From Sulfurimonas sp. (lineage in GTDB: Bacteria; Campylobacterota; Campylobacteria; Campylobacterales; Sulfurimonadaceae), in the NCBI GenBank assembly GCA_013791885.1, contig VMSZ01000026.1, positions 1 to 50,497 on the forward strand: a stretch of 50,497 bases of DNA, read 5' to 3'. The notes below the pieces were generated by a model. That model ran no database searches and was not told the DNA's origin. It saw only the letters and a list, made by a program, of their open reading frames with translations. The position numbers were made by a program, and so were the translations under genes. Positions 1-50,497 of the stretch are shown in pieces. Each line of letters begins with the position of its first letter. Within the stretch, counting starts at the first letter, position 1.

Positions 1-825
1 GATTTTTGCAGAGCTTATTGCATAATAGATACCCTCATAGGTAAAGGGAAGCACCTGTGAAGCACTGTCGCCTACAAAAAATACTCTGTTTTTATAGAAG
101 AGAGTATTTTCAAACTCCGGTATTTTGTATCCTTTTACTCTGAACTCTTCATTTATATCGAGTAGTTTTATGAAGTTATTCATGTATGGAATCTCTCCAT
201 GAGCGACGATGCCTATATTCGTTCCTTCTCCCTCAGGAAAAGACCAGGCATAAAAGTTACCGGCTATTTTTGAGCCAAAATGAAATTCACACACACCGCA
301 TCGGTATTGAAGTAAATCGGCATAGCTTGTGAGTTGGGCGCTTACATTGTCACCGTTTATCTTTTTTCTGATAGAAGAGTTGACTCCATCGGCGGCAATA
401 AGGTATTTTGACTTTATTTTTTTTATTTCATAAGCAAAGTTGACTGTAGAGATGACACAATCATCTTGTACTTCTACGTCTACAAGCTTGGCTTCATGAA
501 GAGTTGTGCCGTTTTTTTGCGCTTCATCTCTGAGATAGCTGTCAAATTCCCGGCGTCCGACTATGACGAGCGGAGACTCTTGTATATCTACGATTTCTCT
601 CTTGTTTTTGAAAACTAAATGAATCTCATCGAGTTGCTTTTGAATCATATTCGTATCAAGGTCAAACTCAGTAAAAGCATCTTTTCTCAGACCGCCGCCG
701 CACGGTTTTTTAAAGTCGAATTTTTTTTGAATCAAGATATTTGGAATAGTTGCAATGGAAAGATATTTTGCCACGGTAGCTCCTGCAGGGCCACCGCCGA
801 CTATTAAAAATTCTGTTTCAATCAT
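1..825 (-). CDS. FAD-dependent oxidoreductase, geranylgeranyl reductase family (partial)
   Basis: The gene runs off the left edge, so only the N-terminal 275 residues are visible. Translating the minus strand from the ATG at 825-823 gives MIETEFLIVGGGPAGATVAK, a classic FAD-binding beta-alpha-beta fold with GGGPAG. Near the window edge it reads FVGDSASQVLPFTYEGIYYA, the second FAD motif (GD) followed by the GEGIYYA-like segment typical of geranylgeranyl-reductase-type flavoproteins. Members reduce isoprenoid or other lipid double bonds or act as general flavoprotein oxidoreductases; the substrate cannot be read from the sequence. A good ribosome binding site (AGGTGAG) lies just upstream of the start. 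It is divergent from the gene at 969. Confidence 0.8.
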   Translation of the reverse strand, partial: MIETEFLIVGGGPAGATVAKYLSIATIPNILIQKKFDFKKPCGGGLRKDAFTEFDLDTNMIQKQLDEIHLVFKNKREIVDIQESPLVIVGRREFDSYLRDEAQKNGTTLHEAKLVDVEVQDDCVISTVNFAYEIKKIKSKYLIAADGVNSSIRKKINGDNVSAQLTSYADLLQYRCGVCEFHFGSKIAGNFYAWSFPEGEGTNIGIVAHGEIPYMNNFIKLLDINEEFRVKGYKIPEFENTLFYKNRVFFVGDSASQVLPFTYEGIYYAISSAKI

Positions 826-968
826 ATGTATACTCACCTGAAATTTATATATGCAAGGTTAGTGTAACTTAACTGTAAAAGCACTTTATAGCCTGCAAAA
901 GTGTAAGTGTAGATTGATAACTCCTGTGATAAAATCGTCTATTAATATATTGAACAGGTTGTACTCAG
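826..968. promoter_or_regulatory. Divergent intergenic region with -10-like boxes
   Basis: This 143-bp gap separates the minus-strand flavoprotein from the plus-strand gene at 969. TATAAA on the minus strand (890-885) could serve the flavoprotein. The stretch TGTGATAAAAT near 925-935 resembles an extended -10 box for the plus strand. Neither has a convincing -35 box, which is common in this phylum. These are motif calls only. Confidence 0.3.
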
Positions 969-1442
969 ATGGGAAAAAGAAGCGTAAAGGCAGTAAGCTT
1001 TACTCCAAAATATGATGAGATTGAAGACAGAATACGGCTCTCTGTCAATTATGAAAATATAGCAGACAGAGTTGATTTTATGATTAGCAGAGCTTTCGTT
1101 TTAAAGCTTTTTCCTGTTCTGGATGAGTATATGATGAAGTTTTATGAGAGTGATTTGAATGTGCAAAAAAACTTCAAACAGGAGATAAAAGAGAATATAG
1201 GAAAAGATAAGACAACTTCTGTAGCCGATGAAGCGAATCTTACTCTCTACAAACAAGAAGATGAACTTCTTTTAGATTTAAGTTTTTCGCATCTTAAAAA
1301 AAACAATAAGACACTTGTAAAATTTCATTCCCAAAAAACAGAAGCTTTTGTTGAGCTTGATGCGGGGGCAATGAAGCAGATATTCACCATTATTAAGTCA
1401 ACTATTCCATTCTTTTCCTGGGGTATCTCTTACAATTTTTAA
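969..1442 (+). CDS. Hypothetical protein, 157 aa
   Basis: I do not recognise a family. It is a soluble protein with no signal peptide or membrane segment, rich in charged residues and in Phe/Tyr, with a long acidic-basic middle section (about residues 55-100). Composition and codon use match neighbouring genes, and the reading frame is long for this AT-rich DNA, so it is very likely real. The ATG start has only a weak upstream ribosome binding site. It is followed 66 bp later by a lipoprotein gene in the same direction, so the two may share a transcript. Confidence 0.6.
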   Translation: MGKRSVKAVSFTPKYDEIEDRIRLSVNYENIADRVDFMISRAFVLKLFPVLDEYMMKFYESDLNVQKNFKQEIKENIGKDKTTSVADEANLTLYKQEDELLLDLSFSHLKKNNKTLVKFHSQKTEAFVELDAGAMKQIFTIIKSTIPFFSWGISYNF

Positions 1443-1508
1443 TTTCGGCTAATAAAATATTTTGCCATAGTTCTGTATAATTATTTTTTTAATAATCAGG
1501 AGTAATAG

Positions 1509-1859
1509 ATGAAAAAAATCACTGTAATTTTGACTCTGTTTGCTATGCTTTTTTTTAGTGCATGTACGCAAGAGACACAGAATAAAATCGGCCGCAGTAT
1601 TCAAAACTGGACAGGCACGAATGGCGTTTTGGACATCTACATGGGTGAAAAACTTGTACAGCGCTTTATTAAGATTGACAAGCTTTCAACGGCAGAAGCA
1701 ACGCAGGGTGACGTCTCAAGAAATTACCGTTATGGCTATGGTTACCTTGATGCAAACTTCAACTACAAAGTAGACGAAGATGAGAAAAAACTTTACTTTG
1801 AAATAAGTGATTATGCCACTCCTTACATCTTTTACGACAATCCGGGCGAAGCAAAATAA
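1509..1859 (+). CDS. Putative lipoprotein, 116 aa
   Basis: The N-terminus is a lipoprotein signal peptide: MKKI followed by a hydrophobic core and a lipobox FFSAC, with the acylated cysteine at residue 19. The mature part is about 98 residues with many Tyr and Asp residues and no recognised domain. The start is preceded by CAGGAG about 7 bases upstream. Its stop codon overlaps the dapE start by one base (TAATG), so translation is probably coupled. The function is unknown; it is probably attached to the inner face of the outer membrane or to the inner membrane. Confidence 0.7.
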   Translation: MKKITVILTLFAMLFFSACTQETQNKIGRSIQNWTGTNGVLDIYMGEKLVQRFIKIDKLSTAEATQGDVSRNYRYGYGYLDANFNYKVDEDEKKLYFEISDYATPYIFYDNPGEAK

Positions 1860-2959
1860 TGCAACTGTTGGAACTTTTCAAATATATGATTTCCTGCAAA
1901 AGTCAAACGCCCGACGATGGCGGACTTTTGGATTTCATAGAAAATTATCTCCCAGACTTTAAAGCTGTTCGCGTCGATGTAGAAGATGTGAAAAATCTTT
2001 TTATCTACAAAAAATTCGGTGAGGGCGACCATCTTTGTTTTGCAGGGCATGTAGATGTTGTTCCCGCAGGAAGCGAAGGATGGGATACCAATCCTTATGA
2101 AGCGGTAGAAAAAGACGGGTACATTTACGGCCGCGGAACGCAGGATATGAAAAGCGGTCTGGCTGCGTTTACCCAAGCGGTGCGTGAGACTCAAGAGTTC
2201 AAAGGAACACTTTCTTTGTTGCTGACTTCAGACGAAGAGGGTGATGCCTTTTACGGAACGGTTGAGGTTTTAAAGTACTTGGAAAAAGAGGGAATGCTTC
2301 CTGATTACGCAGTCGTTGCCGAACCTACTTGTGAAGATGTCTTCGGTGACGCAATTAAAGTCGGCCGCCGCGGTTCCATTAACGGCTACATCACTGTCAA
2401 AGGCAAACAAGGTCACGCGGCTTATCCTGAAAAAGGGATAAACCCAATTAATCTTTTAGCGCCAAGATTAGCAAATATGGCAGGGGTAGACTTAGATAAC
2501 GGGGATGAGTTTTTTTCTCCAAGCAAGTTCGTTATCACGGATATTCGTGCAGGAATGCAGGTGACAAATGTAACGCCAAATGAACTCAAAATGATGTTTA
2601 ATGTTCGCAACACGACACTTACAACGCAAAAAGAAGTGACTGCGTTTGTGGCCAAACATTTAGACGGGCTTGACTATGAACTGCGTTTGACTCAAGGTTC
2701 GTATCCTTTTAGAACAGACACCGACACAAAAGTTGTGAAAAACATAGACGAAGCTATAGAAAAAGTGACGGGTATACGTCCAAAACACTCAACAGCCGGC
2801 GGAACAAGCGATGCGCGTTTTATGGCTCCTCTTGGCATAAAAGTTATAGAGTTCGGTGTTAGAAACGACACTATACATTCTGTTAATGAACGAACAAGCG
2901 TTAAAGAAGTGCTAGAACTTTATGAAGTGTTTAAAAATTTAATAGTTGAGTGGAAATAA
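1859..2959 (+). CDS. dapE: Succinyl-diaminopimelate desuccinylase
   Basis: DapE hydrolyses N-succinyl-LL-2,6-diaminopimelate to LL-diaminopimelate and succinate in the lysine and peptidoglycan pathway. At 366 residues it has the normal family length. M20 metallopeptidase landmarks are visible: the first metal-binding stretch GHVDVVPAG (near residue 62), GRGTQDMKSG with the bridging Asp (near 90), the catalytic and metal-binding acidic pair in SDEEGDA (near 125), and the late metal histidine in NDTIHSVNER near the C-terminus. The dimerisation (lid) domain occupies roughly residues 170-290. It overlaps the lipoprotein gene by one base, and the next gene starts one base after its stop. Confidence 0.95.
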   Translation: MQLLELFKYMISCKSQTPDDGGLLDFIENYLPDFKAVRVDVEDVKNLFIYKKFGEGDHLCFAGHVDVVPAGSEGWDTNPYEAVEKDGYIYGRGTQDMKSGLAAFTQAVRETQEFKGTLSLLLTSDEEGDAFYGTVEVLKYLEKEGMLPDYAVVAEPTCEDVFGDAIKVGRRGSINGYITVKGKQGHAAYPEKGINPINLLAPRLANMAGVDLDNGDEFFSPSKFVITDIRAGMQVTNVTPNELKMMFNVRNTTLTTQKEVTAFVAKHLDGLDYELRLTQGSYPFRTDTDTKVVKNIDEAIEKVTGIRPKHSTAGGTSDARFMAPLGIKVIEFGVRNDTIHSVNERTSVKEVLELYEVFKNLIVEWK

Positions 2960-2960
2960 A

Positions 2961-3371
2961 ATGTTGAAAACTTTTTTTGTAACACTTCTCTTTGTCAGCA
3001 CACTTTTTGGTGGTGAACTTGGATGGAACCATGACTATAAAAAAGCACTTGAACAAGCAAAAATAGAAAAAAAAGATGTTTACATGCTTATTACTTCTGC
3101 AAATTGCAGATGGTGTAGAAAATTTGAAGCAACAACACTTCAGGATGAAGCAATTTTGCAAAGACTGAATAAGCAGTACGTACTTTTGCATATAGATAGA
3201 GATGAAGATTATATGCCGGAGCATTTTAAGAAAAAACGCGTTCCAAGACATTATTTTTTAAGAGCAGATGGCACAATAATCTACTCTTTTTTAGGTTACT
3301 GGGCAAGTGAGGATTTTATATCGTTTTTAGATGATGTAGATAAAAGAAGAATTAAACAAGATAATAAATAA
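2961..3371 (+). CDS. Exported thioredoxin-like protein with CxxC
   Basis: Starting at the ATG at 2961, the protein is 136 residues with a signal peptide (MLKTFFVTLLFVSTLFGG) and a thioredoxin fold. The active-site-like motif CRWC lies at residues 49-52, and a likely cis-proline follows in KRVPRHYF. A longer reading starting at 2946 inside dapE would put hydrophilic residues before the signal peptide, so the shorter start is preferred. It is probably a periplasmic thiol-disulfide protein of the thioredoxin_7 (DUF255-like) group. Whether it is a reductant, an isomerase or a chaperone cannot be told. Confidence 0.8.
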   Translation: MLKTFFVTLLFVSTLFGGELGWNHDYKKALEQAKIEKKDVYMLITSANCRWCRKFEATTLQDEAILQRLNKQYVLLHIDRDEDYMPEHFKKKRVPRHYFLRADGTIIYSFLGYWASEDFISFLDDVDKRRIKQDNK

Positions 3372-3477
3372 CATATCTTCTAACGCTCGAAAACAAAGTT
3401 TACGTAGCTTTAGGGGGTTGTGTGGACTCAAAGTCCCTGCCGCTTAAGTGTGTAACATTAAATAAAAGGAAAAATAA
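3372..3477 (+). other. Structured intergenic element before ridA
   Basis: The gap holds a small perfect hairpin (GGACT-CAA-AGTCC, 3424-3436) inside a GC-richer patch, unlike the surrounding AT-rich spacers. The ribosome binding site AAAGGA of ridA follows at about 3466. The segment CCGCTTA also occurs in the structured spacer at 15275-15313, so both may be diverged copies of a short intergenic repeat. No T-run follows the hairpin, so it is a poor terminator. Confidence 0.35.
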
Positions 3478-3858
3478 ATGAAATTCGTACAAACAAATAA
3501 GGCACCATCGGCTATAGGGCCATATTCTCAGGCTGTTGTAGCAAACGGTATGGTATTTACTTCTGGTCAGATAGCTCTTACTCCAGAGGGCGTAATGCTG
3601 GAAAATGATGTGACAATTCAAACAAAACAGGTTTTAAAAAATCTGAGTGCAGTTTTAGAAGAAGCAGGAAGTTCACTTGGCGATGTTATTAAAACGACTA
3701 TATTTTTAGACTCTATGGATGATTTCGCAGTTGTCAATGAGATTTATGCAGAGGCATTCGGTTCACATAAACCGGCGCGCTCAACAGTAGCGGTAAAAAC
3801 TTTACCTAAAAATGCTCTTGTGGAAATAGATGCAGTTGCACTTGTAAGAAGTAAATAA
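3478..3858 (+). CDS. ridA: RidA family reactive imine/enamine deaminase
   Basis: RidA hydrolyses reactive 2-aminoacrylate and related enamines/imines released by PLP enzymes, protecting the cell. The 126-residue length is standard for the YjgF/YER057c/UK114 family. Characteristic segments are APSAIGPYSQAV near the N-terminus, FTSGQIAL, and the C-terminal HKPARSTVAV with the substrate-binding arginine, followed by VEIDAVA. A strong ribosome binding site (AAAGGA) precedes the ATG. It stands alone between a structured spacer and a terminator. Confidence 0.93.
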   Translation: MKFVQTNKAPSAIGPYSQAVVANGMVFTSGQIALTPEGVMLENDVTIQTKQVLKNLSAVLEEAGSSLGDVIKTTIFLDSMDDFAVVNEIYAEAFGSHKPARSTVAVKTLPKNALVEIDAVALVRSK

Positions 3859-3934
3859 CTTCTAGTAAGGGACAAAATTCTTTTTTACTAACCCGTTTAG
3901 TTTATTGCATTGCATATTAGATTTGAGTAAAAAT

Positions 3935-3965
3935 ATCAAGAACTCCTAAAAGGAGTTTTCTTGAT
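3935..3965. terminator. Bidirectional intrinsic terminator
   Basis: ATCAAGAACTCC pairs with GGAGTTTTCTTGAT around the loop TAAA, with only a 2-base bulge. It lies between the convergent ridA (plus) and oxidase subunit II (minus) genes, and the stem is A/T-rich at its base on both sides, so it can serve both strands. Confidence 0.75.
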
Positions 3966-3973
3966 AAAGAATC

Positions 3974-5170
3974 TTAGAGAGTATTTTTAAATAGAGCTAC
4001 CATACCCCATCCGAAATACACAACAATCCATAAAATAAATAGTACCAGCGAAGCGTTTGCTAGTCGGGATACGGCTGAACCTTCAGTTGCAGTATAAACA
4101 CCTTCTGTTTTACCGACTTTCCAAGCCATAGTCAGAATAAACGCAATCCCCGTGAATCCGAGAACGACAAACGTCAATAAGAACATAATGATTGTTTCCC
4201 ATTCTAGATTCATAGGATAGCCATATAAATCATATCCGACGCCGGACATGATTTTGTAACGGATAAGCTCTCTGACACTTGAGATTAATAGCGCTACAAC
4301 GACAAGTATTCCCGTTGTGACGTAGCTATTTTTGTTGCCAATCGCTAGCAAAAGAAGTAAGACGACCGAAGCAACTGTAGCCAACGAAAGCGGATGTAAA
4401 AGAAGGCTCTCTTTTTGCATCCATAATGCAAATAGTACAGCACTGATAAGCAAGCCAAAAATGGCAAGTTTAGTACCTAAACTTTTAACAAACTCTAAAT
4501 ATTTTGGTTCAAAATCTTTTCGTGTACTTAAAAATTGAGTGTAGTTTTGCATAAAAATTCCAGTAACGGGGATCATCAAACTCACCATAAATCCAAGACG
4601 AATAAGGTCGAGATGCATATTCCATCCTGCGTTATCAATAACACCATTTGGTGCATACCACTCCATCCATTTTGTCGGTGAAATAGCTTCAACAGCAAAG
4701 TTATGCATCAAAACACCACAAAATATCAATATACCAAAAGAGATAATTCCGATAAGAGTGCTTGAAGATGAGCCTTTTTTGTTAGCAGACTGATACCAGT
4801 AGTACATCATATAGCCAATAACAAGGGCGTAAATAAAGATAAATACCCATGCACCGGAGAGAGTATTTGCCACATACCAGCCCGAATCATAGATAACCTG
4901 AGTAAAAAGCAGCGGTGCGACTCCTAAAACAATGAGAATCGATATGCTGATTTTCCCCGTCATTATAAGGTGAGGCGTCAATATTTTCCAATAAGGACTA
5001 CTTTTTTGTTGGGTACTGCCATAAAGAGAAAGACCCATAGAACCAAGTGCCAACAAAACAAAAGCGGCGTGCAGAGCCCATGTTAAAACATAGAGTCCTT
5101 GAAACACTACAGGGTAAAAAGGTATCCCCGCAGAGTCTCTCATTACATTTACGAAAGTTGAGATTTCCAT
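3974..5170 (-). CDS. Cytochrome bd-like oxidase, second (CydA-like) membrane subunit
   Basis: The 398-residue integral membrane protein has about nine predicted transmembrane helices and no c-heme motif. It is encoded 11 bp downstream of the cytochrome c-bearing subunit I gene. One stretch, HLDLIRLGFMVSLMIPVTG, resembles HMFLRIGFMIMMSGIIG of that upstream subunit, suggesting that the two subunits are ancient paralogues, as in bd-type oxidases built from two CydA-like chains. It is inferred to be the partner subunit of a terminal oxygen reductase in the inner membrane. The start ATG is preceded by AAGGAG. The assignment rests on topology and context, so the electron donor and product are not certain. 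Confidence 0.6.
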   Translation of the reverse strand: MEISTFVNVMRDSAGIPFYPVVFQGLYVLTWALHAAFVLLALGSMGLSLYGSTQQKSSPYWKILTPHLIMTGKISISILIVLGVAPLLFTQVIYDSGWYVANTLSGAWVFIFIYALVIGYMMYYWYQSANKKGSSSSTLIGIISFGILIFCGVLMHNFAVEAISPTKWMEWYAPNGVIDNAGWNMHLDLIRLGFMVSLMIPVTGIFMQNYTQFLSTRKDFEPKYLEFVKSLGTKLAIFGLLISAVLFALWMQKESLLLHPLSLATVASVVLLLLLAIGNKNSYVTTGILVVVALLISSVRELIRYKIMSGVGYDLYGYPMNLEWETIIMFLLTFVVLGFTGIAFILTMAWKVGKTEGVYTATEGSAVSRLANASLVLFILWIVVYFGWGMVALFKNTL

Positions 5171-5181
5171 TCTATAGCTCC

Positions 5182-6522
5182 TTATTTTGCTTGCGAAGCA
5201 ATGTAGGCTGCTATCGCATCATACTCTTCATCAGGAAGAGCAATTTTAGGCATATAAGGACTTGACCCTGTGCCGATTACATTTTTCATATACTCTCTGA
5301 TTCCCTCTTCACCCATTGGTCCAGCCAGTTTGATAAGTGGTCTATAGAGTCCGTCTTTTTCCAAAGAGTGACAGTTGGAGCAGGCAATGCGTGTTAGTAA
5401 TTTCCCGACTTCGAGTTTATTTTCGGGTGTAATAGTACGTAGACGATCAGGAATCCAGGGGTTTACTGTTAAGAGTCCTTTAGCCGCGATGAGTTCTACC
5501 TCACTTTTAATTTCTTTTCCCGGGACATCTCTGCCGATAATTTGATTACTGTACATATATTGACCTGCAACCCACGGTTTACGCATTGTTTCACGAAGTT
5601 TTTCACCAGGCCAAACCCCTACAATTCCGATTACAAACATCATTGTGATGGCAATAGTTCGATTAATCCACTGAGGTTTTATAATCGCAACAAAGAAATA
5701 AAGCGAAAATAAAATAGCCAAAATGATACGGTTCATAATAATGGAATCTTTTGCCATTTCCAAAAGTGCTTGGGCATTTGCAGGGAGTGTATTAATGTAC
5801 CACATAAAGAAAAATACGGTAACAAATCCGCCAAGCAAACTCACCCAACCCATTTTTTGCGTTAGCTCTTCTGAGAGTTCTTTATTCTCTTTGTGCATTG
5901 CCGAAGAGATAATCATCCCGATAATTCCCGACATCATAATCATAAAGCCGATACGTAAGAACATATGCGGGAAGGTGTTGGTGCCGAAAAATGCATCGCT
6001 GGCAGAACCTGTTGCATAGTAAGCATCCGTACCAGGCCACATCATAAAACTGATAATGCCGATGATTAAAGCAAGGGTTCCGACCGAGGCTAATGCAAAA
6101 GTGTAGGTGAGTTTCAGATGTGTTTTTCGATCCACTTTATCCATAAAATAGATAAGAGCGAATACTCCTATAACTTCGTAGACAAAAAATACCCACTCTG
6201 TAGCCCATACCCATACAAAGTTATGAATAAGAGCACTAATGCCTCTAGGGCTAGCGGCAGTTGCCGTATACCAAATACCCGGTCCTGTGATGGAACCGAT
6301 AACGTATGAAAAAATTAACAAAAACATTCCGTAACGTTTCATATAATCATACAAGTCAGTTCTGTTCTCTTTTTGTGCCTTATGGGCTAAAAAAGCAAAT
6401 AAAATAGCGGCACCGACTGAGGTGTGTGATGCCATGATATGTATAGCTCCCGTGAGTCCCATCAGCCATGCTGAGCCTATTTCGGGAACATAAAATAAGG
6501 GATAAAATCCTAATAGATCCAT
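5182..6522 (-). CDS. Cytochrome bd-like oxidase subunit I with C-terminal cytochrome c domain
   Basis: This 446-residue protein has about nine membrane helices followed by a periplasmic mono-heme cytochrome c domain: CSNCH at residues 381-385 and a likely Met ligand in SPYMPKI (M424). The N-terminal helix has conserved histidines (GAIHIMASHTSVG). A TGPGIWYT segment and an acidic helix WATEWVFFVYEVIG follow, and RKPW resembles the GRQPW motif of CydA. This matches the published class of bd-superfamily oxygen reductases that carry a fused cytochrome c (the OR-C type) rather than quinol oxidases. It probably takes electrons from cytochrome c and reduces O2. The start has a perfect ribosome binding site (AGGAGG). 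It is the first gene of a two-gene operon. Confidence 0.7.
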   Translation of the reverse strand: MDLLGFYPLFYVPEIGSAWLMGLTGAIHIMASHTSVGAAILFAFLAHKAQKENRTDLYDYMKRYGMFLLIFSYVIGSITGPGIWYTATAASPRGISALIHNFVWVWATEWVFFVYEVIGVFALIYFMDKVDRKTHLKLTYTFALASVGTLALIIGIISFMMWPGTDAYYATGSASDAFFGTNTFPHMFLRIGFMIMMSGIIGMIISSAMHKENKELSEELTQKMGWVSLLGGFVTVFFFMWYINTLPANAQALLEMAKDSIIMNRIILAILFSLYFFVAIIKPQWINRTIAITMMFVIGIVGVWPGEKLRETMRKPWVAGQYMYSNQIIGRDVPGKEIKSEVELIAAKGLLTVNPWIPDRLRTITPENKLEVGKLLTRIACSNCHSLEKDGLYRPLIKLAGPMGEEGIREYMKNVIGTGSSPYMPKIALPDEEYDAIAAYIASQAK

Positions 6523-6931
6523 AAAATCCTCCTATGAGATTTAAGTATTATAAATATTTTAAAGAGAAAATGTAGGTGTTATATAAGAGCATCGAACATA
6601 CATTTCCTATTTAAATAGTGTGTGTATGCACGACAACGTCGGAGAAATAGCGTAAAAAAACGTTATAATTACGGCGTTGCTATGCAATACTTTTCCGTCT
6701 GCTTGAGAGCTGCAATTCATAGAGCAGGCGGATTGTGCTTTGGTTTTCTCCTCTGTTTTTTCTCCTAATAATAATTTTCAGGAACTGGATTATAAACTTG
6801 CAGTGTTAATTTTGTGTTAAAAAGTTAATTAAAGAATTTTATAGGGAATTGTAGAACTTAAGCCGTTTTTGTATGAGATTTGAAATAAAAGAAGTAAGTT
6901 GCCCTTAAATCTGGGCGTTACCCGAGTATAA
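6523..6931. other. 409-bp noncoding region with hairpin
   Basis: I find no credible gene here. The region holds the leader of the oxidase operon (minus strand), including its AGGAGG ribosome binding site at 6533-6528, and the 3' flank of the porin gene. An imperfect hairpin lies at 6694-6732: TCCGTCTGCT pairs with AGCAGGCGGA (one G-U pair) around a 19-base loop. A small stem CGAC-AAC-GTCG also occurs near 6630. I cannot match either to a known riboswitch or small RNA family. Confidence 0.4.
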
Positions 6932-8431
6932 CTAAAAGAGATAGTTCATCTCAAAGCGGTATTCGTTATAAGAATCCAAATCTTTTCCACTCTCGCGTTT
7001 TTCAGCATCCACTAAACCTACACGCAGTTTTGCAGTTAGTTCCGGACTGATATGCTGACGTAAGTCCAAATGCAAAATATTGCTGTCTGCCTGAACACCC
7101 GTTGCTTGTTTTGATTCATCGAAATCTTGCATGGCGTAACGTGCCAGAGCACTAAAGCCTTTAAGTACTTTATATTTTGAAAAGTCATAAAAAACTTCTG
7201 CTGACGTAGTTTTAGTATTAGCATACCAATTGTATTGGCTCATAGCACGGGTATAACCACCTGTTGGAAAACCTCTCCAAGGAGCCACAATATCTGCTTC
7301 ATCGGCTACTTCAGAATAAGCTATTTGTGTAATAAAAGGCCCTTTTTTGAAAAGTAAACGGGCCATACCAAGTGAGCCGTTAAGGCTTTTTGGATCCGAG
7401 TAGCCATTGTCAGGCTGACTGGCATCCCAATTAGCTAAACTTCCATCTAAGCTGGCTCCTCCGATTGAACCGCCGCCATTGTCTATTTGACGCATATAAC
7501 GAATACCTGGTGTTACAAAAATATCATAAGGGAGTTTAATGATGTAGTTTATTTCTCCTGTTATGGAAGAGAGCACGTGAGGCACAGCAGTATAGGTCAG
7601 GTCTAGTTGAATGTCTTTGAGTGATTTATTTTTTATGTCCGTAATTACAAGGGCATGCTCGGTATCTTCTCCGGCTCTTGTAAAATTTGCATAAGAGAGA
7701 CCTTTATGTGCGGCGGAGTCATCCTGATTTTCCATAGGATTATCAGAAGCAGTGTTGTAGGTAATGACATCATGAAAGTCTGTGTGGTCACGTAATTTTT
7801 GAGCATAAAAATAGCCGCCGCGAATAATTGTGCTTGGAACTTCTTTAGTGATGAAGCTCATGCCCTCGAAAGTATTGGGAATCATTTTTGTGTCGTTAGA
7901 GGAGATTAAAAGCGATTCAAATATTTGACGGCCGGCTTTAAGAGAAGTTTTGTCAAATTCGTATTGGACATAGGCCTGAGCAAGAGCAAACATATGCCAG
8001 TCCCCGTCATTTAAAACGCTATTTTTACTAAAAGTATCTTTTCCTGCTTTAACATAATTAACATCAGATTCAGCTACATGAAGTGCCGAAAAAGGACTGT
8101 CAGAATAATAAGCTCCGGCTGCAGCACTAAAACCTTGGAGTTTTGCTGTTTTATAAAGCAAACTTCCGCCTAATCCAAAGGCATAATTATCTTGGTTGGT
8201 GTCATTGTCGGCTTCGCTCCAGTCCCAATTAAAAGCATTCATTCTCAGACGGCCGTAGAGCATGCCTTCAGTAAAAACATCCCCAAGATTATCAACACTC
8301 GGGGGAAGTGTGTTGTAAACTTCTGCCATATTGTTTTTGAGTTCGCGTTTGGGTTTGCTTTCTGCGGCATTGGCTATAAAACTACATGAAGATAGCAATA
8401 AGGCAAAAGTGATAATTTTTAGAATATTCAT
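6932..8431 (-). CDS. Outer-membrane porin (OprD/Campylobacterota porin type)
   Basis: The 499-residue precursor begins with a signal peptide (hydrophobic core to about residue 20, cleavage probably after FIANAA). The body has alternating aromatic/polar beta-strand patterns, and the chain ends in YRFEMNYLF, with the terminal Phe typical of beta-barrel proteins recognised by the BAM complex. Early segments such as EGMLYGRLRMNAFNWDW and the later AGRQIFESLL resemble OprD-like or epsilonproteobacterial porins. It would form a passive channel; the substrate is unknown. A ribosome binding site (GAGAGGAAAA) and a good promoter lie upstream. It is a single gene, divergent from the tetR gene. Confidence 0.8.
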   Translation of the reverse strand: MNILKIITFALLLSSCSFIANAAESKPKRELKNNMAEVYNTLPPSVDNLGDVFTEGMLYGRLRMNAFNWDWSEADNDTNQDNYAFGLGGSLLYKTAKLQGFSAAAGAYYSDSPFSALHVAESDVNYVKAGKDTFSKNSVLNDGDWHMFALAQAYVQYEFDKTSLKAGRQIFESLLISSNDTKMIPNTFEGMSFITKEVPSTIIRGGYFYAQKLRDHTDFHDVITYNTASDNPMENQDDSAAHKGLSYANFTRAGEDTEHALVITDIKNKSLKDIQLDLTYTAVPHVLSSITGEINYIIKLPYDIFVTPGIRYMRQIDNGGGSIGGASLDGSLANWDASQPDNGYSDPKSLNGSLGMARLLFKKGPFITQIAYSEVADEADIVAPWRGFPTGGYTRAMSQYNWYANTKTTSAEVFYDFSKYKVLKGFSALARYAMQDFDESKQATGVQADSNILHLDLRQHISPELTAKLRVGLVDAEKRESGKDLDSYNEYRFEMNYLF

Positions 8432-8462
8432 TAAATTTTTTCCTCTCGAAATAAAAAAATCA

Positions 8463-8491
8463 ATTATTTTTTTTTGTTATGGTCGTGTCAA
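8463..8491 (-). promoter_or_regulatory. Sigma70-type promoter for porin gene
   Basis: On the minus strand, TTGACA (8491-8486) is followed after exactly 17 bases by AATAAT (8468-8463), giving a near-consensus promoter about 32 bases from the porin start codon. Confidence 0.55.
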
Positions 8492-8562
8492 ATACTGCAA
8501 AGTTAAAGTATATGGATTTTTTTAATGTTCTTTTATTCTTACTAAATCTTCGTTAAATTAAG

Positions 8563-8574
8563 CTTGATATCAAG
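8563..8574. promoter_or_regulatory. Perfect 12-bp palindrome in divergent region
   Basis: CTTGATATCAAG lies between the porin (minus) and tetR (plus) genes. It could be an operator for either gene. It resembles an FNR half-site pair but lacks the 4-base spacer of a true FNR box. Confidence 0.3.
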
Positions 8575-8662
8575 GTTTATTGAGGAAATTTATTTTGAGT
8601 GTTTAGTATCTTGACTCTGCAATTCTTTAGAGCAATTCAAAAGTTATAAAATATCTTTATAG

Positions 8663-8668
8663 TATAAT
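8663..8668 (+). promoter_or_regulatory. -10 box upstream of tetR
   Basis: A perfect TATAAT sits about 26 bases before the tetR start codon, with no clear -35 box. It probably drives the operon of tetR and the sensor-like hydrogenase pair. Confidence 0.45.
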
Positions 8669-8694
8669 TTTTCACGAACTAAAGGAGAAAATCT

Positions 8695-9282
8695 TTGACA
8701 GATAAGAAACAACTTAAAAGAGAGCAGATTATGCAGTCTGCTTTAGAATTATTTGCTTTAAAAGGATTTTACAGTACGAGTGTGCCTGATATTGCGAGTT
8801 CGCTTAAAATGAGTGTGGGTAATCTGTATAATTATTTTAAATCAAAAGATATCCTTGCAAAAGAAATTATCAAATATATTTCCGCTTATCTTGGTAAAAA
8901 AATCAGAGAAGTCAACGAGCAAAATATTTCTACGGAAGAAAAAACAAGAAAGATTATTGAAGTTTATTTTAAAACCGCTATGTTGAAACCCGAAATGATA
9001 GATTATTTTTTAAGAATTTATCTCTCCACCCGTGAAGTTTTCAATGAGGGTTGCGAGGGAATGATTTGTGTGAATGAATTTGTCACAGAGATAATGATTT
9101 ACTTTGAAGAGGGTGTGAAGTGCGGCGATTTAAGAGACCAGGATTTTTTTAGTGCTTTTGGTCTTTTTATGGGTTATCTTGGCGGCATGGTTTTTTTAAA
9201 AGGTGAAAAAATTCTACCTAAAGAGTTGGACGAATATGTTGATGATATTGCGTTTAACATCTACAAAGCTCTGAGTAAATAA
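8695..9282 (+). CDS. TetR/AcrR family transcriptional regulator
   Basis: This 195-residue protein has an N-terminal TetR helix-turn-helix at roughly residues 8-55 (ALELFALKGFYSTSVPDIA, then SVGNLYNYFKSKDIL). An all-helical C-terminal ligand/dimerisation domain follows. The start is TTG, supported by an excellent ribosome binding site AAAGGAG. It is separated by only 5 bp from the sensor-type hydrogenase small subunit gene, so they are almost surely co-transcribed. TetR proteins bind short palindromes. Two near-identical 18-bp palindromes in this window precede hydA and the nickel/hyp operon, so this protein is the best candidate to control them. The ligand is unknown; a link to H2 is inferred from context. 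Confidence 0.88.
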   Translation: MTDKKQLKREQIMQSALELFALKGFYSTSVPDIASSLKMSVGNLYNYFKSKDILAKEIIKYISAYLGKKIREVNEQNISTEEKTRKIIEVYFKTAMLKPEMIDYFLRIYLSTREVFNEGCEGMICVNEFVTEIMIYFEEGVKCGDLRDQDFFSAFGLFMGYLGGMVFLKGEKILPKELDEYVDDIAFNIYKALSK

Positions 9283-9287
9283 ACGCA

Positions 9288-10163
9288 ATGAAAACAAAAG
9301 TATTATGGTTGAGTGCAATCGCATGCAACGGTAATACGCACTCCTTTTTAAATTATCCCTATATGGAACAGTTTTTAAACGACTTTGAATTCATCTACCA
9401 TCCTGTTATTGACACCGATTATACATTAGAAGAGATAGTCTCTTCTGTAATAGCTTGCGATATTTTACTCATTGAAGGTTCAATTGCAGAGGATTTTCAA
9501 AGAGCAGATACTTCGATTGTAAAAATTATTCAAACATATTCCAAAATTGTAAAAAAAATTGTCACAGTCGGAACATGTGCCACTTTCGGTGGTATTTTTA
9601 GAGAAAGTGACTATAAAAATGTAAGCGGACTTCATTTTAATCAAGAACTTCCGACAAATACCTTTAGAGAGATAAAAGATAAAACTGTCTCAATCTCTGG
9701 ATGTCCAATCCATCCTGAAGTTTTGGTCAATACACTCTATGCTATAAAAAAAGATATTCGTTTAGAATTGGACAAATATCTTAGACCAAAAGAGTACTTT
9801 GCCTATACAATTCATAATGGCTGTACAAGAAATGAATACTTTGAATACAAAGTTGACAACCATAAATTCGGTGAGTTAGAGGGTTGTATGTTTTACGATC
9901 ATGGCTGCCAAGCGCCTTATACACAGGGAAGTTGTAATAAAATTTTATGGAATGAAATAAATTCAAAAACAAGAGCAGGACTTCCTTGCATGGGATGTAC
10001 GGAGCCAGGCTTTCCAAGAGAAAATCTTTTTAGCACAAAGAAAAATATGGGTATACCCGAAAACTTGCCGGTTGGGGTAGGGAAACGGGTTTATTTGACT
10101 TTGGCAGGAATTACAAAAGCCTTTACTATAGAAAGACTAGAAAAGAAGTTATTAAATGATTAA
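9288..10163 (+). CDS. Cytoplasmic [NiFe] hydrogenase small subunit, sensor/group 2-like
   Basis: The 291-residue iron-sulfur subunit has no Tat signal and no C-terminal membrane anchor, so it is cytoplasmic, as in group 2 (HupU/HoxB sensor and related) hydrogenases. Visible cluster ligands are C13 (in IACNGNTH), VGTCATFGG and SGCPIHPE for the proximal cluster; HNGC, EGC and HGC for the distal cluster; GSCNK and PCMGC for the medial one. The usual second cysteine of the first motif is Asn16. The gene follows tetR by 5 bp and overlaps the large subunit gene by 8 bp. Possible roles are H2 sensing, or H2-driven ferredoxin reduction as proposed for group 2d enzymes of Aquifex and Campylobacterota. 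Confidence 0.85.
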   Translation: MKTKVLWLSAIACNGNTHSFLNYPYMEQFLNDFEFIYHPVIDTDYTLEEIVSSVIACDILLIEGSIAEDFQRADTSIVKIIQTYSKIVKKIVTVGTCATFGGIFRESDYKNVSGLHFNQELPTNTFREIKDKTVSISGCPIHPEVLVNTLYAIKKDIRLELDKYLRPKEYFAYTIHNGCTRNEYFEYKVDNHKFGELEGCMFYDHGCQAPYTQGSCNKILWNEINSKTRAGLPCMGCTEPGFPRENLFSTKKNMGIPENLPVGVGKRVYLTLAGITKAFTIERLEKKLLND

Positions 10164-11415
10164 ACTTATAGAAAAAATTGAGGGTGAAGCGAAGCTAGAC
10201 TTCAATATGAAAGATGGCAAAATAGATTTTGTAGATATAGCGTTTATGTCCACAAGAAATATTGAGAATATTTTAAAAGGTAAAGCTGCGTTTGATGCAC
10301 TTGTCATAAACCCTCGTGTTTGCGGTATTTGCGGTCATGCACACTTAATGGCTACCGTACAGGCATTAGAGAGTTGTTACAAAGATTTGCAATTAACAAA
10401 CAAAGCAAAAATAATTCGAGAACTTACCCTCAACTTTGAACTTATACAAAATCATTTTAAATGGTTTTACTTAACACTTCTGCCTCTCTTTGGAAAAAAA
10501 CAACAAGTGCTTAAGGCTACATATCCTACGCAGCTTATGGCCAAAGCCATTGCAATTTTTGGCGGGCAGTATCCACATACTTCTTATGCCGTAGTCGGCG
10601 GAGTGGTATGCGATATTACGCATACCGACCTGATTAAACTTCAGCATTATATAGAGGAGACTGTCAAGTTTTTTGAGGAGAATCTCGTTCGTTCACAAAG
10701 CCAATCTTTTTTGGAGAGCGAAAATGTGGATGATGTGTTGAGTAAGGAGGGTGACTTAATTGAGATTTTGAAAATTATCATAAGCAATGAGTGGCTGGAG
10801 CTTGGAAAAAGTTATGACAGATATATTGTTTTTGGTGCAAATAGCTATTTTACCAAGGGTAAATCTATGAAAACGCGCCTCTCAAATAATATCTCACTAA
10901 CATCGGTTAAAGAGAGCAAGCAAGAGACATCCTATGCGAAAAATGTGAGTTTTAAAAACAAATACTATGAAGTCGGTCCTCTTGCTCGAGCGATGATAAA
11001 TAAAACACCACTTATAAAAGATGCCCATAAAAGATATGGGGACAGTATGTTTAGTAGAATTTTGGCAAGAGTATGTGAAGTATCCCAACTGCTGCATCAC
11101 TCAAAAAAACTTATTGCCGAGCTTGATTTGAGTGAAGCCTCATACATTAAACCCTCTCAAGAGATATCAAAATTAACTGGAGCAGGAAGCGCCTCAGTAG
11201 AAGCTGCCCGAGGTTCTCTTATTCATAAAGTCGAACTTGAAAATGGTTTGATAAAAAATTATGAAATCATAACTCCGACACAGTGGAACCTCAGTGGCGG
11301 TACAAAAGACAACCCAGGTGTATCACAAAAAGCTATGATTGGACTAGAAGAAATTAGTATCGCTGAGCTTGTTTTTAAAACGTTTGATGTCTGTTCCGTT
11401 TGCACTACTCATTAA
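10156..11415 (+). CDS. Cytoplasmic [NiFe] hydrogenase large subunit, sensor/group 2-like, no C-terminal extension
   Basis: The 419-residue catalytic subunit carries the N-terminal NiFe motif RVCGICGHAH (C56, C59) and the C-terminal motif DVCSVCTTH (C413, C416). The protein ends exactly at that His419, so there is no tail for a maturation protease to remove. Lack of the tail is a hallmark of regulatory hydrogenases (HupV/HoxC). The residue before the first C-terminal cysteine is Val instead of the common Pro. The outer-shell arginine is kept (AARGSLIH), as is TPTQWN. With the preceding gene it forms a cytoplasmic heterodimer. No PAS-kinase partner (HupT/HoxJ) lies nearby; the operon has tetR instead. 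A catalytic group 2d role cannot be excluded. Confidence 0.85.
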   Translation: MIKLIEKIEGEAKLDFNMKDGKIDFVDIAFMSTRNIENILKGKAAFDALVINPRVCGICGHAHLMATVQALESCYKDLQLTNKAKIIRELTLNFELIQNHFKWFYLTLLPLFGKKQQVLKATYPTQLMAKAIAIFGGQYPHTSYAVVGGVVCDITHTDLIKLQHYIEETVKFFEENLVRSQSQSFLESENVDDVLSKEGDLIEILKIIISNEWLELGKSYDRYIVFGANSYFTKGKSMKTRLSNNISLTSVKESKQETSYAKNVSFKNKYYEVGPLARAMINKTPLIKDAHKRYGDSMFSRILARVCEVSQLLHHSKKLIAELDLSEASYIKPSQEISKLTGAGSASVEAARGSLIHKVELENGLIKNYEIITPTQWNLSGGTKDNPGVSQKAMIGLEEISIAELVFKTFDVCSVCTTH

Positions 11416-11494
11416 AATCAACTATAACTTTTTTTTATTTTAAAATTAATACCTGAATTTTATCTTTATAAGTATTTCTAAAGTTAATTTCCAT

Positions 11495-11500
11495 TAAAAT
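11495..11500 (+). promoter_or_regulatory. Possible -10 box for hydA operon
   Basis: TAAAAT lies immediately upstream of the palindrome at 11507-11524, so a repressor bound there would cover the transcription start region. No convincing -35 or sigma54 box is visible. Confidence 0.3.
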
Positions 11501-11506
11501 TGAAAG

Positions 11507-11524
11507 AATGAATGAGCATTCATT
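11507..11524. promoter_or_regulatory. 18-bp palindromic operator candidate upstream of hydA
   Basis: AATGAATG-AG-CATTCATT is a perfect inverted repeat with a 2-base centre, 28 bp before the hydA start codon. The reverse complement of the site at 23548-23565 matches it at 16 of 18 positions, including the AG centre. The size and symmetry fit a TetR-family dimer site. Confidence 0.65.
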
Positions 11525-11552
11525 TTTTAAAATTCCAGGTGAGGGGTAGATT

Positions 11553-12779
11553 ATGATTGAAAAACGAGAGGCTTTGGCAAAAATGTTCAGTGCTAAAGGA
11601 TCGAAAATAAATACGAACCGCGGTGCGGAGTATTATGATTCTTTAATGGAAACTATGAAAAAAAGGCTAAATGAATTGGAGCAGACGGCTGCTGCTTCAA
11701 AGATGTCTATTACTTCTGTTTTAGAAGCGGAAGGCTTAGATAGAAGAGATTTTATGAAATGGGCAAGTGCTGCGTGTGCCGCGTTAATGCTCCCGGCAAG
11801 TTTTACCCCTCTTATCGCACAGGCGGCAGAGCTTATGAACAGAGTTCCTGTTATTTGGATTGAGTTGCAAGACTGTGCAGGTAACTCCGAAGCCATTTTA
11901 AGAAGTGATGCTCCGACTATTGATGAGCTTATTTTAGAAACAATCTCGTTGGAATTTAATGAAACGCTTATGGCAGCAGCCGGGCATCAGGCTGAAGAGC
12001 ATTTAGAAGAAGCTATGCATACCTTCAAAGGGAAGTATCTTTGTGTTGTAGAAGGTTCTATTCCTCTTGGCATGGATGGCTTATATGGAACTATTGGTGC
12101 AAAAGCTGAAACTTTTAAAGATCACTTGCTCCGTGTTGCAAAAGATAGTGCTGCAGTTGTTGCTGTTGGTACGTGTGCAACATTCGGTGGTGTTCCCGCA
12201 GCATCTCCAAATCCAACAGGTGCAGTCGGTGTTCAAGATGTTGTAAAAGGAAAAGCAATTATAAACATTCCTGCTTGTCCTGCTAATCCCGCAAATATTA
12301 CAGGAACGATTTTACATTTTGTTCTTACAGGCCAAGTTCCGGAACTGGACCACTTAAACCGTCCTAAGTTTGCGTTTGGCTATAGAATCCATGATAATTG
12401 TGAAAGACGTGCACACTTTGATGCAGGCGAGTTTGTGGAAGAGTGGGGCGATAAAGGCGCACAAAATAACTTTTGTCTTTATAAAATGGGATGTAAAGGT
12501 CCTATGACATTTAACAATTGTTCTATTGTCCGTTACAACAGCGGGACGAACTGGCCTATTGGTGCAGGACATGGTTGTATAGGCTGCTCTGAACCACAAT
12601 TTTGGGATAAATATGCTCAAGAGAGACCAATGGCAGATACACACTTTAAAGCACCAGGCGGCGGAGTAGAAAAAACTGTTGATGAATTTGGTTTAGGATT
12701 ACTCACCGCAGCAGGTATAGGAATAGGTATCCATGCAGCAGCAAGTGTTTTAGCTGGAAAAAAAGAGGGAGATGAATAA
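11553..12779 (+). CDS. hydA: [NiFe] uptake hydrogenase small subunit (Tat-exported)
   Basis: The 408-residue iron-sulfur subunit passes electrons from the NiFe site through three clusters to the cytochrome b subunit. The Tat motif DRRDFMKW has its arginines at residues 64-65, after an unusually long 60-residue charged leader. A C-terminal membrane anchor (GLGLLTAAGIGIGIHAAAS) follows the catalytic region. Cluster motifs are QDCAGNSE (C108, with Asn111 where a second Cys is usual), VGTCATFGG, PACPANP, HDNC, FCLYKMGC, NNC and HGCIGC. It resembles Wolinella and Helicobacter HydA (group 1b). The ribosome binding site (GAGGGG) 8 bases upstream supports this start. Its stop overlaps the hydB start by one base. 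Confidence 0.95.
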   Translation: MIEKREALAKMFSAKGSKINTNRGAEYYDSLMETMKKRLNELEQTAAASKMSITSVLEAEGLDRRDFMKWASAACAALMLPASFTPLIAQAAELMNRVPVIWIELQDCAGNSEAILRSDAPTIDELILETISLEFNETLMAAAGHQAEEHLEEAMHTFKGKYLCVVEGSIPLGMDGLYGTIGAKAETFKDHLLRVAKDSAAVVAVGTCATFGGVPAASPNPTGAVGVQDVVKGKAIINIPACPANPANITGTILHFVLTGQVPELDHLNRPKFAFGYRIHDNCERRAHFDAGEFVEEWGDKGAQNNFCLYKMGCKGPMTFNNCSIVRYNSGTNWPIGAGHGCIGCSEPQFWDKYAQERPMADTHFKAPGGGVEKTVDEFGLGLLTAAGIGIGIHAAASVLAGKKEGDE

Positions 12780-14530
12780 TGGCAAGCAAACATATAATAG
12801 TAGATCCAATAACAAGGATTGAAGGGCATTTAAGAATTGAAGCGGTCATAGACGAGAACAATGTTATTACGGATGCATATGCTAGTTCTACAATGTTTAG
12901 AGGTATAGAGACTATTTTAAAAGGAAGAGATCCTAGAGATGCCGGCCTTCTGGCAATGAGAATATGCGGCGTTTGTACAGGTACTCACTATCAAAGAAGT
13001 ATAGAGGCAGTTGAAGATGCGTTTAAGGTAACTATTCCTAAAAACGCAAGAATTGTAAGAAATTTAATTCAGGGTGCTCTTTATGTTCATGACCATGTTG
13101 TGCATTTTTACCATCTTCATGCATTAGACTGGGTAGATATCACGGGTGCTCTCAATGCTGATCCTAAGCTTGCTGCTGAAGAAGCTCTTAAGTGGACAGA
13201 CACTCCATATGGAGCAGGGGAAGGTGACCTCAGGGCTATTCAAGAGAGAGTTGGAAAATTTGTAAAACAAGGGCGTCTAGGAATTTTTTCAAACGCATAT
13301 TGGGGAAATAAAAATTATAAACTCTCTGCTGAGCAAAACTTAATTGCCGTAGCTCACTACTTGCAGGCACTTGATATGCAAAGAGATATGTCAAAAATGA
13401 TGGCTATTTTCGGCGGTAAAATGCCTCACCCTCAATCACTTGTTGTTGGCGGTGTTACATGTGTTCAAGATATTCAAAACCCAATGAGAATTGCAGAGTA
13501 TAAATCTTTACTTAACAAAGCAAGAAAATTCATTAAGAATGCTTATTTGGTAGATGTCCTTATGGCAGGTACTATTTATGCAGACGAGGCACTTGATGGT
13601 ACAGGTTCTGGACTTAAAAATTATATGAGTTACGGAGATTTTAAACTTGACGATACAGGTTTTTATAATTCAGCAAGTTTATTCCCTTCAGGCGTAGTTT
13701 TAAATGGTGATTTGACGAAACTTTATCCGCTAGATCAAACGAAGATTACGGAAGATGTTTCTCATGCATGGTATGAAGGTGCAAATGATAAAGGTCTTCA
13801 CCCGTATGATGGAGTGACAAATCCTAAGTACACCGGTTTAGAGAAGAAAGAGGACGGGTACTCCTATTTAAAAACAAATGAAAAATATTCTTGGATTAAA
13901 TCTCCGCTGTATGATGATACAAGAATGGAAGTCGGCCCACTTGCAAGAATAGCTGTTGGTCTTGCTGCAGGTGATGTTAATATCACAAAATATGCCGTAG
14001 GATTTTTGACAAAGCTTGGAAAAACTTTAGGTCTTGAAGGCGCTGCTCCGGCATCTGTGATTTTTTCAACAGTAGGCAGAACAGCCGCACGTGCTATTGA
14101 GACTGAACTGATGGCTGATGTTATGATGGGCTGGGTTGATGAACTGGCTGCTAATGTTGCAGCAGGCGATGTGAGTACTTGGACAGAATTTGATTTTGAC
14201 AAAGTTTCTAAAGATGCCAGAGGTTTTGGTATGGCGGAAGCTCCTCGTGGCGGTTTAGGTCACTGGGTAGTCATTAAAGACGGCAAGATTGAAAACTATC
14301 AGGCGGTAGTTCCTTCAACATGGAATGCTGCACCAAGGGATTATAAAGGCAGAATGGGCGCTTACGAAGCTGCTCTTGTCGGTACTAAAGTATCTAATCC
14401 GGAACAACCACTGGAAATACTTAGAACTGTACACAGTTTTGACCCTTGTATTGCATGTGCTGTTCATATTGTGGACACCAAAGGAAAAGAACTTAGTAGT
14501 TTCAAAGTAAACACTAGCTGTGCCGTATAA
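12779..14530 (+). CDS. hydB: [NiFe] uptake hydrogenase large subunit
   Basis: This catalytic subunit, 583 residues, oxidises H2 in the periplasm. It starts with VDPITRIEGHLRIE and carries the L1 motif RICGVCTGTH and the L2 motif DPCIACAVH (His563). Twenty residues follow that His, the tail removed by the protease HydD after nickel insertion. The conserved outer-shell arginine is in APRGGLGHW. It is exported with HydA by the Tat system. Presence of the cleavable tail contrasts with the cytoplasmic large subunit at 10156-11415. It overlaps hydA by one base, and hydC starts 10 bp after its stop. Confidence 0.96.
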   Translation: MASKHIIVDPITRIEGHLRIEAVIDENNVITDAYASSTMFRGIETILKGRDPRDAGLLAMRICGVCTGTHYQRSIEAVEDAFKVTIPKNARIVRNLIQGALYVHDHVVHFYHLHALDWVDITGALNADPKLAAEEALKWTDTPYGAGEGDLRAIQERVGKFVKQGRLGIFSNAYWGNKNYKLSAEQNLIAVAHYLQALDMQRDMSKMMAIFGGKMPHPQSLVVGGVTCVQDIQNPMRIAEYKSLLNKARKFIKNAYLVDVLMAGTIYADEALDGTGSGLKNYMSYGDFKLDDTGFYNSASLFPSGVVLNGDLTKLYPLDQTKITEDVSHAWYEGANDKGLHPYDGVTNPKYTGLEKKEDGYSYLKTNEKYSWIKSPLYDDTRMEVGPLARIAVGLAAGDVNITKYAVGFLTKLGKTLGLEGAAPASVIFSTVGRTAARAIETELMADVMMGWVDELAANVAAGDVSTWTEFDFDKVSKDARGFGMAEAPRGGLGHWVVIKDGKIENYQAVVPSTWNAAPRDYKGRMGAYEAALVGTKVSNPEQPLEILRTVHSFDPCIACAVHIVDTKGKELSSFKVNTSCAV

Positions 14531-14540
14531 GGAGCCTGTC

Positions 14541-15233
14541 ATGAGTTATAAAAAAGTACAGAGGATGACTGGGGCGATGAGAATCAACCACTGGGTGGTT
14601 GCTATCTCTATGATAGTTGCAATTGTAACCGGCCTTTATATCGGTCATCCCTATTATCAAAGTTTTATCGCAGATCCAGCTGTTGATAAATATGTAATGG
14701 CGTGGAATAGATTGGCACACTTGATTGTTGCTATTATCTTTGACGTGAGTAGTATCGTAGTCGCCTACTTATACTTTTTTTCAAGATTTGAAAAACCTTA
14801 TAAGAAGTTAATACCGACATTTACAAATATAAAAGAATTTTTTGATGTGTTAGTTAATCTTATAACACTCAATCGTGTGAAAAAGTTTGATTCGTCCCAT
14901 GCAGACAGCTTTAACGCTATCTTTTTCTTTGTGTTTCATATGTTATTAGTTTGGATGCTTTTGACTGGACTTCAAATGTATGTTCATGGACTTGCATCGG
15001 GGATGAGTTCCATTGGTGAATGGTGGCCTGCAATGTTGCATTTGGCAACTGATTGGACTGTTACTGTTACAGGCGGTACCTTTATGGATGTGAGAATATC
15101 GCACCATTACACTATGTATGCTATTATCGCTTGGATTATGTTTCATGTTTATTACCAAGTGTGGCGAACTATCTTCTGGAAAGAGGGAGATATCAATATA
15201 GTGGTTGGCGGGAATAAGTTTATAGAAGAATAA
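14541..15233 (+). CDS. hydC: Ni/Fe-hydrogenase b-type cytochrome subunit
   Basis: HydC anchors HydAB to the membrane and transfers electrons to menaquinone through two b hemes. The 230-residue protein has four to five membrane helices with histidines in the expected places (RINHW near the N-terminus, RLAHL, FHMLLVW, and ISHHYTMY with FHVYYQVW near the C-terminus). The ATG at 14541 is preferred over an upstream in-frame start inside hydB because AAGGAG lies at the right distance and the protein then begins MSYKKVQRMTG, like family members. It is followed by a structured spacer and hydD. Confidence 0.93.
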   Translation: MSYKKVQRMTGAMRINHWVVAISMIVAIVTGLYIGHPYYQSFIADPAVDKYVMAWNRLAHLIVAIIFDVSSIVVAYLYFFSRFEKPYKKLIPTFTNIKEFFDVLVNLITLNRVKKFDSSHADSFNAIFFFVFHMLLVWMLLTGLQMYVHGLASGMSSIGEWWPAMLHLATDWTVTVTGGTFMDVRISHHYTMYAIIAWIMFHVYYQVWRTIFWKEGDINIVVGGNKFIEE

Positions 15234-15247
15234 CTACTGTTTATACG

Positions 15248-15313
15248 CCAAAGGAATAAAATCCCTTTGGCTACGCTAGCCGCTTAGGCGCTGAAGCTAG
15301 CCTCGTACGAGGC
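15248..15313 (+). repeat. Cluster of three hairpins between hydC and hydD
   Basis: Three adjacent structures are visible. CCAAAGG pairs with CCTTTGG (15248-15270). GCTAGC pairs with GCTAGC (15275-15301) and encloses CGC-TTAG-GCG. GCCTCGTACGAGGC is a perfect 14-base palindrome (15300-15313). The stretch is GC-rich compared with the genome and lies inside an operon. It could be a REP-like intergenic repeat, or an mRNA processing or stability element separating hydABC from hydDE. No T-tract makes it a clear terminator. Confidence 0.5.
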
Positions 15314-15337
15314 AGAAAATCATGGAGTTTATTAATA

Positions 15338-15907
15338 ATGAGAACAGCAATAGTTGGAGCGGGTACAGTTATTTACCAAGATGAAGGTGTTGGCGTTTAT
15401 GCTGCAAAATATCTTGAAGAGAATTTTACATTTTTAGATGATGTGACATTAGTTGATGGCGGAGTGTTAGGCTTTCAGTTAATGACATACTATCAAGAGT
15501 ATGACAAAGTAATAATTCTCGATACTATAACCATGAAGGATGAGGTCGGTTCTATTTATAACCTTCCATCAGAAGAACTTTTGGGTTTAGGAAGTTATAA
15601 ACAAACAGCTCATGAAGTAGAAATCATAGAAATGTTAGAAATATGTTCACTTTTAGAAAGGATGGCAGAAGTTAATATCATTGGAATAATTCCAAAAGAT
15701 ATTGAGACTGTAAATATTGGTTTAACGAACGAGATGAAAGCTGCGTTTCACAAACTTGTAAACGCAGCAACAGCTGAATTAGATAAATCTGGTATAAAAT
15801 ATAAAAGAAATTCTTCTACAGTAGAACTTGAAGATATAATACAAATATATGCAAATCCACAAAGTGAGTTTAAAAATGGCTATCCAACAAATTATCAAAT
15901 ACAATAG
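15338..15907 (+). CDS. hydD: Hydrogenase maturation endopeptidase
   Basis: HydD cleaves the C-terminal tail of HydB after nickel insertion. The M52 peptidase fold is evident from AIVGAGTVIYQDEGVG at the N-terminus. The three nickel-probing residues known from HycI/HybD correspond to E16, D62 (in ILDTI) and H92 (in KQTAHE). At 189 residues it is slightly longer than the usual 160-180. It lies directly downstream of hydABC, which supports HydB as its target. The sensor-type large subunit has no tail and would not need it. It overlaps hydE. Confidence 0.92.
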   Translation: MRTAIVGAGTVIYQDEGVGVYAAKYLEENFTFLDDVTLVDGGVLGFQLMTYYQEYDKVIILDTITMKDEVGSIYNLPSEELLGLGSYKQTAHEVEIIEMLEICSLLERMAEVNIIGIIPKDIETVNIGLTNEMKAAFHKLVNAATAELDKSGIKYKRNSSTVELEDIIQIYANPQSEFKNGYPTNYQIQ

Positions 15908-17291
15908 CGAAAGTAAATATTTTGCAGGTTTTTTACAAGCCATGATAAAAGAGAGCGGGATTGTAGGCAGTGTTTCTCAAAGTGATGAGAGCATTGTCTT
16001 AAAACTTGATGACAGTGATGCAAACGCAGTGACTGAATTTAGTGCATTGTCAAATAAGTATTTGGCACATTCTCTCTTTTTGGGTGAAATACAGACTATA
16101 AATATAGATGCAAATCACCCTAAAGCCGACTTTACATCTCCAAGTTATGACATCTCTGCATGTCCGAGATGTCTGGAAGCATTAACAGATCCTTCAAGTG
16201 AGGATTATTTAAACGATTCTCTCAGATGCAATCACTACTCAAACGAAATAAGCGCAGAGTTTTATGACAATAAATATTACTCCCCTCACTACACTCAGGG
16301 AAGTGCTCTTTTAGTAGTGGATCCAAAAAATGTACAAAAACTTTTCGTCATGACCCCTGATGAGATAAAAGCTCTTTTTAGTATAGAAAAACCGACTCTA
16401 AAGGTGACTATTAAGGACGAAACGCTTAAAGAATTAAGCGGAAAAAAATTTATAAATATTAAATCTCCTCACAGTATAAAAAGTAATCTTGTTGCCCTAA
16501 ATGCAAGAGAGAGTGAAATTGAGTATCTTTTTTATGAAGAGAGTGATGATCTAAAAGTCGCAGTTGTACAAAAAAATATTACTGTTATTAGAGATGTCAG
16601 AGGCGTGAGCAAAAAGCTTCAAGATTTGCATACAGATAATGTACTTAACAGGTTTTTAAATATTGCCAAAGAGGCTGGATTCATAAAGGGCGTCATTGGT
16701 GTAAATCTTAGCAGCAGAAATGGAATTACTTTTCTTGTATCCAATGAGACTGGAGCTAAAATAGTCATTAAGTTTCAGCCTTTTGTACTTAATGATGTTT
16801 TAGAACTTATGGCAAAAGATAAAAATAAATCAAGGCTGCTTCCAAATTTTTCACAAAAATTTCCGCAGATAATGCAGGAGCTCTCAGAGAACGAGAATTA
16901 TGGTCTTTTTGAGACTATTGCAACTGTTTTAGAGTTACAAGAAAAAAGTTTTGAATCTGTAAGCGATAAATCTTTAGAGTTTCACGGAAACGGCGGACTT
17001 AAAATAGATGCGAACTTCAGTGATGAAGGTTTTGACTATGTCTCTTTTTTAGGTTCTATTATGAGCTTTAAACTTGCAAATACTGATGAACATTACTTAG
17101 CGTACTCAATTTTTGAAGCCCTTGGAGATATGGCTATTCAAACGCTGTTACAGTTAAAGGTAAGGTTTAAAGTTGAGAATGTTGTCATGATGGGCGATAT
17201 GTTTGAAAATAGCGTACTTTACAGTAGAATATTGAGTAAATTTACAACAAGTAATCCATATTTTTCAAAAGGTTTCGCATTAGATGATTAA
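15876..17291 (+). CDS. hydE: Hydrogenase accessory protein HydE (HypF-related)
   Basis: This 471-residue protein is needed for hydrogenase maturation in Helicobacter and Wolinella; the exact reaction is not known. The sequence shows a diverged HypF-like zinc-finger segment (ACPRCLEALTDPSSEDYLND, then LRCNHYS). Its C-terminal part matches the end of HypF/Kae1-type proteins, with VVMMGDMFENSVLYSRIL against VILSGGVFQNKTLLELL in the neighbouring HypF. No acylphosphatase domain is seen. The start at 15876 (MAIQQIIKYN) is chosen over 15849 because of better ribosome binding site spacing; it lies within the end of hydD. hypF overlaps its 3' end by 8 bp. Confidence 0.8.
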   Translation: MAIQQIIKYNSESKYFAGFLQAMIKESGIVGSVSQSDESIVLKLDDSDANAVTEFSALSNKYLAHSLFLGEIQTINIDANHPKADFTSPSYDISACPRCLEALTDPSSEDYLNDSLRCNHYSNEISAEFYDNKYYSPHYTQGSALLVVDPKNVQKLFVMTPDEIKALFSIEKPTLKVTIKDETLKELSGKKFINIKSPHSIKSNLVALNARESEIEYLFYEESDDLKVAVVQKNITVIRDVRGVSKKLQDLHTDNVLNRFLNIAKEAGFIKGVIGVNLSSRNGITFLVSNETGAKIVIKFQPFVLNDVLELMAKDKNKSRLLPNFSQKFPQIMQELSENENYGLFETIATVLELQEKSFESVSDKSLEFHGNGGLKIDANFSDEGFDYVSFLGSIMSFKLANTDEHYLAYSIFEALGDMAIQTLLQLKVRFKVENVVMMGDMFENSVLYSRILSKFTTSNPYFSKGFALDD

Positions 17292-19500
17292 AGAAGGCTA
17301 TTTTATACAAGGGGTAGTCCAAGGTGTCGGATTTCGCCCTTTTGTGTATAAAATGGCGCATGAGCTAAATTTAAAAGGCTTTGTGAAAAATAGTGCAACT
17401 GGCGTAAGCATTGAAGTTCAAGGACAAAAAGAAGCACTTGAACTTTTCCAACTCTATTTAAGTTCAAGAATACCGCCGCTTACGCGCATAGATTCCATCA
17501 CAAAAACGCAGCTTACTCCGACAAATTTACAAAGTTTTGAGATTATTCAAAGCGACACTGCCGCATCGTCCAAATCTGCTCTTGTTTCACCCGATATAGC
17601 CATTTGTAAAGAGTGTCTGCAAGATGTCAAAAATGCAGGAAAGTATCATAACTATTTTGCCACAAACTGCACAAACTGCGGACCGAGATACTCTATAATC
17701 CAAACTGTTCCTTATGACAGAAAACAGACCTCCATGAGCAAGTTCGAGATGTGCTCTTCGTGTCAGGAAGAGTATGCAAATCCGCTCAACAGACGTTACC
17801 ATGCACAGCCAATCTCCTGTAACTCCTGCGGCCCGACACTCTCTCAAAGTATTGGGAAAACGGCTGCGTTTATCAACAATGGAAAAATTGTTGCTATTAA
17901 GGGAATAGGCGGATTTCATATTGTTTGTGATGCAAGCAATCATGAAGTGGTTCTCAAGTTGAGGGAGTTTAAAAACCGTCCTTCAAAGCCTTTTGCCATT
18001 ATGTGCAGAGATGCAGAGCAAGTGCAAGAAATTGCCACAGTAAACGTGAAGGAGTTGGAACTTCTCACGTCCAAAGAAGCACCTATAGTTATTTTAGATA
18101 AAATCCAAAACGCAGGTATAAAACTCTCTGCGTACGTAGCTCCAAATATCAATAGAATAGGCTGCTTTTTACCCTATACTGCTTTGCATCATCTTCTTTT
18201 TAAACTTTTAAAAAACCCTATTGTTGCGACGAGTGCAAACTTGGGCAATGAGCCTATCATAACCGATAGCGAGACACTCATGAGCAAACTTCCCTTTGTA
18301 GAATTTATTCTTGATTTTGACAGAGATATCATCAATGGGGTGGATGATTCTCTCGTACAGGTTATAGCAGGTAAAAAGCAGACTTTAAGGCTTGCTAGGG
18401 GATATGCTCCAAAAGTCATAAAACTACCGTATAAGAGTGAAAAAAAGATTTTGGCAGTCGGGGCAAATGCGAAAAATTCAGTTGCGTTTGTTATAGATGA
18501 CCAGATAATAATTTCACCCCATATAGGTGATTTGGACTCTTCAAAAGCCTTTGGATTTTTTGAGCGGACAATTGAGACTTTTAAAAATTTTTACGACTTT
18601 GAGCCGGAACTTATTGTTCACGATAAACATCCTTCTTATATGAGTACAAAATGGGCAAAAACGCAGGGCAAAAAGCTTGTAGCAGTGCAACACCATTTAG
18701 CCCATATTTATGCCGCTAAAGCTGAGTTTGGACTTCATGGCGATTACCTCGGTTTTAGTTTTGACGGAACAGGTTATGGGGAAGAGAAGGTGAATGGCGA
18801 AGCCAGAGAGGCTGCGCTGGGGCAGGGAACACTCTGGGGTGGAGAAGTGTTTGTTGGAGATACCCGTAAATACAGTTTCAAAACCATTAAACTTTTAGGC
18901 GGTGAAAAGGCTATAAAAGAGCCTCGAAGAGTAGCCCTGAGTATGCTTTTTGAAAAATACACTCTAGAGATGATTATGAAATTGCCATTAGCCTGCGTCA
19001 CTGCGTTTAGCGCTGAAGAGATAAAAATACTGCATCAAAGTTACAGTAAAAATCTCAACGCTCCACTTAGCTCTTCTGTTGGGAGAATGTTTGACGCAGT
19101 TGCAAGTTTTGCAAATCTGCTGCAGTTTCAAAGTTATGAAGGTGAAGCCGGACTCATTTGCGAGCAAAATTATAAGCCACAAATCACAGAAGCATTTGAG
19201 TACAAAATAGTTGATGGAATAATAGACATCGCTTTTGATTTCTTTGACAAAGAGATAGTTTCAAAGTTCATAAATACTTTGGTGAATATCGTGATAGAAA
19301 TTGCAAAAACGGAAAAAATGGAAGTTATTCTCAGCGGCGGCGTTTTTCAAAACAAAACACTGCTAGAGCTTCTTATAAAAGAGTTTGAAGAAGAAAAAGT
19401 TACTTATTATGTCCAAGAGGAAACCGCCATCAATGACGGCGGAATAGCCTTGGGACAGCTCTATTATTATTTAAGTGCACGTAACATTATTGGAATTTAG
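17284..19500 (+). CDS. hypF: Carbamoyltransferase HypF
   Basis: HypF makes the cyanide precursor of the NiFe centre by converting carbamoyl phosphate to carbamoyl-adenylate and transferring the carbamoyl group to the HypE C-terminal cysteine. Domains in order: acylphosphatase (GVVQGVGFRPFVYKM, residues about 10-90), two zinc-finger units (CKECLQD with CTNCGPRY; CSSCQEEY with CNSCGP, about 105-180), a YrdC-like nucleotide domain (about 195-375), and a Kae1-like carbamoyltransferase domain (about 390-738) with HHLAHIYAA and FDGTGYG. The 738-residue length is normal. It is the last gene of the hyd cluster, and its end overlaps the convergent CZB gene by 14 bp. Confidence 0.96.
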   Translation: MIKEGYFIQGVVQGVGFRPFVYKMAHELNLKGFVKNSATGVSIEVQGQKEALELFQLYLSSRIPPLTRIDSITKTQLTPTNLQSFEIIQSDTAASSKSALVSPDIAICKECLQDVKNAGKYHNYFATNCTNCGPRYSIIQTVPYDRKQTSMSKFEMCSSCQEEYANPLNRRYHAQPISCNSCGPTLSQSIGKTAAFINNGKIVAIKGIGGFHIVCDASNHEVVLKLREFKNRPSKPFAIMCRDAEQVQEIATVNVKELELLTSKEAPIVILDKIQNAGIKLSAYVAPNINRIGCFLPYTALHHLLFKLLKNPIVATSANLGNEPIITDSETLMSKLPFVEFILDFDRDIINGVDDSLVQVIAGKKQTLRLARGYAPKVIKLPYKSEKKILAVGANAKNSVAFVIDDQIIISPHIGDLDSSKAFGFFERTIETFKNFYDFEPELIVHDKHPSYMSTKWAKTQGKKLVAVQHHLAHIYAAKAEFGLHGDYLGFSFDGTGYGEEKVNGEAREAALGQGTLWGGEVFVGDTRKYSFKTIKLLGGEKAIKEPRRVALSMLFEKYTLEMIMKLPLACVTAFSAEEIKILHQSYSKNLNAPLSSSVGRMFDAVASFANLLQFQSYEGEAGLICEQNYKPQITEAFEYKIVDGIIDIAFDFFDKEIVSKFINTLVNIVIEIAKTEKMEVILSGGVFQNKTLLELLIKEFEEEKVTYYVQEETAINDGGIALGQLYYYLSARNIIGI

Positions 19501-19930
19501 ATTCACTCATAGCAGTAATTCTTCTTTGTGAAGAGGCAAGGACTTTTAAAAGTTCACTTGTAGTAACTTTAAGTTCTGCATGATAAAACTTCGCCTTATC
19601 GAGATCCATAACTTTTATTTTGGAACCTCCCGTAAGCATCGAGAAAAAGCTTGGTTTTTTGTCTTTAAAAAATATTTCAAAAACTCTTAAATACTCACTA
19701 TGCCACTTGCCGTGCAAGGTTTCAATCTCAGTGTAAAACTGCATACCTAAAATTTCTTTTACACGGTTGTCTTGGTTATAAAGCCACTTACCGAATTCAC
19801 ACTGCGTTTTTGCTACGGCTGTCGGATTCTCAACTTCTCTACCTTGAACGAGCGCTTCAATTTTGGCCATCTGCAATTCATGTGATTTTCTTGCATTATC
19901 AATAGCATCTAAGCTTTTACTTTTATTCAT
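19487..19930 (-). CDS. CZB-domain (chemoreceptor zinc-binding) protein
   Basis: The 147-residue soluble protein matches the CZB pattern: H17 (KSHELQM), the C44 motif TQCEFGKWLY, and H73 and H77 in LHGKWH, i.e. three His and one Cys for zinc. CZB domains occur at the end of chemoreceptors and in cyclases, where they respond to zinc or hypochlorous acid. Here the domain stands alone, with only short extra helices. It is divergent from a CetB-like PAS gene and convergent with hypF. The role is inferred to be signalling or energy taxis; the partner is unknown. Confidence 0.8.
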   Translation of the reverse strand: MNKSKSLDAIDNARKSHELQMAKIEALVQGREVENPTAVAKTQCEFGKWLYNQDNRVKEILGMQFYTEIETLHGKWHSEYLRVFEIFFKDKKPSFFSMLTGGSKIKVMDLDKAKFYHAELKVTTSELLKVLASSQRRITAMSESKFQ

Positions 19931-20026
19931 TATTCTATCTTTCTTGAGGAAATAATTTTATATATTAATGAATAAAATATTAAAAAAACTATATAATCAT
20001 AATAATTAAGAAAAAGGGATAATTAC

Positions 20027-20590
20027 ATGCCACAGCCAATACCAATAGATAATGAAATAAAACTAAGTAGTAAAAGATATATCGTTTCAAAGACGGATGC
20101 AAAAGGGATTATAGAATATGGCAATGATTATTTTGTTGAAATTTCAGGCTACACAGAAGCTCAACTTATAGGACAGCCGCACAGTATTGTAAGACACCCG
20201 GATATGCCGAAGGTTGTTTTTAAAATGATGTGGGACCGAATTAACAGGGGCAAAAATATTATGGCCGTCGTTAAAAATCTTGCTAAAGATGGCAGTTACT
20301 ACTGGGTTGTAACAGAGTTTGAACCAAAAATAGACCCTATTACAAACGAGATACTTTCGCATACAGCTTTTCGAAGAGCTGCACCGCAAAAAGCTATAGA
20401 TACCATGATACCAATTTACCAAAAACTTTTGGAGATAGAAAAAACTGGCGGAATGGAAGCGAGTGAAAAATATCTTCGCGGATTTTTTGAAGACAATAAA
20501 ACGACTTATGATGAATTTATAGATAAACTAGTAGGAAATAGCGGAATTTTTAAACTATTTTTTACTGCTATGAAAAAATTATTTTCATAA
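20027..20590 (+). CDS. PAS-domain protein, Aer/CetB type
   Basis: The 187-residue protein has an N-terminal Aer-like PAS domain (about residues 15-125) with YFVEISGYTEAQLIGQPHSI, VRHPDMPKVVFKMMW and the later KDGSYYWV. No membrane helices or output domain are present. In Campylobacter, similar stand-alone PAS proteins (CetB) bind FAD and pair with the membrane transducer CetA for energy taxis. The C-terminal 60 residues are helical and unassigned. It lies next to the CZB gene and the hydrogenase cluster, which suggests that redox or H2 status feeds into taxis, but that is inference. Confidence 0.8.
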   Translation: MPQPIPIDNEIKLSSKRYIVSKTDAKGIIEYGNDYFVEISGYTEAQLIGQPHSIVRHPDMPKVVFKMMWDRINRGKNIMAVVKNLAKDGSYYWVVTEFEPKIDPITNEILSHTAFRRAAPQKAIDTMIPIYQKLLEIEKTGGMEASEKYLRGFFEDNKTTYDEFIDKLVGNSGIFKLFFTAMKKLFS

Positions 20591-20768
20591 ATTTTAAAAT
20601 CTCTCAAAAGCAGCTGAGCGAAGAATAAAACAAACTAAATTTTAATCATTCTTCATTATGCTGTAATTGTGCAAATTTTCGAAACGATATTAACAAAAAT
20701 TCGAGTATTATGCCGCTATAAAATATAGGTCTGGAATTTTATTTTTGGATAAAGAGCGGGAAAAGATA
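20591..20768 (+). promoter_or_regulatory. Intergenic region before antiporter gene, with -10 box
   Basis: No gene is seen. GAAGAAT and ATTCTTC form a weak 7-bp inverted repeat with a 21-base loop (about 20619-20653). A TATAAA box at 20717-20722, preceded by GC, could be the antiporter promoter. Confidence 0.3.
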
Positions 20769-21944
20769 ATGTCCGATATACCTTTAATAATAGTCGCTAT
20801 GGCCGGGGCGGTTTTGTTCGCTCCTTTTATAGCCCAAAGTTTGCGAATGCCTCTTGCAGTAGTTGAAATTCTTCTGGGATGCGGCATTGGTTACTGGGGT
20901 ATTTTGGATGCGAATACTTATGTTCCTATTATTGCTAAAACAGGTTTTTTATTTTTAATGTTTCTTGCCGGAATAGAAGTCAATCTCAAAGCATTTTTAA
21001 CAATGGAATCTTCGCTCTTTAAACGGGCTATCGGCTATTTCATAATACTTTATTCGCTCTCAGCTTTAATTGTTTGGGGCTTTGATTATTCGTTTATCTA
21101 TTTAGTTGCGTTTCCTATTGTTTCTTTGGGCATGATTATGGCTCTTGTTAAAGAGTTTGGCAAAGAAGAACCTTGGCTAAAACTCGCACTCATTATTGGG
21201 ATATTGGGCGAGCTTATCAGCATAGCGGCACTTACTCTTTTGAGCGGTGTTTTGAAATATGGCGTAACACTCAACTTCATCTTGGCTATTGGAACTTTAA
21301 TTTTCTTTTTGTTTGCGACTGTTCTCATGTTTAAAGCAGTGAAAATACTTTTTTGGTGGTATCCAAAACTTAAAAAAGCAATCATGCCAGAACGCGATAA
21401 CCGCGATAAAGACGTACGTCTCTCTATGGCGCTCTTTTTTGCCATGATTGCAGCCATGATATACCTCGGACTGGATATGGTTTTGGGTGCTTTTATTGCC
21501 GGAATGTTTGTCGCGACTTTCTTTGAACATAAAAAAGAACTTCCACACAAACTCTCTTCATTGGGATTTGGATTTTTAATCCCTGTGTATTTTATTTACG
21601 TTGGTTCAACGGTAAATATGGATGCGCTTTTTTCTCCTTCTATCTTACTGCTTTCCTTACAAATTGTGGGTATTATTGTTGCCCTGCGTATTGCCAGTTC
21701 TATGATATATCTGAGAGAACTTGGTCTGAAAAATACGCTTATGTTTGCCATGGGTGACTCAATGCCTCTGACTTTTTTGTTAGCGGTTGCAACAATCGGA
21801 ATTGGGGCGAATGCAATAAGTTTGGAAGAATATTCTTCACTCGTAATTGCGGGAATGATAGCCTCTGTTTCTATGATGAGCATTATTCAGATTGTGACCT
21901 ATTATGCTCCTGATAAAAACTACTGTCTTCTTCCAAAAGATTAA
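20769..21944 (+). CDS. Cation/proton antiporter, CPA2 (KefB-like) family
   Basis: The 391-residue integral membrane protein has about 12 helices spanning the full length, typical of the Na+/H+ exchanger domain without the C-terminal Rossmann (TrkA-N) domain of Kef proteins. Recognisable segments are FLMFLAGIEVNLKAF, LALIIGILGELISIAAL and DMVLGAFIAGMFVATFFEH. It would exchange Na+ or K+ for H+ across the inner membrane. The ATG at 20769 (MSDIPLIIVAMAG) is preferred to an upstream in-frame TTG because it starts directly at the first helix. It is a single gene with its own promoter; its link to the hydrogenase locus is unclear. Confidence 0.82.
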   Translation: MSDIPLIIVAMAGAVLFAPFIAQSLRMPLAVVEILLGCGIGYWGILDANTYVPIIAKTGFLFLMFLAGIEVNLKAFLTMESSLFKRAIGYFIILYSLSALIVWGFDYSFIYLVAFPIVSLGMIMALVKEFGKEEPWLKLALIIGILGELISIAALTLLSGVLKYGVTLNFILAIGTLIFFLFATVLMFKAVKILFWWYPKLKKAIMPERDNRDKDVRLSMALFFAMIAAMIYLGLDMVLGAFIAGMFVATFFEHKKELPHKLSSLGFGFLIPVYFIYVGSTVNMDALFSPSILLLSLQIVGIIVALRIASSMIYLRELGLKNTLMFAMGDSMPLTFLLAVATIGIGANAISLEEYSSLVIAGMIASVSMMSIIQIVTYYAPDKNYCLLPKD

Positions 21945-22019
21945 GGTGGTAGTGTATTCATTTTAGATTTACATTATGATAGAATGGTTTGAATAGATAT
22001 TTTATATAAAAGGACTTTT

Positions 22020-22820
22020 ATGAATAGCCTTCGCAGAGCCACTTCTCTCACAATTACATTTTCTTTTTTGATTATGAGTTATACGGGTTTCATACTTTTT
22101 ATAGCCCCAAAAGGACGGGTTGCCAATTGGACGAATTGGGAGCTGTTGGGTCTGGATAAAACGCAGTATGGAAATTTGCATGCAACATTCATGGTACTTT
22201 TCTTTGTGGGTGTTTGTTTTCATATTTATCTCAACTGGTCACCGCTTATGAGCTATTTTAAAAATAAAAGCAGAGAATTTTCCTTATTGACTAAAGAATT
22301 TGTTTTTGCATTTCTTCTCAATCTGTTTTTTGTCCTAGGTGTTTTATTTTACTGGGTCGGGTTTGAGCAATTTTTGGATTTTCAAGACAATATGAAAGCT
22401 AGTTGGGAGAAAAAAGCAGATAAAGCTCCTTACGGACATGCGGAACTTTCTAGCGTAGAAGAGTTTGCCAAAATAACCGGTACAGATGTAAACACTATTG
22501 TTGAACAACTCACAGCCAAAAATATACAAGGTGTGAGTTTGGAAAAAACAATTGAAGAGATTGCCAAAGAAAACAAAAAATCTCCTTTTGAACTTTTTGA
22601 GATGATAGATGTAAAGAAAAAAATGAGCGCACTTAAAGAAGGCGGAGGCTATGGCAGACTTTCTTTAGCAGAAGCATGCAACCAATATAATATTGACATA
22701 GACAAGGCACTTGAGATTATAAAAGAAAAAGGTTTTGTAGCGACGCAAGAGAACACTGTTCGAGAAATTGCTGATGCTTTACACACAAGCCCGATACAGC
22801 TTTTAGAGATGCTTCAATAA
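22020..22820 (+). CDS. DUF4405-like membrane protein with tandem helical repeats
   Basis: The N-terminal 115 residues hold three or four membrane helices with histidines (NLHATFMVLF, CFHIYLNWSP) that could bind heme b, as in DUF4405/cytochrome b-like proteins. Residues about 140-266 are soluble and contain two similar units of about 60 residues, each ending alike: TIEEIAKENKKSPFELFEMI and TVREIADALHTSPIQLLEML. Such proteins often accompany redox enzymes. The start is supported by AAAGGAC. It converges on and overlaps the transposase-like gene by 18 bp. The function is unknown; a membrane redox or hydrogenase-linked role is a guess. Confidence 0.6.
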   Translation: MNSLRRATSLTITFSFLIMSYTGFILFIAPKGRVANWTNWELLGLDKTQYGNLHATFMVLFFVGVCFHIYLNWSPLMSYFKNKSREFSLLTKEFVFAFLLNLFFVLGVLFYWVGFEQFLDFQDNMKASWEKKADKAPYGHAELSSVEEFAKITGTDVNTIVEQLTAKNIQGVSLEKTIEEIAKENKKSPFELFEMIDVKKKMSALKEGGGYGRLSLAEACNQYNIDIDKALEIIKEKGFVATQENTVREIADALHTSPIQLLEMLQ

Positions 22821-23465
22821 GCTCATCAATATTTCTTCCTGTTTATCTTGGGTATAGTTAAATTTAAATTCAATCTCTTTGAGATAATAAAAGAAATTAT
22901 CATGACGGGTACCTTTATATTTTAAAATAGATTCTTCAAAAAAAAGCCAAAAATTTGTAATTATATTTTCTTTTTTTTGCGTTTTAGAAATTTTGTTGAG
23001 CATCATAAATTTAGAGAATTCTTTAAAATATATGGCTTGTGCCCCATCATCTAAAAACTGCTGTTTGTACATATTGAGGCTTGGCATGAGCAGATTGTAA
23101 ACCTTCTCTTCGTAGTAAAAGCTTAAAAAGTTTTGCGCATCAAAAATATTTTCTTTTATCTTCTTTTTACTTTGCGGCAGATAGATGTATTCGTCGTATT
23201 CTATAACCTTTTTGTCGCGGTACTCGTTTTCTAAATAATTTGCAATCAGACTTCTGAAGAGCTCATAGCGTTTTTGCACGGTGAGATAATTAAGCTGCAA
23301 AATTTTTGCTGCTTTGTTCACACTCATGTCATCACAAAAACATTGGATAATCTCCAACTCTTTTGTGATTTTATTTGGAGAAAACTTTTTTTTGCATCCA
23401 GAACACTTCAGCTGACCTGTTTGAAGTTTATATAGTTTTTTATTATGACAGTAAATACATTCCAT
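22803..23465 (-). CDS. IS1595-type transposase-derived protein, probably domesticated
   Basis: The 220-residue protein begins with a zinc ribbon (CIYCHNKK, then CSGCKKKF), followed by a helix-turn-helix (SVNKAAKILQLNYLTVQKRY). It also has remnants of an IS1595 DDE core: VIEYDEYIYLP (first acidic site), FLDDGAQAIYF (second) and NFWLFFEESILKYKG with YLKEIEFKFNY at the C-terminus. The acidic residue expected just before NFW (usually IENFW) is Thr here, and the core is shortened, so it is probably inactive for transposition. No terminal inverted repeats are seen around it. It is divergent from the nickel/hyp operon, sharing its promoter region, so a regulatory role is plausible. Confidence 0.6.
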   Translation of the reverse strand: MECIYCHNKKLYKLQTGQLKCSGCKKKFSPNKITKELEIIQCFCDDMSVNKAAKILQLNYLTVQKRYELFRSLIANYLENEYRDKKVIEYDEYIYLPQSKKKIKENIFDAQNFLSFYYEEKVYNLLMPSLNMYKQQFLDDGAQAIYFKEFSKFMMLNKISKTQKKENIITNFWLFFEESILKYKGTRHDNFFYYLKEIEFKFNYTQDKQEEILMSLLKHL

Positions 23466-23547
23466 GAGAAAATTTTAGCACAGTTTGGTCCCGAAAATAA
23501 CTAAGAAAGAATGAAATTAATATTAATTTTAAAATAAAGTAATAGAA

Positions 23548-23565
23548 TATGAATGCTTATTCATT
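23548..23565. promoter_or_regulatory. 18-bp palindromic operator candidate upstream of nickel/hyp operon
   Basis: TATGAATG-CT-TATTCATT is an imperfect palindrome ending 15 bp before the transporter start codon. Its reverse complement differs from the hydA site at 11507-11524 at only 2 of 18 positions. A repressor bound here would lie over the ribosome binding site region and transcription start. Confidence 0.6.
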
Positions 23566-23580
23566 ATGGAGATTGTTTAA

Positions 23581-24222
23581 ATGGAAAATTTAGGTTTACT
23601 TCTTATTTTTTGGTATGGCGTTTTACATGCGTTTGGCCCTGATCATCTTACTGCCATTGCAGATTTTTCTATAGGTAAAAATAAAAAAAAGACTATAACC
23701 ATTACCGTATTGTTTGCAATCGGCCACGGTTTAACGCTTTTTGTTTTTGCAAAGTTACTTGAATCTTATCATATAAGCGATGCTGTTTTAGGCTATGGCG
23801 ATACAATTTCCTCTTTAGTGATTTTAGGCATGGGGCTCTATCTATTATATATGGTCTTCAGTGACAAGATTCAGCTGAATAAACACTACCACGAGGGCAA
23901 AGAACACATTCATATCTGGTTTGGAAAAGAACACGAACACAGCAATAAAGACACAGCCTCTGCATTTACCATTGGTGCGTTGATGGGAATAGGAGGAGTG
24001 CGTGGAATGTTAGTCACGCTGGGGATGATTGAAGGGCAAAGTGTTGATTTAGTTATGGTGATGGCGTTTGCTCTTGGAGTAATGGTGATTTTTGTAGGCT
24101 TTGGTGCGGTGATACTCACCATTAATAAAAATCTTTTAAATTCAAAACAAAATCTACGAAGAGTTTTCGCTACCGCGGGAGTCATTTCCCTTGTTGTGGG
24201 CTCAAATATGATAGTCGGATAA
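23581..24222 (+). CDS. Nickel/cobalt transporter-like membrane protein
   Basis: This 213-residue membrane protein has about six helices and a first-helix motif HAFGPDHLTAI (H16, D21, H22) like the metal-recognition motif of NiCoT/UreH/HupE-type nickel permeases. A histidine-rich loop (HYHEG, EHIHIW, KEHEHS) lies between helices 3 and 4. It heads the operon that encodes the nickel-insertion proteins HypB and HypA, so nickel uptake for hydrogenase is the likely job. GGAGATTG precedes the ATG. Cobalt or iron cannot be excluded as substrates. Confidence 0.78.
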   Translation: MENLGLLLIFWYGVLHAFGPDHLTAIADFSIGKNKKKTITITVLFAIGHGLTLFVFAKLLESYHISDAVLGYGDTISSLVILGMGLYLLYMVFSDKIQLNKHYHEGKEHIHIWFGKEHEHSNKDTASAFTIGALMGIGGVRGMLVTLGMIEGQSVDLVMVMAFALGVMVIFVGFGAVILTINKNLLNSKQNLRRVFATAGVISLVVGSNMIVG

Positions 24223-24244
24223 ATAAACTTAAGGAAATACAAAT

Positions 24245-25045
24245 ATGTGTAAAGATTGTGGTTGCAGTATAACTGATAATGTAAAAAGAGATAGTCATAA
24301 CCATGGTGAAGGACATTCACATGAACACAATCATGGAGATTCTCATTCTCATCAAGAAGCGCATGCACACTTACATGACAACCCTCAGCTTAATGATCCA
24401 AAAACTATCTCTGTCATTACAAAAATATTGGATAAAAACGACCAGGAAGCGGGGCATAATCGTCAGCACTTCAATGAACATGGCGTTTTGTGTATTAATC
24501 TTATGAGCTCACCAGGCAGCGGTAAAACGGCTCTTTTGGAGCACTTGGCCGATATTGCGGATTTTAAATTCGGTGTGGTTGAGGGTGACTTGGAAACAAG
24601 CCGCGATGCCGATAGGCTTAAGGCTAAAGGAATTCAGGCACATCAGATTCAAACAGGTTCAGCCTGTCACTTGGATGCATTTATGGTACATAAAGCGCTG
24701 CATCACATGGATTTAGACACTTTAGATGTCTGTTTCATAGAAAATGTAGGCAATCTAGTCTGTCCTGCTTCGTATGATGTCGGAAGTCATTTAAACATTG
24801 TGCTTGTCAGTATTCCCGAAGGTGAAGACAAGATAGCAAAATATCCGGTAATGTTTCGTCAGGCAGATTTGATTTTGTTTACAAAAATGGACTTACTGCC
24901 ACACTTTGAATATGACATAGCAAAAGAGAAAGAGATGGCAAGAAAACTCAAACCAAATGTAGACATTCTTGAAGTAAGTACAAAAGATGAAGCAAGCCTT
25001 AAAAAAGTAGCACAGTGGATTAAGTTCAAAATGGAGATGAGATAA
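24245..25045 (+). CDS. hypB: Hydrogenase nickel incorporation GTPase HypB
   Basis: HypB is the GTPase that helps load nickel into the hydrogenase large subunit with HypA. The 266-residue chain starts MCKDCGC, equivalent to the high-affinity nickel site CxxCGC known from E. coli HypB. A histidine-rich stretch with 11 His between residues 18 and 44 follows, which would store nickel. The G domain has the P-loop SSPGSGKTALL, the metal-dimer site residues in GSACHLDAF and VGNLVCPA, and FTKMDLL as the NKxD equivalent. It overlaps hypC by one base. Confidence 0.96.
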   Translation: MCKDCGCSITDNVKRDSHNHGEGHSHEHNHGDSHSHQEAHAHLHDNPQLNDPKTISVITKILDKNDQEAGHNRQHFNEHGVLCINLMSSPGSGKTALLEHLADIADFKFGVVEGDLETSRDADRLKAKGIQAHQIQTGSACHLDAFMVHKALHHMDLDTLDVCFIENVGNLVCPASYDVGSHLNIVLVSIPEGEDKIAKYPVMFRQADLILFTKMDLLPHFEYDIAKEKEMARKLKPNVDILEVSTKDEASLKKVAQWIKFKMEMR

Positions 25046-25335
25046 TGTGCCTCTCAATACCAAGCAAAGTTGTCAAAATTGACAAAGAAAATAACATGGC
25101 AACCGTGGATACAATGGGTGTTAAACGCGACGCCAGTTTAGACTTAATGGCTGAAGATGACGTTAAAGTAGGAGATTATGTTCTTTTACACATTGGTTTT
25201 ATTATGAATAAAATTGACGAAGAAGACGCGATGCTGAGTCTGGAGACTTACAAAGAAATCATAGAAGCGATGGATGAAGAAGAACGACAGAGGACGATTT
25301 TAGAAGATGACAACTGCGTCAATAGAGGCGTATGA
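25045..25335 (+). CDS. hypC: Hydrogenase assembly chaperone HypC
   Basis: HypC carries the Fe(CN)2CO unit with HypD and delivers it to the large-subunit precursor. It begins MCLSIPSKV, with the essential Cys2 and the expected beta-barrel (VGDYVLLHIGFIMNKI). The 96-residue length is normal. It overlaps hypB at the start codon. Confidence 0.95.
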   Translation: MCLSIPSKVVKIDKENNMATVDTMGVKRDASLDLMAEDDVKVGDYVLLHIGFIMNKIDEEDAMLSLETYKEIIEAMDEEERQRTILEDDNCVNRGV

Positions 25336-25336
25336 A

Positions 25337-26458
25337 ATGCAACTAGAACTTAAAAATCTTTATAATGATTTTAGAGATGCAAAAACTATCAAAGCGTATG
25401 CAAAAATTATTCAAGAAGATGCAAAAAAGTTAAATAAAGAAATTCATATAATGGAAGTTTGCGGCGGGCATACCCATACCATTATGAAGTATGGTGTTTT
25501 ACAGCTTTTGCCCCAAAATATCAAGTTTGTGCATGGCCCGGGTTGTCCTGTTTGTATCATGCCAAAAGAGAGGATTGACCACGCTTATGTTTTGGCGATG
25601 CAGAGCGATGTCATCTTAGTCACACTCGGAGACATGATAAAAGTACCGGGAAGTAACGGAAGCCTGCAAGACGCAAGAAGCAAAGGGGCTGATGTGCGCT
25701 TTGTGTACTCTCCTATGGATTGTCTTAAAATTGCAAGTGAAAATCCGGACAAAAAAATCATCTTTTTTGCTATAGGCTTCGAAACCACAACACCAATGAC
25801 GGCTGCGCTCTTAAACGCAGTGATCAACAAAAATATACCAAACATCTTTTTTCACATCAACCATGTAACTGTCCCTGAAGCTATGGCTGCTCTTATAGCA
25901 GATGATGCTTCCAATATAGACGCATTTTTAGGGCCTGCTCATGTGAGTGTGATAAGCGGAAGTAAAATTTACGAAGAGTTTCCACGAGACTACAAAAAAA
26001 CCGTAGTTGTTTCGGGCTTTGAACCGGTGGACGTAATGCAGTCTATCAGCATGATAGTCAAACAATTTATAGAGAACAGATGTGAGCTTGAAGTTGAATA
26101 TAAACGTGCTGTGAGCTATGAGGGAAACAGTAAAGCTCAGGAACTTATCAATAAATACTTTGAAAAAGCGCAAAATTTCAGATGGAGAGGCTTGGGTGAT
26201 ATTCCTCGGAGCGGGCTCAGACTTCGAGATGAATATGACGCTCTAAACGCAGAGGTACTTTACAAAGATATATTACCGACACAAAAAATAGACGACCATA
26301 AACTTTGTATCTGCGGAGATATATTAAGAGGTAAGGCTACACCGCCACAGTGCACAATTTTTGGAACGGCATGTAAACCGACAACACCGATTGGGAGCTG
26401 TATGGTGAGCTCTGAGGGTGCTTGTGCAGCGTATTATAAATATGGGAACTTGATATGA
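25337..26458 (+). CDS. hypD: Hydrogenase formation protein HypD
   Basis: HypD is the [4Fe-4S] scaffold on which the Fe(CN)2CO group is built with HypC and HypE. At 373 residues, its signature stretches are visible: MEVCGGHTHTIMKYG, HGPGCPVCIMP, FFAIGFETTTPMTA and FGTACKPTTPIGSCMVSSEG with the C-terminal cysteines. The start at 25337, directly after the hypC stop, is preferred over one inside hypC because it has GAGG upstream and matches family N-termini. It overlaps the CHAD gene by 4 bases (ATGA). Confidence 0.95.
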   Translation: MQLELKNLYNDFRDAKTIKAYAKIIQEDAKKLNKEIHIMEVCGGHTHTIMKYGVLQLLPQNIKFVHGPGCPVCIMPKERIDHAYVLAMQSDVILVTLGDMIKVPGSNGSLQDARSKGADVRFVYSPMDCLKIASENPDKKIIFFAIGFETTTPMTAALLNAVINKNIPNIFFHINHVTVPEAMAALIADDASNIDAFLGPAHVSVISGSKIYEEFPRDYKKTVVVSGFEPVDVMQSISMIVKQFIENRCELEVEYKRAVSYEGNSKAQELINKYFEKAQNFRWRGLGDIPRSGLRLRDEYDALNAEVLYKDILPTQKIDDHKLCICGDILRGKATPPQCTIFGTACKPTTPIGSCMVSSEGACAAYYKYGNLI

Positions 26459-27153
26459 ATAAAGAACATGGCCTCAAAAAACTCAAAGAGTTTAGAAAAT
26501 ATGTTAAAGATTTTGTGAAACATAATAGAAGCACTGTTAAAGAGATACATGATTTAAGAACGGCATGCAGAGAATTAATCTCTTTGCTCAGTTCAAAAGA
26601 AGAGTTGTATAAAAAAATAAAAAAAGTGATTAAAGCAAGCAATAGTGTAAGAGATATAGATGTGTTTTTTGAAGCGTACCTTGCATCATTACCAAAAAAA
26701 TATCTCAAAAAACTTGATATGAAAAGCATCAATAAACGTACACATAAGAGCAGAAAAAAAGAGCTAAACAAACTGCACAAGTATTTAAAGTCTTTAGATA
26801 TACAAAATACTATTCTCCTAGAAGCAAAGCAAGACAAGTCTATTGTAAAGCCTAAAGAAGAGCCAAAATTAAATCAAGAAGAACTGCATAAGTATAGAAT
26901 TTACATAAAAAAATTGCTCTATAGAGAGAAAAACAGTGTTCCTTTGAATAAAAACAGAGTAAATGCCTTGAGTAAAATTAAAGATTGTTTAGGGAGTATT
27001 AACGACAACTATAACGGATACGAAAGATTAAATAATTTTGAAGTAAAGCCAAAATTACTCAATCGTATAGCAAATTTTACAGAGGCAAAAAATTTGAAAT
27101 TATTTAAAAAATTTCAGATTTTAAATAAAAAATATGTTGAGGGCGGCTTATGA
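26455..27153 (+). CDS. CHAD-domain protein
   Basis: This 232-residue, very lysine-rich, all-helical protein has the CHAD signature: VKEIHDLRTACREL near residue 40, SVRDIDVFFEAYL near 65, and a second helical half with LHKYRIYIKKLLYR. CHAD domains bind inorganic polyphosphate and are often paired with SixA or polyphosphate enzymes. It is shorter than typical (about 280-300). It overlaps hypD and sixA by 4 bases each (ATGA), so it is translated as part of the hyp operon. No hydrogenase role is established; polyphosphate or metal handling is a guess. Confidence 0.8.
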   Translation: MNKEHGLKKLKEFRKYVKDFVKHNRSTVKEIHDLRTACRELISLLSSKEELYKKIKKVIKASNSVRDIDVFFEAYLASLPKKYLKKLDMKSINKRTHKSRKKELNKLHKYLKSLDIQNTILLEAKQDKSIVKPKEEPKLNQEELHKYRIYIKKLLYREKNSVPLNKNRVNALSKIKDCLGSINDNYNGYERLNNFEVKPKLLNRIANFTEAKNLKLFKKFQILNKKYVEGGL

Positions 27154-27656
27154 AAAAACTCTATTTGGTCAGACATGCAAAATCAAGCTGGGAAGATTCT
27201 AGGCTCAGTGATTTTGAGAGACCTTTAAATAAGAGGGGCAAGTTAAACGCTCCATTTATGGGCACTTTGCTTTTTGAAAAAAAAGTAAAGCCTGAACTAA
27301 TTATCTCGAGTCCTGCGTTTAGAGCCAAAACAACAGCTGAACTTATTGCAAAAGAGTTGGGTTACACCAAGGAGATTCTATTTTTACAAGATATTTATGA
27401 AGGCAGTGTGAGCAGTTTAGAGAAAATTTTGTTGAGCCTCAACGATGAAAACAATTCAGTACTTTTATTTGGTCATAATCCAAGTCTCAATATGTTTGCA
27501 CAACAATATGTTGACTTTGAAGAGAATATACCGACATGCGGGGTCCTTGAGATAGAGTTTAATTGTAAGAGCTGGAGTAAGATAGATAGAATAAACGCAA
27601 GGCTTGTATCGTTTGAATATCCAAAAAAATACAGTTCAGCGGAAGTAAAAAAATGA
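27150..27656 (+). CDS. sixA: SixA-type phosphohistidine phosphatase
   Basis: The 168-residue histidine phosphatase has the catalytic RHAKSSW motif near the N-terminus (YLVRHAKSSW), SSPAFRAKTTAE, and the second catalytic His in LFGHNPSLN. SixA removes phosphate from histidine in phosphorelay or PTS-type proteins. It is coupled by 4-base overlaps to CHAD upstream and hypE downstream. The CHAD-SixA pairing is known from other bacteria; its insertion between hypD and hypE is unusual. The target here is unknown. Confidence 0.88.
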   Translation: MKKLYLVRHAKSSWEDSRLSDFERPLNKRGKLNAPFMGTLLFEKKVKPELIISSPAFRAKTTAELIAKELGYTKEILFLQDIYEGSVSSLEKILLSLNDENNSVLLFGHNPSLNMFAQQYVDFEENIPTCGVLEIEFNCKSWSKIDRINARLVSFEYPKKYSSAEVKK

Positions 27657-28651
27657 ATAAAACAATAACTCTAGCAAACGGAAACGGTGGGGAAGAGAAT
27701 AATGAACTTATTTCTCAGGTCTTTTATAAAGCTTTTAAAAATGAGATTTTAGAAAAAAGCGAAGATGCGGCAATAATTCATAATGGAGAACTTGCGTTTT
27801 CTACGGACAGTTTTACGGTTTCACCCTTGTTCTTTGCCGGTGCAGATATAGGAAAATTGGCGGTTTGCGGAACTTGTAACGATCTGGCTATGATGGGGGC
27901 AAAACCAAAATATCTTACGTGCAGTGTTATTATAGAAGAGGGTTTTGAAGTTGTAGAACTTGAAAGAATTGTTGCAAGTATGAAAATAGAGCTTGAAGTA
28001 AACGCAGCGATTGTTGTCAGCGGCGACACAAAAGTTGTACCCAAAGGAAGTGTAGACAAAATCTTCATCAATACTACAGGCATTGGTGAAGTCCTCAAAA
28101 AAGGCATTAGCTCCAATAATATTACTGAAGAGGATGTTATTCTTGTCAATCGTGATATTGGCGCTCATGGAGCAACGATATTTGCAGCACGCGAGGGAAT
28201 GGAGATGAGCAGTGCTTTGAAGAGTGACTGTAATTCACTTTTCCCTCAGGTAAAAGCGCTTCTGGATGCCGGTATAAATATTACAGCAATGCGCGATGCT
28301 ACAAGAGGCGGGGTAAGTGCTGTTTTGAATGAATGGGCCAAACAATCAAATATTTGCATAGAGGTAGAGGAAGAGAAAATTCCTGTGAGTGATGAGGTCA
28401 AAGGAATTTGCGAAATGCTCGGTTTTGAAGCGACGGCTCTTGCAAATGAGGGAACTTTTGTGCTCGCTGTAAAAAGAGAAGACGCACAAAGAGCCGTTGA
28501 AATTCTGCAAAACTTTGAATTTTGCTCAAGTGCAACTGTCATAGGTCAGGTAACGCAAACACATCTTAAAAAAGTTGTCTTAAAAAGTGCTTGGGGAACT
28601 TCAAGATTTTTAGAAACGCCGACAGGCGAACTACTGCCTAGAATATGCTGA
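27653..28651 (+). CDS. hypE: Hydrogenase maturation protein HypE
   Basis: HypE dehydrates the carbamoyl group placed on its C-terminal cysteine by HypF to make the thiocyanate that supplies CN ligands. The 332-residue PurM-like ATPase ends in LLPRIC, with the required terminal Cys. Nucleotide-binding features include the N-terminal LANGNGGEENNEL, FSTDSFTVSPLFF and VSGDTKVVPKG. It starts within the sixA stop (ATGA overlap) and is followed by hypA after 9 bp. Confidence 0.96.
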   Translation: MNKTITLANGNGGEENNELISQVFYKAFKNEILEKSEDAAIIHNGELAFSTDSFTVSPLFFAGADIGKLAVCGTCNDLAMMGAKPKYLTCSVIIEEGFEVVELERIVASMKIELEVNAAIVVSGDTKVVPKGSVDKIFINTTGIGEVLKKGISSNNITEEDVILVNRDIGAHGATIFAAREGMEMSSALKSDCNSLFPQVKALLDAGINITAMRDATRGGVSAVLNEWAKQSNICIEVEEEKIPVSDEVKGICEMLGFEATALANEGTFVLAVKREDAQRAVEILQNFEFCSSATVIGQVTQTHLKKVVLKSAWGTSRFLETPTGELLPRIC

Positions 28652-28660
28652 GGTGATGTG

Positions 28661-29002
28661 ATGCATGAATATAGTATAGTCCAGTCTCTTTTAGACTCCT
28701 GCGAAGAAAATGCGACCGCAAACGCAGCAACAAAAGTAACAAAGGTTGTTGTCAAAATTGGTGTAATGAGTGGTGTCGAACCGGAGCTTTTAAAGACTGC
28801 ATTTGACACTTTTAAAGAGAATACAATCTGTGATGGCTGTGAATTTGTTCTGAATATTCAACCCATTGTAATTAGGTGTAACGAGTGTTTGCAAACGTCA
28901 ACTCTGAACAAGCTAGAGTATATGTGTCCTGAGTGCGAAAGTTTAAATCTTGATGTAATTGATGGTGAAGATATGTACCTGATGCAGCTAGAGCTAGAAT
29001 AA
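28661..29002 (+). CDS. hypA: Hydrogenase nickel incorporation protein HypA
   Basis: HypA hands nickel to the large subunit. The protein must begin MHE, because His2 binds nickel, so the ATG at 28661 is chosen over the in-frame GTG just before it; GAGGTG provides the ribosome binding site. The structural zinc site is seen as CNEC and CPEC in the C-terminal half. The 113-residue length is normal. It is the last gene of the nickel/hyp operon; no clear terminator is visible after it. Confidence 0.95.
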   Translation: MHEYSIVQSLLDSCEENATANAATKVTKVVVKIGVMSGVEPELLKTAFDTFKENTICDGCEFVLNIQPIVIRCNECLQTSTLNKLEYMCPECESLNLDVIDGEDMYLMQLELE

Positions 29003-29081
29003 AAGTTTCAATCATAGGCATAATTTTGATATTTCCAGAGTTTATCTATAAGAATTAAACAAAACTTAAAGCTTTGATGGA

Positions 29082-29087
29082 TATAAT
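29082..29087 (+). promoter_or_regulatory. -10 box of rplU-rpmA
   Basis: A perfect TATAAT lies about 89 bases upstream of rplU. The remaining leader holds no gene. It separates the hyp operon from the ribosomal protein genes. Confidence 0.45.
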
Positions 29088-29175
29088 TGCGAACTTTTTA
29101 TAGAGATATACCTATGAACTAGGCTTTTTAGTCTGCTCAAGGATTTTTATAGTATTAAAGATTAAGGACTTGTAT

Positions 29176-29484
29176 ATGTACGCAATTATTAAAAACGGTG
29201 GTAAGCAATATAAAGTTCAAGAGGGTGACATTTTAAATTTTGACAAAATGTCTCTTGAACCAAAAGCAACTATCGAAATTACAGAAGTTTTAGCTGTGAA
29301 CGCTGGTGAGCTTAAAATGGGAACTCCATTCGTAAGTGGTGCTGTTGTTACTGCTGAAGTTATCAACGAAGGTCGTGACAAAAAAGTTATCACTTTCAAA
29401 AAACGTCGTCGTAAAGACAGTAAAGTAAAACGTGGTTTCAGAAGAGACTACACTCGTGTTCGCATCGTTAAGATAGCTGCGTAA
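29176..29484 (+). CDS. rplU: 50S ribosomal protein L21
   Basis: L21 binds 23S rRNA in the large subunit. The 102-residue sequence starts [18 protein letters not shown] and has the basic C-terminus [20 protein letters not shown]. The ATG at 29176 fits the family, whereas an in-frame TTG two codons upstream does not. It is followed 20 bp later by rpmA, the usual pair. Confidence 0.97.
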
Positions 29485-29504
29485 CTAAAAGTAAGGAGTA
29501 AAAT

Positions 29505-29762
29505 ATGGCACATAAGAAAGGTCAAGGTAGTACACAGAATAATCGTGACTCGGCTGGTAGAAGACTTGGTGTAAAGAAATACGGTGGAGAAGCTGTAGTA
29601 GCTGGTAACATCATTATTCGTCAACGTGGAACAAAAGTTCACCCAGGTAAAAACATGGGTATGGGTAAAGATCATACTCTTTACGCATTAGTAGACGGCG
29701 TTGTTAAATTCGAAAGAAAAGACAAAAAACGTCAACAAGTTTCTATTATACCTGCTGCATAA
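29505..29762 (+). CDS. rpmA: 50S ribosomal protein L27
   Basis: L27 reaches the peptidyl transferase centre. The protein is 85 residues and begins [20 protein letters not shown] directly, without the N-terminal cleaved extension found in Firmicutes. GGAGTAAAAT upstream supports the start. A strong terminator follows. Confidence 0.97.
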
Positions 29763-29771
29763 TTCTACAAT

Positions 29772-29791
29772 ATTTGGGCTTTTGCCCAAAT
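29772..29791 (+). terminator. Intrinsic terminator after rpmA
   Basis: ATTTGGGC-TTTT-GCCCAAAT is a perfect 8-bp stem with a 4-base loop, 9 bp after the rpmA stop codon. A short U-rich stretch follows. Confidence 0.8.
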
Positions 29792-29922
29792 GTTTCATCT
29801 TCAAATCAATCGGGTTTTAACACCTAAATCAATTTAAAATATTTAATAATTTACTCTTTATAACGTTCAAGTGAATTTTTAAGTATTCAAGCAATAGTCA
29901 AGAATAGTTTATCTCGATTTTC

Positions 29923-29942
29923 AAGATTTACTTGGAAATCTT
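29923..29942 (+). other. Small hairpin upstream of obg
   Basis: AAGATTT-ACTTGG-AAATCTT forms a perfect 7-bp stem 43 bp before the obg start. It lies in a 220-bp gap that otherwise shows only the terminator after rpmA and a possible -10 box (TATAAG near 29954). The role is unknown. Confidence 0.25.
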
Positions 29943-29985
29943 ACATATTAGCGTATAAGCTAAAGAAAAATCAAAAGGAGAGCAC

Positions 29986-31086
29986 TTGTTTACAGATAGT
30001 GTCGAATTAACAGTAAGTTCAGGAAAAGGTGGACAAGGGTGTGTTGCGTTTCGCCGTGAAAAATTCGTTGTAAACGGTGGCCCTAACGGCGGCGACGGCG
30101 GAAAAGGCGGAGATATCTGGTTTAAATGCGATAATAATACGCATACCCTTTCTCACTTTCAGAAAAAAATGCATATTAAAGCAGACAACGGTGTTCAGGG
30201 TGAAGGCTCAAACATGGCTGGAAAATCTGGCGCTAAGAAAGTAATTATTGTGCCTCCTGGTACGCAGATTATAGATGCTGACACAGAAGAAGTAATCTTT
30301 GATATGCTCATCGACGGTCAGGAAGAGAAATTTATCGAGGGTGGAAAAGGCGGACTTGGAAATGTTCATTTTAAATCTTCTACCAACCAAAGACCAACCT
30401 ATGCGCAGCCTGGAGAAAAAGGACAAACAAGAAAAATCAAACTTGATTTGAAACTTATAGCAGATGTTGGACTTGTAGGTTTTCCAAATGTTGGAAAATC
30501 TACACTCATTTCTACTGTTTCAAATGCACGTCCTGAGATTGCAAACTACGAATTTACAACGCTTACACCAAAACTAGGACAGGTAAATATTGGAGATTTT
30601 GAATCTTTCATTATGGCGGATATTCCTGGAATTATTGGCGGCGCTCATGAAGGAAAAGGTTTGGGAATTGAGTTCTTAAGACATATAGAGCGTACAAAAA
30701 TTCTTCTTTATATGGTGGATTTAGGTTCTTACAGAAACTTGCAGGAGCAGATTGAAACACTCAAGCATGAGATTGCATCTTTTTCTGAAAAACTTGGAGA
30801 GAGTAAATATGCTATTGCACTCACAAGAGCAGACGTTGTTCCTGTAGAAGAGATGGATACACTTGTAAATGACTTTTTGAAATTATTAGGACTGGAAGCT
30901 ACAAAAAGTTCTAAACTTGATTTTGATGAAACAATGCCATATTTTATTCAAGATAATGCAGATGCAACTTTAGGTTTTGATAAAACTCTTCCTTACTTTG
31001 TAGCACCAATATCTTCAGCGGCAAATAAAAACATTGAAGCGCTTAAACACGCTTTATTTAATTTAGTCCAAGTAGACAGACAGTAG
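29986..31086 (+). CDS. obg: GTPase Obg/CgtA
   Basis: Obg is an essential GTPase linked to large ribosomal subunit assembly and stress control. The 366-residue chain has the glycine-rich Obg fold (residues 1-158, GGPNGGDGGKGGD) and a G domain with GFPNVGKSTLIS and DIPGIIGGAHEGKG. The NKxD position is TRAD. The G domain contains an apparent internal duplication, FDETMPYFIQDN and FDKTLPYFVAPI. The start is TTG, supported by AAAGGAG and the family N-terminus MFTDSVELTV. It is followed 2 bp later by proB. Confidence 0.95.
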   Translation: MFTDSVELTVSSGKGGQGCVAFRREKFVVNGGPNGGDGGKGGDIWFKCDNNTHTLSHFQKKMHIKADNGVQGEGSNMAGKSGAKKVIIVPPGTQIIDADTEEVIFDMLIDGQEEKFIEGGKGGLGNVHFKSSTNQRPTYAQPGEKGQTRKIKLDLKLIADVGLVGFPNVGKSTLISTVSNARPEIANYEFTTLTPKLGQVNIGDFESFIMADIPGIIGGAHEGKGLGIEFLRHIERTKILLYMVDLGSYRNLQEQIETLKHEIASFSEKLGESKYAIALTRADVVPVEEMDTLVNDFLKLLGLEATKSSKLDFDETMPYFIQDNADATLGFDKTLPYFVAPISSAANKNIEALKHALFNLVQVDRQ

Positions 31087-31088
31087 TC

Positions 31089-31850
31089 ATGCGTAGAGTT
31101 GTAGTTAAAGTTGGCTCTGCTGTTTTAACGCAAGACGGAGCTATTGCTCGTGAACGTATGCAGGCTTTGGTTGATTTTCTAGCAGAACTCAAAAAAGAAA
31201 ATGAAGTAATTTTAGTTTCTTCTGGCGCAGTCGCAGCTGGTTTTACAGAACTCAAACTTGATCGCTCGGTCTTAAAAAACAAACAGGCTTTAGCAGCAAT
31301 CGGTCAGCCTGTGCTCATGAAAATGTATGCTAAGAAGTTTTTAGATTATAATATTACCACTGCACAGGTTTTGGTAAGTGCTGCAAATTTTCACAAAACT
31401 GATGACATAATGCGTATTAAAAATACAGTAGACACACTTTTAGAAAATGGTGTTATTCCTATTGTTAATGAAAATGATGCGACAGCGACTGAAGAGTTGG
31501 TTGTTGGAGATAATGACCAACTCTCAGCATATATGACGAAGCATACAAATTCAGATATTTTGGTGATTCTCTCTGATATAGACGCTTACTATGACTCAGA
31601 TCCAAGAGTAAACGCAGCTGCTAAAGTACTTAAAGTTGTGAATACAATTAGTATGGAAGAGCTTTCAAAAGAGGTGAGTCCAAACAATATTTTTGCGACA
31701 GGCGGCATCGTTACCAAGCTTAAAGCGGCAAACTATCTTCTAAACGCAGATACAAGTATGTTTTTGGCAAGCGGTTTTGATTTGGGTGATGTGAAAAGCT
31801 TTTTATTAGAAAAAAAACATACGGGTGGAACGCTCTTTAGCAAAGGTTGA
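31089..31850 (+). CDS. proB: Glutamate 5-kinase
   Basis: ProB phosphorylates glutamate in the first step of proline synthesis. The 253-residue amino-acid-kinase domain has VVKVGSAVLT, LVSSGAVAAG and the late DNDQLSAYM and ATGGIVTKLKAA segments. The C-terminal PUA domain of E. coli ProB is absent, which is normal for this phylum. It lies in the obg-proB-fmt-birA-parA-parB run with very short spacers. Confidence 0.95.
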   Translation: MRRVVVKVGSAVLTQDGAIARERMQALVDFLAELKKENEVILVSSGAVAAGFTELKLDRSVLKNKQALAAIGQPVLMKMYAKKFLDYNITTAQVLVSAANFHKTDDIMRIKNTVDTLLENGVIPIVNENDATATEELVVGDNDQLSAYMTKHTNSDILVILSDIDAYYDSDPRVNAAAKVLKVVNTISMEELSKEVSPNNIFATGGIVTKLKAANYLLNADTSMFLASGFDLGDVKSFLLEKKHTGGTLFSKG

Positions 31851-31853
31851 GTT

Positions 31854-32762
31854 ATGAAAGTTATCTTTATGGGGACGCCGGAATATGCAAAGGTAATTTT
31901 ATCGCGTTTGATAGATGCTCAAGATATTGATGTAGTGGCAGTCTACACACAGCCAGACAAACCGGTAGGACGAAAAAAAATTATGACCGCTCCTGAAGTG
32001 AAAATTTTGGCTGGGCAAAACGCAATAGACGTTTATCAGCCGACTCGTTTACGAGATGAAGAGACGGTTACAGAACTTTTAAAAATTGAGTGTGATTTTA
32101 TCGTTGTTGCAGCATACGGGCAGATTTTACCAAAGAAAATTTTAGACCATGCTCCATGTATCAATCTGCATGCTTCCATATTGCCAAGTTACAGAGGTGC
32201 AAGCCCGATTCAGCAAACGCTGCTGCATGGCGAAAGCACAACCGGTGTGACGGCGATGCTTATGGATGTTGGCTTAGATACAGGTGATATACTTAAAATA
32301 TCTACAATTGATGTCGGGCCGGATGAAATGGTCGAGACACTTTTTGAACGATTGACAGAGTGTGCGGCTGATTTGACTCTGGAAGTGCTCAGAAATTTCA
32401 GCTCATACACGCCGATCAAACAAGATGAAACGCAAGCAACACACTGTGCAAAAATCACAAAACAAGACGGAGAGGTTGCGTTTGATGATGCGCTGGAACT
32501 TTACAATAAATACCGTGCATATACTCCGTGGCCGGGCATTTATCTCTCAAGTGGTTTAAAGCTAAAAAAAATAAGTTTAGAAGAGACACAGAGTGCAAAT
32601 GAGATGGGCAAAATTTTAAAAATAAATTCGGACAGTATTATCGTCGGGTGTAAAAAAGGAAGCTTAAAAATCTATGCTGTTCAGCCTGAATCTAAAAAAG
32701 AGATGGATGTACTCTCTTATATAAATGGAAAAAGATTACAAAATGAAGATACTTTATCTTGA
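31854..32762 (+). CDS. fmt: Methionyl-tRNA formyltransferase
   Basis: Fmt formylates the initiator Met-tRNA using 10-formyl-tetrahydrofolate. The 302-residue enzyme starts MKVIFMGTPEYAKVIL and has the folate/catalytic stretch INLHASILPSYRGASPIQ and the catalytic Asp in DVGLDTGDIL. The C-terminal tRNA-binding barrel spans about residues 205-300. Its end overlaps the birA start by 20 bp. Confidence 0.96.
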   Translation: MKVIFMGTPEYAKVILSRLIDAQDIDVVAVYTQPDKPVGRKKIMTAPEVKILAGQNAIDVYQPTRLRDEETVTELLKIECDFIVVAAYGQILPKKILDHAPCINLHASILPSYRGASPIQQTLLHGESTTGVTAMLMDVGLDTGDILKISTIDVGPDEMVETLFERLTECAADLTLEVLRNFSSYTPIKQDETQATHCAKITKQDGEVAFDDALELYNKYRAYTPWPGIYLSSGLKLKKISLEETQSANEMGKILKINSDSIIVGCKKGSLKIYAVQPESKKEMDVLSYINGKRLQNEDTLS

Positions 32763-33378
32763 GAGCGTAGACTCGACACAGATATATCTTAAACAATCAC
32801 TCTCCAGTGGAAAGTTAAAAGCCCCTGTAGCTGTTTGTGCAAAAGTTCAAACGCGGGGTATAGGAAGCAGGGAAAATGAATGGATAGGTTTAGATGGAAA
32901 TCTTTTTTTATCTTTTGCTCTTTCATTAGATGATTTGCCGCAAGATTTGAAATTGGAATCGTGTTCCTTGTATTTTTCACATATTTTAAAAGAAATTTTG
33001 AATAATTTAGGTTCTAAAGTTTGGCTGAAATGGCCGAATGATTTTTATTTGGATGAATTTAAAATAGGTGGAATGATTACAAATATAAGCAATAACACCA
33101 TAATTTGTGGGGTTGGGTTAAATTTAGTTGAATCTCCTGAAAACTTTTCAAAGATAGATATAGAAATAGATATAAAAAATTTATTAGAATTGTATTTTAA
33201 AAATGTAGAAAAAAAAAGTTCATGGAAGCAAGTTTTTAGTAAATATGAGTTAGAATTTTACAGGAACCAAAACTTTTTTACACATAAAAATAATTTAAAA
33301 ATTTCTTTAGGCAATGCCATACTTCAGTGCGATGGCTCGATAATCAGTAACGGCGAGAGGATGTATAGTTTAAGATGA
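32743..33378 (+). CDS. birA: Biotin--[acetyl-CoA-carboxylase] ligase
   Basis: BirA activates biotin as biotinyl-AMP and attaches it to carboxylase proteins. The 211-residue protein begins at the catalytic domain (LESVDSTQIYL), with TRGIGSRENEW, LKWPNDFYL and KIGGMITN visible. There is no N-terminal DNA-binding domain, so it is not a repressor, and the C-terminal domain is short. The ATG at 32743 fits the family; an upstream in-frame ATG (32725) is also possible. Its stop overlaps the parA start. Confidence 0.9.
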   Translation: MKILYLESVDSTQIYLKQSLSSGKLKAPVAVCAKVQTRGIGSRENEWIGLDGNLFLSFALSLDDLPQDLKLESCSLYFSHILKEILNNLGSKVWLKWPNDFYLDEFKIGGMITNISNNTIICGVGLNLVESPENFSKIDIEIDIKNLLELYFKNVEKKSSWKQVFSKYELEFYRNQNFFTHKNNLKISLGNAILQCDGSIISNGERMYSLR

Positions 33379-34157
33379 GTGAAGTAATTGTAATAGCAAA
33401 TCAAAAGGGTGGGGTTGGTAAGACAACTACTGCTGTGAATCTAGCCGCGTCTTTAGCTGTTGCAGAAAAAAAGGTGCTCTTAATCGACTCAGATCCACAA
33501 GCAAACGCAACAACATCCCTTGGATTTCATAGAAATGATTATGAATTCAATATTTACCATGTTCTTATCGGGACAAAAAAGTTAAAAGACATAATTTTAA
33601 AATCTGATTTGCCGACTCTGCATCTTGCCCCTTCAAATATTGGTTTGGTTGGGATTGAAAAAGAGTACTATGATGCAGACAATGCTAAAGGCAGAGAGCT
33701 TATCCTTAAAAATGCCATTGCAAATGTAAGAAAAGATTATGATTATATTATTATAGATTCTCCACCGGCACTTGGGCCTATGACAATCAATGCGTTATCA
33801 GCTTCAAACTCCGTAATTATACCGATTCAATGCGAATTTTTTGCGCTTGAGGGCTTGGCGCAACTTTTAAATACGGTCAAATTGGTTCGTAAATCAATCA
33901 ATCCAAAATTAAATATTCTTGGTTTTTTGCCTACAATGTACAGTTCTCAAAATAACCTTTCAAAGCAGGTGTATGCAGACTTAAGACAACATTTTAAAAC
34001 AAAACTTTTTAAAGATGAAAATGAAAAATATATTGTGGTGCCTAGAAATGTAAAATTGGCTGAATCTCCATCTTTTGGAAAACCGGCAATTTTATATGAT
34101 GTAAAATCTATAGGCTCCATAGCGTATCAAAATTTAGCACAGGCAATTATGAGATGA
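33375..34157 (+). CDS. parA: Chromosome partitioning ATPase ParA/Soj
   Basis: This ATPase moves ParB-parS complexes during chromosome segregation. The 260-residue protein has the deviant Walker A KGGVGKTTTAVN, SDPQANATTSLG and IIDSPPALGPMT. There is no N-terminal helix-turn-helix, as is usual for chromosomal ParA. It overlaps both birA and parB by 4 bases. Confidence 0.96.
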   Translation: MSEVIVIANQKGGVGKTTTAVNLAASLAVAEKKVLLIDSDPQANATTSLGFHRNDYEFNIYHVLIGTKKLKDIILKSDLPTLHLAPSNIGLVGIEKEYYDADNAKGRELILKNAIANVRKDYDYIIIDSPPALGPMTINALSASNSVIIPIQCEFFALEGLAQLLNTVKLVRKSINPKLNILGFLPTMYSSQNNLSKQVYADLRQHFKTKLFKDENEKYIVVPRNVKLAESPSFGKPAILYDVKSIGSIAYQNLAQAIMR

Positions 34158-34999
34158 AAGCACAGGCTTTAGGCAGAGGATTAGATGCACTTTTTGGAGA
34201 AATTGATGAAGCGTATAGCAATGAGGGAACAAAAAAACAGGATGCTGTTTTGGAACTTTCACTCAAAGAGATTCGACCAAACCCATTTCAGCCAAGAAAA
34301 TCTTTTGATGATGAATCTCTTTTAGAATTAGCTGAATCAATTAAAAAAGATGGTTTAATTCAGCCGATTGTAGTGAGTGAAGATATAGACGGATATATTT
34401 TAATAGCGGGTGAGAGAAGACTCCGTGCCTCAAAGCTTGCAAAATTAAAGACAATAAAGGCTATTTTACTCAATTCTGATGAGCAGAAAATGAGACAGTA
34501 CGCTCTTATTGAAAATATTCAAAGAGAAGAATTAAACGCAATTGAACTAGCTGAAGCATATGGAGAACTACTCAAGATTCATGAGTTTACACATGATGAA
34601 CTCTCTTTAATGATACATAAAAGCAGAGCACATATTACAAACAGTTTGAGACTTCTGCAACTTTCGATAAAAACACAAAGAGCTTTGATTGAAAAAAAGA
34701 TTACGGCCGGCCATGCAAAAGTTTTGGTAGGTTTGGATGAAAAAGACCAACAGCTTATGGTGAATTCTATTGTAGGGCAGAAGCTGAGCGTAAGAGATGT
34801 TGAGTCTATGATTAAAAACATGAAAGACGAAGCACCAGCTAAAGTTCCAAATATTGTGAAAGCTAGCTATGATTTTTCAAAACTCAGAAATAAAGTGGAT
34901 TTTTTAGGTTTTAGATGTAAATCATCTAAAAATCAGTTTACAATTGAGTTTGAAAACGAAGAAGAAATAGAAAGTTTTCTAAACTACCTCAATAAATAA
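34154..34999 (+). CDS. parB: Chromosome partitioning protein ParB/Spo0J
   Basis: ParB binds parS and spreads as a CTP-dependent clamp. The 281-residue protein begins with AQALGRGLDALFGE, as is typical. It has the CTPase motif GERRLRASKLA, the region NPFQPRKSF, and a helix-turn-helix near residues 150-185 (SLMIHKSRAHITNSLRLL). The C-terminal dimerisation domain follows. I saw no convincing parS site in this window. Confidence 0.95.
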   Translation: MKAQALGRGLDALFGEIDEAYSNEGTKKQDAVLELSLKEIRPNPFQPRKSFDDESLLELAESIKKDGLIQPIVVSEDIDGYILIAGERRLRASKLAKLKTIKAILLNSDEQKMRQYALIENIQREELNAIELAEAYGELLKIHEFTHDELSLMIHKSRAHITNSLRLLQLSIKTQRALIEKKITAGHAKVLVGLDEKDQQLMVNSIVGQKLSVRDVESMIKNMKDEAPAKVPNIVKASYDFSKLRNKVDFLGFRCKSSKNQFTIEFENEEEIESFLNYLNK

Positions 35000-35094
35000 T
35001 TTAAAAGTGTCACATTTTATTCCAAATCTTATCAAAGTTATAAAATATTTTAAATTTTACAGCCACTTTAACTATCCTTTCAATTTTGTCATAG

Positions 35095-35100
35095 TATAAT
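35095..35100 (+). promoter_or_regulatory. -10 box of the ATP synthase operon
   Basis: TATAAT, preceded by GTCATAG, lies 22 bp before the first ATP synthase gene, after a 95-bp AT-rich gap following parB. AGGAGG directly precedes the start codon. Confidence 0.5.
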
Positions 35101-35122
35101 TTCGCAACTTTTAGGAGGTGCT

Positions 35123-35545
35123 ATGTTAGATATAAACCCAATACTGCTTTTGGCAACATTCGTTGTATTTCTTTCTCTTATCGCCGTTCTTAACAGTTGG
35201 CTCTATAACCCATTGTTCGCATATATGAATAAACGTGATGATGACATTAAAAAAGACCTAGAAAAAGTAGGCTCAAATGATAATGAAATCAACGAATTGA
35301 ATTCAAAAGCGAAATCTATAGTTATGAATGCTAAATTGGAAGCTTCGGCCCTAAGAGAAAAAGTTATTGCGGATGCTAAAGAATTAGCAGAAAGTAAGTT
35401 AGAGACAAGACGTGCAGAATTGGCTAAGGAATATTTAGAATTTGAGCAAACACTTGCTAAATCTAAAGAAGAATTAACAAGCGACTTAATGTCTCAAGTT
35501 CCATTGTTTAAAGAAGCTGTTAAAGCTAAATTTAATCAGATATAA
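35123..35545 (+). CDS. atpF': ATP synthase F0 subunit b'
   Basis: This is one of two b-type peripheral stalk subunits. The 140-residue protein has one N-terminal membrane helix (residues 5-27) and then a long charged coiled coil. The pair b' plus b replaces the b homodimer of E. coli and is usual in Campylobacterota. The start has a perfect AGGAGG ribosome binding site. Confidence 0.9.
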   Translation: MLDINPILLLATFVVFLSLIAVLNSWLYNPLFAYMNKRDDDIKKDLEKVGSNDNEINELNSKAKSIVMNAKLEASALREKVIADAKELAESKLETRRAELAKEYLEFEQTLAKSKEELTSDLMSQVPLFKEAVKAKFNQI

Positions 35546-35555
35546 AGGATGTTTT

Positions 35556-36068
35556 GTGAGTAGAATTTTAGTATTAATGCTAATGATATCAACTTTTGCA
35601 TTTGCATCTGATGCAGAGCACGCTGGTACGGATATAATCCAAAGAACAGTAAACTTTGCATTATTCGCTGGTCTAGTTTGGTATTTAGTAGCTGAGCCTG
35701 TAAAAAATTATTTTACATCAAGAAGTCAGGCAATTGCTGATGAATTGAAAAAGGTGCAAGACAAGTTAAATGAGTCAATAGCTCTTAGAAAAGAAGCTTT
35801 AGTAAAGATATCTGATGCAGAAAAATTTGCAGAAGAGTTAGCAATAACGTCAAAGAAAGAGAATAAAATCATTGGTGATAATATTCTTTTACAAAATGAA
35901 GCTGACTTAGAAAACTTATTAAAACAGTACAAGACATCAACTGATTTCGAACAAAGAAAAATGGTTCGCAAAGTTGTTGAAGAGGTACTTGACGTAGTAT
36001 TAAGTCAAAGTAGTGATGGTTTTGATAAAGAAGCTATGGCAAATGTTATCTTAAAGAAGGTGGCATAA
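35556..36068 (+). CDS. atpF: ATP synthase F0 subunit b
   Basis: The second peripheral stalk subunit is 170 residues, with a signal-like hydrophobic N-terminus (MSRILVLMLMISTFAFASDA), then the true membrane helix (about 28-45) and a long coiled coil. The start codon is GTG, with AAAGGA upstream. The leader peptide-like N-terminus before the membrane helix is typical of epsilonproteobacterial AtpF. Confidence 0.92.
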   Translation: MSRILVLMLMISTFAFASDAEHAGTDIIQRTVNFALFAGLVWYLVAEPVKNYFTSRSQAIADELKKVQDKLNESIALRKEALVKISDAEKFAEELAITSKKENKIIGDNILLQNEADLENLLKQYKTSTDFEQRKMVRKVVEEVLDVVLSQSSDGFDKEAMANVILKKVA

Positions 36069-36069
36069 C

Positions 36070-36603
36070 ATGGAAGAATTAATTGCAAAAAGATATATTA
36101 AAGCACTTACAAGTGGTTCTGATGTAGCATCAATAGAAAATATGACTACAATTTTTACTGCATTAGCTCATTCGTTTAAAAATGATAAATTTGTAAGTAT
36201 TGTTAACAATCCGAATGTAAACAGTAATGACAAATTGAACATTTTATTAGATGCTGTTAAATCTGCAAACTCTAATAACATAAACAATTTTATAAAACTT
36301 CTTGTTGAAAATAAGCGCATAGATATTATCCCTGCAATCGCTGCAGAGTTAAAGAAAAGCTTATCAAACGCAACGAAATCTTATAATGGACTTGTTTATA
36401 GTGACAGCGATATTGACTCAAGTGTGATTGAGCAATTAAGTAGTGGTTTAAGTAAAAAATTTGATTCTAATATTTCATTAACATTTGTTAAAGATGATTT
36501 TAATGGGATTAAAGTAAATGTAGAGAGCCTTGGAATAGAGATTAATTTTTCTAAATCAAGAATCAATAGTCAAATTATAGAACACATAGTAAAAGCAATT
36601 TAA
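36070..36603 (+). CDS. atpH: ATP synthase F1 subunit delta
   Basis: Delta joins the peripheral stalk to the F1 head. The 177-residue protein starts LIAKRYIKAL, the family N-terminal helix. The C-terminal part ends with an amphipathic segment around GIEINFSKSRINSQIIEHI. It starts one base after the atpF stop. Confidence 0.92.
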   Translation: MEELIAKRYIKALTSGSDVASIENMTTIFTALAHSFKNDKFVSIVNNPNVNSNDKLNILLDAVKSANSNNINNFIKLLVENKRIDIIPAIAAELKKSLSNATKSYNGLVYSDSDIDSSVIEQLSSGLSKKFDSNISLTFVKDDFNGIKVNVESLGIEINFSKSRINSQIIEHIVKAI

Positions 36604-36627
36604 CTTTCAACGAGAGGAGAACAAATA

Positions 36628-38145
36628 GTGGTAGCAAAAATTCAAGCTGATGAAATCAGCTCAATAATTAAAGAACGTATCGATAACTTTGAATTAAGTG
36701 TTGATATTAACGAAATTGGAAAAATTGTTTCTTATGCAGATGGCGTTGCAAAAGTTTACGGACTTAGTAATGTAATGGCTGGAGAAATGGTAGAGTTCGA
36801 AGATGGAACAAGAGGTTTAGTAATGAATCTTGAAGAAAGCAACGTTGGTGTTGTTATTCTTGGCGCTGGTTCTGGACTTCGCGAGGGTATGTCTGTAAAA
36901 AGACTTGGCCGTCTTCTTCGTGTTCCAGTTGGTGATGCTCTTTTAGGTCGTGTTGTAAATGCACTTGGTGAGCCAATTGATGGTAAAGGTCCGATTGAAA
37001 CAACTGAAACTCGTTTCGTTGAAGAAAAAGCGCCTGGAATTATGGATAGAAAATCTGTTCATGAGCCATTAGCAACTGGTATTAAAGCTATTGATGCACT
37101 TGTTCCAATTGGCCGTGGTCAAAGAGAACTTATCATTGGTGACAGACAAACTGGTAAAACTACAGTAGCTCTCGATGCAATTATCAATCAAAAAGGTAAT
37201 GGTGTTGTTTGTGTATACGTAGCTATCGGTCAAAAAGAGTCTACAATTGCACAAATCGTTCGTCGTTTAGAAGACCATGGTGCTCTTGAATACACTATCA
37301 TCGTTTCTGCTACAGGTGCAGAAGCTGCTGCTCTTCAATTTTTAGCTCCATATACTGGTGTTACAATGGCTGAGTACTTCCGTGATAACGCAAGACATGG
37401 TCTAATTGTATATGATGATTTATCTAAACATGCAGTAGCATACCGTGAAATGTCACTTATTCTTCGTCGCCCTCCAGGCCGTGAAGCATACCCAGGTGAC
37501 GTTTTCTATGTACACTCTCGTTTACTAGAGCGTGCTGCAAAATTAAGTGATGAAAAGGGAGCTGGTTCTTTAACTGCACTTCCAATCATTGAAACACAAG
37601 CTGGGGACGTTGCGGCGTATATTCCAACAAATGTTATCTCTATCACTGATGGACAAATATTTTTAGAAACAGATCTTTTCAACTCGGGTGTTCGTCCGGC
37701 GATTAACGTTGGTCTTTCAGTTTCTCGTGTTGGTGGTGCTGCTCAAATTAAAGCAACAAAACAAGTAGCAGGTACATTAAGACTTGATCTTGCACAATAC
37801 CGTGAACTTCAAGCATTTGCTCAATTTGCATCTGATTTGGATGAAGTTTCTCGTAAGCAACTAGAACGTGGACAAAGAATGGTAGAAGTTTTAAAACAAG
37901 GACCTTTCTCTCCGCTCTCAGCTGAAAAACAAGTTATGATTATATTCGCAGGTAATGAAGGTTTCTTAGATGATATGAGCCCGTCAAACGTTGTTCGTTT
38001 TGAAGCTGAAATGTATCCGTTTATTGAAGCGTCTTATCCTCAAATCTTTGATAACATTAGAAGTTCTTCAAAAGTAGATGATGATACTAAAGCACTTATG
38101 ATTAAAGCACTTGAAGAGTTCAAAGCTACTTTTGTAGCGGCATAA
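36628..38145 (+). CDS. atpA: ATP synthase F1 subunit alpha
   Basis: Alpha is the non-catalytic nucleotide-binding subunit. The 505-residue protein has the N-terminal [15 protein letters not shown], Walker [16 protein letters not shown] near residue 170 and the [16 protein letters not shown] stretch. The start is GTG, backed by GAGAGGAGA. Codons look optimised compared with neighbours, as expected for a highly expressed gene. Confidence 0.98.
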
Positions 38146-38155
38146 GGAAAACTTT

Positions 38156-40455
<2,300 letters not shown>

Positions 40456-40474
40456 TCTATACTAAAGGACTGAC

Positions 40475-40867
40475 ATGGATAAGTTTAAACTTGAAATTCT
40501 GACTCCTAATGGCCTCATTTTTAATGACGAGGTTGTTAGCGTAGTTCTCCCTGGTGAAGAGGGAGAGTTCGGCGTATTAGCACATCATGCTTCTCTGACA
40601 ACTTTGTTAGAAGCGGGTGTTGTTGATGTTGAAAGAGAAGATAAATCAGTCGAATCTATTTTAATAAACTGGGGCGTAGCTCAAGTTGATGAAGAAAAAG
40701 TAATTGTTTTAGTTGAAGGTGCTGTAGCTATTCGTGGTGAGAGTGAAGGTGCAATTGCAAAAGCACTTGAAGACGCTAAAGAGCTTATTAAAGATATTGC
40801 CGATTCTAATCCGGCAATAGCTTCTGTATCGGCAAAAATAGAATCTGCTGCACAAAAACTATTTTAA
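40475..40867 (+). CDS. atpC: ATP synthase F1 subunit epsilon
   Basis: Epsilon regulates the rotor. The 130-residue protein has the N-terminal beta sandwich (LEILTPNGLIFNDEV, LPGEEGEFGVLAHHA) and a C-terminal helical part. It is the last ATP synthase gene here; the ring and a subunits (atpE, atpB) are not in this window. tolQ starts 3 bp after its stop, so the Tol genes may be co-transcribed. Confidence 0.95.
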   Translation: MDKFKLEILTPNGLIFNDEVVSVVLPGEEGEFGVLAHHASLTTLLEAGVVDVEREDKSVESILINWGVAQVDEEKVIVLVEGAVAIRGESEGAIAKALEDAKELIKDIADSNPAIASVSAKIESAAQKLF

Positions 40868-40870
40868 GCA

Positions 40871-41437
40871 ATGATAAATAATTTAATAGATTTTTACATT
40901 AAAAGTCATCCGGTTACTTTGGGTGTACTGGCTCTTTTGTCAGTATACTTCATTGTACTTAATTGGGTGTTTTTCTACCGCTATTTTTATATAAATGCTT
41001 GGTTGGCCAAAGAGAGTAATTCACTTGAATCTTTACTTCTGGGTTCTTCATCGGTGAGTCATAATTCTTTTTTAAATAACTTTATAAAAGCCAGCGCAAG
41101 TGTTTCGAAGCAACTTTTAGATTTAAGTATGCTTGCTGCGACTAAAGAAGCTACAAAAGGTTTAGCTGTATTGTCAGTTTTTTCATCAACAACACCATTT
41201 ATTGGTCTGTTTGGAACGGTTGTTTCTATCCTTGATACTTTTACGCATATTGGTCAAAGTAGTGGAGGTATGTCTATTATTTCAAGTGGCGTTTCAGATG
41301 CACTTGTTGCTACTGCTTCTGGTATTTTTGTTGCTATATTTGCATATACTTATCATCAAATATTGAAAAGAAAATCGTATGAATTGATAAGCATTTTACA
41401 AATGCAAACAGATGCAATTTTAGCTCGTAGGGTTTAA
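40871..41437 (+). CDS. tolQ: TolQ/ExbB-type proton channel protein
   Basis: TolQ forms the proton channel that powers the Tol-Pal system during cell division. The 188-residue protein has three membrane helices, with the conserved stretch FIGLFGTVVSILDTF and the later ISSGVSDALVATASGIFVAI. TolQ rather than ExbB is assigned because tolR, tolA, tolB and pal follow directly. Confidence 0.92.
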   Translation: MINNLIDFYIKSHPVTLGVLALLSVYFIVLNWVFFYRYFYINAWLAKESNSLESLLLGSSSVSHNSFLNNFIKASASVSKQLLDLSMLAATKEATKGLAVLSVFSSTTPFIGLFGTVVSILDTFTHIGQSSGGMSIISSGVSDALVATASGIFVAIFAYTYHQILKRKSYELISILQMQTDAILARRV

Positions 41438-41439
41438 TT

Positions 41440-41829
41440 ATGTACAATTGGGACGATTCCCCGGAATTAAATATTACACCTTTGGTAGATGTTATGTTAG
41501 TACTTTTAGCTATATTAATGGTTATAGCTCCAAATATAGTTTATGAAGAAAATATAAAATTGCCACAAGGTTCTACATCAAAACAACTCTCAAAAATACC
41601 GCCTGTTCATATTACAGTAGATAAAGATTTAAATGTGAAAATCAATAAGGATACTTATTTGCTAAACGATTTTATGGATAATTTTTCCCTTTATGCAACT
41701 AATTTGGATAAAAAAGCAACTGTACTCATTAGTGCAGATAAAACTTTAGATTATGGTGTTGTTATGTCTGTATTGGCTGCTGTTAAACAAGCCAGGTTTA
41801 CTGAGGTATCATTAGCTACCAATGGCTAG
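41440..41829 (+). CDS. tolR: TolR/ExbD-type protein
   Basis: TolR couples the TolQ channel to the envelope. The 129-residue protein has a single membrane helix with the essential Asp in ITPLVDVMLVLLAILMV near the N-terminus. The periplasmic domain ends with SVLAAVKQARFTEVSLAT. It overlaps tolA by 8 bases. Confidence 0.93.
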   Translation: MYNWDDSPELNITPLVDVMLVLLAILMVIAPNIVYEENIKLPQGSTSKQLSKIPPVHITVDKDLNVKINKDTYLLNDFMDNFSLYATNLDKKATVLISADKTLDYGVVMSVLAAVKQARFTEVSLATNG

Positions 41830-42463
41830 AAATAATTATTATTTTTATGTGAGTGGTTTAATATCACTCTCTCTCTTTATATTCATCCTATCTCTTTTTA
41901 TATATATGATGTTTGTAACATCTCAAATAAAAACTTACGGGCTTACAAAGCAGGATTATATATCTATTTCATTAGAGACACCTACTGTAGAAACAAAAAC
42001 GGTAAGTAAGCCTGTCAATACTCCTCCTCAGGAAGTTAAAAGTGTTGAAAAATCTAAAACTATTGACGTTGCAGATCTTTTTAGTGATGTACCAGCAAAA
42101 ATAGTTAAAAAAGAAAAACCAAAACCTGAAAACTCAAAGCGTATTGAGGAAATTCAAAAAAATAAATCAAAATCTGAAACGAAAGAAGTACAGTCTTTCG
42201 CAGAAAAAGTAAAAAATCTGGACAAAGCAGAAAAAGCTGATAAAACTACAAAGACATCAGCTGGTGAGGAAGTAAATGAATATATTGCTAAAATTCAAGG
42301 TTTAGTTTATGAAAATTTTAATCCGCCTGTTAATACTGAGGGAAATAGTGTAAAAGTTCTTATAACTTTAAGTCCTTTGGGAAAAGTTGAAGATTTTAGG
42401 ATTTTGTCTTATTCCGGAAATGACGCTCTTAACGAGGAGTGCGATATGGTAAAAAAAGATTAG
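41822..42463 (+). CDS. tolA: TolA-like energy transducer, zero-frame product (C-terminus truncated)
   Basis: The zero-frame ORF of 213 residues has an N-terminal membrane helix (about 10-34), a Lys/Glu-rich periplasmic linker, and the start of a TonB/TolA C-terminal domain (YIAKIQGLVYENFNPP, then SVKVLITLSPLGKVEDF). It stops inside that domain at TAG 42461, just after a run of seven A. The -1 frame continues without a stop for 27 residues to TAG at 42538-42540 and supplies the missing end of the domain. Either the A7 tract is a slippery site or there is a one-base indel, biological or from sequencing. Position between tolR and tolB supports the TolA identity. Confidence 0.85.
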   Translation: MARNNYYFYVSGLISLSLFIFILSLFIYMMFVTSQIKTYGLTKQDYISISLETPTVETKTVSKPVNTPPQEVKSVEKSKTIDVADLFSDVPAKIVKKEKPKPENSKRIEEIQKNKSKSETKEVQSFAEKVKNLDKAEKADKTTKTSAGEEVNEYIAKIQGLVYENFNPPVNTEGNSVKVLITLSPLGKVEDFRILSYSGNDALNEECDMVKKD

Positions 42464-42540
42464 AAAATGTTTTATTCCCTATCAATCCAGAGGGAAAAAG
42501 AAGTACTAACATAGTCATTTTGACATCACAAAAGGAGTAG
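42434..42540 (+). other. tolA: Putative -1 frameshift cassette and tolA C-terminal extension
   Basis: The slippery heptamer A AAA AAA (42451-42457) is in the correct phase (zero-frame codons AAA AAA). A Shine-Dalgarno-like GAGGAG (42434-42439) lies 11 bases upstream, and a TTCCCT/AGGGAA stem (42475-42496) lies downstream. This arrangement resembles dnaX. Slipping -1 continues at AGA 42457 and reads RLENVLFPINPEGKRSTN onward to the TAG at 42538-42540, giving a 239-residue protein. The end of the extension contains the tolB ribosome binding site (AAAGGAG). Confidence 0.6.
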
Positions 42541-42542
42541 TT

Positions 42543-43793
42543 TTGAAAATATTTTTTTCAATATTGTTGTTGTTTAGTCTATCATTTGCAAGTGATGCAA
42601 CTATAGAAGTTATAAAAAAAGTTGATTCTCTTCCATCAATAGCAGTGGAAGATGCTTCAGTAAGTTATGATCAAAGTTTTAAAATGAAGTTTTTTAAAAC
42701 TTTGATTGCAGATTTAAATGTTTTATCGATATTGAATGTAGACAGATATTATCGCACAAATAATTTTGATGCCTCAAATGTTGTAGTTGAAAATAAAGAT
42801 TTCAACTACGTATTAAGATATAAATTATTTCAGGGTGACAACAACTCGTTAAATGTACAGATGATACTTCTAAAAAATAATCAGCAAGTACTTGGGAAAA
42901 ACTATAAAGTATCAAATGATAAAATACATGTTTTTGTTTCTCATGCTATGGCTTATGATATTAATGAGTACATGGGTGAGTCATCTGTTGCTTGGATGAA
43001 GAAAAAAGTTATTTTTGCAAAAAATATAGCCCCTAAAAGAACAGAAATTATTATTTCAGATTATACTTTAGCCTACACACATGTAATTGTCAGCGGTGGA
43101 TTTAATATATTTCCTAAATGGGCAAACCAAGAGCAAAGTGCTTTTTATTATACATCACTTGACAATAAAAAACCTACACTTATGTATGTTGATGTTAAAA
43201 CAGGAAATAAAAAAAGTATACTCTCATCTGATGGCATGATGGTCTGTTCCGATGTAAGCGATGATGCGAAGACACTTCTTTTAACGATGGCACCAGATGG
43301 ACAGCCTGATGTTTTTTCTTATAATGTAGGTACGAAGAGACAAAAAAGAATTACCACGTTTAAAGGGATTGATGTTAACGGCCAATTTATTGAGAATAAC
43401 AAAATTGCGTTTGTCTCAGAAAGAATGGGTTATCCAAATATATTTACGACTGATGTGAATGGCGGGAGTGTAGAACAACTGGTTTATTATGGTAATAGTA
43501 ATTCGTCATGTAGTGCAAATGGAGAGTATATCGTGTATAAAGCGAGAGAAAGTTCAAGTGCGTATTCTGCAAATACATTTAACCTGCATTTAATTTCTAC
43601 TAAGTCAGATTCCATAAGAAGATTGACGGCCGGTGGAGTGAATGAATTTCCTAGATTTTCTAAAGATGGAGATGCTATTATTTACATAAAAAACTACCAA
43701 GCTCAAAGTTCTATAGGAATTATAAGATTAAACCACAACAGAAACTTCCTTTTCCCACTTTCTAGCGGCCGTATACAGTCCATGGATTGGTAG
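42543..43793 (+). CDS. tolB: Tol-Pal system beta-propeller protein TolB
   Basis: TolB is a periplasmic protein that binds Pal. The 416-residue precursor has a signal peptide (MKIFFSILLLFSLSFA), an N-terminal alpha/beta domain and a C-terminal six-bladed propeller (repeats such as FPKWANQEQSAFYYTS, NKIAFVSERMGYPNIF and FPRFSKDGDAIIYI). The start codon is TTG, supported by AAAGGAG seven bases upstream. A terminator follows. Confidence 0.93.
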   Translation: MKIFFSILLLFSLSFASDATIEVIKKVDSLPSIAVEDASVSYDQSFKMKFFKTLIADLNVLSILNVDRYYRTNNFDASNVVVENKDFNYVLRYKLFQGDNNSLNVQMILLKNNQQVLGKNYKVSNDKIHVFVSHAMAYDINEYMGESSVAWMKKKVIFAKNIAPKRTEIIISDYTLAYTHVIVSGGFNIFPKWANQEQSAFYYTSLDNKKPTLMYVDVKTGNKKSILSSDGMMVCSDVSDDAKTLLLTMAPDGQPDVFSYNVGTKRQKRITTFKGIDVNGQFIENNKIAFVSERMGYPNIFTTDVNGGSVEQLVYYGNSNSSCSANGEYIVYKARESSSAYSANTFNLHLISTKSDSIRRLTAGGVNEFPRFSKDGDAIIYIKNYQAQSSIGIIRLNHNRNFLFPLSSGRIQSMDW

Positions 43794-43800
43794 TTTGCGG

Positions 43801-43820
43801 GGGGTTTAGTAACCCCTTTA
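43801..43820 (+). terminator. Intrinsic terminator after tolB
   Basis: GGGGTT-TAGT-AACCCC followed by TTTAT, 7 bp after the tolB stop codon. It ends the atp/tol transcript, or part of it, before the pal promoter. Confidence 0.7.
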
Positions 43821-43848
43821 TAAATTGTCAAAAAATTGCAAAATTTTC

Positions 43849-43879
43849 TTGACATAATTTGTTTTTATTCTGCTATAAT
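43849..43879 (+). promoter_or_regulatory. pal: Promoter of pal
   Basis: TTGACA (43849-43854) and TATAAT (43874-43879, preceded by TGC as in an extended -10) are separated by 19 bases. This is one of the best promoters in the window, fitting an abundant lipoprotein. Confidence 0.65.
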
Positions 43880-43909
43880 TCTGCAAATTTAATTTTGAGG
43901 AACTCAAAT

Positions 43910-44434
43910 ATGAAAAACGTAATTCTTTCTGGTGTTGTTGCAACACTTCTTGTTTTTAGTGGATGTGCTGATAAAGAGCCTGTAGTGGACAATAGTGATT
44001 TAAATAAGCAAGTTGTTCAGGAAGTTGCTCCAGTTCAAGCAGTTGCTGCTGATAATGGTGATATGATGACTGACGCTATGCGTATGGCTGCTCTTGAAAA
44101 AGAACTTGCTACAGTATACTTTGCATTTGACAAATATGACATTGTTGGTGACAACACAAGTAAAGTTTCTAATGATGCATCAGTATTAAACGCTCAAGCT
44201 AGTGCTTATGGTATTAAACTTGAAGGTAACTGTGATGAGTGGGGTAGTGATGAGTACAATATCGCACTTGGTTTAAAAAGAGCTGATGCAGTTAAAAAAG
44301 CTTTAGTATCTGAAGGTGTAAGTGAAAGTCGTATTTCTATGGTTAGTTATGGCGAAAGCAATCCAACTTGTTCTGATAAAACAAAAGAATGTTGGTCTCA
44401 AAATCGTCGTGTAGATTTCAAACTTCTTCCATAA
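43910..44434 (+). CDS. pal: Peptidoglycan-associated lipoprotein Pal
   Basis: Pal anchors the outer membrane to peptidoglycan. The 174-residue precursor starts MKNVILSGVVATLLVFSGC with the lipobox Cys at 19. The OmpA-like domain has VYFAFDKYDI, GNCDEWGSDEYN and ISMVSYGESNP. The start at 43910 has GAGGA upstream; a longer reading frame beginning at 43859 would include the promoter and is rejected. Confidence 0.95.
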   Translation: MKNVILSGVVATLLVFSGCADKEPVVDNSDLNKQVVQEVAPVQAVAADNGDMMTDAMRMAALEKELATVYFAFDKYDIVGDNTSKVSNDASVLNAQASAYGIKLEGNCDEWGSDEYNIALGLKRADAVKKALVSEGVSESRISMVSYGESNPTCSDKTKECWSQNRRVDFKLLP

Positions 44435-44437
44435 TCG

Positions 44438-45361
44438 ATGAATAAAAATCTTTTAGCTACACTTTTTATTTTTAGTGTGCCTTTTAGTTTAATGGCTGCC
44501 GAACCTTCTGCGTTCGGTGCCGGTAACCTGGATCATTCAGATCCGTATGGTTTAACAACTAGTGAAAAAGTCATTTTAGAAAATAAAAACAGTCTTCGCA
44601 AAGTCGAAGTCAAAACAAATAATCAGGCAAATGAAGTTGAATCACTGCGTGAAAGACTTGATGGATTGCAAAGTATTATTGAAAACTTAAGTAGAAAAGC
44701 ACATAGCAATCAAGTTATTATTGACCAGATGAATGCAAAAAAAGCTGAAAATGCAGATGCAACAAGTGAATATGAAAAAAGGTTGAGTGGCGTTTCTCAA
44801 ACAAACAGTGAGAGTATTGAAAAAATAAAAGTACTGCTTGCAGAAATTTCCCAACAAGTTGATTCAATTAATTCAAAGTATGTAACGAAAGATGAGTTAA
44901 ATGCTTTGCTTGGTCAAATGAAATCTGCATCCAGCAAAGGTCAAAAGACTTCAAGTGCAAAAGAAGAAAAATCTGTCAGTACAGAACTGAGTGCTATGTC
45001 AACAACTGAGATTTCAAGTGCTGCACAGGCTTTTTACGACAAAAAATATTACACAAATGCAATTGAATATTATAATTATCTTATTGAAAAAAATTATAAA
45101 CCGGCTTTCGCGCATTATATGATAGCTGATATGAATTTTAGAAGAAAAAATTATGATGAGGCTATTTCATATTATAAACAAAGTGCAACATTGTATTCGG
45201 ATGCATCTTATATGCCTGAACTTATGTTAAATACGGCGATATCAATGGAAGCAACGGGTGATACAGCTAACGCGAAAGCATTTTATAAAGGTGTTGTTGC
45301 AAAATATCCTGATTCTTCGGAAGCAAAAAAAGCTCAAAAACAGTTAAACTTAATCAAGTAG
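44438..45361 (+). CDS. cpoB: Tol-Pal accessory TPR protein (CpoB/YbgF-like)
   Basis: This periplasmic coordinator of cell-wall synthesis and outer-membrane constriction sits with Pal. The 307-residue precursor has a signal peptide ending near SLMAAEP. A coiled-coil segment (about residues 50-165) follows, and then C-terminal tetratricopeptide repeats (AAQAFYDKKYYTNAIEYYNY, FRRKNYDEAISYYKQS, FYKGVVAKYPDSSEAKKA). It starts 3 bp after pal. Confidence 0.85.
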   Translation: MNKNLLATLFIFSVPFSLMAAEPSAFGAGNLDHSDPYGLTTSEKVILENKNSLRKVEVKTNNQANEVESLRERLDGLQSIIENLSRKAHSNQVIIDQMNAKKAENADATSEYEKRLSGVSQTNSESIEKIKVLLAEISQQVDSINSKYVTKDELNALLGQMKSASSKGQKTSSAKEEKSVSTELSAMSTTEISSAAQAFYDKKYYTNAIEYYNYLIEKNYKPAFAHYMIADMNFRRKNYDEAISYYKQSATLYSDASYMPELMLNTAISMEATGDTANAKAFYKGVVAKYPDSSEAKKAQKQLNLIK

Positions 45362-45434
45362 ACGTTTAACTTTTTTCAGCCACATTAAATTTAATTATGA
45401 TAAAATCCAAAAAAATAAAATAAAGGTTTACAAA

Positions 45435-45956
45435 ATGGCAATTGAAGCAAATCAAATTGTATCGTTAGAATACGAAGTTCGTGATGGAAATACTGTAGTT
45501 GACAGTAATGTTGGCGGTGCACCCTTAGTGTTTATGTTTGGAAAAGGTCAAATTATTCCAGGATTAGAGAATGGAATTGCCAATATGAGTATTGGAGAAA
45601 AAGCTGATGTTATGGTTAAAGCAGAAGATGCCTATGGAAGCCATAACCCTGAAGCAAAGCAAGAAGTGCCAATAGACCAGTTTGCAGGTATTGATTTAGA
45701 AGTTGGAATGACACTGTTTGGGCAAGGTGAAGATGGCGGTACTGTTCAAGTAACAGTTACTGAAATTGCTGCTGAAACAGTAGTAATTGATTTCAATCAT
45801 CCTTTAGCGGGAAAAAACCTAATGTTTAGTGTTACTATTAACAACATTAGAGATGCATCTGCTGAAGAGGCTATGACAGGTATTCCAGCTGAAAACCAAC
45901 AAGATGACTCAGGTTGTTGTGGTACAGGTGGCGGCAGCGGCTGTGGATGTCACTAA
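45435..45956 (+). CDS. slyD: FKBP-type peptidyl-prolyl isomerase SlyD
   Basis: SlyD is a prolyl isomerase and metallochaperone that assists HypB-dependent nickel delivery in E. coli. The 173-residue protein has the FKBP domain split by an insert-in-flap domain (GKGQIIPGLENGIANM; AEDAYGSHNPEAKQEVP). It ends with a Cys/His metal-binding tail (DSGCCGTGGGSGCGCH) instead of a long His-rich tail. A -10-like box (TATGATAAAAT) and AAAGG ribosome binding site lie upstream. The metal tail suggests a link to hydrogenase nickel handling, though the gene is 16 kb from hyp. Confidence 0.92.
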   Translation: MAIEANQIVSLEYEVRDGNTVVDSNVGGAPLVFMFGKGQIIPGLENGIANMSIGEKADVMVKAEDAYGSHNPEAKQEVPIDQFAGIDLEVGMTLFGQGEDGGTVQVTVTEIAAETVVIDFNHPLAGKNLMFSVTINNIRDASAEEAMTGIPAENQQDDSGCCGTGGGSGCGCH

Positions 45957-46695
45957 TTTCGTAACTGCATCAGATGCTTCAGCGCAAGCATTTAAAACAG
46001 CAACTCTTTTAAAAACTCTCAGCGTAAACTCTCTCATTACAGGAGAGAGCGGAGTTGGTAAGAAAAGTCTTGCAAAATATATACTTCCGGATGCTCAAAT
46101 TATTGATGCATCCGACTTTGATCATATTCTTGTTGCTTTAGAAAATTCAAGAGAAATTATCATATCAAATTTAGAAAATTCACCCAATCTTATAAGACTT
46201 ATTAAGGCTATACAACAAAATAATGTACGTGTTGTTGCAACGGCTAAAAGCTCATTTTTTGATGAGAATATTGATGATTTGTTTAGTCTGCAATTTGATA
46301 TTCCTCCGCTTTCACAAAGACTTGAGGATGTAGATGTTTTAGTTAAAAGTTTTATTAAAGAGGCTGCTTTACTCTTTAACAGTAATGAAAAGTTCGATTT
46401 AAAGAATTTTCAACCTGATTTAAGCCAAAACTCAAACTCTTTGAGAAGACAAGTTATGATCAGTTATCTGCTTCAAGATATTAAAGATGTCGAACTTATG
46501 GATATTATAGATAATTATCTCTATTCAAGACTTGGGTCAAACAGTGATTATAGAAATTTTCTTTATCTTTACGAAGTTCCACTTATAAAATCTGGACTGA
46601 GAAAATTTAAGTCTCAACTAAAACTGGCAGATAAACTAGGTCTCAACAGAAACACACTTAGAAAAAAAATCTCCGATAATAAACAATACATATAA
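45943..46695 (+). CDS. Degenerate sigma54-activator-like protein with Fis-type HTH
   Basis: The protein is about 250 residues if it starts at the GTG at 45943 (upstream codons overlap the slyD tail). It has a Walker A (ITGESGVGKKSLAKYI), a weak Walker B region (EIIISNLEN) and a C-terminal Fis-like helix-turn-helix (ADKLGLNRNTLRKKI). The GAFTGA loop needed to contact sigma54 is not present and the AAA+ core is shortened, so it probably does not activate sigma54 promoters in the usual way. Similar reduced proteins seem to be common in Campylobacterota near fabD. The start is uncertain; target genes are unknown. Confidence 0.65.
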   Translation: MDVTNFVTASDASAQAFKTATLLKTLSVNSLITGESGVGKKSLAKYILPDAQIIDASDFDHILVALENSREIIISNLENSPNLIRLIKAIQQNNVRVVATAKSSFFDENIDDLFSLQFDIPPLSQRLEDVDVLVKSFIKEAALLFNSNEKFDLKNFQPDLSQNSNSLRRQVMISYLLQDIKDVELMDIIDNYLYSRLGSNSDYRNFLYLYEVPLIKSGLRKFKSQLKLADKLGLNRNTLRKKISDNKQYI

Positions 46696-46704
46696 GGATA
46701 AAAA

Positions 46705-47646
46705 ATGTCTAAAAAAATTGCTATGATATTCTCAGGGCAGGGCTCACAATCTGTAGGAATGGGAAAAGATTTTTATGAAAATTCAGATATTACAAAAGAA
46801 ATGTTTGAAAAAGCCGGGCAAAGAATTAATGTAGATTTTAAAGATTTACTTTTCACTGAAAATGAAAAATTATCTCAAACTGCCTACACACAGCCGGCTA
46901 TTCTTTTGATTCAGATGATTGCTTATCGTCTTTTCAAAGATGCATGCCCGGATGTAAACGCAGAGTTGTTTCTCGGACATTCACTTGGAGAATTTTCTGC
47001 TCTTTGCGCAAGCGGTGCAATTGATTATGTAGATGCCGTAGAGCTTGTACATAAACGCGGTGCTTTAATGCAAAGTGCCTGTGAGGAAATTGAAGCTGGC
47101 ATGATGGCATTGGTCGGAATAGCTGATGAAGCCGTTGAGAGTGTTTGTGCTGAAGCTCAAAAAGACGGTAAAAAAGTATGGCCGGCAAATTATAATCAAG
47201 ATGGACAGCTTGTTGTCGCAGGTATGAAGTCAGATTTAGTTGACTTAGAACAAGCATTTAAAGACGCAGGTGCAAAGAAAGCAATACTTTTGAACATGTC
47301 TGTTGCTTCTCATTGTGCTTTACTTGCTCCAGCTCAAGAACCATTAGCTGAGCTAATGTCTTCAATGGTTAAAGAGGAATTCAGCGCACCTATTATTTCT
47401 AATGTTACAACTCAGGGCTATGCAACTAAAGCGGAGGCTGTTTCTCTTTTAAAAGAACAACTTGTTAAACCTGTAAAATACAAGCAATCTATTTTGGCAA
47501 TTGAAAACAGTGTAGACCTAGCTATTGAATTTGGCAATGGAACTGTCTTAAAAGGTTTAAACAAACGTATCGCCAAAGATATGGAAACACTCAACATATC
47601 TGATATGGCAAGTTTACAAAAAGTTGTAGAAGAAGTTTGTCAATAA
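46705..47646 (+). CDS. fabD: Malonyl-CoA:ACP transacylase
   Basis: FabD loads malonate onto acyl carrier protein for fatty acid synthesis. The 313-residue protein has FSGQGSQSVGMGKDFY near the start, the nucleophile in LFLGHSLGEFSAL, and the catalytic His in MSVASHCALLAPAQ. An AAGGATA ribosome binding site precedes the ATG. Confidence 0.96.
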   Translation: MSKKIAMIFSGQGSQSVGMGKDFYENSDITKEMFEKAGQRINVDFKDLLFTENEKLSQTAYTQPAILLIQMIAYRLFKDACPDVNAELFLGHSLGEFSALCASGAIDYVDAVELVHKRGALMQSACEEIEAGMMALVGIADEAVESVCAEAQKDGKKVWPANYNQDGQLVVAGMKSDLVDLEQAFKDAGAKKAILLNMSVASHCALLAPAQEPLAELMSSMVKEEFSAPIISNVTTQGYATKAEAVSLLKEQLVKPVKYKQSILAIENSVDLAIEFGNGTVLKGLNKRIAKDMETLNISDMASLQKVVEEVCQ

Positions 47647-47647
47647 G

Positions 47648-48370
47648 ATGAAGATAACACTTGTTCAGAGTTCTCCAAAATTAAATCGCTCGAATTTAGC
47701 TCAAATTATTGCAACAATAAACGAGCATAAAGAGAGCAGTGATTTAATCGTTTTTCCAGAGCTTGCTTTAAACGGATATCTGCTTCAAGATAAACTTTAT
47801 GAAGATGCCTGGAATTTGGATGAACTTAACGAGTTAAAAGAATTAAGTCATGAAATAGACATTGTTGTCGGTGCAGCAATGAGAGACGAAAATTATTTTA
47901 GAAACGCAGCACTCTATTTTTCAGAGGGTAATTTGTTAAGTCAACATAATAAAGTTCATTTACCAAATTACGGAATGTTTGAAGAAGCAAGATATTTTCA
48001 TGCAGGAACTGTTTTTGAGAGTTTTAATGTCAGAGACTCAAAAGTTTCTATGCTCGTATGCGAAGATTTATGGCATGAAAGTGTACATAAAGATTTGATT
48101 TTGGAAAATCCTGATTTAATTATTGCTCTTGTTGCATCGCCGGCACGCGGTTTTAGTGACGATGGACTAGAGATTCAAAAGCAGTGGGTTAAAATTATTA
48201 AAACTGTTGCTAAAGAGTGCAAGGCAAAACTTGTGTTTGTCAATCGTGTAGGTTTTGAAGACGGACTTGGCTTTTGGGGTGGCAGCTGTATTTTAGATGA
48301 AAACGCAACTGTTTTATACTCTTTGCCAAACTTTATAACACTCACAAAAACATTTGAAATTGAGGAATAA
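47648..48370 (+). CDS. Carbon-nitrogen hydrolase (nitrilase superfamily)
   Basis: The 240-residue amidase-fold protein shows the catalytic triad: Glu in VFPELALNGYL, Lys in HNKVHLPNYG and Cys in MLVCEDLWH. It resembles the glutaminase half of NAD synthetases and omega-amidase-like enzymes. The substrate cannot be assigned. It starts one base after the fabD stop and is followed 4 bp later by mtnN. Confidence 0.88.
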   Translation: MKITLVQSSPKLNRSNLAQIIATINEHKESSDLIVFPELALNGYLLQDKLYEDAWNLDELNELKELSHEIDIVVGAAMRDENYFRNAALYFSEGNLLSQHNKVHLPNYGMFEEARYFHAGTVFESFNVRDSKVSMLVCEDLWHESVHKDLILENPDLIIALVASPARGFSDDGLEIQKQWVKIIKTVAKECKAKLVFVNRVGFEDGLGFWGGSCILDENATVLYSLPNFITLTKTFEIEE

Positions 48371-48374
48371 ATTG

Positions 48375-49067
48375 ATGAAAATTGCAATCATGGGTGCTAT
48401 GCCGGAAGAGATAGCTCCGATATTAGAAAAACTTGGAACATATAAAACAACGCAGTATGCAAAAAACAACTATTATGAAGCGTCTTACAAAGGTGTGGAT
48501 TTAGTAATTGCGTATTCTAAAATTGGAAAAGTTTTCTCAACACTGACTGCAACAACAATGATAGAACATTTTGGAGCAGAAAAACTACTTTTTAGCGGTG
48601 TTGCCGGTGCAATTTCTCCTGCTTTAAAAGTTGGTGATTTAGTCGTTGCCACGAAGTTGTCTCAGCATGACTTAGACATTACTGCGTTTGGACATCCTTT
48701 TGGATATGTTCCTGAGGGTTCAGTATATGTAGAAACAGATAAAGAACTTATAGCTCTTAGCAAACTTGTCGCTCATGAGATGAATAAAAATGTAAAAGAA
48801 GGCGTTATAGCGACAGGCGATCAGTTTGTTGCCAATGAAGAGAGAAAAAATTGGATTGGAGCTACGTTTAGTGCAGATGCTCTAGAGATGGAGGGGGCTT
48901 CCGTTGCTGTCGTCTGTGATGCTCTTGACGTGCCATTTTTTATCCTTCGTGCCATAAGTGATGCAGCTGATATGGATGCAAGTTTCAGTTTTGATGAGTT
49001 CTTGCAAACAAGTGCTCAAGAGAGTGCAGAATTTGTTATGAAAATGGTAGACAAACTTGCCCGTTAA
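48375..49067 (+). CDS. mtnN: MTA/SAH (and aminodeoxyfutalosine) nucleosidase
   Basis: This enzyme cleaves methylthioadenosine and S-adenosylhomocysteine. In Campylobacterota the same enzyme also acts on 6-amino-6-deoxyfutalosine in menaquinone synthesis. The 230-residue protein begins MKIAIMGAMPEEIAPIL and has FSGVAGAISPALKVGDLVVA and the catalytic Asp in RAISDAADMDAS. The ATG at 48375 has GAGGAA upstream; an earlier in-frame ATG within the preceding gene is less likely. Confidence 0.95.
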   Translation: MKIAIMGAMPEEIAPILEKLGTYKTTQYAKNNYYEASYKGVDLVIAYSKIGKVFSTLTATTMIEHFGAEKLLFSGVAGAISPALKVGDLVVATKLSQHDLDITAFGHPFGYVPEGSVYVETDKELIALSKLVAHEMNKNVKEGVIATGDQFVANEERKNWIGATFSADALEMEGASVAVVCDALDVPFFILRAISDAADMDASFSFDEFLQTSAQESAEFVMKMVDKLAR

Positions 49068-49815
49068 ATTATCTAAGAAAATAATGTCAAAGCTTGGACG
49101 CACAAACGCAGAGTTTGGGCTTATAGAAGAGGGTGATAAGATACTTGTCGGACTGAGCGGCGGGAAAGACTCTTTAACGATGGTTCATGCCATGAGAGAG
49201 CAGCAAAGACGTGCACCTTTTAAGTTTGAGTTTTTAGCAGTTACAATTTCTTATGGAATGGGTGAAAATTACGATGCTCTAAGTGCTCATTGTAAAGAAT
49301 ATGATATCCCTCATGTTGTCCATGATACAAATGTTTTTGATTTGGCACAGGAGAAAATAAGAAAAAATTCCTCTTTTTGCAGCTTTTTCTCTCGTATGAG
49401 AAGAGGGTACCTTTACAGCGCAGCGCAAAAATATGAGTGCAATAAAGTGGCCCTTGGTCATCATATGGATGACGCTGCTGAGAGTTTTTTTATGAACTTT
49501 ATTTACAACGGGCAGATGCGTTCACTCGCTCCAAAATACAAAGCTGCAAATGGTCTCATAGTTATTAGACCCCTTATACAAATGAGAGAGCGTCAGCTTG
49601 CTGCGTTTGCAGTTGAAAATGACATTAAAACTATTGGGGATGAGGCATGTCCATCTATGCGTTTTGATGTAAAGATGCCTCATGCAAGAGCAAATACAAA
49701 AGAGATGCTCGCTAAAATGGAAAAAGAGTTTCCATCACTGTTTACGAGTTTAAACGCAGCGTTTAAAAACATATCTGAAGATACATTTTTTGAGGTAGAG
49801 AAGTTTGCCCTCTAA
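49057..49815 (+). CDS. TtcA-like tRNA-thiolation ATPase (PP-loop)
   Basis: TtcA-family proteins thiolate C32 of tRNA using an Fe-S cluster. The 252-residue protein has the PP-loop GLSGGKDSLTM (SGGKDS at 34-39), the SRMRRGYLY segment and ALGHHMDDAAESFFMNFIYN. At the cluster site the family CxxC is only CSFF (C108, with Phe at 111), while a later Cys (DEACPS) is present. The cluster may therefore be bound differently, or the activity may differ. The start is either TTG 49057 (overlapping mtnN by 11 bp, family-like N-terminus) or ATG 49084. Confidence 0.85.
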   Translation: MPVKLSKKIMSKLGRTNAEFGLIEEGDKILVGLSGGKDSLTMVHAMREQQRRAPFKFEFLAVTISYGMGENYDALSAHCKEYDIPHVVHDTNVFDLAQEKIRKNSSFCSFFSRMRRGYLYSAAQKYECNKVALGHHMDDAAESFFMNFIYNGQMRSLAPKYKAANGLIVIRPLIQMRERQLAAFAVENDIKTIGDEACPSMRFDVKMPHARANTKEMLAKMEKEFPSLFTSLNAAFKNISEDTFFEVEKFAL

Positions 49816-49816
49816 G

Positions 49817-50299
49817 TTATTTTAATTTCTCTTCATCTTTTGCTATCTGTTCTCTTTTTTCATGGAGGATATCTTCTTTAATATTCTCTAGAAATTCTAT
49901 AATGTTCTTCTGGTATGCAATAGTATCGTTGTCATAGGGCAGCATAAGTAGAGGCTGTAAGTCATCTGTATTTATCTTCTTTGCATAACGTGGAACCATC
50001 TTTAACTCTTTTTGAATGTTATTTATGAGTCTTTCGCTGTGTAAACCATCATTTTCTCTTATTTTTTTGACAAATTCTTTCGTATTGAGCATCAAAAGAT
50101 TCGCTCTGTCTTCGTCATTGTCATAAATTTTTAGTCCGGCATTCTTAACAATAATATAATTTTCAATTTTTGCATTTTCATCAGCAGAAATCACTAACGC
50201 GAAAATTTTGGCACGAAACTCCAATGAACTGTGATGATAAACAAACAATTCACGAAACGCATTGTAAAAAAACTGTTTTATTCGAAAACTAAGTGTCAT
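49817..50299 (-). CDS. Hypothetical protein, 160 aa
   Basis: I do not recognise a family. It is soluble, charged and largely helical, with Lys/Glu-rich ends and a possible short coiled coil at the C-terminus (about residues 130-160). It is convergent with the TtcA-like gene, its stop lying one base away, and divergent from the partial gene at 50354. No signal peptide is seen. Codon use is like its neighbours. Confidence 0.6.
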   Translation of the reverse strand: MTLSFRIKQFFYNAFRELFVYHHSSLEFRAKIFALVISADENAKIENYIIVKNAGLKIYDNDEDRANLLMLNTKEFVKKIRENDGLHSERLINNIQKELKMVPRYAKKINTDDLQPLLMLPYDNDTIAYQKNIIEFLENIKEDILHEKREQIAKDEEKLK

Positions 50300-50353
50300 T
50301 CATATTCCTTATGTGCTATTATACATCTTTGATTTTAAATAAAGTGTAAAATA

Positions 50354-50497
50354 ATGTTAGAAGTAAATGATTATGAACTCCTCAAAAAAAGTTTTATTGA
50401 CTCTCAAAGACTTTTTAGTAAATTAAGAACTGTTATTTATAATGCTTCGAATATTGAATATGATGGAACCGGTATGTATTCTGATGAAGAAGAGTTA
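50354..50497 (+). CDS. Partial unknown protein at window edge
   Basis: Forty-eight codons are visible from ATG 50354 (MLEVNDYELLKKSFIDSQRL and onward) to the right edge with no stop. It is acidic and probably soluble. The gap between it and the divergent gene carries a TATTATA-like AT-rich stretch that could hold both promoters. The function is unknown. Confidence 0.5.
   Translation, partial: MLEVNDYELLKKSFIDSQRLFSKLRTVIYNASNIEYDGTGMYSDEEEL

Follow-up and report, generated by a model that had tools for sequence, protein, structure and literature searches.

The hydrogenase locus and its palindromes

The window, by which we mean the whole stretch of 50,497 nucleotides of Sulfurimonas sp. DNA that was analysed, carries the genes of two hydrogenases together with nickel uptake and maturation genes, and two of its operons are preceded by closely similar palindromes. 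The features are as follows.

8695..9282, + strand, tetR-family regulator, proposed binder of both operators (TetR_N 1.4e-13; invariant C120 and C125; co-occurrence with the site)
9288..10163, + strand, hupS, cytosolic [NiFe]-hydrogenase small subunit (5 bp behind tetR; no Tat signal found)
10156..11415, + strand, hupL, large subunit without a C-terminal extension (ends FDVCSVCTTH-stop)
11507..11524, no strand assigned, candidate operator before hydA, perfect 18-bp palindrome (core 11509-11522; conserved in relatives)
11553..12779, + strand, hydA, Tat-exported hydrogenase small subunit, proposed target (TIGR00391 1e-138; TAT_signal)
12779..14530, + strand, hydB, large subunit with a C-terminal extension after DPCIACAVH (from sequence)
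14520..15233, + strand, hydC, cytochrome b subunit (PF01292 1.3e-21)
15338..15907, + strand, hydrogenase maturation protease, HycI family (PF01750 2.1e-27)
15849..17291, + strand, HypF C-terminal-like ORF of 480 aa, called hydE in the first-pass annotation (weak PF22521 match, 0.00025, below cut-off; just before full hypF)
17284..19500, + strand, hypF (five HypF-type domains)
23548..23565, no strand assigned, candidate operator before nicO-hyp, 16/18 identical (core 23550-23563; conserved in relatives)
23581..24222, + strand, NicO-type nickel transporter, proposed target (PF03824 7.7e-05, below cut-off; orthologs before hypB in relatives)
24245..25045, + strand, hypB (PF02492)
25045..25335, + strand, hypC (PF01455)
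25307..26458, + strand, hypD (PF01924 2.1e-150)
27653..28651, + strand, hypE (TIGR02124 3.9e-132)
28658..29002, + strand, hypA (PF01155 1.3e-32)

Between hypD and hypE (26455-27656) lie genes for a CHAD-domain protein and a SixA-like histidine phosphatase, which are unexpected among hydrogenase maturation genes, and just upstream of the nicO operator a reverse-strand ORF (22803-23465) has a weak, below cut-off match to IS1595 transposase. Pfam recognised neither a histidine kinase nor a response regulator among the proteins of the window cluster that were searched, only a PAS-only protein at 20027, and the NikR_C domain had 0 matches in the own genome in a search that was positive in 5 of 14 control genomes.

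The first palindrome, AATGAATGAGCATTCATT at 11507-11524, is a perfect inverted repeat (8+2+8), and 28 bp separate its end from the ATG of the ORF at 11553 (hydA), as the first-pass annotation had described it. The second site reported there, at 23548-23565, ends 15 bp before the ATG at 23581 and on alignment was identical to the other strand of the first at 16 of 18 positions. That annotation had also seen no other full copy in the window, and none emerged here: with up to three mismatches only two places matched (three matches, the 11507 palindrome being counted on both strands), and shuffles of the window gave a mean of 0.24 palindrome matches, with 0 of 100 shuffles reaching three. The AT-rich half-sites it had mentioned near 19967 are present, but TTAATGAATAAAATATTAA is no operator, and with no core at two mismatches within 19505-20642 an operator near 19967, with the PAS gene as an extra target, was ruled out. 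The genes at 19487-20590, between the two operons, encode divergent CZB-domain and PAS-only proteins and have no operator between them.

In the complete own genome (2,523,358 bases in 75 contigs) the single further place within three mismatches of the palindrome was C26:47106 (three mismatches). The core, TGAATNNNNATTCA (TGAAT-N4-ATTCA), was found at four exact places, equal to the reversed control (4): before hydA, before nicO and inside two unrelated ORFs of 619 and 540 aa. Outside reading frames the hydA and nicO sites were the only exact cores.

Conservation of the site and its association with TetR

We surveyed 200 genomes of the family, the own genome included. A TetR match at 1e-10 was obtained in 107 of these, 98 of which were counted as carrying orthologs, whilst HydA, NicO and HupL had matches in 140, 92 and 95 genomes respectively. 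Of the 85 genomes that had a full-length HydA at >=68% identity, 82 contributed a hydA upstream region (G027, G036 and G044 were left out), and nicO upstream regions came from 80 of the 92 NicO-positive genomes. A site was called where the 150 or 200 bp upstream contained the core with at most one of its ten positions mismatched. The second hydA copies L085 (G046) and L092 (G030), with a one-mismatch and a three-mismatch core respectively, and the ~51% HydA class were kept out of the TetR tallies.

The palindrome proved to be conserved before orthologs of both hydA and nicO, and before both targets it tracks tetR. Within 150 bp and one mismatch, the site preceded hydA in 69 of 70 genomes with TetR versus 4 of 12 without it (Fisher 1.2e-7) and nicO in 53 of 55 versus 5 of 25 (Fisher 2.9e-12). 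When 200 bp were searched the hydA counts became 70/70 and 5/12, the gains being G003 (with TetR, site ~145 bp upstream) and G142 (without TetR, ~145 bp, one mismatch). Exact cores within 150 bp were likewise concentrated in TetR genomes (hydA, 47/70 versus 2/12; nicO, 44/55 versus 4/25), and the reversed pattern, sought as a control in the same 82 hydA and 80 nicO regions, gave 0 exact matches and 4 + 2 within one mismatch. A subset of 37 hydA regions, all from TetR genomes and contained within the 70, had the site within one mismatch in 37/37 cases, 21 of them exact, against 2/37 and 0 for the reversed control (G184, in which the gene start is absent, was set aside). A further 22 hydA upstream regions from titled records all carried the site (22/22; reversed control 1/22, both at no more than one mismatch), a set that was found entirely through TetR and holds no TetR-less control.

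Across whole genomes, exact cores exceeded the reversed control in only 3 of the 8 TetR genomes searched (total 46 versus 67). Since genome-wide core counts are no higher than this control, the specificity of the palindrome lies in its position and not in its copy number. Copy counts in relatives were discarded as evidence, being uninformative alone, with degenerate matches common and the reversed control similar.

The association was also followed through phylogenetically independent pairs, that is, genomes differing in TetR and placed on paths that share no branch; 6 of the 80 rows of the nicO tree, in which the protein was a fragment of <60 residues, were dropped. With all branches used, a pairing that trusts weakly supported branches, some from short protein fragments, nicO gave a maximum of 18 pairs, of which on average 13.8 went the same way, 0 the opposite way and 4.2 showed no difference (sign test 1.2e-4), and hydA gave 11 pairs (6, 0 and 5 respectively; sign test 0.031). 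Leaving out contig-edge genomes, the corresponding values were 13.5, 0 and 2.5 of 16 pairs for nicO and 6, 0 and 2 of 8 for hydA, whilst restriction to strongly supported branches left 7 pairs for hydA (~4 the same way, 0 opposite) and 4 for nicO (~3 and 0), too few to be significant. The association of TetR with the site was never reversed in these pairs.

Exceptions to the pattern

Several genomes carry a site where TetR was undetected or absent. G085, G100 and G035 have the hydA site and a HupL near a contig end, so a tetR gene before hupS would be off the contig. In G170 a one-mismatch site precedes hydA and only a 38% TetR paralog is present. The one-mismatch cores of G142, 145 bp from hydA, and of G071, 25 bp from nicO, both without TetR, are perhaps due to chance. 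Two of the TetR-less nicO positives come from fragmented assemblies, G032 (81% complete) and G035 (230 contigs). In G117 and G197 nicO is preceded by an exact core with TetR undetected. As to missing sites, G073 has a broken nicO gene with no site, and the TetR-bearing G059 has none before its nicO, which adjoins another hydrogenase.

TetR was found without a HupL match in six genomes, namely G054, G104, G130 and the three that were inspected, G007, G059 and G135, which also have no HupS behind TetR. The site is nevertheless kept in all three inspected genomes: G007 has it before hydA (one mismatch) and nicO (exact), G059 has an exact site before hydA and G135 an exact site before nicO. In these three genomes the site therefore follows TetR rather than HupSL, and the persistence of TetR without HupSL weakens the case for HupSL as its sensor (see below). 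In G135, which is 98% complete, tetR is followed by hypF and not hupS (L077:17590-18882), a case that favours TetR as the binder and slightly disfavours HupSL as a needed partner.

Sites before tetR and other genes in relatives

In relatives the core also occurs before tetR itself, exactly in 6/49 and within one mismatch in 13/49 regions (control 0/49), although the tetR gene of the window has no core at two mismatches between 8434 and 9380. Allowing up to three mismatches in the arms, a site was present in 7/88 regions before tetR and 0/84 directly before hupS. The ~51% HydA class, a second hydrogenase class whose proteins start ~28 residues later and which includes some remoter small subunits, had an exact core ~30-50 bp before the aligned start or ATG in 15/27 regions.

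Other exact cores stand near genes of different kinds. G046, which has no NicO match, carries one where a CbiM-type gene for cobalt/nickel uptake begins (L084:9528; PF01891, 1e-43); the ORF as called begins inside the core and the PF01891 domain starts 9 residues in. A different nickel transporter family would thus appear to stand under the same kind of candidate operator in this genome. Small genes of the DUF4395 family (PF14340) have exact cores at or before their starts at L084:8623, L091:13323, L103:16450 (with a small ORF between core and gene) and L095:1246, and their products are possibly a further regulon member. TetR paralogs of 36-44% identity occur in several relatives, one of which (44% identical) lies at G137:C1:960231-969997 with two further exact cores within 10 kb, and in G143 a single exact core (L083:10273), flanked by divergent tetR and hydA-like genes, could serve both.

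Position of the site and direction of control

The distance from core to gene in relatives is 12-37 bp for nicO and, in most cases, 14-40 bp for hydA, where a few cores stand 95-145 bp upstream. We stacked these upstream regions on the core, taking in both hydrogenase classes, the titled loci and a few TetR-less sites. TATAAT-like hexamers started 8 bp before the core in 35/119 hydA regions and 7 bp before it in 16/59 nicO regions, over a background between -50 and -16 of 1.8 (hydA) and 1.4 (nicO) per position on average; hexamers between -9 and -5 of the core were found in 51/119 and 32/59 regions respectively. The window itself has the following candidates.

23543..23548, + strand, TAGAAT, probable -10 element touching the nicO operator (its position matches the -7 peak of the stacked relatives)
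11495..11500, + strand, TAAAAT, possible -10 element of hydA (read by eye, 14 bp before the core; a weaker case than nicO)

Where a -10-like hexamer lies just upstream of the core, the transcription start would fall within the palindrome, as at the operator of a repressor. The palindrome thus probably lies over the transcription start, and repression by TetR is the likely mode of action at these sites.

TetR and its coupling to HupSL

The first-pass annotation had missed that tetR is coupled to hupSL. HupS lies directly behind TetR in 85 of 88 distinct loci, at a median gap of 5 bp, the misses being G135, G059 and G007; TetR and HupL were both present in 92 genomes, TetR only in 6 and HupL only in 3, all with HupL near a contig end. 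TetR belongs to its family by the PF00440 (TetR_N) match at residues 12-58 (1.4e-13), and its AlphaFold2 model (mean pLDDT 87.6) has an all-helical TetR fold. A fold search with this model returned, among the PDB matches listed, TetR-type regulators throughout (TMq 0.62-0.80), FadR structures among them and none decisive. Cys120 and Cys125 are invariant in an alignment of 45 sequences (the window and 44 of 59 close loci) and present in 86/87 of a larger TetR set, the exception being an alignment gap. In the model the two cysteines flank a short helix that adjoins a low-confidence stretch (residues 112-117, <50) between two ligand-domain helices.

HupL, of 419 aa, ends at FDVCSVCTTH-stop, whereas HydB in the same window continues past DPCIACAVH. 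The C-terminus of 93 HupL sequences (75 distinct) was DVCS(V/I)CTTH-stop in 88, CTTQ-stop in four and a short divergent frame in one, and the [NiFe] ligand motifs were retained, RxCGxCxxxH in 92/93 and the C-terminal CxxCxxH in 88/93, with Q for the last H in four. HupS starts at its cluster domain and had no Pfam TAT_signal at E 0.001, which HydA has; Asn for Cys in its first cluster motif was ruled out as a special trait, being found in Huc too. A role of HupSL as H2 or redox sensor for TetR is a proposition that we hold to be evenly balanced, and HupSL is the natural candidate for the input since it is the usual operon partner of TetR.

Proposed regulation and its alternatives

The first-pass annotation had proposed that one regulator coordinates the structural and maturation genes of the hydrogenase, which the conservation of the site and its tracking of TetR support. 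The comparative sequence evidence makes it very likely that both palindromes are operators of the TetR encoded at 8695-9282, placing hydABC and nicO-hyp under joint control. A TetR dimer would bind the two palindromes, cover the transcription starts of hydABC(-hypF) and nicO-hypBCDEA and repress both operons, and its release would switch on the periplasmic energy-yielding hydrogenase together with its nickel supply and maturation machinery. The input would be H2 or the redox state of the cell as reported by HupSL, encoded in the TetR operon, which would act as a sensor and not as an energy-yielding enzyme, perhaps through the Cys120/Cys125 pair of TetR. One kind of operator shared by the hydrogenase genes and by those for nickel uptake and maturation is indicative of demand-driven control, in which the enzyme is made and fed, and not of nickel homeostasis.

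A more specific form of this reading, a one-component H2 switch, is tentative and on balance doubtful: HupSL would oxidize H2 and pass electrons to TetR, or otherwise modify it, at Cys120-Cys125, acting as a thiol/disulfide or as ligands of a bound metal or cluster, and TetR would leave its operators with no kinase and no response regulator involved. If true, it would account for the retention of a little-transcribed cytosolic hydrogenase in many Campylobacterota.

The strongest competitor, only somewhat less probable than a sensing role for HupSL, shares the operator part of our explanation and differs in the input: TetR would control both operons but sense nickel, an acyl-CoA or another metabolite, HupSL being an ordinary cytosolic enzyme that, for example, supplies electrons for carbon fixation. 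The three genomes that keep TetR and its sites without HupL speak for this, as do the FadR structures among the fold matches of the TetR model, whilst the co-occurrence of TetR and HupL (92 genomes with both against 6 and 3 with one), in genes a few bases apart, speaks against it. For nickel as the signal there is the further difficulty that plentiful nickel should shut down uptake and not a nickel enzyme, yet the operator would be common to both.

That another transcription factor binds the palindromes, with TetR merely travelling with the hydrogenase cluster, is improbable. It would accommodate G117 and G197, which keep the nicO site with TetR undetected, but in separate pairs the site varies along with TetR and never against it, genomes with TetR and without HupSL keep their sites, and some tetR genes carry the site themselves. 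TetR as the binder could alternatively be an activator, which we consider marginally less probable still. An activator bound just behind a -10 element would block the polymerase, and the core, which mostly stands 12-40 bp from the start codon, often has a -10-like hexamer immediately upstream. Lastly, palindromes can form hairpins and the intergenic DNA is AT-rich, yet sites that are conserved across genera, lie at the promoter, are mostly gone without TetR and have 0 exact matches in the reversed control are scarcely credible as RNA features (a terminator or leader hairpin) or as chance.

Control of both operons by TetR, if correct, puts a definite regulator, its operator and its targets to the H2 metabolism of chemolithoautotrophic Campylobacterota. 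It also gives their cytosolic HupSL a function that can be tested; the cited papers call the role of this enzyme unclear or treat it by hypothesis only. If HupSL signals straight to the TetR repressor, H2 would be sensed by a shorter path than in the known kinase systems. Among the literature matches listed, taken as titles and abstract openings outside the subscription literature, none describes this regulon, and the operator is absent from all the passages cited here. In Sulfurospirillum multivorans, where a TetR gene lies before hupSL, passages of one study describe hydB as transcribed under nearly all conditions and hupL as mostly undetected (PMC5357620), and such near-constant transcription of hydB does not look like strong H2 control in that organism.

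Comparison with known systems

The locus shares with local repressors of the TetR family that have palindromic operators, such as FadR of Bacillus, a TetR_N domain, the TetR fold (in the AlphaFold2 model) and short inverted-repeat sites at promoters, and the half-site TGAATGA also occurs in the operator of Bacillus FadR. It differs in its hydrogenase and nickel targets, its invariant Cys120/Cys125 and its coupling to a hydrogenase, and the NCBIfam FadR model scored only 38.6 bits against a cut-off of 200, which does not make the protein an equivalog.

Among solved structures, 7utd and 7uur are closest in sequence to HupS and HupL; we take them to be mycobacterial Huc, the Hydrogenase-2 of group 2. 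HupS shares with Huc the CxGN of the first cluster motif; HupL differs in its length of only 419 aa and in its genomic setting with TetR. Going by passages of three papers (PMC12403661, PMC5401914, PMC5357620), the HupSL of the window would be a group 2D hydrogenase. Of these, the text seen of a mangrove study has group II hydrogenases as possibly serving hydrogen sensing or energy conversion and as transcribed at lower levels (PMC12403661), and that of a phylum survey repeats a carbon-fixation hypothesis for group 2D (PMC5401914).

Helicobacter, too, has its hydrogenase genes under a nickel-linked regulator. NikR controls nickel uptake in this genus. Its hydABC is described, in a passage of a review, as under the nickel-sensitive NikRS (PMC6682613). 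The present regulator is of another family, and no NikR_C domain was found in the own genome.

The HoxBC-HoxJ-HoxA system of Cupriavidus and the HupUV-HupT-HupR system of Rhodobacter likewise link a cytosolic hydrogenase that lacks the C-terminal extension of the large subunit to the control of an energy-yielding hydrogenase; the lack of this extension in HoxC and the two signal chains are described in passages of one paper (PMC10073562). The absence of the extension from HupL is a resemblance to HoxC and not proof of H2 sensing. Unlike these systems, the present locus couples a TetR to the hydrogenase; neither a histidine kinase nor a response regulator was recognised in the set of window proteins searched, and H2 sensing would be a putative role here.

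A parallel in gene order is Sulfurospirillum multivorans, in which a TetR-like gene likewise lies directly upstream of hupSL. Passages of the paper by Kruse et al. (2017) describe HupSL as having an unclear role and hupSL as a possible target of repression by TetR (PMC5357620), whereas the candidate operators described here lie before hydA and nicO, with 0/84 before hupS.
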